Translations under genes and position numbers: made by a program
Source of the DNA: Nitrospirota bacterium
GTDB lineage: Bacteria > Nitrospirota > Thermodesulfovibrionia > Thermodesulfovibrionales > Magnetobacteriaceae
Assembly (NCBI GenBank): GCA_015233615.1
Contig: JADFXJ010000011.1
Location: forward strand, 1-50,209
Direction of reading: 5' to 3'
DNA: 50,209 nt
The notes under the pieces: generated by a model
The model's database searches: none
What the model was told of the DNA's origin: nothing
Seen by the model: only the letters and a program-made list of their open reading frames with translations
Shown: piece by piece, positions 1 through 50,209 of the stretch
Layout of the letters: the number at the start of each line of letters is the position of its first letter
How positions within the stretch are numbered: position 1 is the first letter of the stretch

Positions 1-73
1 CCGAGAGCATCTCTCGTGAAATGCCCTCACTCTTGAATTTTATTAATTTTTTCAGCTCCAGTATCTCAGCCAT
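1..73 (-). CDS. N-terminus of an unidentified protein, cut by window edge
   Basis: Only the first 24 codons are present, reading MAEILELKKLIKFKSEGISR and on to the window edge. The ATG is at 73-71, preceded on the minus strand by a strong GAGGAGG ribosome binding site seven bases upstream, so the start is convincing. The helical, basic N-terminus with an EGIS turn could be the start of a helix-turn-helix protein, but too little is visible to assign a family. The gene runs in the same direction as the histidine kinase at 204-2396, about 130 bases downstream of it, with no clear terminator between them. Confidence 0.55.
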   Translation of the reverse strand, partial: MAEILELKKLIKFKSEGISREMLS

Positions 74-203
74 TTATGCCTCCTCTTTCGGATTTTCCAG
101 GCCGAGGTCTAAACATCGGCCATCTATATAACTATATTATATCTCCAATCGAAAGATTCAACAATGACGCAGAACATACTAAAGATTACGTGGCGAGTTT
201 TTT

Positions 204-2396
204 TTAGGCAGATTGCCGGCCCGTGAATTCTAGTGTGAATACGGTACCGCCTTCGATATTCCTTACGTGAATTTTGCCGCCTAACTTGTCTTCCACGATT
301 ATTTTAGACATGTAAAGTCCTATGCCCGTACCTTGTCCTTCCGATTTTGTGGTGAAGTAAGGCTCGAATATCTTATCTATAATTTTTACCGGGATGCCGC
401 CTCCATTGTCGCTTATCGAGAGTTTTACCGTTTCCCCGTATCTTTCGAAATCGACACTTATCGAGCCGTCAGCCGCCACCCCCCTACCCCCCGTGATGGG
501 GGTATTCGCGGGGCCGTCTTCGTTTACGCCGGGCATTGCGAGCTTTCTTCTCTGGATAATCGCATCCTTGGCGTTATTTATAATATTAAGAATAACGTGG
601 GCTAACTGGTTCTTATAGGTCGTAATCGATGCGGCGTCGCAGTGGGTGACTTCGGCAAAACTTCCGAACGTCCTGTTATGGGTATGGCAGGTGATGCTAT
701 AGGATATGGAATTTGTCTTAAGCTGGCTTGAGAGCATAGAGAAGACCTCGGAGGTGACTCCAAGGATATCGAAAGTTTCCTTTTGAATGGAAGGCATAAA
801 GAAGTTCCTGAACACTTCTATGGTTCTTGCCATGAAATCAATCTGATGCATCGAATTTTTAACGGCTGTATCGATATAAACACCGTCAAGCTCTCCAAAT
901 TCGTAGGCGTCACGGATGTCCTGTACAAACAGGCTGAGGCTGTTAAGTGGCTGTTTCCATTGGTGGGCTATGGCGGCTATCATATCGCCCATAGCCGCCA
1001 TTTTCGATTGCTGGATTAACAGTTTCTCTTCCATTTCATATTTCCTGCGCATCGTTATATCCCTGAATACTCCTATTACACATTCCTTATTGTTTAAAGT
1101 GATCGACTGGGCTATCACCTCCGTCCATACGCACGTTGCGTCGGCCCTTATAACCTGGTTTTCGAGCGGCAACGGCGGTTTGCCGCTCTTTAACTGCGTA
1201 ATGTGCCGTTGAAACCGTTGTCTGGCATTGTCTTCGTCGTAGGGTGGATGTAGCCGGGTGAAGTGCATTCCTATGATTTCCTCCCTCTTCATCATCAGAA
1301 GATTCTCCGCCGAGAGATTGGCGTCGACTATTATGCCCGTGTCTTTGTCCCCTATAAACATTGCGTCGGGGGCGGCGTTAAAAATATTTCTGAAACGTTC
1401 CTCGCTGTCACTGATTACCTCTTCCATAAGGCTACGTTTGATTATTAGCGAGAGTGTGTTGGCCACCAAAATAAGGAATTTTTCTTCTTCGTCACTCCTT
1501 AGATGGTTTTCTTCGAGATATAAGGTTAGCACGCCGTAGGTTGTGTCGCTTTCGGATATTATTGGAACGCAGTAGTGGCTATGAGGGTGGCTGTATTTGG
1601 ACTTGTCCTTATGAATATTATCGGAGCAGGCATCAAAGATTATGCTTTCCCCCATAGCGGCTTTGCCACACAGGCATTCACCGGCCATCACACTCCGGCA
1701 TGACTCAATCATAGGTTCAGTGAATCCCTTATGGGCCATCAGGTGGAGACTGTTGTCTTTGTCATCAACGAGGAATATAGCCCCTATGGGCATAACCGAT
1801 AGCAACGGCACAGAGAATATGAGTCCGAGAATCTTTTCGAACCTGTTCTTTAAAGGAACAGTCTCCATCGAAACTTTAAGAATGGATGCGATGGCACTAT
1901 TTATTTGGGAGTTTCTGAGAATCCGGGTTTCGTATTGTTTTTGCCGGGAAATGTCTTCGACTATCCCGATGAACCGGTATATGTTTCCGTCTTCGTCAAA
2001 TTCGGGGATAGCCGTAACCCTAAAGAATTTCCCATGAAACGGTCTTTCGAAGACGGTGCTTTTTTTTAAGGAAGAACATTCGTTTACTTTGCAGAAACTA
2101 CATATCTTATCTTCACCGTGCCTTGTGTCATCGTCTGCGTACTCGCCAACAGACTCGTAACAGAGTTTGCCGGCAAGGCTGTCGGTGCTTGTATTTAGCA
2201 TATCCTCTAAAACTTTGTTTATCCTGATGAATCTGAAATCTTTGTCGAGGTAAGCTATACCGAAGGGGATATTATCTATCATGGATTGAAGGTTAATAAC
2301 GGTTTCTATGGTAGAGGAAAGCTTATTTTCCAGAAGTGCCTGCACCCTCTTAAGTTCCTGGCACTCAGGATCGGGTTGCTTTATCGTTTTTTGCAT
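204..2396 (-). CDS. Soluble PAS-GAF-PAS sensor histidine kinase
   Basis: This 730-residue protein has no membrane segments, so it is probably cytoplasmic. Domains in order: short coiled coil (1-35), PAS (about 36-152, with a Cys-rich loop CSFCKVNEC), GAF (about 175-320), PAS (about 333-452), dimerisation/phosphoacceptor helix with the H-box AAIAHQWKQPLN (His near 475), and an HATPase domain (about 580-726). The N-box NIINNAKDAI, DNGGG and GTGIGL are all intact, so it should be an active kinase. The Cys loop could bind a metal or respond to redox, which is inference. A proline/glycine loop near residues 632-641 (NTPITGGRGV) is encoded by a G/C palindrome found elsewhere in the window, so it looks like an in-frame insertion into a surface loop. 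The start is supported by AAAGGAGGT upstream. No response regulator is adjacent. It lies 84 bases downstream of LarC on the same strand. Confidence 0.93.
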   Translation of the reverse strand: MQKTIKQPDPECQELKRVQALLENKLSSTIETVINLQSMIDNIPFGIAYLDKDFRFIRINKVLEDMLNTSTDSLAGKLCYESVGEYADDDTRHGEDKICSFCKVNECSSLKKSTVFERPFHGKFFRVTAIPEFDEDGNIYRFIGIVEDISRQKQYETRILRNSQINSAIASILKVSMETVPLKNRFEKILGLIFSVPLLSVMPIGAIFLVDDKDNSLHLMAHKGFTEPMIESCRSVMAGECLCGKAAMGESIIFDACSDNIHKDKSKYSHPHSHYCVPIISESDTTYGVLTLYLEENHLRSDEEEKFLILVANTLSLIIKRSLMEEVISDSEERFRNIFNAAPDAMFIGDKDTGIIVDANLSAENLLMMKREEIIGMHFTRLHPPYDEDNARQRFQRHITQLKSGKPPLPLENQVIRADATCVWTEVIAQSITLNNKECVIGVFRDITMRRKYEMEEKLLIQQSKMAAMGDMIAAIAHQWKQPLNSLSLFVQDIRDAYEFGELDGVYIDTAVKNSMHQIDFMARTIEVFRNFFMPSIQKETFDILGVTSEVFSMLSSQLKTNSISYSITCHTHNRTFGSFAEVTHCDAASITTYKNQLAHVILNIINNAKDAIIQRRKLAMPGVNEDGPANTPITGGRGVAADGSISVDFERYGETVKLSISDNGGGIPVKIIDKIFEPYFTTKSEGQGTGIGLYMSKIIVEDKLGGKIHVRNIEGGTVFTLEFTGRQSA
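480..504 (-). repeat. 25-bp G/C palindrome inside kinase coding sequence
   Basis: On the minus strand the 25 bases have the layout TACCCCC-A-TCACGGGGGG followed by TAGGGGG. They match 26886-26910 (plus strand) with a single mismatch. The arms CCCCC/GGGGG can form a hairpin with a TCAC-type loop. Here it is read in frame and encodes part of a loop between the N-box and the DNGGG box of the kinase ATPase domain. See the copy in the intergenic repeat at 26811-26947. Confidence 0.7.
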
Positions 2397-2480
2397 AGAA
2401 ACAAGTACCTCCTTTAAAAACGACCGCCAAAGCTACCGGTACCTTAGCCGTGGATAGCCCGAATTTGCGGCCACCTGACT

Positions 2481-3734
2481 TCATACCGGGTCTATGCGGC
2501 GGTTGACCTCTGTAAATATCTTTTTCAGGGGCACTCCGTGCTCGTTGGCAAGCCTCCTGAGGTCTTCGAACTCGGGAGCCACATTTACGATACGGCCTTT
2601 CCTCTTAGCCACCTTTACCCGCACCTCACCGTAGGGGGTGGCAACCTTCACGATGCTCCTCAGGAGGGTTTCCCTCCTTACGGGATAGTATCTGACGCCT
2701 ATGGTGGTGGTCTCCCCGAAAAGGCAGCCAAAAATCCGCTCCATGGCCGACGGCGGGGCTATAACGGAAAGCTTTATGGCAGGCCTGCCCTTCTTCATCG
2801 CGATTGGGGCAGTGAATACGTCCAGTGCTCCAGCCCCGAAGAGTTTTTCCGATACGTGTTCGTAAAGCTGCGGCGACATATCGTCGATGTTTGTCTCTAC
2901 CACCATCACCTCGCCAGATTCAGAGGCGCTTTCAGAGGAGATTTCAGAGGCGCTTTCCGGTGGGCTTTCAGATGTGCTTATTGAGGCGTATTCCGAAATG
3001 CCAGCCCTGCCTATAAAAACGCGCAGCACGTTCGGACGCTCTGTTAGCTCTATTTCTCCCGCCCCCGAGCCCACCCCTTCGAGCGATAACTCTGGCATTG
3101 CCGCAAGCGGCGTGGCCAGGGTTTTCAATAAAGCCGCCCCGGTGGGTGTAGCCAACTCTACGCCCGTGGCGGACGAATAAACCTGCAACCCCTTCAACAG
3201 CTCCGCTACCGCCGGAGCCGGTACGCTCAGGAGGCCATGGTGAGTATTTACCGTGCCGCTTCCCACGTTTACTGAGGAGACGTAGAAGCAATCTATACCC
3301 AGGTAATCGGCGGCTACAAGGAAACCCAGCACGTCAACCATGCAGTCGATTGCGGATAGCTCGTGAAGGTGCGTTTCCTCAAGCGTGGTGCCATGGACAA
3401 AGGCCTCAGCCTCAAAGAGCGCCCTGAAGACTTCGTGTCCGGCGTCGCGGATTTTTACGTCCAGGGGGGCGTTACGCAGAGTATCCTCCACGCCACCCCA
3501 CTTGCCGTGTTTATGCGGGCAGCCATCTAACAGCCTGACGTCGAATTTCGTGGCGCTGAGCCCAAGGCGCTTTACCTGCCTCGAGGATAATGAAAAGCAG
3601 TTCTCCGGCAGAAACGAGAGCTTTTCGACGACGTAGCTTAAGGGCACTCCCAGGTCCAGGAGAGCTCCTACCAGCATGTCTCCGCTGACACCCGAACTAG
3701 CGTCTATGTATGCGATCTTCCCCTGCACTTGCAT
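2481..3734 (-). CDS. larC: LarC, nickel-pincer cofactor biosynthesis protein
   Basis: LarC inserts nickel into the pyridinium dithiocarboxylate pincer cofactor used by LarA-type racemases/epimerases (family knowledge). The 417-residue protein shows the family N-terminus (IDASSGVSGDMLVGALLDLG, residues 9-28) and the C-terminal signature ETNIDDMSPQLYEHV followed by PIAMKKGRPAIKL and TTIGVRYYPVRRETL. The two halves are joined by a low-complexity linker (about 250-275) made of repeated Ser-Glu-Ala-Ser units, which are DNA-level tandem repeats near 2910-2990. In lactobacilli the protein is made as two pieces with a programmed frameshift; here it is one uninterrupted frame. No larA, larB or larE is visible, so the client enzyme must lie elsewhere. 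It shares direction with the kinase downstream (84-base gap) and is divergent from the gene at 3886. Confidence 0.93.
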   Translation of the reverse strand: MQVQGKIAYIDASSGVSGDMLVGALLDLGVPLSYVVEKLSFLPENCFSLSSRQVKRLGLSATKFDVRLLDGCPHKHGKWGGVEDTLRNAPLDVKIRDAGHEVFRALFEAEAFVHGTTLEETHLHELSAIDCMVDVLGFLVAADYLGIDCFYVSSVNVGSGTVNTHHGLLSVPAPAVAELLKGLQVYSSATGVELATPTGAALLKTLATPLAAMPELSLEGVGSGAGEIELTERPNVLRVFIGRAGISEYASISTSESPPESASEISSESASESGEVMVVETNIDDMSPQLYEHVSEKLFGAGALDVFTAPIAMKKGRPAIKLSVIAPPSAMERIFGCLFGETTTIGVRYYPVRRETLLRSIVKVATPYGEVRVKVAKRKGRIVNVAPEFEDLRRLANEHGVPLKKIFTEVNRRIDPV

Positions 3735-3760
3735 TGGAATATTTTAACCTCTCGGTACGG

Positions 3761-3782
3761 GTAATTACCACAAGTAATTACC
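3761..3782. promoter_or_regulatory. Tandem GTAATTACC sites in divergent promoter region
   Basis: GTAATTACC occurs at 3761-3769 and again at 3774-3782, 13 bases apart and on the same strand. GTAATTAC is itself a palindrome. The pair lies between the divergent starts of larC (3734) and the coiled-coil gene (3886), so it could be an operator for either. The regulator is unknown. Confidence 0.35.
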
Positions 3783-3824
3783 CCAAAGCAAAGTTTATAT
3801 GATAAAATATAACCGGCGATTTAC

Positions 3825-3860
3825 AGTTGAGGTTTTACCGGTGATGTACCGTTGAGGTTT
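3825..3860. repeat. Direct repeat of GTTGAGGTTT before 3886 gene
   Basis: GTTGAGGTTT is found at 3825-3834 and 3851-3860, followed by similar bases (taCCGGT and cAGCGGT). The 26-base spacing is close to two and a half helical turns. The repeats sit 25-60 bases upstream of the coiled-coil/cyclase operon and could be binding sites for a regulator, or leftovers of a local duplication. Confidence 0.35.
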
Positions 3861-3885
3861 CAGCGGTTTAATCGTGCAGGATTAA

Positions 3886-4362
3886 GTGGTATTCGATGGA
3901 GATTTTCGGGTGAAAAAGAAGCCTGGTGAAAAAGACGATTTGTATTATACCCTCACGGAGAACCGCCACCTGAAAGACACTATCGCGGTTATGCGCGAGG
4001 AACTCGAAGCTATGCGGCATGAAAGGGAGGAAGCGGTTCAAAGGGTAACGGCGGCGGCCAACGCCGAAATATTGCAGCTTAACGCTACCATTGTGGCGCT
4101 ACGCGAGGAATTGGAGCGTATGCGTTACAAAAAAGAGGAGAGCGTCCAGGAGGTCTTTGCTCTTATGAATAACGAGACGCACGAGCTTAAAATCCTGGCC
4201 GAGGAGTTGCGCCGTGAGATGGAGCGCAAGGTGTTTGCTTTAGAGGAGCAAATAGGACAAGAGCGCCGCACCCATCAAGACGAATCGAGGCAGTTGCAGC
4301 AGACTATCCATGTCTTGAGAGAATCGTTGACGGATAAAAGGCAGACAGCGGGCAGTCTGTGA
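3886..4362 (+). CDS. Coiled-coil protein preceding cyclase
   Basis: A 158-residue, highly charged protein that is almost wholly coiled coil from about residue 20 to the end, with an internal near-repeat (REELEAMRHEREEAVQRV and REELERMRYKKEESVQEV). No enzymatic motif, signal peptide or membrane segment is visible. I chose the GTG at 3886 because nothing better lies nearby; AGGA is a weak upstream ribosome binding site. Its stop codon overlaps the start of the cyclase gene (TGATG), so the two are translationally coupled and the protein may be a scaffold or oligomerisation partner of the cyclase. That role is inferred from position only. Confidence 0.75.
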   Translation: MVFDGDFRVKKKPGEKDDLYYTLTENRHLKDTIAVMREELEAMRHEREEAVQRVTAAANAEILQLNATIVALREELERMRYKKEESVQEVFALMNNETHELKILAEELRREMERKVFALEEQIGQERRTHQDESRQLQQTIHVLRESLTDKRQTAGSL

Positions 4363-6710
4363 TGAAGACAAAGGACAAGCATACCCGAGCGGAGGCAGAC
4401 GGTGACACCGGTAAAATGGAAAATAACGCTTCCTACACCGGCACGAGGGAAATCGCCGATTCCTATGCCGTCAGTGAGAAAAAGTTGCAGCAGGCTCAGA
4501 TGCTTCTTGGCGTCTCGGCTAAACTCGCTGCAAAAGACTCTCTGGATGAAATTCTCAAAACATTTGTCGGCATGATTGTTTGGGAACTGGGCGCCGAGCG
4601 CGGCACACTCTTTCTCAACGACAGCCTCAGCGGTGAGCTCTGGTCTATCGTAGCACAGGGCAATTTCGAACGCCGCATTCGTATACTCAACACAAGCGGC
4701 ATCGCCGGTGACGTTTTTCAAACGGGTAAAGGTGCCATCGTCCACAACGTTTACAAGGATAAGCGTTTCAACCGCGAGGTTGACCGCCAGACCGCCTATA
4801 AAACCAGAAACATGGTTGCCAGTCCGCTCAGGACTGCCAAAGGTGAGATTATCGGAGTGGCACAGGTCTTAAATAAGAAGAAGGGGAAGTTTAACGATGA
4901 GGATCTCGAACTTCTTGAGTCCATGGCCTCACAGGCGGCCACAATACTGCAGGCGTCCCAATTTATAGAAAAAATGCAGCGCTCCCGCTTACAGGAGATG
5001 GAGTTTCTCAACGTGGTGGCCGACATAACGTCCGAAATAGAGTTGGGCACCCTTCTGCGCAAGGTGATGAGTGAAGCCACAAAGATGCTGCAGGCGGAGC
5101 GCTCCACGCTTTTTCTTAACGACGATAAAACCAACGAGCTCTGGTCCCTGGTTGGCGAGGGCATCGGTGCCACCCAGATTCGTTTTCCCAACCACCTGGG
5201 AATAGCCGGCGCCGTCTATACCAGCGGCAAGTCGGTGAACATTCCTTACGCGTACGCAGACCTGCGTTTTAACCCGGCTTTCGACAAAAAGACCGGATTT
5301 TTTACCCGGTCCATTCTGTGTACGCCCGTGGTAAACAAGCAAGGCAGAGTAATAGGCGTAACCCAGGTGTTAAACAGGCGGGGAGGGCCCTTTACCGATG
5401 AGGACGAGAGCCGCCTGAGGGCGTTTACCGCCCAAATTTCCATCGCTCTGGAAAATGCCAAGCTCTTTAACGACGTCCAGAACATGAAAAACTATAACGA
5501 AAGCATGCTCCAAAGTATGAGTAACGGCGTCATCACGCTCGACGAGGAAGGGAAAATCGTTACCTGCAACGCCGCGGGACTTCGCATCCTTAAGGCGTCG
5601 GCAGAGGTAATTATCGGCAAGGAAGCGGGTGACTTTTTTGTCGGCCGTAACGATTGGATAGCCCGGAAAGTTAAACTGGTGGAAGAGAGCCGGAAGTCCG
5701 AAATAACCATGGACGCCGAACTGGAATTCGCGGGGGAAAAGGTGTCCGCAAACGTCACGGTTCTGCAGCTTATGAGCAGCGACGGTAAGAAGCTGGGTAT
5801 AATGATAATGCTTGAGGATATTTCGGGCGAGAAACGGATGAAATCCACGATGTCGCGTTACATGGATCCGGCTCTTGCAGACAGGCTGCTTGCCGGCGGC
5901 CAGGACCTGCTGGGCGGCAAGAGCACAACGGCTACCATTCTCTTTTCGGACATTCGCAATTTCACGACCTTCACCGAAGAACTCGGCGCACAAGGCACCG
6001 TCAGTCTGTTGAACGAGTATTTCACTATGATGATGGACTGCATCCAGGCCGAGGGCGGCATGCTCGATAAGTTTATAGGCGATGCCATCATGGCCGGCTT
6101 TGGTGTTCCCGTCGCTTACCCGGACAACGAGGACAGGGCCGTACGCTGTGCCATCGCCATGATTAATACTTTGCGTCATTACAACGTCAGGCGAGGTGCC
6201 GAAGGACTTAAAACAATCGATATAGGCATCGGCCTCAATACCGACTTAGTGGTATCGGGCAATATCGGCTCACCAAAGCGAATGGACTACACGATGATCG
6301 GAGACGGCGTCAATCTGGCCTCGAGGCTCGAGTCCGCATGTAAGCAGTACAGTGCCAGAATTCTCATCAGCGACAACACTTACGTTAAGTTGCATGGTAT
6401 ATACCGTATGCGTGACGTCGATGACGTGGTTGTAAAAGGCAAAACCAAACCCGTAAGGATCTACGAGGTTCTCGATTACCATACGGATGAAACGTTTCCG
6501 CACCTGATGGAGGTGGTGGGTTATTTCGGTGAAGGCCGCAAGGCATACCAGAGCGGCAACTGGGACGAAGCGGCAAAGTGCTTCGGTAAGTCGCTCAGGT
6601 TGCACCCGGGGGATAATCTCTCGCGGACTTATATCGAACGCTGTAAACACCTGAAAGCCAACCCTCCTGGCGACACGTGGGACGGCGTATGGAGGATGAC
6701 CTCGAAATGA
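4362..6710 (+). CDS. GAF-GAF-PAS class III nucleotide cyclase
   Basis: About 782 residues and soluble. Domains: N-terminal linker, GAF 1 (60-205), GAF 2 (215-375), PAS (383-490), class III cyclase catalytic domain (500-690) and a short C-terminal TPR-like helical tail (705-765). Catalytic features are present: metal-binding Asp in ILFSDIRNFT (about 531), the Lys/Asp pair in DKFIGDAIMAGFG (about 570), and IGDGVNLASRLE with transition-state Asn and Arg (about 648-660). The pattern fits adenylate cyclase better than guanylate, but substrate choice cannot be settled by eye. Both GAF domains carry the RFN...D-K/R-T-x5-R block seen in cyclic-nucleotide or small-ligand GAFs, suggesting feedback control. 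An ATG at 4362 overlaps the preceding stop; a GTG at 4359 is an in-frame alternative. Confidence 0.93.
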   Translation: MKTKDKHTRAEADGDTGKMENNASYTGTREIADSYAVSEKKLQQAQMLLGVSAKLAAKDSLDEILKTFVGMIVWELGAERGTLFLNDSLSGELWSIVAQGNFERRIRILNTSGIAGDVFQTGKGAIVHNVYKDKRFNREVDRQTAYKTRNMVASPLRTAKGEIIGVAQVLNKKKGKFNDEDLELLESMASQAATILQASQFIEKMQRSRLQEMEFLNVVADITSEIELGTLLRKVMSEATKMLQAERSTLFLNDDKTNELWSLVGEGIGATQIRFPNHLGIAGAVYTSGKSVNIPYAYADLRFNPAFDKKTGFFTRSILCTPVVNKQGRVIGVTQVLNRRGGPFTDEDESRLRAFTAQISIALENAKLFNDVQNMKNYNESMLQSMSNGVITLDEEGKIVTCNAAGLRILKASAEVIIGKEAGDFFVGRNDWIARKVKLVEESRKSEITMDAELEFAGEKVSANVTVLQLMSSDGKKLGIMIMLEDISGEKRMKSTMSRYMDPALADRLLAGGQDLLGGKSTTATILFSDIRNFTTFTEELGAQGTVSLLNEYFTMMMDCIQAEGGMLDKFIGDAIMAGFGVPVAYPDNEDRAVRCAIAMINTLRHYNVRRGAEGLKTIDIGIGLNTDLVVSGNIGSPKRMDYTMIGDGVNLASRLESACKQYSARILISDNTYVKLHGIYRMRDVDDVVVKGKTKPVRIYEVLDYHTDETFPHLMEVVGYFGEGRKAYQSGNWDEAAKCFGKSLRLHPGDNLSRTYIERCKHLKANPPGDTWDGVWRMTSK

Positions 6711-6755
6711 CCGCCGATGTAAAATATACCGGAGCAGACACACGGACACGGCAGC

Positions 6756-7046
6756 ATGCCGTATAGACGCGAATATGACCGCCGGACAATATTTGTAGAG
6801 GCAAGAATAATGGCTTGCGGAGATTGGCACGAATGCCGTCTACGTAACATCTCGGCCGGGGGTGCTAAGCTGCGGAGCGACTCCGTAAGGCTCGAACAAG
6901 GAATGGAGGTACTACTTGAAATCGGCAATTTCGGGCAGTTCGGCGGTACCGTAGCCTGGCAGAGCGGCGAGGAGCTTGGAATTAAATTTACTCAAGATCC
7001 GGTCGAAATGTCCGAGATTGTCATGGGGTTAGCCTTGTATGGATAA
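6756..7046 (+). CDS. Single-domain PilZ protein, c-di-GMP receptor
   Basis: A 96-residue protein that is essentially one PilZ domain. The c-di-GMP-binding signatures are visible: an N-terminal Arg cluster RREYDRR (residues 4-10) and NISAGG (residues 31-36, the N/DxSxxG motif). It should bind c-di-GMP and pass the signal to a motility, pilus or adhesion partner. It lies 45 bases downstream of the cyclase on the same strand and is followed by a second PilZ-containing gene, so this stretch couples two cyclic nucleotide signals. The ribosome binding site is poor (GGACACGG), which may mean coupling to upstream translation. Confidence 0.9.
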   Translation: MPYRREYDRRTIFVEARIMACGDWHECRLRNISAGGAKLRSDSVRLEQGMEVLLEIGNFGQFGGTVAWQSGEELGIKFTQDPVEMSEIVMGLALYG

Positions 7047-7398
7047 GGGATTACAAACTCCCGCCACAAGGCATTAGATACCAACACCGGGCACGAAAAC
7101 CTCTGCGAAAACCGTACAATACTTGTATCCCATTATACTGCAAAATAATACTTGACAAAAATGGCAAACTTTATCTTGACAAATGAACATGCATTATGTT
7201 TATATTTCGATAATAGCCGAAATAACATAATTTAAGCTTAACGTAAGCATAAAAAGGTTTTTTTATCATTATCTTGCTTGTAACTATAAGGGTACGTATT
7301 TCACCATGGAGTATCGTTGGAATATGAGTGGCAAACTTCAACTGCCTCGACAAGCACCTTCTCACTCGATTGAATCACGTAGACAATGAGGAAAGAAG
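7047..7398 (+). promoter_or_regulatory. 352-base spacer with candidate sigma70 promoter
   Basis: No gene is visible here. Two TTGACA hexamers lie at 7152-7157 and 7176-7181. The second is followed after 18-19 bases by TTATAT/TATATT (7200-7206), a good -10. This would start a transcript near 7213 and leave a leader of about 185 bases before the HD-GYP gene at 7399. The rest is AT-rich with no clear stem-loop. Confidence 0.45.
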
Positions 7399-8922
7399 AT
7401 GAATAAGGAGGACTTTGTAATAGGCAAGCCGTTGCCGGAGACAATTTGCGACAAACACGGGCGGATGCTTCTGCGCGAGGGGTTTATCATTAAAAACTCA
7501 AAACAGCTTAAATTCGTTTGTGAGCTCTTCGACAGTGTCATCGAAAAACAGCCCGATAAGAAGGAAACACTGCAGGAAAAAGCCGGAGATAAGGATAAGA
7601 AAGACAACGTCCTTTCGAACGTCCGAGAAAACATGGCACAGTTGGACAAGGTTCTCCGGAAATTTGACGACGCGGGTACGAGCGGTAACATAATAAAGAG
7701 CCTTGAAACCTCAATATCCAAAATATCCACAAATGACTGCGGTTTTACCGGCAACATAGAGGACGTGGCCCGGAAAATTGCGGAAACCTGCACAATAGAT
7801 GAAGACATGGCTTTAAGCTGCATTGTACTGCAACATAATTTCAATTATGCACTCACCCACTCGATGCACGTCGCCCTGATGTGCGAGGTAGTCACAAGAT
7901 TCCTGGGTTGGGAAAATACCGAGAGGTTTTATACACTGTGTGCCGCACTTACCATGAACATTTCCATGTTCGCTCTTCAAAACAAATTGCAAAACAAAGA
8001 GGGGGCCCTCACGGACGATGAGGTGAAAACCGTCAGGAGACACCCGCAACTCGGCGTCCTCATATTAAAAAAGCTTGGTGTAACAAACCCAATATGGCTG
8101 AAATCCGTATTACAACACCACGAAAGTGAAGACGGAAGCGGTTATCCCGGCGGCCTGAGCGGCGATACAATCGGCCGTCAGGCAAAAATACTGAAACTGG
8201 CCGATATTTACTGTGCCAGGGTCAGCGGCCGCAAGTATCGCAAACCGTTGGCATCCGACACGGCAATACAGAAGATCTTCAAGGAAAATGATCCTACAAT
8301 CGATACCAAACTCGCCATGGCCTTAATAAAGTGCATCGGACTGTATTTGCCGGGCACGTTCGTCAGGCTAAGTAACGGTGAAATCGCCATTGTAACCCAC
8401 AGAAGCAGCAAGATACACCAACCCATAGTACACACCGTCATGGACTCAAGCGGCCTGCAAATACACGTGCCCAAAATGCGCATGACTAATTGTTCCCCTT
8501 ATGAAATCGCAGAGGTGCTGCCATCCCACGAGTATTCCTACACGATGATGGAAAAACTTTGGCAAGACTGCAATCGCGTCAAAATATATGAGCTGAAAAG
8601 AAAGCACGAGAGGGTTCGAACCTGCATGGAGGCCCTGATTTCCGACGCGGATGGGCAGGAGGCGTTGGGTACGATAATAAACCTGAGCCAGTCGGGGTGT
8701 TGCATAAAGATTCCGAATAATACCGAAATGGTCCCCGAGATAAACAAAGTGCTGCTATTGAGTATCCCGGACGCAGGCGACTCACTCGATAAACCAATCG
8801 CGGCAATACTCAGGCGGGTCACCAACACAAACGATTACTACTACACGGGCGTGGAGTTTATGGATTTGAAGCCGCAACAGTCGAGGATCGTCAAATGTCT
8901 TTTGTTAAACGCGGTGGGATAG
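7399..8922 (+). CDS. Degenerate HD-GYP protein with C-terminal PilZ domain
   Basis: 507 residues. An N-terminal helical region (1-130) is followed by an HD-GYP domain (about 145-320) and a PilZ domain (about 395-500; Arg-rich ELKRKHERVR, then NLSQSGCC). HD-GYP domains normally hydrolyse c-di-GMP. Here the first His (HSMHVA), the HP motif, HHE and the signature DGSGYPGG (about 239-250) are kept, but the metal-binding HD of the usual LLHDIGK is replaced by LTMNISM (about 183-189) and the later DxxDA reads DIYCA. Loss of the dyad predicts weak or no phosphodiesterase activity, leaving a c-di-GMP-binding regulatory role through PilZ. The start follows GAGGAAAG. The gene probably has its own promoter, but works with the PilZ protein just upstream. 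Confidence 0.88.
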   Translation: MNKEDFVIGKPLPETICDKHGRMLLREGFIIKNSKQLKFVCELFDSVIEKQPDKKETLQEKAGDKDKKDNVLSNVRENMAQLDKVLRKFDDAGTSGNIIKSLETSISKISTNDCGFTGNIEDVARKIAETCTIDEDMALSCIVLQHNFNYALTHSMHVALMCEVVTRFLGWENTERFYTLCAALTMNISMFALQNKLQNKEGALTDDEVKTVRRHPQLGVLILKKLGVTNPIWLKSVLQHHESEDGSGYPGGLSGDTIGRQAKILKLADIYCARVSGRKYRKPLASDTAIQKIFKENDPTIDTKLAMALIKCIGLYLPGTFVRLSNGEIAIVTHRSSKIHQPIVHTVMDSSGLQIHVPKMRMTNCSPYEIAEVLPSHEYSYTMMEKLWQDCNRVKIYELKRKHERVRTCMEALISDADGQEALGTIINLSQSGCCIKIPNNTEMVPEINKVLLLSIPDAGDSLDKPIAAILRRVTNTNDYYYTGVEFMDLKPQQSRIVKCLLLNAVG

Positions 8923-8943
8923 GCTACAGGCGAATTATTTGCT

Positions 8944-8969
8944 TCACACTTTCCATCCGTATAGTGTGA
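8944..8969 (+). terminator. Stem-loop after HD-GYP gene
   Basis: TCACACT (8944-8950) pairs perfectly with AGTGTGA (8963-8969) around a 12-base loop, 20 bases after the stop codon. The following stretch is only moderately T-rich, so it could be a weak terminator or just an mRNA-stabilising hairpin between two convergent genes. Confidence 0.35.
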
Positions 8970-9070
8970 CGTTTGCATATCTATTTGTCTGCTACTTTTT
9001 TATCAGTGAATGGTTAAAAAAAATGATTTTCTCGCCGATTCCGGGTTATAAAAACGGGCAAAAAAGAGTG

Positions 9071-9175
9071 ACAAAGCGGCAAGGAGGAAGCGACGCAGGC
9101 GTACTGTTACGTACGTCGAGGAGCTTTTGACGATGCCAACGAAATTAATCGAATGAATGCAATTTGGTATAAGTA
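9071..9175 (+). repeat. Intergenic repeat R1, copy A
   Basis: About 105 bases, starting CGGCAAGGAGGAAGCGAC and ending GAATGAATGCAATTTGGTAT. It is homologous to the reverse complement of 26811-26947, with long identical runs such as TTACGTACGTCGAGGAGCTT. Copy B has an extra insert of about 27 bases after the shared GGCGTA. It does not encode a conserved frame that I can recognise. It lies between convergent genes. The tail motif TGCAAxxTGGTAT also occurs at 49264-49280, suggesting a larger family. Confidence 0.65.
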
Positions 9176-9205
9176 ATAATACCCGGGGTAAGATCATTAG
9201 CCGTC

Positions 9206-10810
9206 CTATGCATTTCTGTTTAGACTTTGGCTGACAAGTCTCCCGTAGCGATGGATGTTTCTTATTATGTTTTCGAAAATGTTTGTAATGTAAAGTACCG
9301 AATAGCGTTGTTGTCCGGAGAGTTTGTCTTCTTGCTGCAGGTAGTCTTTACGTATTGTTTCCATCGTTCCTTCGGAGTCGGCAGTTATGACGGAAAGAAA
9401 CTGAAGTTCCACCGGGTCGAGGTTTTCGACGGCCTCATATAGTGTTATAATGATGAAGTCGAAGCTTTCGATTATATTGGAGTAGAGATTTTCAGCGGCC
9501 GGGACGCCGTCTTTGAGGTGGAGGCTTATAGAGTATAATTCCTCCTCTATTTCGGCAAGCAGGCTCTGGCGGTTTACCACGTTGAGAAGCTGTTCCATGG
9601 TTTTAGCGGTGTTTCCGTTTTTGAGCGCAGAGGCCAGGAACTCCTTTATCTTGTCGGAAACGCTTTTAAAGGCCTTGTGCAGTTGGTCGCTTACGGGCAG
9701 CTCACTGCGGCCGCACATGGAGCTGCGCAACACTCCCATGTAATCCCCGAAGCGTTTAATGAGGAGCAATTGTTCCTTTTCCACCAGAAGCCTGGCGGTT
9801 TCCGGCTCGTTTACGGCAGCAGAGTTTATGTACCTGGGTTCGTACGTGGATTGGGCCTCCTTCAGAGGCGTTAACCACGTTATAAACCTGAAGTAGCCGT
9901 CTCTGAAGATGGTCAGAATGAGCGCCGTCGATGCGTTATAGAGAATCACCATATAGGTGGCTTCGTCGGACGTCCTGGAGGCGAGTGAAGCGATAAGTGA
10001 GTGAATCATGGGAATACGGCCGTAGTACTCGGCATAGATAAGGGGAATGAAAACCGCCGCGCCAGCCGGGTTGAAAAACACCTGCACCATGGCGATTTGC
10101 CTGGCCCTGCCGTGAATCTGAAACGATAATAGACTCATCATCAGGCTGGAGGCAACGTGAGTACCTATGATAAGCATAAATAGCTGCGCCCACCCGTAGC
10201 TTCCTATCCCCGGCAGTGTAAGGGCCAAAAGCACCACGCCCATGGAGGACTGGGTAATGCAGGTCAGCAAAAACCCGACGATGAAAGCCGAGTGGGGGGT
10301 GGCCAGCACAAAACCGAGAACCTCCCTGAACGTACGGGTGTCTGCAAAGGGGGCTGCGGCCGACTGCACCATTATCAGGCCCAGCAGAAACAGGCCGATT
10401 CCGAAAAGTGCACCGAATATGTGTTTGTACCGTTTAAACAGGTTGAAGGAGTAAAGTATGCCCGTAAGGCTCAATATGGACAAAACAAGGTATTCGTAAG
10501 GCAATACCGCGGCTATGACTATCAGGGAATCCCCACAGTTTGACCACAGCGAAATGGGGATGGCGTTGCGGGCTAAAAGAAGTTCTCCGGATACCAGATA
10601 GGCGGTTATCACGGTGACCACACGGCTGCTCTGGGTGATAAAGCCTGCAAGCAGTCCCCAAAAACCGGCGGTTAGGACTTTTCTGCTCATGGCGCCGATG
10701 AGGGCTTTAAACCCGGGGCCGGTCAGAAGCTTCAGGTTGTCGCCCATAATGGAGATGCCGAAAAAAAAGATCCCCAGTGCGCTTGTTAAGGAAAGAATAT
10801 CCCTTACCAT
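9206..10810 (-). CDS. Na/Pi cotransporter family protein with PhoU-like tail
   Basis: 534 residues. The first 330 form a polytopic membrane domain of the NptA/YjbB type, with the two inverted repeats each marked by a QSS motif (GFITQSSRVV at 57-66; CITQSSMGVV at 184-193). The C-terminal part (about 340-534) is a soluble helical bundle of the PhoU kind common in bacterial members. The family moves phosphate with sodium, and some members act as phosphate exporters; direction cannot be read from sequence. The gene stands alone, convergent with the HD-GYP gene. The start ATG at 10810 has only a weak GGGTA upstream. Confidence 0.9.
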   Translation of the reverse strand: MVRDILSLTSALGIFFFGISIMGDNLKLLTGPGFKALIGAMSRKVLTAGFWGLLAGFITQSSRVVTVITAYLVSGELLLARNAIPISLWSNCGDSLIVIAAVLPYEYLVLSILSLTGILYSFNLFKRYKHIFGALFGIGLFLLGLIMVQSAAAPFADTRTFREVLGFVLATPHSAFIVGFLLTCITQSSMGVVLLALTLPGIGSYGWAQLFMLIIGTHVASSLMMSLLSFQIHGRARQIAMVQVFFNPAGAAVFIPLIYAEYYGRIPMIHSLIASLASRTSDEATYMVILYNASTALILTIFRDGYFRFITWLTPLKEAQSTYEPRYINSAAVNEPETARLLVEKEQLLLIKRFGDYMGVLRSSMCGRSELPVSDQLHKAFKSVSDKIKEFLASALKNGNTAKTMEQLLNVVNRQSLLAEIEEELYSISLHLKDGVPAAENLYSNIIESFDFIIITLYEAVENLDPVELQFLSVITADSEGTMETIRKDYLQQEDKLSGQQRYSVLYITNIFENIIRNIHRYGRLVSQSLNRNA

Positions 10811-11221
10811 GGCGCGTTACCCGGCATTGTGAGGCCGGTTAACACGGCTCGAAGGTCGTTCACCGTAAACCCGGTTCCGAGCTATAGCCGGTTGAACGCC
10901 GGCGACTTGTCTATAGAATGCCTCAAATGGTATATTTTCGGATCTCACAATAAGGAATGTATTTAATGTTATTTTAAGCGATTGTAGACGGTTTCGTCAA
11001 CATGGTTCCGAAAATCGCCGGCGAAAAACAAACAAATCGGCAATTCACCATCGCAATAAATTGCAATAGATCCACATTTCTACATTTCTACATTTCTATT
11101 TTGGCTTGACTTTCAGACGAAATTCAATATAGACTTAAACAATTTATATCTATACGGGTCTAGTTGAAACTTGCGTCTATTCGGAATAAATATCGGGTTA
11201 TCTAAAACAACTTGGAGGTAA
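10811..11221 (+). promoter_or_regulatory. Spacer with candidate promoter before binding protein
   Basis: No gene is visible. On the plus strand TTGACT (11106-11111) and TATAGA (11128-11133) are separated by 16 bases and would start transcription about 120 bases before the substrate-binding lipoprotein. Just upstream, CATTTCTA is repeated three times (about 11074-11098), a short tandem duplication. The left half is the promoter side of the minus-strand transporter gene, without a convincing consensus. Confidence 0.35.
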
Positions 11222-11257
11222 ATGTGGAATCAATCGTGGAAGTATGCAAGGCGGTAA
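11222..11257 (+). CDS. 11-codon upstream ORF in frame with lipoprotein gene
   Basis: TTGGAGGTAA is an excellent ribosome binding site for the ATG at 11222. It opens a frame of 11 codons (MWNQSWKYARR) that stops at TAA 11255-11257. The next ATG, at 11264, starts the binding protein in the same frame, so the stop interrupts what could have been the native N-terminus. It may be a leader peptide with translational coupling (AAGGCGG inside it serves the downstream ATG), or a nonsense mutation rescued by reinitiation. Confidence 0.45.
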   Translation: MWNQSWKYARR

Positions 11258-11263
11258 ATTAGA

Positions 11264-12487
11264 ATGTGGATAATGTATAGAAGGGTGTTCGGAGCGTTTA
11301 TTATTTTTGCGCTTATTGTATTATTAATCCTGTCTTTCTTTTCATGCGGCGGTTCAGGCGGCTCAAATTCGTCAAAGACGGTCGTTATCGGCGCTCTTTT
11401 GGCGAAGACCGGCAGCCTCTCTTCCATGGGATTATCGGCCGGGACCGCCCTCAATCTGGCAGTAGGAGACGTTAACGCCTATCTTACGCAACAAAACGCG
11501 GGATTTACTATAGCCCTTCAGGCCGTCGATACTCAAACCGACCCTGCCGTTGCCCTCGTGCAGGCCAGGAGCCTTGCCTCATCCGGGATTAAAGTAGCCG
11601 TAGGGCCGCAATCGAGTGGTGAGGCGCAGAGTATTTTAGACTGGGCAAACTCTAACGGCTTCATAATGATAAGCCCCCCAAGTACCGCGCCGTCCCTGGC
11701 AATTGCGGGCGACAATCTCTTCAGGATGACTCCGGATGATACTCATCAGGCGGTTGCTGTAACTTCTAAGATGGAAAGCGATAAAATACAGGCGATAGTG
11801 CCCATATGGCGGGACGACATCTACGGCGACGAACTCGTGTCTGCCGCGGTAAGCGATTTTCAATACGCCGGTGGATTGGCAATGTCCGGCGTCAAGTACG
11901 ATACATCCACGACGAACTTTGCGCCGCAGGTAGCCGCATTGAAAACGCAGGTAGCCGCCGCGGTTAACAAGTACGGGGCATCCCGGGTAGCCGTGTACAT
12001 AGTGGCTTTCGAAGAGTTCATAAACATATTCCAACTGGCGGCTAACGACCCCGTGCTTTCCTCCGTAAAGTGGTATGGCAATGATGCATGTGCCGTGAAT
12101 TCAACCCTCCTTAACAATGCCGCTGCGTCAGGGTTTGCTTATTCGGTAAATCTTGCGTGTACATCTTTTGAGGCCGGCGGTACGTCATCGGATGCTATCA
12201 GCGGCAGGATTGCGCAGGTTACCGGACAAACTCCCGACACCTATGCCCTTGCCGCATACGATGCACTGTGGATAATAGCCAAAGCCTACATGAAGGCAGG
12301 CGTTTGGGCAAGTACGGCGGACCTCAAGTCGGCAATCGTATCGGTTGCGGATCATTATTACGGAGCCACGGGTGTAACATTGTTAAATGACGCAGGCGAC
12401 CTGGAGTACGGGCTTTATACATTCTGGCAATTAAGCAAAAACACTAAAGGATATACCTGGACGACAACAAGCGGGGTTGTAAGATAA
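11264..12487 (+). CDS. Branched-chain-amino-acid-type periplasmic binding lipoprotein
   Basis: 407 residues. The N-terminus has a hydrophobic segment (8-26) and lipobox LSFFSC with Cys 28, so it is a lipoprotein facing the periplasm. The mature protein is a type I periplasmic binding protein (Leu/Ile/Val-binding, Peripla_BP_6): VVIGALLAKTGSLSSMGLSA at its start, the AVGPQSSGEAQSI segment, and DTYALAAYDALWIIAKA near the C-terminus. It would bind an amino acid or a related small ligand for an ABC transporter or a sensor. No permease or ATPase lies nearby, so it is an orphan and the ligand is unknown. It is followed after 91 bases by the DUF1566 gene. Confidence 0.88.
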   Translation: MWIMYRRVFGAFIIFALIVLLILSFFSCGGSGGSNSSKTVVIGALLAKTGSLSSMGLSAGTALNLAVGDVNAYLTQQNAGFTIALQAVDTQTDPAVALVQARSLASSGIKVAVGPQSSGEAQSILDWANSNGFIMISPPSTAPSLAIAGDNLFRMTPDDTHQAVAVTSKMESDKIQAIVPIWRDDIYGDELVSAAVSDFQYAGGLAMSGVKYDTSTTNFAPQVAALKTQVAAAVNKYGASRVAVYIVAFEEFINIFQLAANDPVLSSVKWYGNDACAVNSTLLNNAAASGFAYSVNLACTSFEAGGTSSDAISGRIAQVTGQTPDTYALAAYDALWIIAKAYMKAGVWASTADLKSAIVSVADHYYGATGVTLLNDAGDLEYGLYTFWQLSKNTKGYTWTTTSGVVR

Positions 12488-12578
12488 CGGAGGTTGACTG
12501 CGGGCGGGCTCACTCAGTTTTTTTGCTTCCCGATAAGTGGTTACAGATGCCTTTACCAAGGTTAATAAGGAGAAAAAT

Positions 12579-13928
12579 ATGTCGGTAGAAACGGTTTTTG
12601 GCCGGGCAGCAACGACGTGCAGGAAATGGATAAAGTTAATGGTACTGGTAATGGCTAAAATGCTTATTGTGGTGGCGCTGTTTACCGTAACGACCGCTGT
12701 CGCGGGTATCGTCAATCTGCCGCAATCCGGTCAGACGACTTGCCGGGACGCCAGCGGTAACGTTATATCCTGCACCGGCACCGGTGAGGATGGGGACGTC
12801 AAGGCGGGTTCGCCGTGGCCAAGCCCAAGGTTTGTCCCTGCCGATAATGGAGCCACCATGCGCGACACCTTGTCCGGCCTTACGTGGATGAAGGACGCAT
12901 CGACTTTGGTCGACGCGTGTAATAAGGGTTCCGTTGCCGCCGAATGCGATTTCACCAACAATTACTGTACCTGGCAGGGAGCCCTGGATTACGTTGCCTG
13001 TCTCAATAGCGCAGATTTCGGAGCCGGGACCTATGGACATACCGACTGGCGGTTGCCAAATATAAACGAGCTTACGACCCTGTTCAATTTTAATCAGCCA
13101 ACCCTGTATGACTGGCTAACTAACCAGGGATTTACCAACGTGCAGTCGCCTCTCTACTGGTCGTCCACTACATATGTCGACTACCCGTTATTTGCGTGGT
13201 ATATTGTCATGGATGGCGGCTATGAGTACGCCTTCACAAAGATGTACGAAACCTATGTGTGGCCGGTGAGCGGGGGACAACCTGCAACGGCTTACAATAA
13301 CGCAGAAGTGTTTCAAACCGGCCAGACTAGTTGCTGGGACAGTTCAGGTACACTGACAGGTGCAACTCAGGCTGCCTGTTCGGCCACGGGAGAGGATGCA
13401 GGTTGGTTAGCCGGCGTCGTCTGGCCGGAGCCGAGGTTTAAAAACAATGGCAAAACTGTAACCGACGGGCTTACCGGCCTTATATGGATGCAGGATGCTT
13501 CAACGTTAGTTAGCGCGTGTAATACCGGTTCCGTTGCAACCGAATGCGATTTCATCAACAATTATTGCACCTGGCAGGGAGCTTTAGATTACGTAAAATG
13601 TCTCAACGTAAACAACTATCTTTCTTACGGAGGCTGGCGCCTGCCAAATGCCATTGAGTTAAAGAGCCTGATCGACTATCAGCAATCCGACCCGGCTCTG
13701 CCACCCGGTAATCCTTTTATCAACGTACGTTCCGACATCTACTGGACGTCCTCTACCTACGCCTTCTACCCGTCGGACGCGTGGTTTGTGTTCTTATACG
13801 ACGGCGGTTTGGGCTCCTGCAGTACGACAAACTTAAACTACGTTTGGCCGGTGCTCGGAGGACGTCTTGGTAATTCGAACATTTCCCATACCATCGCTTT
13901 CAATAACAAGTATGGGCGCCGTTTATGA
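12579..13928 (+). CDS. Exported protein with two DUF1566 (Lcl C-terminal) domains
   Basis: 449 residues from the ATG at 12579, which follows AAGGAG; a GTG at 12537 in the same frame lacks such a site. A signal peptide is visible (hydrophobic LMVLVMAKMLIVVALFTV, then TTAVAG). The mature protein is two tandem copies of the DUF1566 domain, each with TGEDxxxxAGxxWPxPRF, GLTWMxDASTL, NYCTWQGALDYV, WRLPN and YWSSTTY-type motifs. These domains occur in surface or secreted proteins; function is not established. The two copies are still similar at DNA level (12890-13010 versus 13484-13604), so the duplication is fairly recent or kept by conversion. Conserved cysteines in each copy could form disulfides. 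Confidence 0.82.
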   Translation: MSVETVFGRAATTCRKWIKLMVLVMAKMLIVVALFTVTTAVAGIVNLPQSGQTTCRDASGNVISCTGTGEDGDVKAGSPWPSPRFVPADNGATMRDTLSGLTWMKDASTLVDACNKGSVAAECDFTNNYCTWQGALDYVACLNSADFGAGTYGHTDWRLPNINELTTLFNFNQPTLYDWLTNQGFTNVQSPLYWSSTTYVDYPLFAWYIVMDGGYEYAFTKMYETYVWPVSGGQPATAYNNAEVFQTGQTSCWDSSGTLTGATQAACSATGEDAGWLAGVVWPEPRFKNNGKTVTDGLTGLIWMQDASTLVSACNTGSVATECDFINNYCTWQGALDYVKCLNVNNYLSYGGWRLPNAIELKSLIDYQQSDPALPPGNPFINVRSDIYWTSSTYAFYPSDAWFVFLYDGGLGSCSTTNLNYVWPVLGGRLGNSNISHTIAFNNKYGRRL

Positions 13929-13934
13929 TTGCAA

Positions 13935-14172
13935 TCAGGCAACGCCTCCAAATTGCAAAATCCTCTGACCGCTTCGGGCATAATAACGAAACCTGCTTCC
14001 GTTGGTGATCGCTATTAAGCGTTGTTTTCCTTCAATATATCGAGCGGCTTTTTCTCGTATCGTACGTGCCGGTTACGGGGCTTCCCGTAGTCCTGTTTTC
14101 CGGCGCATCGGGCACACGTTTAAAGAGTTTAGCATAATTGTCGGCAGCCTTTACGAGAAGTCTGGTGACCAT
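13935..14172 (-). pseudogene. Small frameshifted gene of unknown function
   Basis: On the minus strand an ATG at 14172 opens a protein-like frame beginning MVTRLLVKAADNYAKLFKRV that stops early after a run of five A (near 14050). Removing one A from that run joins it to a second open frame (KAARYIEGKQR, ITNGSRFRYY, ending ILQFGGVA) for a total of 78 residues and a stop at 13935. Neither half has a recognised domain. There is no ribosome binding site before the ATG, so this is either a decayed gene or a sequencing error in a homopolymer. A 60-codon frame on the opposite strand looks less protein-like. Confidence 0.35.
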
Positions 14173-14433
14173 CTTGTTGAGTAAAATTAAACATTTAGCG
14201 AATGTTCTATTTTTTTAAGGTCGGCAAGCCTGACGGGTCTGAACGCCGACGTGAAAATGGTCCTTTTTCGTGTGTTTCGTGCTCTTGTTCGAGCCTTTCG
14301 TGGTAATCTTTTGTCGTTAAGCGTGTAATAAACATGGACATCCCCTTACCAAAACGTTTATCATATATATTGATGGCTTACTGACTTACAGTTTACTGTC
14401 GCACGTGTACCCGGAGAGAAGGAAATAAAAGTA
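14173..14433. other. Spacer before REC-HDOD gene
   Basis: I see no gene, tRNA or strong promoter. A run of near repeats TTCGTG...TTTCGTG...TTTCGTGG (about 14267-14310) resembles low-complexity intergenic sequence. The start of the next gene is preceded by AAGGAA. Confidence 0.4.
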
Positions 14434-15780
14434 ATGGCAGAGGATGCGCTCCAAACCGAAAACGTCGGGGTAAAAGACGCCGCGGCCATAAATGACGACC
14501 AATCCCCCCGATATAACCTTATTATAGCCGATAAATCACCCTCCGCCAGGAAGGTTCTGATAAGTAAGATCATGGAGGTACTGCAGGACGCCCTGGTAAA
14601 AGAGGCCTCGGATGGCACACAGGTACAGGAGTTACTCACAACCGGCGATTGTGATCTTGTAATAAGCGATATAGAGATGCCGAAGCTCGACGGCTACAAG
14701 CTTCTTCAGTGGGTACGGGAGCAGCCCAGAATGAAACTCCTGCCCTTTATCGTGCATACTACCTTCAACGAGGCCAGTGCCGTTAAAAAGGCCATCGATC
14801 TTGGCGTCACCGACTACATACTCAAGACCGTTTCGCCGGAGACCCTTGCCAGGAAGATCCAGGATAACGTAGAGCTCGTCAGGGAACTCGTGGAAAAGAA
14901 AAAGGAACTCGTTAAGTCCATATCCATCCCGCCCCAACCTCAAATAATAATGGAACTCGACACCGAGATAAACAAGCCGGACCCGGACATGAAGAAGATT
15001 ATCGATCTTGTGAAGAAGGACATAGCCCTCACCACCAAGGTAATGAAGGTGGCAAATTCCCCGTTTTTCTCTTCCACGAAGGTCAGCACGATTGACAGGG
15101 CGATGGCGGTACTGGGATTAAAGGAATTCCACAAGACGGTTGTACTGTCTTCCATACAAAACGCTCTCGGCGGCGGAAAGCACGTGAGCGACGAGTTCTG
15201 GAAACATTCCATGTTAAATGCCGAGATAGTTCGGTTTATAGCCGAAAAAAAGGGTTCCGAGTACGGTTTCATAAGCCCGCAACCCGCGAAAATCCAGGAA
15301 TTCGAGAATCAGGCCTATCTGACGGGCCTCCTGCACGACTGCGGTATGGTGCTGATGCTCAACAAGTTCGACAACTATGACATCGACAAGTTCCTGAAGA
15401 TGAATAAAGACATCGTCGAGCACGAGGACGGTGAATACTATACGAACCATTGCTCCTTAGCCGCCATAATGCTTCGCCAGTGGGGATTACCGGAATTGGT
15501 ATGCGAGGCGATACGTTACCACCACGGTGCGGAGGTGCCGGAGGTGCATTTATCCGAAGGATTGGAAACCAGGCCGCTTAAGAAGCTCTGGTCAGTTATC
15601 CAGCTTGCGGACTACATGATTAGCCTCTATTTGGCCTCCGTGTCGTGTGACCTGGAAAGTGACAATCTGTGGGCACAGGCACACGCATCGGCCATGTCGG
15701 AACTTAACCTTGAGTCGGGCGCTCTGAAGACACTGAAATTAACCATCACGGAATTTCTGTTAAAGAGGGAAAAAAAGTAA
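14434..15780 (+). CDS. Response regulator with HDOD output domain
   Basis: 448 residues. A receiver domain (about 26-145) has phosphoacceptor Asp 79 (DLVISDIEMP), Thr in VHTT and Lys 131 (DYILK). It is followed by an HDOD domain (about 150-400), a metal-independent relative of HD phosphohydrolases that acts in signalling and protein interaction rather than hydrolysis. The segment LLHDCGMVL keeps an HD pair and AIRYHH is present, so it is on the more HD-like side of the family. Such proteins couple two-component input to second-messenger or motility control. No partner kinase is adjacent. The gene is convergent with the SulP operon across a strong hairpin. Confidence 0.9.
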   Translation: MAEDALQTENVGVKDAAAINDDQSPRYNLIIADKSPSARKVLISKIMEVLQDALVKEASDGTQVQELLTTGDCDLVISDIEMPKLDGYKLLQWVREQPRMKLLPFIVHTTFNEASAVKKAIDLGVTDYILKTVSPETLARKIQDNVELVRELVEKKKELVKSISIPPQPQIIMELDTEINKPDPDMKKIIDLVKKDIALTTKVMKVANSPFFSSTKVSTIDRAMAVLGLKEFHKTVVLSSIQNALGGGKHVSDEFWKHSMLNAEIVRFIAEKKGSEYGFISPQPAKIQEFENQAYLTGLLHDCGMVLMLNKFDNYDIDKFLKMNKDIVEHEDGEYYTNHCSLAAIMLRQWGLPELVCEAIRYHHGAEVPEVHLSEGLETRPLKKLWSVIQLADYMISLYLASVSCDLESDNLWAQAHASAMSELNLESGALKTLKLTITEFLLKREKK

Positions 15781-15783
15781 AAA

Positions 15784-15809
15784 GGGGGACACCCTCATGG
15801 GAATCCCCC
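15784..15809 (-). terminator. Intrinsic terminator of UspA-SulP operon
   Basis: GGGGGA (15784-15789) pairs with TCCCCC (15804-15809), and CCC/GGG pair inside it around a TCAT loop. Read on the minus strand the hairpin is followed by TTTTTACTTTTTTT, a classic U-tract, so it should end transcription from the SulP gene. It may also slow transcription from the REC-HDOD gene on the plus strand, where no T-tract follows. Confidence 0.75.
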
Positions 15810-15859
15810 AACCAAAGCTGGCACGATTAAGCCGGGCTCAATCAAACCGCTACAATCGA

Positions 15860-17737
15860 TCAGTAAGCTCTTGCCATGCTCGGAACGAGCGACTGTGCAC
15901 TCTTTGCAATCTTTATTTCCGTGCACCGTTTGTTGGCGTCGCATTCCCAGAATACCCTGTGGGGGCATTCGGCACAGACGCTCTTGTCCAGGTTCGAGAC
16001 GATCTCTCTGACGGCCTCTTCTTTGCCCTCGAATATGTGGTCCTGGCCGATCTCGTTTATGGCCCCGGTCTTTTGCATCATCGACACCACTTCGGGTTTC
16101 AGCTTGCAGAAAAACATTTCTATGCCGCTTCTTCTGTATTCTTTGACAACGTTAACCATAGATTCCACGCCCATGAGGTCTATGTGGTTAATACTGGTGC
16201 CAATGACGAGGATCTTGTTTTGGGTGGGCACGTAAGAGTGGATAGTGGATATGTTTGCTTCCACGTGGTTCATGGCCGCGAAGTACAGATCCCCCTCTAT
16301 GCGGATAATGCCAAACTGTGCGCATTGAGGCAGATAGGGGTCGGTAACGAACTGCCTGCTTCCGGGCTCCGGTATGCGCGGCTGCACTTTGGGTCTGGCC
16401 GTCTTGTTCAGATACAGGCCAATGGAAAGGAGCGCTCCAACGTAAATGGCGAATTCGAGTTCCAAAAACAGGGTCGCCATAAAGGTAACGCCCATTACGG
16501 CCGCGTCCTGCTTTGACAGGCGCACCGTCGCTACAATGTGGTGAAAGTCTATGAGGTTATAAGCTACTACCAGTATGACCGCGGCCATAGAGGCTATGGG
16601 CAGGTAAGCCGCGAATTTGACCACGAAAAGAAGTATGACCATGAGCCATAGTGCGGCACATATGGCCGCGAAGGGCGTTTTGGCTCCGGCGGAGTAGTTC
16701 ACGCCGCTTCTGGTAAAAGAGCCCGAAGACGCGTAAGAGGACAGGAAGGCTCCCACCATGTTGGACAGCCCCTGGCCGATGAACTCCTGGTTGCCGTCTA
16801 TTTTCTGTCCGGACTTCAGTGCCACGGAGCGAGCTATGGAGACTGCCTCCATTATGCCGAGCATCGCTATGGCCATTGCGGGAGAAGCCAGAGAATGTAT
16901 GGTATCGAAAGATAAGACCGGCATCGAAAAAGACGGTATGGGCGAGGGAAGAGCGCCTACTACGCGGACTCCCATTTTATACCAGCCCAGGCTGTAGTTT
17001 AAAATACCGCCTGCAAGCATCCCTATGAGCATCCCCGGCCATTTCGGCCTGAACTTGCGTATGGCCACTACCACTATCAACGTAATTACGGCTATTATGA
17101 CGGAATAACTGCTGTACTGGGAAATGTTTTCGTAAAGACGCTTCAGGCTTTCGACAAATCCGGAGACGTTTTTATATTTGAGGCCAAAGACGTGCTTGAG
17201 CTGGCTGGCTCCAATGAGTATGGCCGCTCCGGAGGTGAACCCTATCACGACGGAATGTGAAACGAAGTCCACGAGGCCGCCAAGGCGCACAAGCCCAAGA
17301 GAGAACTGTAATATGCCTGCCATTAGGGTCAGAAGCATTACTATTTCGATGTAGTGTCCCGAGCCCGGCTCCGCCATGACCGCCACCGTGCTGAATATAA
17401 CCAGCGATATGGCCGTCGTTGGGCCCGATATCAGGTGGCGCGACGAACCAAACAGCGCCGCTATTACAGCCGGCACCATGGCCGTATAAAGACCGTACTG
17501 AGGGGGCATGCCGGCAATCATGGCAAAGGCCACGCCCTGGGGCAGCACCACCACCGCTCCGGTGAGTCCGGCAAAGAAGTCTCCTTTCCACGTATCTCTT
17601 ACCTCATGTATCCACTTAAGAAATGGGAATATTGTAGTCATCCACGTCTTGTGTTGTCTGTTATGTTGGCCGTTATTTTGCCCGTTATTTTGCCCGTTAT
17701 TTTGCCCGTTGTGTTGCCCGTTTTTATTTTCTCTCAT
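15860..17737 (-). CDS. SulP family anion transporter with STAS domain
   Basis: 625 residues. After a hydrophilic N-terminus there is a 10-14-helix SulP membrane domain (about 50-450; signature GLTGAVVVLPQGVAFAMIAG and the PTTAISLVIF region) and a cytoplasmic STAS domain (about 460-575). The family carries sulfate, bicarbonate or other anions; substrate is not predictable here. Residues 6-27 are a low-complexity Asn/Gly/Gln/His tract encoded by a 12-bp tandem repeat. The last 40 residues hold CAECPHRVFWEC...C, a possible metal-binding or redox site not typical of the core family. The start overlaps the stop of the tandem UspA gene by four bases (ATGA), so a stress protein and transporter are made together. 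Confidence 0.9.
   Translation of the reverse strand: MRENKNGQHNGQNNGQNNGQNNGQHNRQHKTWMTTIFPFLKWIHEVRDTWKGDFFAGLTGAVVVLPQGVAFAMIAGMPPQYGLYTAMVPAVIAALFGSSRHLISGPTTAISLVIFSTVAVMAEPGSGHYIEIVMLLTLMAGILQFSLGLVRLGGLVDFVSHSVVIGFTSGAAILIGASQLKHVFGLKYKNVSGFVESLKRLYENISQYSSYSVIIAVITLIVVVAIRKFRPKWPGMLIGMLAGGILNYSLGWYKMGVRVVGALPSPIPSFSMPVLSFDTIHSLASPAMAIAMLGIMEAVSIARSVALKSGQKIDGNQEFIGQGLSNMVGAFLSSYASSGSFTRSGVNYSAGAKTPFAAICAALWLMVILLFVVKFAAYLPIASMAAVILVVAYNLIDFHHIVATVRLSKQDAAVMGVTFMATLFLELEFAIYVGALLSIGLYLNKTARPKVQPRIPEPGSRQFVTDPYLPQCAQFGIIRIEGDLYFAAMNHVEANISTIHSYVPTQNKILVIGTSINHIDLMGVESMVNVVKEYRRSGIEMFFCKLKPEVVSMMQKTGAINEIGQDHIFEGKEEAVREIVSNLDKSVCAECPHRVFWECDANKRCTEIKIAKSAQSLVPSMARAY
17655..17722 (-). repeat. 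12-bp tandem repeat encoding NGQN tract
   Basis: The unit CCGTTATTTTGC (plus-strand reading) is repeated about three times perfectly, with two or three diverged flanking units. Because 12 is a multiple of three, gain or loss of units changes the length of the SulP N-terminal tail without a frameshift. Confidence 0.75.
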
Positions 17738-18666
17738 CTCACCACCATTACGGAATTATCTGCGTTTAATACCAGGTTAAAGGCAGTGCCTCCCATAAAG
17801 AAGCGCCTTAAACCTACCTGGGCATCCGATGCCACCACTATGACGGAGTACCTGCGTCCATACTTAACGATCTCTTCCACCGGGTTACCTATTGCCACCC
17901 TGTTGTCCAGACTCTCGAATCCCGCCTCCCTGAGTCTCCTCAAACCCTCGCTAATGACCCTTTTGTGAGTCTCCTCATCCTCGGATTTTGTGGCTACCGA
18001 CAGGAGGGAAACCGAACAGGAGCAGAGACTGGCCAGAGTGAAGTCTTTGAGCATCACTTCGTAGGCCCGTTCGCTTCCGTCCAGGCACACTATATGCCCA
18101 TGTCCCTCTTCGAGTTCCCTTGCTACGAGGACCGAGCACGGTGCGTGTACCACCACCTTTTGAACCTCCGAGGATACGAAAAAGCGTCCGAAACCGCGCT
18201 TGACCTTCGACGCTCCAAGGATTATCAACCCATAACCGCCACCCTGGGCTTCGTCCAGTATTTCTGCGGCCACGTTGCGTCCGCTTTTCATTTTCAGGTT
18301 GATCTTCTGCCCGTTAGGTGACTTGTAGCATGTCTGGAAGTTTCCCAAAAGTTCGCCATCGAAGCTCCTCGATATATCCTCGCTCCAGTTATCGCTCATC
18401 CAGCCGAAACTCACAAGAGCCTCCCTGGCCTCCTCCAGGTACCGGAGTTCCGGTACGGACATACCCCAGTTACCGGCGTCGCCGTTTTGGACGTGAGGTT
18501 GGCCGCCAACGGCTTCAGGCCGGTCATCCGAACGAACATGGAATATAGTTATATCGGCGCCTATACCACTGCTTAACCTGGCACCGTAGCGCATTCCCCT
18601 CAGCGCGTCGTTCGAGCCGTCTATACAGATCAGTACTTTAAACTCGGATTTTCTTTCCATCGACAT
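17734..18666 (-). CDS. Tandem universal stress protein (two UspA domains)
   Basis: 310 residues from ATG 18666. The N-terminal UspA domain (about 8-165) is longer than usual and includes LGASKVKRGFGRFFVSSEVQ in place of a clean G2xG9xG(S/T) ATP motif. The C-terminal domain (about 170-310) has VVASDAQVGLRRFFMGGTA, also degenerate. Nucleotide binding is therefore doubtful in both halves and the protein may act by dimerisation or partner binding. It overlaps the upstream 45-codon gene by one base (TGATG) and the downstream SulP gene by four, a tightly coupled operon. A -24/-12 promoter candidate lies upstream. GTG 18669 is an alternative start. Confidence 0.88.
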   Translation of the reverse strand: MSMERKSEFKVLICIDGSNDALRGMRYGARLSSGIGADITIFHVRSDDRPEAVGGQPHVQNGDAGNWGMSVPELRYLEEAREALVSFGWMSDNWSEDISRSFDGELLGNFQTCYKSPNGQKINLKMKSGRNVAAEILDEAQGGGYGLIILGASKVKRGFGRFFVSSEVQKVVVHAPCSVLVARELEEGHGHIVCLDGSERAYEVMLKDFTLASLCSCSVSLLSVATKSEDEETHKRVISEGLRRLREAGFESLDNRVAIGNPVEEIVKYGRRYSVIVVASDAQVGLRRFFMGGTAFNLVLNADNSVMVVR

Positions 18667-18803
18667 CACGTCCTCACTCTATTGGACGGGTTCGTGGCCT
18701 CCGATATAACCTTACCCGTCGCGTTATCGTATGAATGTTTCTTCTTTTGGCTGCTTCCTTCACCGACTCCCTTCACTACCAATAACTTCCAGTAACCCTT
18801 CAT
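18666..18803 (-). CDS. Unannotated 45-residue protein heading the UspA-SulP operon
   Basis: A perfect AGGAGGG lies seven bases before the ATG at 18803. The frame runs 45 codons, starting MKGYWKLLVVKGVGEGSS and ending NPSNRVRT, and its TGA overlaps the UspA ATG (TGATG). Codon use, ribosome binding site and coupling all argue that it is real. It is basic with a short hydrophobic start and a polar C-terminal half (YDNATGKVISEATN); no domain is recognised. It is likely a small partner of the UspA or SulP protein, which is inference from position. Confidence 0.7.
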   Translation of the reverse strand: MKGYWKLLVVKGVGEGSSQKKKHSYDNATGKVISEATNPSNRVRT

Positions 18804-18871
18804 AAGTATTCCCTCCTGCTATGTTAGTTGCCGCGATGCCGTTTCTTTTTGAACCGTTTTACTTCACATTA

Positions 18872-18887
18872 TGCAATAATGATACCA
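18872..18887 (-). promoter_or_regulatory. Candidate sigma54 (-24/-12) promoter for UspA-SulP operon
   Basis: The minus strand reads TGGTATCATTATTGCA: GG and GC at the invariant spacing and a perfect TTGCA -12 element. The -24 element is TGGTAT instead of TGGCAC. It would give a leader of about 55 bases before the 45-codon gene. Two stronger copies of the same signal precede the UspA genes at 26180 and 27550. Confidence 0.5.
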
Positions 18888-19600
18888 GAGGCGTAAGTCG
18901 TTGATTCTAATAGCATTACCAATGGCGGGACATTATCAGTCGTTAATATTCTTAACAGTGTAGGCGAAAGTGTTTATTTTACGAACGGTGCCGCAGACAA
19001 GTCAGACGGCCTGAGGCTGCCGATACTACTTTGAAATTCCCGTGCATCGAGATAACAGGGGTTCCCCCAAAAAATAAGGCTCTTTTCGCGTCGGGTTGGC
19101 CTGAGGGGTTGAGCCGAGTAATCGCAAAGCATCCATTCCCCCCGCCCCTTCCTTGAAAAGGAAGGGGAGCCTCAGGGGAAGGACTCTGCCCTTCCCCTTG
19201 AGAAACCCCAACCTGCAAGGGGCTTCGCCCCCTTGACCCCCGACGTCAGGCGCGCCGAGAGCAATGAACCCCGGACAACGATGTGGTCCTTAAGGGGGTT
19301 TCAAAAGGGGGCGAAGTCCCCTTTGGCTCCTCTTTCCTATTAGGAAAGAGGCGGGGGTGATTGGTGCCCTTGCCCTTTTAGGGCGAGCGGATGATACCCG
19401 GGACAATTACCATTATCATGTACCCTCGTCAGATAGCCGTGAGGCATTCGGATTCGGCGGCGATTGCCCCGCCGCTACGACACCGGCGAGACGGCCCGCC
19501 CGAGTCGCTTTCCCTGCAAGCATGCCTGCTATTTTATGCCGCCAATACCGGCTTTGGCTTTCTTCACGATATTTTTTGGGGGAATTCCCGGATCAAGATA
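18888..19600. repeat. Repeat- and hairpin-rich noncoding stretch (includes R2 copies)
   Basis: No gene is visible in about 700 bases. Several G/C hairpins occur: CCTTCCTT/AAGGAAGG at 19149-19166, AAGGGG CTTCG CCCCCTT at about 19217-19234, AAAGGGG/CCCCTTT at about 19304-19324, and CTCTTTCCTA/TAGGAAAGAG at 19330-19350. The segment 19129-19172 (GCATCCATTCCCCCCGCC then the CTTCCTT hairpin) is homologous to 37899-37942. These look like dispersed short palindromic elements rather than functional RNA. Confidence 0.6.
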
Positions 19601-19604
19601 ATGG

Positions 19605-19634
19605 TTCACATTTACATATACTTAATGGTATAAT
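19605..19634 (+). promoter_or_regulatory. Sigma70-type promoter before methyltransferase
   Basis: TTCACA (19605-19610), an 18-base spacer and a perfect TATAAT (19629-19634). Transcription would begin near 19641, leaving a leader of about 180 bases before the methyltransferase gene. Confidence 0.55.
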
Positions 19635-19765
19635 ATAAATATATACATTTGACGTTTACTATACATATTATACAATGTCTAAGATGTAATCGGCGGCGGA
19701 AAAAGGAGATTTTTGGAGTATGCCATAAATGTAAGAATACTCGCGTGGATACGCTGTGAGAAAAA

Positions 19766-19781
19766 CGCTTCGTTTGAAGCG
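19766..19781 (+). other. Leader hairpin upstream of methyltransferase
   Basis: CGCTTC GTTT GAAGCG forms a perfect six-base-pair hairpin in the transcript leader, 40 bases before the start codon. The ATG at 19821 has AGGA only one base upstream, too close for efficient initiation, and a 7-codon overlapping frame starts at 19808. Together these suggest restrained translation of the methyltransferase. Confidence 0.4.
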
Positions 19782-19820
19782 CAAACAAAACACAAGCGAA
19801 ACAAGATATGACATCAGGAT

Positions 19821-22409
19821 ATGATAGATAACACGGTTTTACACAAGATTAACGATGCCTTCATAAAGATAGGGTATGAGCCCGGCTTGATCAAGCCGGA
19901 TTACCGGTTTGCAGATCTCTTTTCGTCGAATGTGACTGACCGCACCGTTGACGTCGCTATTTTCGGGCAGGAGCCGCCGGATTACCGTTCCGCCTGTTTT
20001 GGTATCCAGGCGGCAAGGAAAGATCATTCATCTTTTGAGCTTGCCAGGGAACTAAAAGCTTTTGGCGCTCCACAAGTATTTATTGTGCTCAATGGCGTTA
20101 CCGAACAATGGGCCGTTACCGACAAAGACCCTGTCCGTAAAATGAAACTTAAAACCGTCGATTTGACGGAATTCATAATTCGGCATGAAAGCGAGTGGGC
20201 CCCTAAGACTATCATAAGAGCAAAATCCGGTTTTGCTAAACCGTCATCACGACAGTTGGATTTTGTTGACATCGGACTTCTTCCGGCATTGGAAAATCAA
20301 GCGGCGGTAAAAATTGACTATTTACTAAGAGATATACTAAACAACGCCGAAAACCGAATGAAGGATAGTCTGCTTTTTGATACTTCAAAAGAACGTATCG
20401 CGGCGGTTTTCAGAGTCGTTTTCAGGTTGTTGGCTGCAAAACTGTTCAAAGAACGGGATATAAAAGGTTTTTCGAATGTCGATTTCTCTTCCCCTTATGA
20501 TGCATTGGGGGCTGTTAGCAATCATTACGGATCGTCATTACCGTCCGGCGCTTTAAAGTTTCCCGATGAAATTCTAAAAGATATATGGCGTGAAATATGC
20601 GGTATCTTTTACTTAAGAAATATATCGGTAGACACACTTGCATATATTTACGAAAATACTTTTGTCACCCCGGAAAACCGCAAAGAATTCGGCATTCATA
20701 GCACGCCGTCTTATGTCGCGGATTACGTCCTGTCACAGATTCCTTTTGAGGAGTTGCCTGATCCATCGGTAGAATTGACGGCAGCGCAGTGGAACACTAC
20801 GGATCTCACGTCCGGCCAAGGCATTTTCCTCATAGCAGCCATGAGAAGAATGCGTGATTTTCTGCCTCAATACTGGAATGGCCAGCAGCGTCATGAATTC
20901 TTTGTTTCCCATCTTCACGGCATAGAAATCGATCTCTTTTCGACTGAGGTTGCCCGCATGTGTCTGATGCTTGCCGACTTTCCCGAATCTAACGGTTGGC
21001 ATTTGGACAACGCGGATGTATTCGAAGGCAGAAATCTCGAAAATGCCGCGGCTAATACAATGATACTCGTGGGCAATCCCCCATTCGAGAACATTAAAGG
21101 AAGAAGACCCAAGACGCCTTTCCCCGCGGAGCTGTTAAGGCGGTCCTTACCTTTATTACCGGCGGAATCTTTAATCGGGATGGTTCTTCCACGTTCTTTT
21201 GTCATTGGGGACGATTATAAGAAAGAACGTAAAATGCTCCTTGACGACTTTGAACTTATTTCTATTACCGATTTGCCATATCGTATTTTTCAGCATTCGG
21301 ATATGGAAACAACGGTTATAGTTGCGCGTAAACATGAACCTCGCAGTAACGGATTCGTCGTAAATCGTAAAGTGGAAAATAGGGACAGGGAAAGTTTCAG
21401 CATAAGGCATCAGGTTACATGGGAAGATAAAGTACAGCAGTCCTATTTCAATGACAAAATGAATGGGCAACTCTTAGTTCCTTGGCCGCGTGAAGTCTGG
21501 GAATATTTGGAGCACTATCGAAAACTCGGCGAGGTGTCCGATATTAAAAAAGGTGTCCAATACGTACCGAATTTGGGTAAAGAAAAATTACGTGAGATAG
21601 TTCGTAACGAATCCTTTGACGGATCGGTTCCCGGTATATATCATATTACCAAGGGGTTCTATCAGTTTGTAGCACGGAAAACCGTTTATATGTCCACTGA
21701 CGAAAATATCAGACGACGTAAAGCATGGAATTTGGATTGGGCAAAACCTAAAATTGTCATTCCGGCAGCGATAATGTTGAGAGGTCCGTGGAGATATGCG
21801 GCAATTATCGATAATGAAGGACGATTTGTAAGCCATAGGTTTTTTGCTCTTTGGCCGAAACCCGGAACCTTAACCGTTGAAGTATTGGCGGCATTGCTCA
21901 ATTCTCCGGTAGCTGAAGCTTTTACTTATACCCGTACTTTAGAAAGGGATCTTACAAAAAGAGTCTACGAGAATATACCTATCCCTGAAATATCCTCCGA
22001 TTCCGGGCAAATTATTCATTCCCTTGTTAGAGATTATCTCACTGCAGTAGAGAGCTTTGAAGCCGTCCCCAAAACGTCAGGTAAAACTCACTCTTTGGAT
22101 TTACTCAATGATGAATCTGAGGCTAAAAAGATTCTGCTTCGCATAGATGCCGAGATTCTGAAGCTTTATAAACTTCCACCCCGACTTGAAAGAAAGGTGT
22201 TGGACATTTTTTGGGGGCCCCAACGTCATGTCCCCTTTAAATTTACGGGATACATACCTCCAGAAGATGAATCATGGATTCCATTGCATATTTATATATC
22301 CGACCGATTCAGGGATGCGACGCCTGAAAAACTCATGGAACGTATGCCTGTGATTCATGATAAAGCGCTCCTTGATTATCTGATTAGCCTTGGAAGGGAA
22401 AGCGAATGA
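19821..22409 (+). CDS. N6-adenine DNA methyltransferase, type IIG-like restriction-modification protein
   Basis: 862 residues. The N-terminal 180 resemble the HsdR-N/type IIG restriction region (VDVAIFGQEPPDYRSACFGI, then VFIVLNGVTEQWAVT), though the expected ExK is replaced by QAARK, so cleavage activity is uncertain. The central methyltransferase fold has a modified motif I (TTDLTSGQGIF, about 325-335) and motif IV NPPF (VGNPPFENIKG, about 418), the amino-methyltransferase signature. The C-terminal 350 residues look like target recognition plus a helical tail. It would methylate adenine in a specific site, possibly with restriction. Base composition is lower in G+C than its neighbours and a repeat-rich spacer precedes it, both consistent with transfer. 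Its stop overlaps the start of the PIN gene by four bases (ATGA). Confidence 0.85.
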   Translation: MIDNTVLHKINDAFIKIGYEPGLIKPDYRFADLFSSNVTDRTVDVAIFGQEPPDYRSACFGIQAARKDHSSFELARELKAFGAPQVFIVLNGVTEQWAVTDKDPVRKMKLKTVDLTEFIIRHESEWAPKTIIRAKSGFAKPSSRQLDFVDIGLLPALENQAAVKIDYLLRDILNNAENRMKDSLLFDTSKERIAAVFRVVFRLLAAKLFKERDIKGFSNVDFSSPYDALGAVSNHYGSSLPSGALKFPDEILKDIWREICGIFYLRNISVDTLAYIYENTFVTPENRKEFGIHSTPSYVADYVLSQIPFEELPDPSVELTAAQWNTTDLTSGQGIFLIAAMRRMRDFLPQYWNGQQRHEFFVSHLHGIEIDLFSTEVARMCLMLADFPESNGWHLDNADVFEGRNLENAAANTMILVGNPPFENIKGRRPKTPFPAELLRRSLPLLPAESLIGMVLPRSFVIGDDYKKERKMLLDDFELISITDLPYRIFQHSDMETTVIVARKHEPRSNGFVVNRKVENRDRESFSIRHQVTWEDKVQQSYFNDKMNGQLLVPWPREVWEYLEHYRKLGEVSDIKKGVQYVPNLGKEKLREIVRNESFDGSVPGIYHITKGFYQFVARKTVYMSTDENIRRRKAWNLDWAKPKIVIPAAIMLRGPWRYAAIIDNEGRFVSHRFFALWPKPGTLTVEVLAALLNSPVAEAFTYTRTLERDLTKRVYENIPIPEISSDSGQIIHSLVRDYLTAVESFEAVPKTSGKTHSLDLLNDESEAKKILLRIDAEILKLYKLPPRLERKVLDIFWGPQRHVPFKFTGYIPPEDESWIPLHIYISDRFRDATPEKLMERMPVIHDKALLDYLISLGRESE

Positions 22410-22921
22410 AGCATTATCTGTTCGATACAAACATCCTTGGCCATCTTGCTGATTTGAAAGACGGTAACGATAGTACTGAATGCAAGGCTCTGGATAAGCA
22501 TATGAAAGAGCGCCCAGAAGGGACAAAAATTCTCGTGTGCCCGATAAGCGTTGGAGAGGTTGAATATGGGGTGCGGGTAGCTCCACCAGATTATGATAAG
22601 CAAAAACTTGAGCGATTCAGAAAGGTTGTTTACGAATATTCTCAGGGTGATATGGATATAAATGCCAATCTGGCGCGTAACTGTTACTCTGTACTTCGGG
22701 CAAAGTTATACGATCATTGTTTTCCGAGTAGCAAAAAAAAACAAAGAGTTGAAGAATGGATGAATCCTACCACGTCGAAGGAGCTACAAATACAGGAAAA
22801 TGATCTCTGGATCGCGTCCGTGGCAATGGCTTACAATCTGATCTTAGTTACGCAAGATAAGATGAATGTAATAAAGACGGTTGCCGGCAACGATATAACA
22901 TTCGAGAATTGGCTGGTGTGA
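22406..22921 (+). CDS. PIN-domain ribonuclease (VapC-like) without a visible antitoxin
   Basis: 171 residues forming a single PIN domain. The four acidic catalytic residues can be seen: Asp 7 (LFDTNILGHL), Glu 51 (SVGEVEYG), Asp 133 (ENDLWIASVA) and Asp 151 (LVTQDKM). PIN domains are Mg-dependent RNases, usually toxins with a small antitoxin gene just upstream. Here the upstream partner is instead the 862-residue methyltransferase, which overlaps by four bases, so the nuclease is translated only with it. No antitoxin-sized gene precedes it; the 25-codon basic frame just downstream is the only small candidate. The pairing suggests a defence or addiction function, by inference. Confidence 0.85.
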   Translation: MKHYLFDTNILGHLADLKDGNDSTECKALDKHMKERPEGTKILVCPISVGEVEYGVRVAPPDYDKQKLERFRKVVYEYSQGDMDINANLARNCYSVLRAKLYDHCFPSSKKKQRVEEWMNPTTSKELQIQENDLWIASVAMAYNLILVTQDKMNVIKTVAGNDITFENWLV

Positions 22922-22998
22922 TGAAACCAAGGACACCCAAATTCCGATCCCCGGTCGCCGACGGCGACAAGCATAGAAACAGAGGAAAGATGCGATGA
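22921..22998 (+). CDS. 25-codon basic frame coupled to PIN gene
   Basis: An ATG at 22921 overlaps the PIN stop (TGATG) and opens MKPRTPKFRSPVADGDKHRN, ending after 25 codons. It is very basic and has no ribosome binding site of its own apart from coupling. It overlaps a second 14-codon frame (22995-23039, with AGAGGAAAG upstream) that in turn overlaps the histidine kinase start. It could be a true small protein or simply a chain of short frames that passes ribosomes to the kinase. Confidence 0.3.
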   Translation: MKPRTPKFRSPVADGDKHRNRGKMR

Positions 22999-23029
22999 AA
23001 GGTTTCGGGAAAGGTTCCGGTAGCGATCT

Positions 23030-24622
23030 ATGTACCTGAAAAAAAACATCATGCTCAGGTTTTTAATAACCGCCCTGGTGATTGTAATAATGGCGGGTTT
23101 CGAGTACGTTAATTTTATCGGCATGAAAAAGGAGATACTCTATCTCGAATCCACCGACACCATACGTAGTAAATGCCTGCAACTAAGGCGCCACGAGAAA
23201 AACTTCTTCCTCTATAAGACTTCCAGCTCGCAGGACGAGATCGAAAAGGTGCACGTTTACATAGAAGACCTCTACGGGATCCTGAACGAAAACGCAGGTA
23301 TTGACACCACCGGCAAGCTTTACACGCTGAGCTTGCTCCTTAAAGATTATGAGGGTAGTTTTAACCGGATAGTTTCGCATACGAAAGAGCTCTCCGGCAA
23401 ACTGGAAAAGATGAGGGTCGTCAACGGCAGGAAACACGAGTTCATTCCCCTTATCGAATTAATCTTCATGGAACAGCCCCAAAAGGTCAGCGACTTTCTC
23501 AAGGAGACCTTCTCCCTTATGCCGGATAGTGACATTGTAAAAGAGCTCAAAGCCCTCGATCGGGAAATCCAGTCACTCAGGAAGACGGGTGAGACCATCA
23601 TAAGGGTATCGGGCGAACTCGACAAGGGGGCACGGCAAGACGTAGACCACGCGATAAATCTCTCCCGAAACGCCATACTGATATTTTTACCCGTTTTTTT
23701 CATCGTCGGCATCAGTTTGCTGTTCTTAATGAGCAGCGGCGTTGCCAACCGGCTTAACGTGTTGGCCACGATGGTGGAAAAGGCCGGCAAGGGAGTTTTC
23801 ACGGACAGGTACATAATGCCGGCGAACTGGAAAAACAAGGATGAGATAACCATGCTGTTCGAAAAATTCAGTGACATGTCTATCCAAATCCTTCAGAGGG
23901 AGCAGGAACTCAGAAGGAAAAACGAAGAACTCCTCCAAACCAGGAAACTGGCGGCCATCGGCACGCTTGCCGCGGGTGTGGCCCACGAACTTAACAATCC
24001 TCTCAACAATATTTATCTTTCGGCACAGATACTTGACAGGGAGGTAGTGGACAATTTTTCTCCTTACATTGGAAAAACGATAAAGGAAATGCTCGGCCAG
24101 ACCAGGAGGGTAAAACGCATCGTCGGGGATCTTCTCGAATTCGCACGGGGAAAGGAACTGATCGTAAGGAGCGTGGACATCTCTCACGTTATCCAGAAGG
24201 CATACGAAATGGTGTCCGCCACCGCCGACACAAAAAACGTCGCTTTTACCCTTAACGCTCCCCCGGAGGGTTTGCCTGCCGTAATGGACCCGGAGCGAAT
24301 GGAAAGAGTGTTTATCAACCTTTTTTCGAACGCAGTCGATTCCATGGCAGGCGAGGGTGCCGTCACTGTAGACCTGGAGACGAACGGGGACAATATTGGT
24401 ATAGCCGTTTCTGACACCGGTACCGGGATAAGCACGGAGGATCTCGATAAAATTTTCGAGCCGTTTTTTTCGAAGAAAGAAAAAGGCACCGGACTTGGCC
24501 TTGCGATTGTGTATAATACAATTGAAAAACACGGCGGCGACATAAAAGTGGAAAGCGAAAAGGGCAAGGGTACCACATTCTATATCACTATTCCCGTATG
24601 GAGAGACGGTTATGGTACTTAA
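23030..24622 (+). CDS. Membrane sensor histidine kinase of an NtrC-type pair
   Basis: 530 residues: transmembrane helix 1 (about 9-27), a helical periplasmic sensor (28-215) with the RRHEKNFFLY block seen in HBM-type ligand sensors, transmembrane helix 2 (about 219-240), HAMP (240-290), a HisKA helix with GVAHELNNPLN (His near 319) and an HATPase domain (about 415-528; NLFSNAVDSM, SDTGTGI, GTGLGLAIV). It should autophosphorylate and pass phosphate to the NtrC-like regulator whose gene overlaps it by 11 bases. HBM sensors often bind organic acids or other small ligands, but the signal here is unknown. The ATG at 23030 has only AAAGG upstream and lies inside a chain of short overlapping frames from the PIN gene. 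Confidence 0.92.
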   Translation: MYLKKNIMLRFLITALVIVIMAGFEYVNFIGMKKEILYLESTDTIRSKCLQLRRHEKNFFLYKTSSSQDEIEKVHVYIEDLYGILNENAGIDTTGKLYTLSLLLKDYEGSFNRIVSHTKELSGKLEKMRVVNGRKHEFIPLIELIFMEQPQKVSDFLKETFSLMPDSDIVKELKALDREIQSLRKTGETIIRVSGELDKGARQDVDHAINLSRNAILIFLPVFFIVGISLLFLMSSGVANRLNVLATMVEKAGKGVFTDRYIMPANWKNKDEITMLFEKFSDMSIQILQREQELRRKNEELLQTRKLAAIGTLAAGVAHELNNPLNNIYLSAQILDREVVDNFSPYIGKTIKEMLGQTRRVKRIVGDLLEFARGKELIVRSVDISHVIQKAYEMVSATADTKNVAFTLNAPPEGLPAVMDPERMERVFINLFSNAVDSMAGEGAVTVDLETNGDNIGIAVSDTGTGISTEDLDKIFEPFFSKKEKGTGLGLAIVYNTIEKHGGDIKVESEKGKGTTFYITIPVWRDGYGT

Positions 24623-25997
24623 AATACTCGTTGCAGAGGACGAAGAGATCACACTGGAGCATCTCCTGTACATTCTCGGCAAGGAAGGCTACGACGTAAC
24701 CGGCGTAAGCAACGGCCTGGATGCTCTGGAAAAAATCCAGAGCGAAAGTTTTGATGTCCTGATAGCGGACATAAAAATGCCCAAACTCAGCGGCATGGAA
24801 TTGCTCGAAAAAGTATCGGCAAAGTATGGCGACCTCATCGACGTAATCGTCATAACCGCCTACGGCAGCATCGAGTCGGCCGTGGAGGCCATGAAAAAAG
24901 GGGCCGGAGACTACATAACGAAACCTTTCGATCTCGACGAACTCATCATGAAGATAAAGAAGATCGAAAAGCACAAGTCGCTGTTGAAGGAAAACGCCGC
25001 GCTAAAAGCCTCCGTGGAACCGGACAAGAACCTTCGCATCATAGCCAACAGCCATAGCATGGGTGAGATACTCGGGCTTATAGAGAGCATAAAGTACTCC
25101 GACTGCAACGTTTTACTTACCGGGGAGAGCGGCGTGGGAAAAAGCCTCTTTGCCAAAAAGATCCACTTCACGGGAGAGCGGCGGTTGATGCCCTTCCTGT
25201 CGTTAAACTGTGCCACCTTTACCGAGGATCTCCTGAGCAGCGAGCTCTTTGGTCACGAACCGGGCGCCTTCACCGGCGCCGTTAAAATGAAACACGGCCT
25301 CGTCGAAATAGCGGATACGGGTACTCTTTTTCTTGACGAGATAGCGGAGATGTCGCCTTCGATTCAGGCAAAACTGCTAAAATTCATCGAGGATGGGGAG
25401 TTCTTCCGGGTGGGAGGCGTCAAGCCCGTAAGGGTCGACGTCAGAATCATAGCCGCAACGAACAAGGACATTCCTTCGCTTCTTTCAAGCGGGGGATTCC
25501 GCAAGGACCTGTATTACAGGCTCAACGTCATGGAGATATACATACCGCCGCTTCGTGAGCGCCCCGAAGACGTCGGGGCATTAAGCGCCTACTTTCTTCA
25601 AAAACACCGCCCCCGCTACGGAAAAAAAATAACCGGCTTCGCTATCGATGCCCTTGAAGCCCTGGTAAACTACCCGTACCCGGGAAACGTCAGAGAACTC
25701 GAAAACATCGTCGAACGCGCCCTGATTCTCGAACAATCGTCTCTGATTACAACGGAAAGCCTTCCGCAAAAACTCGCGAAATCCTCCGCCGCCTCCTGTG
25801 CCGCCTCCGAATCAGCCTCCGGTGCCGCTTCGGATCAGGTACACGTCGGCAAAATCGGCGAGATCAAGACCATCGACGAGCTAAACAAGCAGTACGTGCT
25901 AAAAGTGCTCGACGTCCTTGGAGGCAACAGGTCGAAGGCGGCGGAGGTACTCGGAATATCGAGGACCAGCCTCTGGAAAATCCTCAAGGAAGAATAA
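24612..25997 (+). CDS. NtrC-family sigma54-dependent response regulator
   Basis: 461 residues: receiver domain with Asp 53 (VLIADIKMP), AAA+ domain with Walker A GESGVGKS (about 171), the sigma54-contacting loop GAFTGA (about 218), Walker B TLFLDEIAEM (about 238) and arginine-finger region, then a Ser/Ala linker (about 390-410, low complexity) and a Fis-type helix-turn-helix (about 415-458; NRSKAAEVLGISRTSLW). All residues needed to activate sigma54 polymerase are present. It overlaps the kinase gene by 11 bases. The two strong -24/-12 promoters immediately downstream, before UspA operons, are its most likely targets. Confidence 0.95.
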   Translation: MVLKILVAEDEEITLEHLLYILGKEGYDVTGVSNGLDALEKIQSESFDVLIADIKMPKLSGMELLEKVSAKYGDLIDVIVITAYGSIESAVEAMKKGAGDYITKPFDLDELIMKIKKIEKHKSLLKENAALKASVEPDKNLRIIANSHSMGEILGLIESIKYSDCNVLLTGESGVGKSLFAKKIHFTGERRLMPFLSLNCATFTEDLLSSELFGHEPGAFTGAVKMKHGLVEIADTGTLFLDEIAEMSPSIQAKLLKFIEDGEFFRVGGVKPVRVDVRIIAATNKDIPSLLSSGGFRKDLYYRLNVMEIYIPPLRERPEDVGALSAYFLQKHRPRYGKKITGFAIDALEALVNYPYPGNVRELENIVERALILEQSSLITTESLPQKLAKSSAASCAASESASGAASDQVHVGKIGEIKTIDELNKQYVLKVLDVLGGNRSKAAEVLGISRTSLWKILKEE

Positions 25998-26118
25998 AGC
26001 CGCCACTGCGTTCACCGGCGTTCAGTATTTAAACACTCCACAAGACCATTCGTTACATATCTAAACACCTCCGGCAAGAAAGCCAAATATTATCCTTTAA
26101 AATCAGCTATTTATAATC

Positions 26119-26134
26119 TGGCATGATTCCTGCT
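26119..26134 (+). promoter_or_regulatory. Sigma54 (-24/-12) promoter of uspA gene
   Basis: TGGCATGATTCCTGCT: invariant GG and GC at correct spacing, TGGCATG close to TGGCACG, and CTGCT at -12. Transcription would begin near 26146, about 35 bases before the UspA gene at 26180. It shares TGGCATG and TGCTTTATAT with the promoter at 27332, so the two are probably co-regulated by the adjacent NtrC protein. Confidence 0.75.
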
Positions 26135-26179
26135 TTATATATTCCATAATAAACGAAAATCCGAAGGAGGAGAATCGAT

Positions 26180-26599
26180 ATGAGGAATTTTAGAAAGCTG
26201 TTAATCGCCATCGATAGTTCCAGGGAAGTTTTGAAGGCCGGACTGAAGATGGCTAACGACGAAAAATGCTGGGTTACGGTTGTAAAAGTCCTTCCGAAGT
26301 ATGAAGGGGACATAAACCTGGTTGGTGTAAAAAATATTGAACAACTGCTGACTTCGGATGGTAACAAGGTAGCCTCCGATATCAACAACGAAACGAAAGA
26401 CGAGCGTCTCAACATAAGGACAAGAGTGGAGTACGGCGAGCCGTCGGAGAAAATCGTTGAGGCGGCAGAGGACGAACGGTGTGATCTTATAGTGATGGGT
26501 TCCCGTAAGATGGGATGGCTGGAAAGATTCCTGCGCGGTAGCATCGTCGAGAAAGTAATAGACAACGCAAGCTGCCCGGTACTTGTCGTAAGGGTTTAG
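26180..26599 (+). CDS. Single-domain universal stress protein
   Basis: 139 residues, one UspA fold: LLIAIDSS at the start, EYGEPSEKIVEAA, and LIVMGSRKMGWLERFLRGSI near the end. The ATP motif G2xG9xG(S/T) keeps the first and last glycines, but the middle one is Lys (GSRK), so ATP binding is uncertain. The start follows AAGGAGGAG. It stands alone, with a sigma54 promoter upstream and a degenerate tandem repeat beginning inside its last codons. Expected role: stress or energy-starvation survival, controlled by the kinase/NtrC pair just upstream. Confidence 0.9.
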   Translation: MRNFRKLLIAIDSSREVLKAGLKMANDEKCWVTVVKVLPKYEGDINLVGVKNIEQLLTSDGNKVASDINNETKDERLNIRTRVEYGEPSEKIVEAAEDERCDLIVMGSRKMGWLERFLRGSIVEKVIDNASCPVLVVRV

Positions 26600-26757
26600 C
26601 CATAAGGGTTCAGTATAGATATAGATCATAAGGGTTCAGCCATAAGGATTTAGTCATAAAGTTTCAGTATAGATCGTAAGGGTTCAGCCATAAGAGTTTA
26701 AATGTAGAGAATGCGATTAAAGCCATAAGGGGTTTAGCCATGAAGGATTAAATGTAG
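26588..26757 (+). repeat. Degenerate 14-bp tandem array starting in the uspA 3' end
   Basis: About nine imperfect units of CATAAGGGTTCAGC, some with spacer TATAGAT or AATGTAG. The first unit contains the stop codon of the UspA gene (GTAAGGGTTTAG), so the array seems to have grown from the end of the gene. No hairpin or frame is conserved. Confidence 0.7.
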
Positions 26758-26810
26758 CTAAAACTATTAAAACGGATTATCAGTACGGGCAGCACCATAA
26801 GACGGAAAGG

Positions 26811-26947
26811 GTACTAATACCACGTTGCATTCATTCGATTAACTCCGCTTTCATCGTCGAAAGCTCCTCGACGTACGTAACGAGTTACCCCCCTCACGGG
26901 GGGTAGGGGGATACGCCTGTGTCGCTTTCTCCTTGCCACCTTGTTGG
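26811..26947 (-). repeat. Intergenic repeat R1, copy B, with palindrome insert
   Basis: Reverse complement is homologous to 9071-9175 over its whole length. It differs by an insert of about 27 bases containing the 25-bp palindrome 26886-26910. The insert is flanked by TA on each side (GGCGTA before, GGTA after), consistent with a short target duplication, though TA alone is weak evidence. Confidence 0.65.
26886..26910 (+). repeat. 25-bp G/C palindrome, second copy
   Basis: ACCCCCC TCAC GGGGGGT followed by AGGGGG. It matches the kinase copy at 480-504 with one mismatch and interrupts R1 copy B. It looks like a minute mobile palindrome. Confidence 0.65.
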
Positions 26948-26972
26948 TCTTCTGACTGCATCTTGGTATATA

Positions 26973-26995
26973 GGCAACGAATTACACTCGTTGCC
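26973..26995. repeat. Perfect inverted repeat in spacer
   Basis: GGCAACGA and TCGTTGCC are separated by seven bases. The position, about 550 bases before the TauE operon, does not suggest a terminator. Between here and 27170 I see no gene. Confidence 0.45.
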
Positions 26996-27174
26996 CTGAA
27001 ACAGACAGGCATACCGACCGTGTCCGCTATTTTGAAACGGCTTGTTTCATAGTAACGGCCACGGTGGTGGTTCCGCTAACGATAGAAGCTGCATAAAAAA
27101 TAGCCGCCTGAAAAAGAATATATTTTCCGTCTTATGCCCGGTTAAAACTGAACATAGTTAATTATATTACGACA

Positions 27175-27191
27175 TGTTGCAGTTAGCAACA
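27175..27191 (+). promoter_or_regulatory. Candidate enhancer site for NtrC-type regulator
   Basis: TGTTGCagttaGCAACA is a perfect 6+6 inverted repeat, about 150 bases before the -24 element at 27332. The half-site TGTTGC recurs at 27193-27198 and 27253-27258. Position and symmetry suit an upstream activator sequence for a Fis-type helix-turn-helix, probably the regulator encoded at 24612. Confidence 0.5.
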
Positions 27192-27331
27192 CTGTTGCGT
27201 TTTTATGAAACGGTTAAAAACCCAATCATAAAGGGCATTTTGTTACTCCATGTTGCACAATGAAACTGCGTCCAAATCCTCCTTCCGTAAAATAATCTCG
27301 TGTTTCCAATAATATCAATCGGTTACCGTTT

Positions 27332-27347
27332 TGGCATGGTAATTGCT
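27332..27347 (+). promoter_or_regulatory. Sigma54 (-24/-12) promoter of TauE/UspA operon
   Basis: TGGCATGGTAATTGCT matches the consensus except for T in place of C in TGGCAC, with a perfect TTGCT. Transcription would begin near 27359, leaving a leader of about 190 bases that includes a 13-codon frame (27407) and a 24-bp tandem duplication (27459-27505). Confidence 0.8.
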
Positions 27348-27406
27348 TTATATGAAAACAGCATGAAACAATATAGATTAAATTTACTAAAGAGGATACA
27401 AACACT

Positions 27407-27448
27407 ATGATGCATTTTAAGTTTTTGGGAAACTGGTTTTACCCCTGA
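27407..27448 (+). CDS. 13-codon leader frame
   Basis: AAAGAGGA precedes an ATG at 27407, giving MMHFKFLGNWFYP and a TGA. It is hydrophobic and aromatic. It could be a leader peptide regulating the transporter operon, or a truncated small membrane protein. The stretch after it holds two copies of GCAGATTATGTTTG(G/A)GTAGATT (27461 and 27485). Confidence 0.35.
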   Translation: MMHFKFLGNWFYP

Positions 27449-27549
27449 GGTAGTTCTTTGCAGATTATGTTTGGGTAGATTTTGGCAGATTATGTTTGAG
27501 TAGATTAATAACTGGAAATCGAAGAAAGAACCGATGAGGAAAGTAAATT

Positions 27550-27798
27550 ATGGCAGACAATTACGGCAATTTAAAGAAGAAGCCTTACAATAAGACGCTT
27601 ATACTGGGTCTTATCAGCATAGCTCTTTACCTGTTGCTTTACGAAAAGCAGCACGAGATCAACGAGCTGTTTTCCAAGGGTGGGGTATACGCCTTTCTTC
27701 CTATAATCGCGGCGTTTGTATTCTCATTCTTCCATGGTGGTTTTACAGGTGGTTTTTGGGAAATTATTGGTATCGACGCAAAAAAACAAAAGAGGTGA
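27550..27798 (+). CDS. Small membrane protein preceding TauE/SafE transporter
   Basis: 82 residues with two predicted membrane helices (about 16-30 and 44-62), a basic N-terminus and a polar C-terminal tail ending KKQKR. No family is recognised. The start has GAGGAAAG upstream. The gene ends eight bases before the transporter's ATG, so it is probably an accessory subunit or assembly partner of the transporter. It is the first full gene after the sigma54 promoter. Confidence 0.75.
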   Translation: MADNYGNLKKKPYNKTLILGLISIALYLLLYEKQHEINELFSKGGVYAFLPIIAAFVFSFFHGGFTGGFWEIIGIDAKKQKR

Positions 27799-27805
27799 TA
27801 ACACT

Positions 27806-28900
27806 ATGCATGATTTAGCAGCGCAGGCGACAAGTTTCATTGATCTGGATACAACGAAGATTGTTTATTTATTCATAGTCGGGTTTATCGGGGGTCTCGT
27901 AAGCGGGTTCATTGGCTCCGGTGGGGCTTTCGTTCTCACTCCCGCCATGATGAGCCTTGGAGTGCCGGGATTGGTTGCCGTGGCCAGCAACATGTGCCAC
28001 AAGTTCCCGAAGGCATTGATTGGCTCCATGAAACGTTACAGGTACGGGCAGGTGGACGTGAAGCTTGGCGTAGTCATAGGCATTTCTGCTGAGGCCGGGG
28101 TTCTATACGGCGCGGGGTTACAGGAAAAAATCAAGGCCGCCTTCGGAGACGCAGGTTCGAACCTTTACGTCAGCGTCGCTTTCGTGCTCGTCCTGGGTAT
28201 CGTAGGCGGGATAATACTCAAAGACGTCCTGAAAAATCTCAGGGAAGGCACGTCGGACGAAGAAGAGAAGGTAACGCCGCTTGCAAAGTGGGTGCAATCC
28301 ATCAACATTCCCGGAACGATGGTTTATTTTAAAAGTATGAACGCCCGCATTTCGATACTTTTCACTCTTCCTCTGGGTTTTGCCACGGGAATGCTGGCGG
28401 CGACGATAGCCGTTGGCGGATTCTTAGGTGTTCCCTCGATGATATACGTCATGGGCGTACCCGGTCTTATGGCCTCGGCGACCGAACTGGTCATCGCCTT
28501 CGTCATGGGTCTTGGAGGCTCATTCAAATATGCCATGCACGGGATGGTGGACATACGGCTTTCCATGATAATCCTTGCCGGGTCTCTCTTTGGCATACAG
28601 CTCGGAGCGATCGGGACGACTTACGTAAAGCCGTTTTTGATAAAGGTTGTCATGGCCACTATAATGCTCATCGTGTTATTCAGCCGTGCCCTGATGGTGC
28701 CTGTTTACATGTCGCAACTAGGTCTTATAAGCAAAATGTCCGCAGAGATGGTTAAAGTGTTCAAGGCGACGAGTTTTGCGATTATGATTCTGGCGTTGTT
28801 TATTGGAGCGTTTATAGTATTGAAGGCTCTTTTCCAGGGGTTTATGGCAGAACGAAGGATACTGGCCGGGAAAGCCGAAGCCGTCAGCGTCGGGAAATAA
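27806..28900 (+). CDS. TauE/SafE family membrane transporter
   Basis: 364 residues with about eight to nine membrane helices. The N-terminal repeat GGLVSGFIGSGGAFVLTPAM and the second-half repeat GMLAATIAVGGFLGVPSMIY are typical of the TauE/SafE/YfcA family, which includes exporters of sulfite, sulfoacetate and other organic anions. Substrate is not predictable. A soluble loop (about 140-180) links the halves. I chose the ATG at 27806 because AGAGGTGAT precedes it; an in-frame extension to 27716 would overlap the upstream gene. It is followed by a tandem UspA gene, mirroring the UspA-SulP operon: a stress protein paired with an anion transporter. Confidence 0.88.
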   Translation: MHDLAAQATSFIDLDTTKIVYLFIVGFIGGLVSGFIGSGGAFVLTPAMMSLGVPGLVAVASNMCHKFPKALIGSMKRYRYGQVDVKLGVVIGISAEAGVLYGAGLQEKIKAAFGDAGSNLYVSVAFVLVLGIVGGIILKDVLKNLREGTSDEEEKVTPLAKWVQSINIPGTMVYFKSMNARISILFTLPLGFATGMLAATIAVGGFLGVPSMIYVMGVPGLMASATELVIAFVMGLGGSFKYAMHGMVDIRLSMIILAGSLFGIQLGAIGTTYVKPFLIKVVMATIMLIVLFSRALMVPVYMSQLGLISKMSAEMVKVFKATSFAIMILALFIGAFIVLKALFQGFMAERRILAGKAEAVSVGK

Positions 28901-28952
28901 GTAGCAAAGTAAGCTGAAAGATAAAAGTAAGCAGAAAAATAAGTAGAAAAAA
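28896..28952 (+). repeat. Short degenerate repeats after the TauE stop codon
   Basis: AAATAAGTAGCAAAGTAAGC is followed by further copies of AAGTAAGC/AAATAAGTAG. As with the array after the UspA gene, the first unit contains the stop codon. Confidence 0.45.
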
Positions 28953-28976
28953 TATGACCAGGAGGAGTAAAAAACA

Positions 28977-29876
28977 ATGGAAGCAGTCTCCAACATGGAT
29001 GTAATGTACAAGACACAGCTTATGGGCGAGCTCAAGTCACTGCTTTTAGCCGTAGACGGCTCACCTTACAGCGATGGAGCGATAAAAGAGGCGATGTTGC
29101 TGGCAAAGTCGTGCGGCATACGTCTTACGATGCTTTACGTTTTGGGTCTGAGCGACGGTTTCGAATCGGGGGGGCTAACCTTCGTAGAGCACACCGACAC
29201 GGCAATGCAGGATTATTTCGACAATCTCAGGGAAGAGGCGGCAGAGGAAAACGTAGAGCTCGACATAGTGGTGCGCAGAACCAGCGATGCGTACAAGGGG
29301 ATAATCGAGGAGGCTATCGATAAGAAGAGTGACGTCATTATAATGGGCAGGCGTGGAATGACCGGCCTGAAGAGGGTTCTCATGGGCAGCGTAACCGCGA
29401 AGGTCATAGCCTATGCTCCGTGCAAAGTGCTCGTTGTACCGAAGGAGGCCAACATAAAAGGCGAGAACATAATGCTTGCCACCGATGGATCGAGATTCAG
29501 CGAGGCGGCCAAAAAAGAGGCCATAAACATGGCTAAAAGGTGTCCGCATGTGAAGACTTTCACTGCACTTTCGGTGGCGTCCTCCAGTGACAAGTTGGGC
29601 GAGTCTAAGGCTATCCTCGAAAAAGTGAAGGTGGCGGCAAACAAGGAAGGCGTCGAAATGCAGGAACTAGCCACGGTGGGCATCCCTTACGAGACTATCC
29701 TGCAAACGGCAAAGGAACGGGATATAAACGTCATACTCACGGGCACCCATGGGAGGACTGGCATAGAAAAACTCCTGATGGGAAGCGTAGCCGAGAGGGT
29801 CGTCGCACTCTCCCATTGCTCGGTGCTGGTAGTAAAGGATAAAACGTACCCAGAAATAGAGCAGGCTTGCAACTAG
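28977..29876 (+). CDS. Tandem universal stress protein with intact ATP motifs
   Basis: 299 residues, two UspA domains (about 18-160 and 168-293). Both have a clean G2xG9xGS motif (GRRGMTGLKRVLMGS; GTHGRTGIEKLLMGS), so both are expected to bind ATP, unlike the tandem UspA at 17734 and the single UspA at 26180. GGAGGAG precedes the ATG. The 76-base gap from the transporter is filled with TAAGTAG-type short repeats. The operon is expected to be sigma54-dependent. Confidence 0.92.
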   Translation: MEAVSNMDVMYKTQLMGELKSLLLAVDGSPYSDGAIKEAMLLAKSCGIRLTMLYVLGLSDGFESGGLTFVEHTDTAMQDYFDNLREEAAEENVELDIVVRRTSDAYKGIIEEAIDKKSDVIIMGRRGMTGLKRVLMGSVTAKVIAYAPCKVLVVPKEANIKGENIMLATDGSRFSEAAKKEAINMAKRCPHVKTFTALSVASSSDKLGESKAILEKVKVAANKEGVEMQELATVGIPYETILQTAKERDINVILTGTHGRTGIEKLLMGSVAERVVALSHCSVLVVKDKTYPEIEQACN

Positions 29877-29990
29877 TTTTACGAGTACGGGCAATTTCCG
29901 GTAATAGTTAACAAAAGTATTACGGCCAATAATAAAGTATTATAGCGGCAGTTAAGTGGCAGTTTATATACAATGGCAGTCGATACAAAG

Positions 29991-30020
29991 GATGGATTCC
30001 CGCAAAAGCCGGAATCCATC
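29991..30020. terminator. Hairpin between TauE/UspA operon and FGE gene
   Basis: GATGGATTCC (29991-30000) and GGAATCCATC (30011-30020) are perfect 10-base arms around CGCAAAAGCC. TCCTTTTC follows on the plus strand. It sits between convergent genes and probably ends the plus-strand operon. It belongs to the same GGATTCC...GGAATCC type as the hairpin at 49008-49030. Confidence 0.5.
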
Positions 30021-30128
30021 TCCTTTTCGGTTGCGCACGGCGAATGCGCTCAGGACTATCGGAGCCGGCGTAACACAACCTGTGCCCGATATTTCCCTGA
30101 ATACAGAAAACCGGAATCCACAATACAA

Positions 30129-32204
30129 CTACTTGGAAGAAAACGCCACGCGAAGACCGTATTCTTTGTTGCTACGAAACGCAGGTTTGCCCCAGTTGCG
30201 GCAAGACACCCGCACAATCTGAGACGTGTGGAACCACGAACCTCCGCGAAGCACTCTCTTTTGACCGCTTGAAGGCCCTTTAGGATTATCCTTAGGACTC
30301 TCTCCGTAGTATTTCTCCCCGTACCAGTCCTGTACCCACTCCCATACATTACCATTCATGTCGTATATCCCTAACCCGTTTGGCTTCTTCTGCCCTACAG
30401 GATGCGTTTGTTTGTCTGAATTCTTATCGTACCACGCCACGCTGTCTATATCGTTTCCTCCTGAATACTTCTCCGCTTTCCCACCGCTGCTCGCCGCATA
30501 CTCCCACTCCGCCTCCGTCGGCAGCCGATACCCCTTGCCGCTCATCCCGCTTAGCTTCTTAAGAAACTCTTGCGCATCGTCCCAGCTTATATTCTCAACG
30601 GGATAGTTGTCGCCATTGTTGAATCCAGACGGATTACTCCCCATCACCTTCTGCCACTGCCTCTGTGTCACCTCATACTTCCCTATCCAAAAATCTTCCA
30701 CGCATACCTCATGTACAGGCTTCGCATCCGTTATATCAATATCTCCAAACGTGTTCCCCATCTGATAACACCCACCTTTGACAAAAACCATATCTTTTTC
30801 GAGTTTCGAAATAATTTCTTTCAAATCCGCTTCAATTTTTTCTGATAGTTTCTTTGCCTGGTCTCTATATTTACCGGCAGGGTACTTCTTGAAATATGCC
30901 TTAATGTCATCCAGCGAATCGCTTTCCTTCGCTTTCTGGTACCAGTAATCTTCCTCTGAAGGGAAAGAAGCGGAAAAAACTATTCTGAAGCCGGTATCCC
31001 GGAAAGACGCTGTTGACGGGTGGTCAACGTGGTAATTCGATGAACTGAGGTTCGCAATTTCTCCGTAGCACGTGCCGCCAAGATCAAAATGTTTCCCGTC
31101 GGCACGTGCATCCTGCACCCATTCACTAACGTTACCCAGCATGTCATACAAGCCCCATTGGTTTGGGTGGCGGGTTGCAACGGGATTCGTTCTTTTGCCG
31201 GAATTGTAGTTAAACCATTCGTATTGCCCGGCTTTATCCTTGTCGCTGCCGAAAGGCGCCTCTGTCCCGGTACCTGCCTGTGCCGCATATTGCCATTCAG
31301 CCGCGGTAGGGAGACGATATTTGTTTGTCTTTTCTTTATCGATCAGCTTTTGTATGAATTTTTGCGTATCATCCCAGCTTATTCCCTCTACGGGGTTGTT
31401 CCTGCCATGGTAAATGCTGGGATTCGTTCCCATGATTCTATTCCACTGTTCCTGTGTCACTTCCGTCGTTTGTAGCCAATAGCCTTCGGCCAGGGCTGTT
31501 TTTTGTTTCACGCCCTTCACGTCGCTCATTATGAATTCACCCTTCGGGATATAGACAAACTCCATGCCGAGGCTGTTTACGTATTTCTTGTTGGCCGGGC
31601 CCGATTTCATTACCGGCGTTTCAACTGGTTTTAAAGGGATGGATTGCAAACCGTCGAGTAACTCCTTTGCACTTTCTGCAGCGATTTTGTTTGACTGGCT
31701 TTTATCTGGTTTGCCTTCACTATTCAATGAGTCGTAACCAACTTCACGATAGTGTTTATAGCCAAGCTCTGCATAGTGGTTAGCCTTATCCATTTCGCCG
31801 GCCGCCCAGAAATTCCTCGCTGCTTGCACGGAAGTCAACGTGAGGCCGGCCGAACTTTTTGACACTCCGTCTTTGACCTGTATCAGATATGCTTTTTCAT
31901 ACCAATACGCCGCCTTGGCGTAATTGTATAATTTCTCCTCGGCAATGCCTAAATTGAACGCTATTGCGTCTGAGTTGGGATTTGCCGCCTGGGCGGCTTC
32001 CCAGGCTTTAATAGCCTCCTTATATTCTTCTTGTTTTAAGAAATCGACGCCTTTTTTTACCATGTCAACGTAATAGTCGCTTGCATAATTATTTCCTGTA
32101 GCACATGAAGATAAGATAAGGGCACACACTACCGCCAATATACGGACAGAGTGATACACTTCCGGGAAATAGCCTTTCGTTCTTGGTTCTGTCGCGGTTT
32201 TCAT
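30129..32204 (-). CDS. Lipoprotein with TPR-like region and two degenerate FGE-sulfatase domains
   Basis: 691 residues from ATG 32204 (AAAGGAG upstream). A signal with lipobox LSSC (Cys 34) marks a lipoprotein. A TPR-like region follows (about 45-165), then FGE-sulfatase domain 1 (about 205-425), a linker, and domain 2 (about 470-690). Each has the family landmarks (EVTQxQWxxxMGxNPS, NPVEGISWDD, YRLPTEAEWEYAA, GNVxEWVQD, GLRVAF). The catalytic cysteines of true formylglycine-generating enzymes (the CxxSYC-type segment after GGS) are absent: domain 2 reads GGSWFHTSQIVR. It is therefore unlikely to make formylglycine and may instead bind peptides or a ligand at the cell surface. It overlaps the GT9 gene by four bases and is the last gene of the precursor/maturase operon. 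Confidence 0.88.
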   Translation of the reverse strand: MKTATEPRTKGYFPEVYHSVRILAVVCALILSSCATGNNYASDYYVDMVKKGVDFLKQEEYKEAIKAWEAAQAANPNSDAIAFNLGIAEEKLYNYAKAAYWYEKAYLIQVKDGVSKSSAGLTLTSVQAARNFWAAGEMDKANHYAELGYKHYREVGYDSLNSEGKPDKSQSNKIAAESAKELLDGLQSIPLKPVETPVMKSGPANKKYVNSLGMEFVYIPKGEFIMSDVKGVKQKTALAEGYWLQTTEVTQEQWNRIMGTNPSIYHGRNNPVEGISWDDTQKFIQKLIDKEKTNKYRLPTAAEWQYAAQAGTGTEAPFGSDKDKAGQYEWFNYNSGKRTNPVATRHPNQWGLYDMLGNVSEWVQDARADGKHFDLGGTCYGEIANLSSSNYHVDHPSTASFRDTGFRIVFSASFPSEEDYWYQKAKESDSLDDIKAYFKKYPAGKYRDQAKKLSEKIEADLKEIISKLEKDMVFVKGGCYQMGNTFGDIDITDAKPVHEVCVEDFWIGKYEVTQRQWQKVMGSNPSGFNNGDNYPVENISWDDAQEFLKKLSGMSGKGYRLPTEAEWEYAASSGGKAEKYSGGNDIDSVAWYDKNSDKQTHPVGQKKPNGLGIYDMNGNVWEWVQDWYGEKYYGESPKDNPKGPSSGQKRVLRGGSWFHTSQIVRVSCRNWGKPAFRSNKEYGLRVAFSSK

Positions 32205-33046
32205 ATTTTCTCCTTTATTCTTTCGTAGATTAGTTCCGACCCAATCCTGTTCATGCAATGCTCCCCTGGCCCTCGTTCGCACAGTCGGGCATAAGCATTG
32301 TTTTTCGGCCCTATGCATCCGGCGCGCTGCGCGCACTCCTTAACCGCTCTCAGATGCACATGTCCCCGATAGCCGTATGTTTCGGCGATTGTCGGTCCCC
32401 ACAGCACAACGGCAGGCGTACCTGTAAGATGCGCCAGATGCATGATGAAATTGTCCGGTGTCACCACCATATCGCATCGCTTTACCAGCGCGGCCAATTG
32501 CCGGGGCGTGGTGAGGCCGAGCAAAGAGTACGCCCCGCGTATATGTTTGTTATTCATCTTCCCAACCTGAAGCACAAAGCACCCGTCACGCCTCAGCATC
32601 TTCACCAAATCCACCCAATAACCTATAGCCATCTCTTTTCTTGGTGAGTCGGAGGCGGGGGCTATGATGACGTTGTTCTTCCCAAACGGGATGTCGGCAA
32701 AAAGAGGAACATCCTCCGGCACTCCTGGCATATAGAGTTTTTCTTCCACCGGCACGGACAAACCGAAAATGGAAGCGAGTATCTGAAAGGCACGCTCCGT
32801 GCCGTATTCTTTTCTCGACCAGTAGCCGGTATCGATAATTTCCGCATTCTTTGGCGGGAAGCCGACGGCGTCAAGCGCCGGGTGGCCCTCAAGAATGCTC
32901 AGGTATTTTGTGCGGCGTATGAGGTTGTATTTTCTATCAGGGTTGCAATCGTACGCGAGTTTCAATGCTCCGGAGAGCATCAGTGCGTCGCCAAGCCCTC
33001 CAAGTGGGTTTATCCAGAGATTATCGTGTTTCATCGAAGGGTTCAA
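32201..33046 (-). CDS. Glycosyltransferase family 9 (heptosyltransferase-like)
   Basis: 281 residues. The N-terminal Rossmann half starts NPLGGLGDALMLSGAL; the C-terminal half has the donor-binding block VVTPDNFIMHLAHLTGTPAVV followed by LWGPT, and SDSPRKEMAIGYWVDL in between. This is the GT9 pattern known from lipopolysaccharide heptosyltransferases. The protein is somewhat short and has a Cys-containing C-terminus (CIGPKN, CERGPGEHC) like authentic GT9 enzymes. Its place within the operon (26-base overlap with the upstream radical SAM gene, 4-base overlap with the lipoprotein) suggests that it glycosylates the precursor product, possibly on Tyr or Ser, rather than lipid A. That is inference. 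Confidence 0.85.
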   Translation of the reverse strand: MNPSMKHDNLWINPLGGLGDALMLSGALKLAYDCNPDRKYNLIRRTKYLSILEGHPALDAVGFPPKNAEIIDTGYWSRKEYGTERAFQILASIFGLSVPVEEKLYMPGVPEDVPLFADIPFGKNNVIIAPASDSPRKEMAIGYWVDLVKMLRRDGCFVLQVGKMNNKHIRGAYSLLGLTTPRQLAALVKRCDMVVTPDNFIMHLAHLTGTPAVVLWGPTIAETYGYRGHVHLRAVKECAQRAGCIGPKNNAYARLCERGPGEHCMNRIGSELIYERIKEKI

Positions 33047-34139
33047 ACCTCAATCCCGTTACCGGTTCAAAGTAGCGTTCCAAAAAGCCGCGTTTGGCGT
33101 GGCACCAGTTCGTCTTGTGCCTGAAATCCTTGTGGGTGAACCACGAATCCAGCGGACAGCCGCCGTGGCAGATGGTCCAAAATCGGCACTTGCCGCAGCC
33201 GGAGTTGCGGAGCAGTTCGGTCCGCACAAGGAGTGCTTTGCGTTGCTCGTCCAGCATTACTTCGGAGAAACTCTTTTGTTCCACGTTTCCATAGTCGAGC
33301 ACTCCCCAATCCGAGGAGCGGCCGCAGTGGGAAAGACTCCCGTCCGGTGCGATATTGATATGGCTGTATGCACATCTGCCCGAGTCGCTGCAAACAAGGG
33401 ACTGTCTGCGCTCATCGATAAGGGTTAAATACGACTTAAAAGGGTTAACGTCGGGGTATCTCTCGCGGTGCTCCCACCAGACGGGAAAGATCGCTCCGAG
33501 AAATTCCACAAACTGCTTCGGGGTGATTGCGAGATCCTTTTTCCGTGAGTCGTCTATCAAAACCGGGTGGAAGTCAAAACCGCTCCCGATCTTGAGATTG
33601 GCCATATAGTGAAATAGTTCGAGGGGTTTTTGAAGACTTTTTTTTGTTACCACATAGATTACCCCGGAGGAAAATCCGTGCTTCTTTGACAGTGCATCAC
33701 CCTTCATAAATGCCCTGTTGTAAGTGTCGCTGTCGGGCTTTTCCACGCCGCGACCGCGGACGTGGGGGACAGGATCGAAACTCGACCCTATCTGATCGAT
33801 GCCAAGCTTTCTGAAGACCGGTACAAATGCCTCGCTGAATACCGTAAGGTTTGACTGTATGGCATGGCATATCCGGCCTTTAGTGGCGCCGCAGGTCTCT
33901 TCCTGCATACGATATGCATTTTCGAAATAGTCGGGCCCGAGCAACAACGGCTCGCCGCCGTGCCATATAATGTGAATGTCTTCCTCTTGTTTATCCGTGA
34001 GATATTCGTTTATTCTTTCGAATATGATTCCGAGCGTTTCCGGAGGCATGGTGCGCACCTTGCGCTTTTTACGCGCCACGTCGCAATACAGGCAGTTGGA
34101 GTTGCAATTCTCGGTGGGCTTTAAGATTATGGTTGCCAC
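33021..34139 (-). CDS. Radical SAM/SPASM maturase 2
   Basis: 372 residues. The radical SAM cluster motif CNSNCLYC (Cys 12, 16, 19; CX3CX2C) is followed by the GGEP motif (IWHGGEPLLL). The C-terminal SPASM domain has the full set for two auxiliary clusters: CAYSHINIAPDGSLSHC, then CGKCRFWTICHGGC (CX2CX5CX3C) and a final Cys in NWCHAK. The arrangement is closest to anaerobic sulfatase maturases and peptide maturases of the HxsB kind. It should modify a peptide substrate by radical chemistry, with the Tyr/Ser-rich protein at the head of the operon as the obvious candidate. It overlaps the preceding gene by 13 bases. Confidence 0.92.
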   Translation of the reverse strand: MATIILKPTENCNSNCLYCDVARKKRKVRTMPPETLGIIFERINEYLTDKQEEDIHIIWHGGEPLLLGPDYFENAYRMQEETCGATKGRICHAIQSNLTVFSEAFVPVFRKLGIDQIGSSFDPVPHVRGRGVEKPDSDTYNRAFMKGDALSKKHGFSSGVIYVVTKKSLQKPLELFHYMANLKIGSGFDFHPVLIDDSRKKDLAITPKQFVEFLGAIFPVWWEHRERYPDVNPFKSYLTLIDERRQSLVCSDSGRCAYSHINIAPDGSLSHCGRSSDWGVLDYGNVEQKSFSEVMLDEQRKALLVRTELLRNSGCGKCRFWTICHGGCPLDSWFTHKDFRHKTNWCHAKRGFLERYFEPVTGLRFEPFDETR

Positions 34140-34990
34140 AACGCCCTCCTGTTTCGGAGCACCTTCAGGTGCTCCTCTGCCGCGGCAAGCATTTCACGAA
34201 AGAACTTTTTACAGCCATCTTCCTTGTTGCTGCATACGCCTTCAAACTCTCCAAGACAGACCCTCCATACATCGCAGTAGGCGCAGCCCTCGGCCTTGAG
34301 AAAAAACTCCCGCCATGATTCGAGAGCATCCTGAAATGCCGGGTTTTCGGTTATCGAGGGGATGTCGGCAATATCATGCGCAATGAAGTTTCCGGATTCA
34401 ATGTCTTCCATACGGAGTGCGATTTGGCCGTCTTTCGACAGATGGAGATAGTATTGCGGATTATTGAAAAATACGGCCTGCCATGAGTTGCTCTCCGCCT
34501 GGTTGTAATGGGTCAGCAGATAGTAAAAAGGTTCTATGGGCGCATGAGGGCTCTTGCCATACATGGTGTAGGCGGCGAGGTCCGCGAGGGCATTCCAGTC
34601 CGGCTCTGCACCCGTGAAGTAAAGGCCCGTGGCTATCCCCATGGATGACAGTATGCGGCATGATATTAAATTACAGCTTTTGTCGGCGGGGAAAAAGATT
34701 CGGCTGTTGAATCCGCGCAGCCGTTCGACCACGCTGTCCACGTCTGCGTATCTCCCCGCTTCAGCCAGATAAAGGGCCATCGGGATATCCCTGTGCTCCT
34801 CCGAAAGGGGCAGTTCTGCAAGACGCGCATCGGACGAGACCTTTATAGCAAAGAGCGAATTGGCGTCATGAACCGTTTTGTAAATCTCAGACGCAAGCGC
34901 GAAGTTGCCGGTACGTACGACGAAAGCGGCGCCATTAAATGATTTGATGAGTTCTTCGTGGTAATCGACGACGAGGGTATGGGGACTCAT
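34127..34990 (-). CDS. SPASM-like partner protein lacking a radical SAM core
   Basis: 287 residues. The N-terminal 230 have no CX3CX2C motif and match no family I know. The C-terminus has a cysteine cluster CAYCDVWRVCLGEFEGVC then C (Cys 236, 239, 245, 253, 260), like the CX2CX5C part of a SPASM domain. It looks like a maturase that has lost the radical core, or a dedicated binding partner that holds an iron-sulfur cluster and presents the substrate. Stop/start overlaps on both sides (4 and 13 bases) tie it to the two radical SAM enzymes. Confidence 0.75.
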   Translation of the reverse strand: MSPHTLVVDYHEELIKSFNGAAFVVRTGNFALASEIYKTVHDANSLFAIKVSSDARLAELPLSEEHRDIPMALYLAEAGRYADVDSVVERLRGFNSRIFFPADKSCNLISCRILSSMGIATGLYFTGAEPDWNALADLAAYTMYGKSPHAPIEPFYYLLTHYNQAESNSWQAVFFNNPQYYLHLSKDGQIALRMEDIESGNFIAHDIADIPSITENPAFQDALESWREFFLKAEGCAYCDVWRVCLGEFEGVCSNKEDGCKKFFREMLAAAEEHLKVLRNRRALWQP

Positions 34991-35988
34991 TGGTAGAATT
35001 CCGGAAGCCTTACGTTGGCTTCGTTGACGAAGGCTGACAGTGCATGTGCGGCACAGCCTCCCATGCAGATATCATCTTCACGAAAGCGGCAGTCGTCGCA
35101 TTCCCCGAATATGCCGCCCACTTCGACCCGTATGGAGCGGTGGCGTTCATGGTAGAAATCAAACACATCACGCATGGAATCGAACTCGAAGATGGACTTT
35201 TTGTGGTGTGCGGAGAGGGGAAAACAAGACCAGACCGACATGTCCGGGCCGATGTCTATGACCGGCGAGCAGCCGAACTGGAAACGTCCGCCCGTCATCC
35301 TGTAGAGCCACCCTTTGTCTTCGGTCGTAAAGTGGCACATCGGGAACCCGCAGTCCGGCAGGGGCCTGACCCTGTGGCGCTCGAACTTATCGCGGAACGA
35401 CATAAGCCGCCGAACCGTAATCGCCATGTCTGCTATTTTAATATGCATGTTGCGTGTGCCGGGGATGGGATGCGCAAGACCGAGCCTGATTCCCTTTCCA
35501 AGACCATACCGATTGATGTAATCGAAAAGGAAGTCGATATCGAAATCATTGCGGTAGATGTTGAATCCGGGGGTGATGCGCCTGCCAAAGGCCTCCAGAA
35601 AATCAGCCACCAATACCGATTCGCTCTTTGGGGTATGCTCCGGGTGGTTCAGATTGCATACAAAGCTGAGCCGGTCCTCGCGTATCCCTGAAAATCTCCG
35701 CACTGCGTCCGATAGTTTGTCGGGAAGCAACATCCCGTTGGTGAATACGGTAACACCCATCCCCCGCCTGAGCACGTAAAGACAAAAGTCTATGAAATCC
35801 GGATGAAGAGTCGGTTCGCCACCCAGAAACTGTACTCTGGTCTCTCCGGATAACTGGAGAAAGTCTACGAGATATATAAGGTCTTCCCAAGAGAGGATAT
35901 CGTCGGGGGGTGAGCCGGCCATGTGCTTTTTGGCGAAGCAGTAAGGGCATGAGCGGGTGCAGCGTTGCGTGAGGAGAATATTAGCCAT
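34987..35988 (-). CDS. Radical SAM/SPASM maturase 1
   Basis: 333 residues. CTRSCPYC (Cys 10, 14, 17) binds the radical SAM cluster; FLGGEPTLHPDF holds the GGEP motif. The C-terminal SPASM/twitch region has CSPVIDIGPDMSVWSC and CDDCRFREDDICMGGC (CX2CX6CX3C). It is only distantly similar to maturase 2, so the two probably act on different residues or steps. It begins eight bases after the stop of the Tyr/Ser-rich precursor gene, the tightest possible link between enzyme and substrate, and overlaps the SPASM-like partner by four bases. Confidence 0.92.
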   Translation of the reverse strand: MANILLTQRCTRSCPYCFAKKHMAGSPPDDILSWEDLIYLVDFLQLSGETRVQFLGGEPTLHPDFIDFCLYVLRRGMGVTVFTNGMLLPDKLSDAVRRFSGIREDRLSFVCNLNHPEHTPKSESVLVADFLEAFGRRITPGFNIYRNDFDIDFLFDYINRYGLGKGIRLGLAHPIPGTRNMHIKIADMAITVRRLMSFRDKFERHRVRPLPDCGFPMCHFTTEDKGWLYRMTGGRFQFGCSPVIDIGPDMSVWSCFPLSAHHKKSIFEFDSMRDVFDFYHERHRSIRVEVGGIFGECDDCRFREDDICMGGCAAHALSAFVNEANVRLPEFYQ

Positions 35989-35996
35989 TTCAGCAA

Positions 35997-36434
35997 TTAC
36001 GGATATATATCGCCATGGAAATAGTAGCGGCTGTAATTAAAGCTGCTATATTTCCAATATTGCCGATCATACATACTACTATATTGGCTGAAGTAACTAT
36101 GACTGCCGTAACTACCATACATAGCACTACCGTAGTTAGCGCTATAGTAATAGGAGCCATAGGGGCGAAAGGCTGACGAATATTGATCTGCGTAATTCCC
36201 CTTGTCGAAAGTACTCGAATACGTATGGCTGCTTGAGTAGCTCGTGTAATCGGCATAGGTCGTGGGTTTTTCCTGCTCACCGGCCTCGGCATGGCTGTTA
36301 TAGCGTATAATCTCTTCGGCCTCCTGTGCGGCAAAGACCTTTGTTCCGACCATCAGCGACCCCATTGCCAAGCCTTTAAGAGCTATCCTCTTCATCGCTT
36401 CTCTTCTGGTAATCTCTTTTTTTGACTCGTCCAT
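35997..36434 (-). CDS. Tyr/Ser-rich exported precursor, likely radical SAM substrate
   Basis: 145 residues. The N-terminus has a twin-arginine-like leader (ITRREAMKRIALKG, residues 8-21), a hydrophobic stretch (GLAMGSLMVG) and a signal-peptidase site after KVFA (residue 35). The remaining 110 residues contain about 23 Tyr and 21 Ser and are low in hydrophobic residues. Tyr-x-Ser occurs 13 times (YSS, YGS, YTS, YFS and so on), densest in residues 60-140. Repeated aromatic-x-Ser patterns are typical of substrates for SPASM enzymes that make crosslinks (for example His-Xaa-Ser systems), so this is probably a modified, exported protein. Folding on its own seems unlikely. The start follows AAAGGTGGTG. 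It is first in a six-gene operon with two radical SAM enzymes directly behind. Confidence 0.8.
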   Translation of the reverse strand: MDESKKEITRREAMKRIALKGLAMGSLMVGTKVFAAQEAEEIIRYNSHAEAGEQEKPTTYADYTSYSSSHTYSSTFDKGNYADQYSSAFRPYGSYYYSANYGSAMYGSYGSHSYFSQYSSMYDRQYWKYSSFNYSRYYFHGDIYP

Positions 36435-36471
36435 AATACACCACCTTTAGCCATAAGTACAACAGCAGCCC

Positions 36472-36540
36472 GGTTATTTACTGCGTGCACGCCCTGCGCT
36501 TAGGCACGGAGTTGCTTCGGTCGCGCCCGCCCAAATAACC
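36472..36540 (-). promoter_or_regulatory. Structured leader candidate of precursor operon
   Basis: GGTTATTT and AAATAACC (plus strand 36472-36479 and 36533-36540) can form an eight-base stem enclosing a G/C-rich 53-base segment that itself has complementary pieces (GGCGGGCGCG, GCGCAGGGCGTGC). It lies in the predicted transcript, 40-110 bases before the precursor ATG. It could be a regulatory RNA structure; no known riboswitch consensus is recognised by eye. Confidence 0.4.
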
Positions 36541-36618
36541 TCAGAGGCGACTTCGATCTACGTTTTGCGGCCCAGGCATTCCACGGGACCGATATTAAGA
36601 TAGTTTAACAATATCGTT

Positions 36619-36649
36619 TTTATATCATCTATCATCACATCTTTGTCAA
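36619..36649 (-). promoter_or_regulatory. Sigma70-type promoter for precursor operon
   Basis: On the minus strand a perfect TTGACA (36649-36644) is followed after 18-19 bases by ATATAA/TATAAA (36625-36619). Transcription would start near 36612 and read through the structured leader into the precursor gene. Confidence 0.5.
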
Positions 36650-36742
36650 GAATTTTTAACAGATGTTTTTTACCAGGAGTTCCCCCCCTTTTGCTACATT
36701 TCTTACCCCGCCGCTTCAAACACTCCACTTTTACCCGTTTTA

Positions 36743-36955
36743 TCAAATGCTTGCGCCTTCAACCTGGGAACGCGCGATGTCAAAACTTCTCTTAGCGGCA
36801 CGCTCGGCGGCGACATCCGCTTTCAGGGTGTCGGCGTCGTAGGCTACGGCGTGCAGAGTGTCGGCCACGTTTTGGAAAGCGGTGAGCACGACGCTCCGAT
36901 ACTGCGCCGCTGCCTGGGTCTGGGTCGCTTCGGCGGCACGCTGCCTGTGAAGCAA
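36743..36955 (-). pseudogene. Remnant of an RND efflux outer membrane factor (NodT/TolC type)
   Basis: About 70 residues of a NodT-type protein are readable: LLHRQRAAEATQTQAAAQYR, then VVLTAFQNVADTLHAV and AAERAAKRSFDIARSQVEGA. This is the C-terminal repeat of the outer membrane channel of tripartite pumps. There is no true start (the frame begins abruptly after a run of seven G on the minus strand), and it breaks off at EGAS, so both ends are missing. No pump or membrane fusion protein gene is nearby. The continuing frame to 36558 is not recognisable and is probably noncoding. Confidence 0.75.
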
Positions 36956-37287
36956 TGTCCCCCCCCTGAAATATGTATAGACGGCAAGGACTAAACGGCT
37001 GCCGTCATTGTCCGTGAGTCGGGCGCAGGAGCGTTGTCAGCAGAGCCGTTTAGACGTGTATTGGCGGCCGATAGCGTGACTGGCATTCTATAACGGCACG
37101 CATATTTAATGCTAATAGAGCCTTTGCGTAACATGAGTGATTAACTTTCGATAAGTAAAAAACGTATACGCTATTAGCTTTCGATAATTAAAGGAAAAGT
37201 ATTCGTTACTATAAAGCAGCCATAAAAGTAGTGGATAGGAAATAACCTGTAATCATCAAGTCATGGGGGGGGGAAACGTTTTGGATG
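36956..37287. other. Decayed spacer with repeat R3 copy and poly-G
   Basis: No gene is visible. It has homopolymer runs of C at 36959-36966 and G at 37265-37273. The segment 37096-37135 (GCACGCATATTTAATGCTAA and on) is a direct repeat of 38067-38108. These two copies flank the small membrane protein gene at 37288. Confidence 0.5.
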
Positions 37288-37698
37288 TTAAAGCAAGCCG
37301 GCGTGTTTTAAGGCCTTTTTCAGTTCCGGGTCTTTCTCAGCCTTCTCTTTTATCACGTGTTCTATTTTCGTAGTACGTTCTTCGAGTTCCTTTGTAGTTT
37401 TTACGACCGGCGCAAGTGTTGTGCGCCTGTCCCATAACACAAACGTAATAAGGACAAATATACCGCCTAATATTACGTATGATAAGTCTCTTAATGACTT
37501 AATGTCGTTATTCATCGATTCTTTCAGGTCGTCGATTCTCTGGTTGGTGGCCTTTAACCCTTCGTCAAGCCTGACTTCAAGTCTGATGGCTCGCTCTCTG
37601 TCCGCCTGCGTGAAAGAAGAATCGGCCGCGTTAAGAGCTCCTGCCATTCCATTGATCATACAAAACAGCAGAAAAAAGAATATAAGCAAACTTTTCAT
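37288..37698 (-). CDS. Exported coiled-coil protein with one membrane helix
   Basis: 136 residues: a signal peptide (LLIFFFLLFCMINGMAGA), a helical segment (about 28-65), a membrane helix (about 74-90, YVILGGIFVLITFVLW) and a charged coiled-coil tail ending LKKALKHAGLL. Probably an inner-membrane protein with a periplasmic coil; no named family. There is no Shine-Dalgarno site. TATAAT ends only six bases before the ATG, so the transcript may be leaderless. Confidence 0.7.
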   Translation of the reverse strand: MKSLLIFFFLLFCMINGMAGALNAADSSFTQADRERAIRLEVRLDEGLKATNQRIDDLKESMNNDIKSLRDLSYVILGGIFVLITFVLWDRRTTLAPVVKTTKELEERTTKIEHVIKEKAEKDPELKKALKHAGLL

Positions 37699-38211
37699 GT
37701 ATAATTATAACATAAAAACGCTAAAGAAGGAAGAACACGTCGGCTACGATAAATTTGTTCTCCATCGTAGAAGGAATATGTGGAACAAACATGTCGTTGA
37801 ATTTCCATCGTAGTCATAGTGTCAACGTATTGCAATTGCCCAAAAGTCCGAACTGCCGTGGCTAGCCTGATAAATGGTGGTAACCGGCATAAGACAGTGC
37901 ATCCATCTCCCCCGCCTCTTCCTTTTCAAGGAAGAGGCGCCTAATCGATGAGTAGGCGCATGATGAGTGCGACAATAGAGAAGATAGTCTCCGCGTATAA
38001 GCGGAGAAAAGCAAACTCCGTGTCCTCTGCGTCTCCACGTGCCACCTTGTCGCGATATCGACAATAGCACGCATATTTAACGCCAAAAGAGCCTAAAATT
38101 ATCATGACTTTGACCCCGGGCAAAAGGCAAGAGCACTAAAAGATAAAATATATATAAATATTCACGATTTTTTCACGATAGTGGTGCTATAGTTAAATCA
38201 GCTCAAAGAAG
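37699..38211. other. Noncoding spacer with R2 and R3 repeat copies
   Basis: No gene is visible. CCATCGTAG is repeated at 37763 and 37804. R2 (37899-37942) carries a GCCTCTTCCTT/AAGGAAGAGGC hairpin and matches 19129-19172. CTCCGC/GCGGAG (37989-37994, 38001-38006) form another small hairpin. R3 (38067-38108) matches 37096-37135. Confidence 0.55.
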
Positions 38212-38227
38212 TGGAAAGCCGACTGCT
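38212..38227 (+). promoter_or_regulatory. Candidate sigma54 promoter of minor pilin operon
   Basis: TGGAAAGCCGACTGCT has GG and GC at the invariant spacing and CTGCT at -12. The -24 element is a poor match (TGGAAA). Pilin genes are often sigma54-dependent. A TATAAT at about 38254 offers a sigma70 alternative. Confidence 0.35.
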
Positions 38228-38337
38228 ACAAAAACCGGCCGGATATGATATTATAATAAAGTTTTAATGTCGCGAATAATATCGCAAATAACGAATTGGC
38301 CCCGATGCTGGAAATGTGGATTTCCGAGGATACCTTT

Positions 38338-39045
38338 ATGAAGAACGGTAATGGCTTTACGTTAATCGAGGTACTTGTGGTGTTGACCATCGTCGGCATT
38401 CTCACCGGGTTGCTCGTGTATCAGTTTGCCGGGCAGACCACGAAAAGCAACGTCGAGTTAACCATAAAGCAGCTCTACGCCGATCTTTCGGAGATACGGA
38501 TGCGGGCGATGTCAGATAAGTTGTACGCCGGATTGTACTGGAATAATATCTCGCTTGTTGGAAATTATAACATCACAAGCTATGAGATGCGGACGGACGC
38601 TGCCAATGGGGCTACCATTGCAAACGGCTCAATCAGAGACGCGGGCATGGGATTATGTACGGGCACCAACGGCTGCACTCTTGTAAAGCCGACGGTTACA
38701 CCCGTGACGGTAGCACCCGCTGCTGCGTTATACACCTTATATTGGATAGACAACGTTACCTTCGACGACAAGGGGATGCTGGCCCTTGACCCTAACCCCC
38801 CCAGCCCACTCTTCGTCGCCCCTATAGAAATCTACGCAAAATGTTTTGGGTGCGATACATCCTCTTCATGCAGCGATAGTAACCTTAGCGCTTGCAGGCC
38901 GGCCGACACATCCCCGAACTGTAATGATACGTCCTATCCGGAATACTCGTGTTTAGTAGTAAATACGACTTTTATAAAAATGGGCAAGTGGTGCGATGCC
39001 AATCAAAATGGAGTGTATAACATCGGTGAATGCTCACTTAGATAA
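38338..39045 (+). CDS. Type IV pilus minor pilin, FimT/GspH-like
   Basis: 235 residues from ATG 38338 (GAGGAT upstream; a TTG at 38296 is in frame but unlikely). A short leader ends in Gly just before FTLIEVLVVLTIVGILTGLL, the class III prepilin signature with Glu 5, cleaved and methylated by PilD. The globular part has six or more Cys near the C-terminus (KCFGCDTSSSC, CRPADTSPNC) that probably form disulfides. First gene of a pilin operon; as a minor pilin it would sit at the pilus tip and help initiate assembly. It overlaps the next frame by about 50 bases. Confidence 0.85.
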   Translation: MKNGNGFTLIEVLVVLTIVGILTGLLVYQFAGQTTKSNVELTIKQLYADLSEIRMRAMSDKLYAGLYWNNISLVGNYNITSYEMRTDAANGATIANGSIRDAGMGLCTGTNGCTLVKPTVTPVTVAPAAALYTLYWIDNVTFDDKGMLALDPNPPSPLFVAPIEIYAKCFGCDTSSSCSDSNLSACRPADTSPNCNDTSYPEYSCLVVNTTFIKMGKWCDANQNGVYNIGECSLR

Positions 39046-39493
39046 GTATTTGGATAACGGGGGGTTTTCCCTGGTTGAGGCCATGGTGTCCATGGTGATT
39101 CTGACGATTGTCACGCTTGGACTGCTTCAGACCATAATCCTGGTCAACGACGCCAACATGAAGAATTTCCTCAGGGACGAAGGCGTAAAGGTAGGCCAGG
39201 AGGACATCGACAGCGAGCGGCTTCTCGCTAAAGGCACCGGCGACCTGAGCGCCATAGTATCGGCAGGCTCACTGCAGGCCTCCCCGCCTGCAAAGTACCC
39301 ATGCGTGCCGAATTCCACGGGCACCGTCAATATTACCAGGCAGTTTAAAAACGCGACAATTACTTTTAACATATGCAGGTCGGTGACTCCGGCCGGTACC
39401 GGCAGCGTGAGGCTTGACGAAGTCGTTACCTGGCTGTTTAAAAATGAAACCTTCTCGTACGTCACAACAACTATAATAAGGCCTTTATCATGA
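38996..39493 (+). CDS. Minor pilin, PilV-like
   Basis: About 165 residues. The prepilin cleavage site is GG|FSLVEAMVSMVILTIVTLGL with Glu 5. The leader length depends on the start: ATG 38996, ATG 39008 and GTG codons between are all possible, and none has a strong ribosome binding site, so translation is probably coupled to the preceding gene. It has two Cys in the C-terminal half. Its gene overlaps the PilW-like gene by four bases (ATGA). Confidence 0.85.
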   Translation: MPIKMECITSVNAHLDKYLDNGGFSLVEAMVSMVILTIVTLGLLQTIILVNDANMKNFLRDEGVKVGQEDIDSERLLAKGTGDLSAIVSAGSLQASPPAKYPCVPNSTGTVNITRQFKNATITFNICRSVTPAGTGSVRLDEVVTWLFKNETFSYVTTTIIRPLS

Positions 39494-40818
39494 AAAATTT
39501 TGGAATTTATAAAATCTTTGGCAATAAAGCAGGCTTCACGCTTACGGAGCTGCTGGTGACGATGTTTATTCTTGCCGCCATATTAGGTGCCGTCTTTTCA
39601 TCTTTTATCACTCTTTCGCGAAGTTTCAAGATGGAGACAAAGTCAACGGAAACGCAGATAGAGAACCTGTTAGGCCTCGAATTACTCAGGTACGATCTCG
39701 AAATGGCCGGTTACGGTCTTCCGGAGAGTTCTTTTGGGACGACAGCTTGCACACCTGTACCGCCTAATACGTCGGAAAATTGCTCGCCGTTGCTTTCCGC
39801 TGCCGGCGTCTGGTACGCAGAAGCCGCTAACAACACCGCTTACACAGCTACACATTATAATTACATACCGACCCGGTACACCCCGGACCCTGCGACTTTC
39901 AATGACCAGCCATGGGAACCGCGGGCCATCATTCTTTCCAACAATACAAATCCCGGTGAGAGTACCAACACTAACGATGACTCGGACGTGCTTATAATTA
40001 AATCCCTCCTGGCAAGAAGGCTCGACGTTAATAGAAAGTGGACGGTAAGGTACAATTCAGGCGTCAACAAGGCCTGGAGTGACTCCAAGTGGGACTTTAA
40101 TAGTGGTGATAGGATGATAGTGTTATCGGCGACCCGGCAACTACAACTAGGTTCCGATGGTGTAACCTGGCAGTGGATGCAATCGGGGGCATCCCCATCG
40201 ACGTCCTTTTACCCTACCGGAGTCGCGCTGCCAACTCCTCCCCCAGGCCAGGTTTATCTCCTGTACGGAATAGACACGTCAACTTCCACTACAATGCCAT
40301 TCAATCGTGTCGATTACTATTTGCAGAGGCAATGTCCCGGTAACATAGTATCTACCCCGCCACTACCTAGCCCGACGCCAAACTGCTCGCCGCCGTACCC
40401 CAAACAGTGCCATCCAAGTTCATATTCCCTTTACAGGGGATTAATTGACCCCGCTTATTATGGCACAGGCACCGGCGGAGGATATATAAGAACCGAGTTG
40501 CCCATCATGGATTGCGTTATGGACTTTCAGGTAGCCCTGGGTATAGATATAGGCACCACCGGTACCGTTACATGGCGTTCTGGAACCGATACCGATACTG
40601 CCACGGCCCTTAAAATAAGGAATAATCTCAAGCAGGTAAAAGTGTTCATCCTGACCCACGAAGGTCAGTATGACCCGAATTTTACGTATGGGAGCAATAC
40701 CGTGACCCTTGGCGACGCCGGCATTACTCTTAAAACTTATGACCTCACGCGTTTGTCGAATTGGCAGCACTACAGGTGGAAGGTAGTAAAATTAAACATA
40801 AAATTGAACAGCCTGTGA
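39490..40818 (+). CDS. Minor pilin, PilW-like
   Basis: 442 residues. Prepilin signature KAG|FTLTELLVTMFILAAILG with Glu 5, then a large periplasmic domain with RYDLEMAGYG, the block characteristic of PilW. Cysteines pair up in Pro/Ser-rich loops. PilW-type proteins are part of the tip complex with PilV, PilX and PilY1. The start overlaps the previous stop by four bases. Confidence 0.87.
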   Translation: MKNFGIYKIFGNKAGFTLTELLVTMFILAAILGAVFSSFITLSRSFKMETKSTETQIENLLGLELLRYDLEMAGYGLPESSFGTTACTPVPPNTSENCSPLLSAAGVWYAEAANNTAYTATHYNYIPTRYTPDPATFNDQPWEPRAIILSNNTNPGESTNTNDDSDVLIIKSLLARRLDVNRKWTVRYNSGVNKAWSDSKWDFNSGDRMIVLSATRQLQLGSDGVTWQWMQSGASPSTSFYPTGVALPTPPPGQVYLLYGIDTSTSTTMPFNRVDYYLQRQCPGNIVSTPPLPSPTPNCSPPYPKQCHPSSYSLYRGLIDPAYYGTGTGGGYIRTELPIMDCVMDFQVALGIDIGTTGTVTWRSGTDTDTATALKIRNNLKQVKVFILTHEGQYDPNFTYGSNTVTLGDAGITLKTYDLTRLSNWQHYRWKVVKLNIKLNSL

Positions 40819-40846
40819 AAATAGAGGTATGTAAGAGGTAAGCAAT

Positions 40847-41485
40847 ATGAGAAACTTAACGTTGCATCCTGAATGGAATAAAAAAATATATAAGGAACTG
40901 GACTGCCGCTTCCCGGTCGTAGCCGGGGACAAGTTTCGCGACAATGACAGAAAGGGCAGGGAGGAGGGTTTTGCCCTGGTGATAACCATGCTTTTTGCTC
41001 TTATTGGGCTGGCTCTAAGCGGAGCCCTGCTCTTTATGGTCATAGAGGGGTCGAAAATATCCGGCATTATGCAGCGTTACTCTACCGCACTTGACGCCGG
41101 CAAGGGGGCGTCCGAAGATATGATGAACCTCATGACTGGCTACCCTACAACTATGACCCCCGGTTTTGGAACAATCCAAACTACCAACGGAGCTAATTGC
41201 ATTTATGACAAGCTCTCCAAGTCCACCCTCACTTCGGCCGGCACGTACCAGTGGACAAACTGCACCGCGAGCCAGGCAAATACAACGAGCACGGACCCGA
41301 CAAATTACCCGGATATAATTTCAGACCTTGGTAATTACCGGGTATATTCGAAAATAACGGATACGGAGCAATCAGGGACAACGTCACCAATCTACATGAT
41401 ATACACCGTGGTCACATTATCGCAAAAAATAAACAACCCAAGTGAAAACGCCCAGATTACATATTTATTTCGCGTTACCGAATAA
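40847..41485 (+). CDS. Minor pilin, PilX-like
   Basis: 212 residues. A long hydrophilic N-terminus (about 40 residues) precedes EEGFALVITMLFALIGLALS, the PilX N-terminal motif; cleavage would fall after Gly. The rest is a pilin-like globular domain with two Cys. GAGGTAAGC precedes the ATG. PilX works with PilY1 and the other minor pilins in pilus initiation. Confidence 0.83.
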   Translation: MRNLTLHPEWNKKIYKELDCRFPVVAGDKFRDNDRKGREEGFALVITMLFALIGLALSGALLFMVIEGSKISGIMQRYSTALDAGKGASEDMMNLMTGYPTTMTPGFGTIQTTNGANCIYDKLSKSTLTSAGTYQWTNCTASQANTTSTDPTNYPDIISDLGNYRVYSKITDTEQSGTTSPIYMIYTVVTLSQKINNPSENAQITYLFRVTE

Positions 41486-41589
41486 ATCCGGCAACTCCGC
41501 CGACGCTTTGCGCAGCCGTACCGGATTATGGTTAAAGACGCATAATGATGGAAAAGACGCTTGATGAAAGAAAATACACGAACCTTTGT

Positions 41590-41640
41590 GTTACGTTAAC
41601 GTTACATTATCAATGTATATATACATATACACACATATAT
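41590..41640. repeat. Palindromes upstream of the major-type pilin gene
   Basis: ACGTTAACGT (about 41593-41602) and TGTATATATACA (about 41614-41625) are perfect palindromes directly before the ribosome binding site GGAGGT of the pilin at 41654. They could be an mRNA-processing or regulator site that sets this pilin's expression apart from the genes before it. Confidence 0.35.
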
Positions 41641-41653
41641 GGAGGTAAACAGC

Positions 41654-42151
41654 ATGAAAGAGCAGAGCACTATACAGACCACTATAATGTCTCCGACGGG
41701 AGAGTTGCCGTTGTCCGTTCGATCCGAAGATGGAAAGGATGGAGGTTTTACCCTTACGGAGCTTCTCGTGACAATAGTAATTATAGGAATATTAACCGCC
41801 ATAGCGGTGCCCCTTTACCTTGGACAAAAGGATAAATCCATAAGAAGCGAGGCATCGGGAAACCTGCTGTCGATAAGAGCGCTGTTAGAGCAGTACTATA
41901 ACGAAAACGGATGCTATTACAAAGACACTACCAATACCTGCCCGGCGACCTCCACCACCATTACGGGTGTTACAAGCATCCAGTCATTCCTGCCGGCCTT
42001 TAAGCCGGGTAACCAGAATGCGCTTAATTATTCCTACAGCATCATATTCACCAGCTCTGCCACCTTGTACACCGCTTACGCCAATCGAGCAGTAAGCGGC
42101 GGCACTCAAACTCTGAGTATCGACCAGAACAGCACCAAGGTAGGGTTCTGA
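41654..42151 (+). CDS. Type IV pilin (PilA/PilE-like)
   Basis: 165 residues from ATG 41654, which has GGAGGT seven bases upstream. A long leader (about 31 residues) ends KDGG|FTLTELLVTIVIIGILTAIA with Glu 5, then the typical alphaN extension and EASGNLLSIRALLEQYYNENGCY. A Cys pair (CYYKDTTNTC) is short-spaced. The size and form fit a major pilin or PilE-type minor pilin. A 28-codon frame (42153) follows, without a ribosome binding site, and is not called. Confidence 0.88.
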   Translation: MKEQSTIQTTIMSPTGELPLSVRSEDGKDGGFTLTELLVTIVIIGILTAIAVPLYLGQKDKSIRSEASGNLLSIRALLEQYYNENGCYYKDTTNTCPATSTTITGVTSIQSFLPAFKPGNQNALNYSYSIIFTSSATLYTAYANRAVSGGTQTLSIDQNSTKVGF

Positions 42152-42267
42152 TATGATTTACAAAATGTTAAACAGGGCTATAAACGTAAAGGATATGGAA
42201 ACATGGAAGCCAGAGCCTTATTTACAACGAGATATATAACCGAATTGTATAACAATAAGGGGGATTT

Positions 42268-42690
42268 ATGCTTATGAAAACTAAATTGGTCTTAACGATA
42301 GCCATAGCCGTAATCATAACGATAACCGGCAATATCGCCTATGCGTATAATTCGAAGCAACGTCTGGATACCGGCAATGCATCAGCACCGCCAATAAGGC
42401 AAAACGGCGACAAAACAGGTTTCGTTTACGAAACTTCCCTCTCGCCTCAATATTTAGTGATAGGCGAAAGAACGTATAATACCGACCAGGCAGTTTTTTC
42501 TACCGTGGACGGTGCAGCGATCTCGTTTTCCGACATATCGAAGGGCAGTAAAGTGAAGCTTCTTTTCGATCAATCGGGAGTTGTGACAAATGTAATTTTG
42601 TATAAGGATTCGGGACAAAATACCGGAAGAGGCCGCTACGGCACCGGTACCGGCAGAGATCACAATCTGGATTTACGCAATACCCGATGA
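42268..42690 (+). CDS. Small exported protein between pilin and PilY1
   Basis: 140 residues with a signal peptide (MKTKLVLTIAIAVIITITGN, cleavage near AYA). The mature part has SPQYLVIGERTYNTD and VDGAAISFSDISKGSKVKLL, a small beta-rich fold, and ends in a Gly/Arg-rich tail GRGRYGTGTGRDH. No family is assigned. AAGGGGGAT precedes the ATG. It may be a periplasmic accessory of pilus assembly, by position. The stop is followed by a duplicated segment GATAAGCAGTAACA (42708 and 42725). Confidence 0.7.
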   Translation: MLMKTKLVLTIAIAVIITITGNIAYAYNSKQRLDTGNASAPPIRQNGDKTGFVYETSLSPQYLVIGERTYNTDQAVFSTVDGAAISFSDISKGSKVKLLFDQSGVVTNVILYKDSGQNTGRGRYGTGTGRDHNLDLRNTR

Positions 42691-42702
42691 ATAATCCATC
42701 GC

Positions 42703-42740
42703 ATAAGATAAGCAGTAACATAAAGATAAGCAGTAACATA
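42703..42740 (+). repeat. Tandem duplication after small exported gene
   Basis: GATAAGCAGTAACATA is present twice, 17 bases apart, 15 bases after the stop codon. It is a third case of short direct repeats just after a stop codon in this window. Confidence 0.55.
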
Positions 42741-42787
42741 TTTAAATTATAAACCACCTAAAAAAGAAGAATCGGGAGTGTAGATCA

Positions 42788-45700
42788 ATGAAAAAGATAC
42801 TTTACATTTATATTCTCATATCGCTGTTAGTTTTCACAGGTATCGGTTACGTCGAAGGCGGCATGACAAATTATTGCTCTACACCTCCCTTCGTTACGGC
42901 CGCAGTTTCGCCTAATTTAATGCTCATCCTCGACAATTCGGGTAGTATGAAGGATAACCAGGCTTACCCGGACTGCGTCGGTAGCAGTTGTCCGAGCTCG
43001 TCCGACTGTGGAACTTCGACTACTCCCTGCACCGGGTTTAATCCCAACGTCAAGTACTTTGGCATATTTAACCCGGATTACTGGTATACCTATAGTGCCG
43101 CTGCCGGCTCCAGTTCGTGGACGGCTAGCTGCTGCGTTAATGACAGGTTTATTTCCGACGGAAAGAAAACTTCACATACTAAGAATGCGAATGATTGGGA
43201 CGGCAGTTTCTTAAACTGGCTGACTATGATCAGGGTTGACATTGCAAAGACGGTTCTCACGGGTGGCAAAATTATGACCACTACGATTAATTCCGGCTAC
43301 ACTGCGGAACCCTCGGGCTTCACGCGGGTTTTTGCCGACGACGCCGATACTAGTTTTTATAAAAGCGTATGCCAGCCTTCGCTGTATACCTCTTTAAGCG
43401 ACCCTGCAAACTACTGTATCAATACTCTCAATACCACCAGTTCTCTTACCGCTTCGTCGCCTGTTACCGGAGGCAATCTGGCTCACGGCACCACTTACTA
43501 CTATAAAATATCTTCCTGTGACGGCACCGGCCATTGTACCATAGTTAACCAGTCAAGTGTAATCGAAGCGTCGCAATCTATTGCAGCTACGGGCACGCTA
43601 CAAACCATACCACTTGCATGGAGTGCCGTTACCGGTGCAAGTTCCTACACAATATGGCGTGGCACAACCACCGGTGGTGAGAATGTATGTCTCAAAAACG
43701 TTGCAACGAATTCTCTTAACGATGCAAATGTTAATACTACCGGTACCAACGCTTTTACCGCGGCTCAATGTCCTACTTTAGCAATGACCAACTTCACCGT
43801 TGCCGGAACAAACGGCGATTATACGACTATACCACATTTTTACAATAGTTCCGCAAGTACCTCATGGATGCAACAGTTGCAGGCTCCCTCGCCGCTTTCG
43901 GGCGCCATACAGGAGATTAACACTAATGTAAGATGGGGCCTTACTTATTATAATAACAATGAAGGCGGCCACGTTCAGGTAAATATAGCCAGCAATAATT
44001 ACCAGACAGTTATCGATCAGATAAATCAGATGACGCCTTCGACGTGGACCCCCCTTGCCGAAACGTTGTGGACCGTGGTCGGATACTTTGCCCAGAAAGC
44101 TTCGGGTGTAGGTACAAACAGCTATGGCACGGGCGCCGGAGGCACCGGGCCATTGTACCATACCGGAGATTACACGATAAGCGCGGCGGCTGACCCGTAC
44201 CAGAACTTCCTTACGTTAAGCGGAACCTACGTTACCGCTCCATGCGCCCAAAGTTACGTCATACTGATAACCGACGGCAACCCGACCCAGGATGCAAACA
44301 TACCTTCGGGTATAACCGACTACGCAAGAGGCTCGGTAAGCGGGGTGCCCGCTACGAGCTATAACTGTGAGCCTTATGCCACTTCGTCGACGTCGTCATC
44401 GACGTGCGGCGGCTCTTCCAGCAGCACCTGTGCCTGCCTTGCGGCGGGGCCTTTTACCGCATCCAGCATTTTCTATGATGGAGGCGGAGCTAAGGGGGGA
44501 CTCGAAGACGTGGCTTATTTCATGCACACAACCGACCTCAGGCCGGATTTAACGGGTACCCAGTCGCTGACTTTATATACAGTCTTTGCCTTCGGAGACA
44601 ATGCAACACTCCTCGAATATGCGGCGATTAACGGGAGTTTTACTTACTCAGGTACCAACACGCACCCCAGTACGAGCGGTACCTATTCAGATTGGACCAC
44701 CGATACCACCACCCATATTCCAAATAATTACTTTGTTGCTTCAGACGGTTATGGTTTACAAACGTACCTTAGAAAAACATTCCAGGAAATCGTAAAAAGG
44801 GCAGGGGCCGGAACGTCCGCCTCCGTGCTGGCAGATAAGGTCAGTGCGGGTGATAACGTTTTACAGGCGGCTTTTTTCCCTTCCAAGGACTTTAATAACG
44901 GCTCGACTACTTTAGCCTGGATGGGCTATTTAAACAATCTCTGGCTTTATAACTCCAACACTGTAACAAACATGAGAGAAGACACTAATCAAAATGACAT
45001 GCTGGATTTAGTGCCGGACTATATTATAGGATTCGATTTCGTTAATAACCAGTTAGTCGTCCACCGTTGGCAAGATACAAACGGAACCGGGAAAGCCACG
45101 ACCCAATTAACCGATGAAACGATGGACCAATTAATCCCAATCTGGGAATCCGGCAATCTGTTATTTCAGAGAAGTCCTCTCTCTTCGGATACCAATAGAA
45201 GGATAATTTACGTAAACGGAAAAGTCGACGCGGGAGATACCTATCCCAAATCCACGGCCAATGGAAAGTTGGTGGAGTTAACTTCGGCAAACCAAAGCTC
45301 CTTCTCGAATTATATAAGTACTCTCGCCACGCCCGTTTTAGCTACTATAACCGCTTCCAGCGGTGGTTCTCTCGTTTATACCACTCCGGGTGCGACTAAT
45401 TATTATTATAAGGTAACCGCTTTAGACGGTATTAACGAAACGCCTCTTTCGAACGAACTCTTCGTCCCAACTACAAGTGCGAATAAGACGATAACCATTA
45501 CGTGGAACGCAGTAGCCGGTGCGACCGATTATCACGTTTGGCGTGGAACCACCGCCGGCGGCGAAACACAATATTTTGATACCGGTTCGACGGCATTGTC
45601 TTTTACCGACAACGGTGCCCGTACTTTTACGACGGCCACGCTTCCCACGTCGATAGCCGACGAGGTAATTTCATATACCAGAGGTACGGATACGACGGGG

Positions 45701-48700
45701 TCAAGAAGCAGAACCGTAACCCTGAGCATTAATGGATCGACTACGAACACCTGGAAATTAGGAGACATAGTTTATTCCACTCCCCTCGTTCAGACGTACA
45801 CACCAGCCGCCGGCCAGACGACACCGGATTATTCCGTCGCGTTTGTCGGAGCCAACGACGGTATGCTTCACGCTTTCGAAGTCGGCAAAATTTCGAAAAG
45901 CGGTCTTCCAAGCGGCAGCGTAGATAAGCTTGTCGACGAAAGCGGTAATAGTCCCAGCACCCTGCTTGGCAAAGAATTATGGGCATTTGTCCCCCGCAAT
46001 TCTCTGCCGTATCTGAGATACCTTGCCGATCCTAACTACTGCCACCTTTACTATGTCGACTTACATCCCTATGTTACCAAAAACGGCAGCCAAATCATCC
46101 TTATAGGAGGAATGAGGCTTGGCGCCGCCTGCGGCTGCTCCGTCTCCGGCGGCAGTTGCACGTCCGACCCCACTATAACTCCCCCGGTCGATACGTGTCC
46201 AAACAGCAGAGCCACCGACGGCTCTTGCACCGGAACGTCGTCCTACTTTGCCCTCGACATAACCGCTCCTAATAATCCGGTAGTTCTTTGGGAATATACC
46301 GACCCCGATTTGGGATTCAGCTTCTCGGGACCTGCCGTTATTACGAAAAGCGGCACCAAGTTCGTAATGTTCTTAAACGGGCCGCAAACCTACGACGGCA
46401 AGTCTTTCGAATCTTTAACCGCTTTTGTGCTGAAATTAAACGCTGATTTTACCATTAACGCCAAGTACAAATTAAATCCCTTTAACGGCGCAGATATTAC
46501 CTCTACGGGCGCCGTTTATTCCACGTGCGATTCCACCTCTTACTACTGTAAGGCCTATGGCGGACGGTTGTTCACCGACAGTACGGATATTGACGGCGAC
46601 GGCAATACGGATTACGTGCTGTTCGGATTTACTCAAACATTGGGGACGTGCGGCGGAACTACGACGGGCAAAGTCTGTAGTACAAACAGCGATTGCCCTA
46701 CTAACTGCGTTTCGGCCACGTCGGGTACGTGCGGCGGAGTTACGGGTGGAATAAGCTGTACTAGCAACGCCGCTTGTCCGACTTGTAGTCTTACTACGTC
46801 AGGTGTATGCAGTTTACATAGAACACAGAGTTGTGCAAATAATAGCGCTTGCACTACGAATACTTGTAGCGGTGGTGGCGCAGGCACGTGCGGCGGTATC
46901 TCAGGTGGTTATAGCTGTACGACAAACGCCAATTGTTCGACAAATACATGTCAACAACAACAAACTTGTGGTGCTATCATTGGGGCCACTTCGTGTACTT
47001 CGGACAGCCAGTGTTCCGGAAATTCATGTACCATCAGTTCTGCAAAAAGTTGCGGCGGTTTGGGGAATGTTAGCTGTACGACAGACGGCAATTGTTCGAC
47101 TAATAGTTGTTCCCACAACGCTTGCACTTTAACGGGAGAGTACTGTTCTTCCTACGGACACCATTGTTCGACGAGCTGTAGTGCGCCTACGTCGGGAACT
47201 TGTAGTTTAACTGGTGAAACCTGCTCACATAACTGGGATTGTTCAACTAACTGCGACGCTCCCTGGAATGCGTCCAGTACCTGCACTTTATCGGGGGGCA
47301 CCTGCACTATCGATTGGCGTGGTAATGATAATTGCCCGAGAACATGTAGTGGCGCCGGGTCGGGAACGTGTGCCGTAACCGGAGTCGCGTGTTCCGGCAG
47401 TAACCTGTGTGCGAGTAACTTCTGTGGTACGGGACAGTGCGGGGGAAATGCATTAGGAAACATATGTGCTTCCAGTGCCGACTGTCCAACCGCTTGTACT
47501 GCAACCACATCGGGTACCTGCGGCGGATTAGGTGTCACAACTTGCACTTCAGACAGCGCTTGTTCTGCGGATACGTGCTCCGGTGGAAGATGTAGCGTAT
47601 CGGGCGGGAGTTGCCGCTACAGCAGCCAGTGTGCAAATACTTGTGTTTTTACGAATACCTGCGGCGGAACTTCAGGTGGAATACCATGTACCGTTAACTG
47701 GAGGGGACAGAGTGATTGCCCGACGACTTGTTCCGGTATTGCCACCGGAACATGCACATTGCCAAGTGGAGCTTCTACGGGACAAAGCTGCTCTACAAAT
47801 GCGGATTGCCCCGCTAGCTGTGTAACGCACACGGTAGGGACCTGCGGAGGAATTTCAGGCGGATTAGCCTGTACTACGAATGCCGATTGTCCAACCGGCT
47901 GCACTGCGGGAATATCTAAATTGCAGGGTAACGTTTTGGCGTTGTTTATATCGGGTACGGATCCGACGTCCGCATGCAGCGGTGCCGACTGCACCACGTG
48001 GTCGGGATGCTGGAAATTCCGGCCTGTTTTCAGCACCGCCCAGGGGCCGTTTACCGCAAGAGTAACTACGGGCGAGTGTCAAAGCCAGGGCGCAACTAAA
48101 AGTTATTACCTCTTTACCGGTTCGGGAAAATATTTTATTCCCGCCGACGATTACCCGCAGAGCGTCCTTACCAACGATTATATTTACGGTATGCACTTCT
48201 GTGATTCGAATGAAACACACCTTGGGTGTTGCCTGAGGAGTGGAGGCCTTTATGTTACTGCCAGCGAAGCGGCCAGTTGCGCAGACTACGCAACGTATAA
48301 AAGCAGCACAACCAATAATTTTATGTGGAAATACATGTTAGACCCCGCGGAAATGGATGCCACCACCACTCTGAATTATGCCAGGGAAAGGGATATATCC
48401 GATCCGTCGGTTACTAGTGCAAACATAACGTTTGTTTCGACGACGCAACCCTCTTCGGATATCTGTGCATATGGAGGAAGGTCAAGGGTGTGGGCCCTCA
48501 ACTGTGCAACCGGTGGAGCTACATTTGCGACTAGCTGCACGACTGCCGCCGATTGCGCAGCCGGCCAGACGTGCACGGCCAGCACGTCTAAAACCTGTGG
48601 TGGAACCATGACTGCGGATGCTTGTAACACCAATAGCGATTGTACCTCCGGCACTTGTACGACTATCAGCACGTGCCAATGCTCCACTGCCGCCATAACG

Positions 48701-48934
48701 AATTTTAAAGGTACAATGCTGTTACAACTTTCGACTGCGGCAATTTCCACGTTACACTTAGCCCCGGGCATGGGAAGCGGCAACAGGACGGGTACCGGTA
48801 ACGACTTCGGTTACTCCGGCGATAAGACGACAAACTGGATAAACGGCATAACACCGGAATCTAACCCGCCGTTTGTAGATCCACCGGCAGCCTCTCTTAA
48901 AACCGGAGCGATACTTCATTGGCTCGAGAGGTAA
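42788..48934 (+). CDS. pilY1: Giant PilY1-like pilus tip adhesin with cysteine-rich repeats
   Basis: 2048 residues, against about 1000-1200 in usual PilY1. Signal peptide 1-24; VWA-like region with DNSGSM (Asp 49, Ser 51, Ser 53); an FN3-like insert (about 220-337); the C-terminal PilY1 beta-propeller from about 960, with PDYSVAFVGANDGMLHAFE and a calcium loop DIDGDGNTDYV (about 1267). A second FN3-like insert (about 848-956), close to the first (WRGTTTGGE versus WRGTTAGGE), precedes the propeller. Between the calcium loop and the next blade (LQGNVLALF) is an insert of about 420 residues (1285-1708) made of 16 repeats with exactly four Cys each; two more lie at about 1907-1968. PilY1 binds calcium, controls pilus retraction and mediates adhesion and surface sensing. 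The inserts should form a disulfide-rich stalk or binding arm. Last gene of the pilin operon. Confidence 0.93.
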   Translation: MKKILYIYILISLLVFTGIGYVEGGMTNYCSTPPFVTAAVSPNLMLILDNSGSMKDNQAYPDCVGSSCPSSSDCGTSTTPCTGFNPNVKYFGIFNPDYWYTYSAAAGSSSWTASCCVNDRFISDGKKTSHTKNANDWDGSFLNWLTMIRVDIAKTVLTGGKIMTTTINSGYTAEPSGFTRVFADDADTSFYKSVCQPSLYTSLSDPANYCINTLNTTSSLTASSPVTGGNLAHGTTYYYKISSCDGTGHCTIVNQSSVIEASQSIAATGTLQTIPLAWSAVTGASSYTIWRGTTTGGENVCLKNVATNSLNDANVNTTGTNAFTAAQCPTLAMTNFTVAGTNGDYTTIPHFYNSSASTSWMQQLQAPSPLSGAIQEINTNVRWGLTYYNNNEGGHVQVNIASNNYQTVIDQINQMTPSTWTPLAETLWTVVGYFAQKASGVGTNSYGTGAGGTGPLYHTGDYTISAAADPYQNFLTLSGTYVTAPCAQSYVILITDGNPTQDANIPSGITDYARGSVSGVPATSYNCEPYATSSTSSSTCGGSSSSTCACLAAGPFTASSIFYDGGGAKGGLEDVAYFMHTTDLRPDLTGTQSLTLYTVFAFGDNATLLEYAAINGSFTYSGTNTHPSTSGTYSDWTTDTTTHIPNNYFVASDGYGLQTYLRKTFQEIVKRAGAGTSASVLADKVSAGDNVLQAAFFPSKDFNNGSTTLAWMGYLNNLWLYNSNTVTNMREDTNQNDMLDLVPDYIIGFDFVNNQLVVHRWQDTNGTGKATTQLTDETMDQLIPIWESGNLLFQRSPLSSDTNRRIIYVNGKVDAGDTYPKSTANGKLVELTSANQSSFSNYISTLATPVLATITASSGGSLVYTTPGATNYYYKVTALDGINETPLSNELFVPTTSANKTITITWNAVAGATDYHVWRGTTAGGETQYFDTGSTALSFTDNGARTFTTATLPTSIADEVISYTRGTDTTGSRSRTVTLSINGSTTNTWKLGDIVYSTPLVQTYTPAAGQTTPDYSVAFVGANDGMLHAFEVGKISKSGLPSGSVDKLVDESGNSPSTLLGKELWAFVPRNSLPYLRYLADPNYCHLYYVDLHPYVTKNGSQIILIGGMRLGAACGCSVSGGSCTSDPTITPPVDTCPNSRATDGSCTGTSSYFALDITAPNNPVVLWEYTDPDLGFSFSGPAVITKSGTKFVMFLNGPQTYDGKSFESLTAFVLKLNADFTINAKYKLNPFNGADITSTGAVYSTCDSTSYYCKAYGGRLFTDSTDIDGDGNTDYVLFGFTQTLGTCGGTTTGKVCSTNSDCPTNCVSATSGTCGGVTGGISCTSNAACPTCSLTTSGVCSLHRTQSCANNSACTTNTCSGGGAGTCGGISGGYSCTTNANCSTNTCQQQQTCGAIIGATSCTSDSQCSGNSCTISSAKSCGGLGNVSCTTDGNCSTNSCSHNACTLTGEYCSSYGHHCSTSCSAPTSGTCSLTGETCSHNWDCSTNCDAPWNASSTCTLSGGTCTIDWRGNDNCPRTCSGAGSGTCAVTGVACSGSNLCASNFCGTGQCGGNALGNICASSADCPTACTATTSGTCGGLGVTTCTSDSACSADTCSGGRCSVSGGSCRYSSQCANTCVFTNTCGGTSGGIPCTVNWRGQSDCPTTCSGIATGTCTLPSGASTGQSCSTNADCPASCVTHTVGTCGGISGGLACTTNADCPTGCTAGISKLQGNVLALFISGTDPTSACSGADCTTWSGCWKFRPVFSTAQGPFTARVTTGECQSQGATKSYYLFTGSGKYFIPADDYPQSVLTNDYIYGMHFCDSNETHLGCCLRSGGLYVTASEAASCADYATYKSSTTNNFMWKYMLDPAEMDATTTLNYARERDISDPSVTSANITFVSTTQPSSDICAYGGRSRVWALNCATGGATFATSCTTAADCAAGQTCTASTSKTCGGTMTADACNTNSDCTSGTCTTISTCQCSTAAITNFKGTMLLQLSTAAISTLHLAPGMGSGNRTGTGNDFGYSGDKTTNWINGITPESNPPFVDPPAASLKTGAILHWLER
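46640..47915 (+). repeat. Sixteen four-cysteine repeats in PilY1
   Basis: Units of 23-31 residues follow C-x(5-11)-C-x(5-9)-C-x(2-4)-C, usually GTCGG...CTTNADCPTxC. Two units carry an extra NWRG/DWRG loop. All 64 cysteines are kept, with diverged residues between them, which argues for selection on disulfides rather than simple slippage. Confidence 0.85.
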
Positions 48935-48970
48935 TTCCACAGAGAAGGAAACCGCTCAGGCTATAGCAAA

Positions 48971-48992
48971 CAAGTTTCAATTGAAATGCTTG
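48971..48992. repeat. Palindrome after PilY1
   Basis: CAAG TTTCAATTGAAA TGCTTG: TTTCAATTGAAA is a perfect 12-base palindrome flanked by CAAG and CTTG. It precedes the terminator-like hairpin. Confidence 0.4.
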
Positions 48993-49007
48993 TTAAACGG
49001 ATACGCG

Positions 49008-49030
49008 GATTCCGGGCAAGTCCCGGAATC
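49008..49030 (+). terminator. Probable terminator of the pilin operon
   Basis: GATTCCGGG CAAGT CCCGGAATC is a perfect nine-base-pair hairpin 74 bases after the PilY1 stop, followed by TGTTCTTACTTT. The U-tract is broken, so efficiency is uncertain. Confidence 0.6.
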
Positions 49031-49059
49031 TGTTCTTACTTTAAAATGATATAATTATT

Positions 49060-49280
49060 CCTTTCAAGGAAGGGAGGCCATAAGGGGAAGGATGGCAAGT
49101 GGTTAACCAGGTCAACTATTATAAGAGTAATATTAGCTTAGCGATTGGCAGCCATAGGAGGGTGTTGCGGGGGGCGCTCCCCCGCAGAAGGGGTAGCGGA
49201 GGACACCGAAGGTGGCCGAAGCTAGGGGAAGGCTTTCCCCTCCTCATCTCTTATACTGTTATTCGTGCAACCTGGTATTA
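49060..49280. repeat. Hairpin-rich spacer after pilin operon
   Basis: No gene is visible. TTCCTTTCAAGGAAGG (49061-49076) resembles R2. TGCGGGGG/CCCCCGCA (about 49165-49185) and GGGGAA/TTCCCC (about 49227-49242) are further palindromes. The tail GTGCAACCTGGTATTACTAT (49265-49284) resembles the end of R1 and runs into the 3' end of the minus-strand gene. Confidence 0.5.
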
Positions 49281-50078
49281 CTATAAGTTGTAAGAATAAT
49301 ATAATGCTATACCTTTTTCTTTTACGTAGTCTTCTACGTCGGATTCCGAAATCATATAAGTCACGATTACCGGAAATATGCTTTTAAGCTCCGATTCGAG
49401 CCTTTTCAGCTTCTTTTTTATAAATTCGTCAACGTTGTTTTTCGATAACTGGCTTTTCCCTTCCCCCACGATGGTTAATTTATTTCCATTTAAAGTCGCG
49501 TCGCCTATTATATTTACCTCGATTTTCTTTCCCTTGTTGTCAGTTACGTATCTTCTGTTTAAATGGCCCTCGACGACAATTCCAAAGTCGTTCTTTAATA
49601 AGGCAGGAAGCGATTTATATGCTTCGTCCTCTAATCTGTATCCCACGGTGTTTGAAAGCCCTCCCATCTGCCGCCTCGTTTCCCTGTGCTCTACCACGAG
49701 ATCACTTAACTCCCTCTCGGTTCTTTGCTGGGCTTCCGCCAGGCCTAATATAGCGTTTTCAATGCGTGTCAGCCGCACATCGCTTTCTTTTTGGGCCTCA
49801 GTCAGGCCTGCCAATGCGCTCTCTGTTCTTTTTTGGGCCTCAGCCAGGTTTTCCAATGCGCTCTCGGTTTTTTGCTGGGCGCCCGTTAATTCTTTAATAT
49901 TGCTTGCAATGTCAGCAACCGTTATCGATATATCCTTTACTATTGCCTTTAACTCATTGAAATCACCGGTCTTTACAAAATCGTTATATTCATCGGATAT
50001 TACCTCCGATAGCACGGCAGCCTGTTTAGGCTCGAATACGCTCTCTAATTTCTCTCTGATTTCTACAATTCTTTGCAT
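49281..50078 (-). CDS. Coiled-coil protein with C-terminal PD-(D/E)xK nuclease-like domain
   Basis: 265 residues. The N-terminal 50 are helical; about 55-150 is a coiled coil with 14-residue repeats (LAEAQKRTESAL, LTEAQKESDVRL, LAEAQQRTEREL). The last 110 residues start VGYRLEDEAY and contain EVNIIGDATLNG then LTIVGEGKSQL, which fits the E...D...ExK pattern of restriction-like nucleases of the DUF3782 kind. Such proteins are common, often in several copies, and their role is unknown; DNA maintenance or mobile-element biology is a guess. No Shine-Dalgarno site precedes the ATG at 50078; the sequence is AT-rich with TTATATA, so it may be leaderless. Confidence 0.78.
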   Translation of the reverse strand: MQRIVEIREKLESVFEPKQAAVLSEVISDEYNDFVKTGDFNELKAIVKDISITVADIASNIKELTGAQQKTESALENLAEAQKRTESALAGLTEAQKESDVRLTRIENAILGLAEAQQRTERELSDLVVEHRETRRQMGGLSNTVGYRLEDEAYKSLPALLKNDFGIVVEGHLNRRYVTDNKGKKIEVNIIGDATLNGNKLTIVGEGKSQLSKNNVDEFIKKKLKRLESELKSIFPVIVTYMISESDVEDYVKEKGIALYYSYNL

Positions 50079-50209
50079 TTTTATATAATTATTCTAAGTG
50101 GTCTATTTTCATTGTACCAAAAAACATAAGATTCCCGCAATCCTCCACTGCCGAACCCAGCGATTCCGCAATAAACCTGTTAAAGGCTTACAACATAGGA
50201 GGAATAAGC
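50079..50209 (+). promoter_or_regulatory. End-of-window spacer with ribosome binding site of next gene
   Basis: TAGGAGGAATAAGC ends the window on the plus strand, a strong ribosome binding site with the start codon probably just beyond the edge. AGGAGG lies at about 50197-50202. No further feature is seen. Confidence 0.45.

Follow-up and report, generated by a model that had tools for sequence, protein, structure and literature searches.

A rare radical SAM operon with a Tyr-x-Ser-rich, twin-arginine-like precursor in Nitrospirota and its relatives in other bacterial phyla

The window analyzed here, a stretch of 50,209 nucleotides from contig JADFXJ010000011.1 of a Nitrospirota bacterium, carries an operon in which a small Tyr/Ser-rich precursor is encoded next to two radical SAM enzymes, a pseudo-enzyme and a glycosyltransferase. 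The cluster is rare and recurs in several bacterial phyla. On balance, we favor the view that the precursor matures into a Tat-exported surface stalk, multiply crosslinked between residues i and i+2 and perhaps glycosylated, a chemistry that we infer. The core of a preliminary description of this DNA was upheld by our analysis, while its interpretation as a whole is partly supported.

All six tightly linked minus-strand genes of that description are present, and their junctions, in order from the precursor, consist of a gap of 8 bases followed by overlaps of 4, 13, 26 and 4 bases. The precursor (35997..36434, minus strand, as are all genes below) has 145 aa, with a twin-arginine-like leader (RREAMKRIA) and a Tyr-x-Ser-rich core, and was analyzed by a shuffle test and by leader comparison with 16 other loci. 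It is followed by rSAM1 (34987..35988), a radical SAM enzyme with CxxxCxxC at residues 10-17 and a SPASM-like C-terminus (Pfam Radical_SAM 3.9e-15, alignment and fold), and by a pseudo-radical-SAM/SPASM protein (34127..34990; alignment, model and Foldseek), which lacks CxxxCxxC and has four C-terminal cysteines. Next come rSAM2 (33021..34139), a radical SAM/SPASM enzyme that groups with anSME and the cyclophane synthases (NCBIfam and PDB 4k37), a GT9-family glycosyltransferase (32201..33046; Pfam Glyco_transf_9 4e-11) and a lipoprotein that combines TPR with two domains of FGE-sulfatase fold (30129..32204; Pfam FGE-sulfatase 2.1e-77). The family assignments made earlier were recovered with Pfam and NCBIfam, namely Radical_SAM (genes 2 and 4), SPASM (gene 4), Glyco_transf_9 (gene 5) and two FGE-sulfatase domains (gene 6).

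Loci were gathered by the rSAM1 gene. The rSAM1 family was found in 21 loci, accompanied by the pseudo-rSAM protein in 19, rSAM2 in 17 and GT9 in 14 (it is missing from L014 and L015), with the recurrent order rSAM1, pseudo-radical-SAM, rSAM2, GT9; some missing partners correspond to contig ends (L012, L018 and L052). Left out of the 21 were L019 (25% identity over 99 residues), the distant L039 and L040, and duplicates of one place (L001, L002, L007, L017, L022-L033, L038, L042, L043 and L045-L049), while L017/L044, with a truncated rSAM1 and an adjoining transposase-like ORF, was counted once. Within the window's phylum, the pseudo-rSAM protein was found in four of 178 genomes, the same four where rSAM1 was found (of 198). 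The corresponding count for the phylum of G225, 0 of 200, is uncontrolled and carries no weight. A small protein with the leader motif R-[DEN]-A-[LIM] is present in 17 of the 21 loci, bearing out the proposal that precursor and radical SAM genes belong together; it lies ahead of rSAM1 in some loci and behind GT9 or rSAM2 in others. At L041 all four enzymes are present and no precursor was found at the locus. Maturases conserved beside other substrates would have counted against the preliminary description, and a weak instance of this is given by L013 and L052, where the same leader precedes different cores. In the tree, where good support is limited to 4 of the 18 inner branches, phyla are intermixed, which suggests transfer; one starred set of ten rows unites the window's phylum, G15xx/G16xx and a single Elusimicrobia row. 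Two single-sequence PqqD queries detected no PqqD in the 21 loci, but these queries are weak and failed to pick up a marginal one some 7 kb away in L016. PqqD adjoins the maturase in both outgroups, L039 and L040, and no kinship was found between the pseudo-enzyme-like neighbor in L039 and the pseudo-rSAM family.

The composition described for the window precursor was confirmed by count, its core containing 23 Tyr, 21 Ser and 13 Tyr-x-Ser tripeptides. The spacing is not a matter of chance, as shuffling the residues 2000 times gives an expectation of 4.3 such tripeptides (p=0.0005, the lowest p that this number of shuffles allows). When the 17 precursors, which are not independent (there is kinship among L008-L010 and between G1618 and G1508), were pooled and residues shuffled, Ser occurred at Tyr+2 221 times vs 115 expected and at Tyr+3 70 times vs 114 expected; 57% of the Tyr residues that have a +3 neighbor are also followed by Tyr at that position. 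For single cores, the Tyr-x-Ser excess was significant (p<0.05) in 12/17 and missing in L008, L014, L015, L013 and L052, while Tyr-x-[SNDT] was in excess (p<0.05) in 14/17, again with none in L013 and L052. The L052 core favors Tyr-x-x-Ser instead (8 vs 1.5 expected). An i/i+2 aromatic-polar spacing is evident in the core sequences.

Concerning export, the leader of the window precursor reads ITRREAMKRIA, and twin Arg was recognized by eye in 16 of the 17 leader-bearing precursors. In the paralogue from the same genome (L020), CR replaces RR and the hydrophobic stretch is weak, while 4/17 leaders finish in a Cys resembling a lipobox. The twin-arginine-like character claimed for the leader stands as a motif read by eye, but not as a profile match: Pfam and NCBIfam scans gave no Tat-signal family over cut-off for the window precursor, and no Tat-signal HMM exceeded its cut-off in the ten precursors scanned, the nearest being L052 with 16.5 bits vs 16.7. 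The proposed Tat export has now gained genetic support. A TatA over the Pfam cut-off adjoins the precursor in 4/21 loci (L008, L010, L015 and L053), nearby TatA being absent from the other 17, and in L015 it is followed by TatC (1.1e-47) and a 566-aa ORF that combines a TatB-like N-terminus with a radical SAM domain. Genome-wide presence of TatC was set aside as a test of Tat use, since it does not discriminate (18/20 cluster genomes vs 19/20 Bacteroidota controls); TatC was not found in genome G218, though its cluster locus is intact. Tat gene linkage, leader conservation and gene association are all apparent at the sequence level.

With regard to the maturases, rSAM1 was described as a radical SAM/SPASM enzyme. 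Pfam supports the first half of this assignment and gives no SPASM match; its SPASM character comes from invariant C-terminal cysteines in the alignment (C296-x2-C-x7-C-x3-C) and from fold matches to SPASM enzymes, the model being closest to SuiB, SkfB and anSMEcpe. The third gene had been regarded as a SPASM-only protein, a view that was not sustained. It has no family over cut-off in Pfam or NCBIfam and no match in a sequence search of PDB, but the fold predicted for it (pLDDT 86) most resembles that of CteB, a complete radical SAM/SPASM enzyme (5why, Foldseek E 5e-4). As the closest fold is full-length CteB, the model indicates a pseudo-radical-SAM protein with a decayed radical-SAM fold rather than a lone SPASM domain. 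Among the best 25 NCBIfam matches listed for each, both rSAM1 and rSAM2 missed every equivalog cut-off. The scores of rSAM2 were 146 bits for DynA (cut-off 450), 131 for anSME (349), 95 for GrrM (310), 63 for FxsB (370), 88 for YhhB (445) and 59.4 for HxsB (370); its nearest relatives are cyclophane synthases and anSME.

The closest solved structure to rSAM2 is an anSME (4k37, E 3e-28), an enzyme whose substrate is a protein later exported. However, no sulfatase serves as substrate here, and an invariant Cys-Gly in 11/11 aligned rows of rSAM2 stands opposite anSME Cys276-Asp277. Asp277, which we take to be the catalytic Asp after the SPASM Cys, is therefore missing, and this speaks against formylglycine formation. 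The triceptide systems (XncB, OscB/GrrM, MscB/FxsB, YxdB and YhhB) also pair a radical SAM/SPASM maturase with a repeat-bearing precursor of aromatic-x-polar spacing, and published triceptide links connect residues i and i+2, MscB joining Phe to Ser and YxdB joining Tyr to Asp (PMC11002830). In contrast, rSAM2 lies far under all such NCBIfam cut-offs, and the present cluster has two radical SAM enzymes, a pseudo-enzyme, GT9 and a Tat leader, with precursors of up to dozens of sites and sometimes a folded C-terminal domain. Aromatic-x-Ser repeats and two radical SAM enzymes, HxsB and HxsC, also characterize the His-Xaa-Ser system (PMC9062424), although His there takes the place of Tyr and rSAM2 is under the HxsB cut-off. 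DarE/DynA are the best NCBIfam relatives of rSAM2 among the matches listed, again under cut-off, whereas darobactin and dynobactin clusters involve short peptides and ABC transporters (PMC9055067). Such a system was not described among the literature matches listed.

These comparisons bear on how the precursor is modified. The enzymes might alter Tyr or Ser singly, by oxidation, epimerisation or formation of a Tyr-derived redox cofactor, with the period reflecting extended or beta structure only. A period of three with Tyr at +3 could indeed be a structural repeat, the L052 spacing is shifted, and the rSAM1 model is similar to a range of enzymes, including BlsE and the epimerase EpeE, and not to cyclases alone. 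Still, we find this unlikely, given that the excess of Ser at +2 with depletion at +3 agrees with the i/i+2 rule known for the closest family and that the Asp for anSME-type Ser oxidation is missing. That the operon makes an ordinary peptide natural product with antibacterial or metal-binding activity, which is secreted and then cut to small cyclophanes, is less plausible still: the lipobox-like Cys of some leaders and the three folded C-terminal domains suit a surface protein, and neither transporter nor protease was seen among the cluster gene rows listed, despite the precursor-plus-maturase layout and a set of top NCBIfam matches that includes darobactin maturase relatives. Finally, the enzymes of L041, without a nearby precursor, could mean that the Tyr/Ser-rich protein is not a substrate and that its adjacency to enzymes acting elsewhere is coincidental, but recurrence in 17/21 loci from several phyla with varied precursor position makes this very improbable.

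Under the crosslinked-stalk reading, the conserved leader would dock the precursor in the cytoplasm on an assembly formed by rSAM1, pseudo-rSAM and rSAM2. There the radical SAM enzymes would link each Tyr at i to the Ser (or Asn/Asp/Thr) at i+2 through C-C or C-O bonds, repeatedly down the core and in the manner of triceptide cyclophane synthases, with possible hydroxyl glycosylation by GT9. The product, stiffened and unfit for threading through Sec, is proposed to leave via Tat and would remain on the cell surface, forming a stalk or coat with a lipid anchor in those cases where Cys closes the leader.

The stalk may also bear a C-terminal binding domain, as three precursors (L050, L051 and L053) end in Lcl_C. 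They resemble the collagen-like adhesin Lcl, in which this domain follows a three-residue-repeat stalk; however, the Lcl stalk is collagen Gly-x-y, replaced here by Tyr-x-Ser, and the present loci add a Tat leader and radical SAM genes. In one genome the Lcl-type domain is targeted by a diversity-generating retroelement: the G1508 precursor is its variable protein, with a template repeat by RT (RVT_1) and Avd (bAvd) and 23/26 mismatches at template A. For the G1618 precursor, the templates of L060 and L066 were rejected as sources (22/45 and 27/43 mismatches at A), and no template of its own turned up.

For the lipoprotein, the most likely start codon is ATG 32204, which shares 4 bases with the end of GT9, to which the gene seems translationally coupled. 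A surface role in the system had been suggested for it, but no homologue was found in the other 20 loci; it was rejected as a core part and is probably accessory or unrelated. No template was found around the three RT matches of its own genome that would make it a retroelement target, a weak negative since this genome is 79.9% complete. In L035, a sulfatase gene lies downstream of GT9.

If true, the crosslinked-stalk reading would join radical-SAM peptide crosslinking, associated with short peptides and ABC or similar transporters, with Tat export of folded proteins, and covalent stiffening before export would account for the Tat requirement. It would represent a new way to build a surface protein and a new protein fiber chemistry. 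More tentatively, and with somewhat less than even confidence, we propose a new class of surface proteins: a genetically encoded three-residue-repeat stalk, stiffened before export by numerous radical-SAM crosslinks from Tyr to Ser and sent through Tat with a dedicated TatA (accompanied in one locus by TatC and a TatB-like/radical-SAM fusion), which would act as a platform for binding domains and, in one lineage, carry atop the crosslinked stalk a lectin-fold binding tip rewritten by a retroelement.

The six minus-strand genes span 36434-30129 of the window and are tightly joined, with one gap of 8 bases followed by overlaps of 4, 13, 26 and 4 bases. The gene families named in the preliminary description agreed overall with our analysis, except that its 'SPASM-only' protein is now regarded as a pseudo-radical-SAM protein on the basis of its predicted structure (pLDDT 86), for which CteB was the nearest, though weak, match (TM 0.53 by query). 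Outside the operon, ORFs that resemble prepilins by eye follow one another at 38296-48934, together with an ORF of 2048 aa, and this stretch has the look of a minor-pilin region for a type IV pilus.

The 21 loci holding the rSAM1 family were scanned with profiles for the four enzymes, using ORFs 60 aa or longer, and rSAM1 was detected in 21, pseudo-rSAM in 19, rSAM2 in 17 and GT9 in 14. The pairing of precursor and radical SAM genes proposed earlier was borne out, as 17 of the 21 loci encode a small protein that bears R-[DEN]-A-[LIM] close to the N-terminus, accompanied by a twin Arg in 16 of these leaders and by Lys-Arg after the motif in 12. Such a protein was not found in four loci: in L012 the contig ends shortly past rSAM2, in L016 rSAM2 is lost and pseudo-rSAM lacks its cysteines, and in L044 rSAM1 is truncated, while L041 lacks it with all four enzymes present. 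The position of the precursor varies by lineage, either ahead of rSAM1 or at the far end of the cluster. Homologous LysM/SLT transglycosylase genes follow it in L008 (10040-11719, by Pfam) and L010 (8261-9898). In L035 (4816-8710) a sulfatase, overlapping GT9 by 4 bases, and a phosphodiesterase lie downstream of GT9.

The window precursor core contains 13 Tyr-x-Ser against 4.3 expected from residue shuffles. When 17 cores were pooled, Ser was found at Tyr+2 221 times (115 expected), at Tyr+1 172 times (116 expected) and at Tyr+3 70 times (114 expected). Tyr recurs at +3 after 57% of Tyr, and the core is thus a three-residue repeat. Tested singly (p<0.05), 12/17 cores showed an excess of Tyr-x-Ser and 14/17 of Tyr-x-[SNDT]; the G1618 core showed only the former (p=0.08 for the latter), and the L013 and L052 cores neither, the repeat of L052 being Tyr-x-x-Ser in place of Tyr-x-Ser.

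Concerning the enzymes, the top models for rSAM2 were DynA, anSME, DarE, DarW and AmcB, none reaching its cut-off, and the nearest PDB chain was anSMEcpe, whose Cys276-Asp277 aligned with the invariant Cys-Gly of the rSAM2 family. The predicted rSAM1 model (pLDDT 80.7) has a fold like SuiB, SkfB and anSMEcpe. Neither rSAM1 nor rSAM2 carries an N-terminal extension fit for a recognition domain. A PqqD protein adjoins the maturase in two distant kin outside the 21 loci (L039, 8012-9228; L040, 7726-9057), which suggests that the Tyr-x-Ser family may have lost PqqD. Triceptide enzymes are described in PMC11002830 as joining residue i with i+2, Phe-Ser and Tyr-Asp included. On these grounds we propose that the radical SAM enzymes would crosslink core residues i and i+2, so that maturation here may work like that of triceptides. 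The system was not filed with them, because family cut-offs were missed and the bond is inferred rather than seen.

The Tat export suggested in the preliminary description gained support from the linkage of the precursor to TatA, over the Pfam cut-off and 33 to 144 bases away, in 4/21 loci (L008, L010, L015 and L053; the 48 bases in L010 are taken from the annotated ORF start). In L015 the gene after TatA is TatC, the second one of that genome (G222), and straight after it comes a 566-aa ORF (12212-13912). The N-terminus of this ORF is TatA/TatB-like, scoring 14.3 bits and missing the Pfam cut-off of 21, with E 6.7e-4 against a profile built from the four linked TatA, and its remainder is a radical SAM domain (5e-10). 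A lipobox-like Cys was seen by eye at the leader end in G096, L014, L015 and L018. Three observations count against Tat export: no Tat signal HMM exceeded its cut-off in the ten precursors scanned, TatC was not found in G218 though its locus is intact, and the paralogous precursor of the window's own genome (L020, 9606-9920) keeps R-D-A-I-K-R-I-A with CR replacing RR. The last pattern looks as if the leader might have a second role besides Tat.

A contig scan with rSAM1 revealed 12 loci, and the 11 that are close kin belong to Bacteroidetes, Elusimicrobia, Spirochaetes and one Gammaproteobacteria bin. Genome searches recovered the family in 2/60 relatives, in 4/198 genomes of the window's phylum, in 1/395, 2/198 and 5/395 genomes of further samples, in 3/296 of another (two of the three distant) and in 0/200 of one sample without control; the centre genome is counted in every tally and the samples overlap. 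These low and scattered tallies indicate that the family is rare and patchy. The window's own genome holds a second copy at L020, with rSAM1 57% identical. Among 178 genomes of the phylum, the pseudo-rSAM family turned up in four, those in which rSAM1 had been found.

In L050, L051 and L053 the precursor ends in an Lcl_C domain (39 to 45 bits; cut-off 34.9). The rSAM1 genes of G1618 and G1508 are identical at 1009/1014 bases and the body of their precursor Lcl-type domain at 267/269, versus only 110 of the last 151 bases. The G1508 precursor end (L051, 4269-5144) differs at 26/148 positions from a template repeat (L066, 1062-1212) of the same genome. As 23/26 of these mismatches fall at template A and the template adjoins bAvd and RT genes, the precursor tip is a diversity-generating retroelement target, and its Lcl-type C-terminal domain is the variable region. 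For the G1618 precursor no matching template was found (22/45 mismatches at A for that of L060). Judging from sequence, the best explanation is a new kind of radical SAM substrate, a repeat-rich surface protein that would be exported by Tat.
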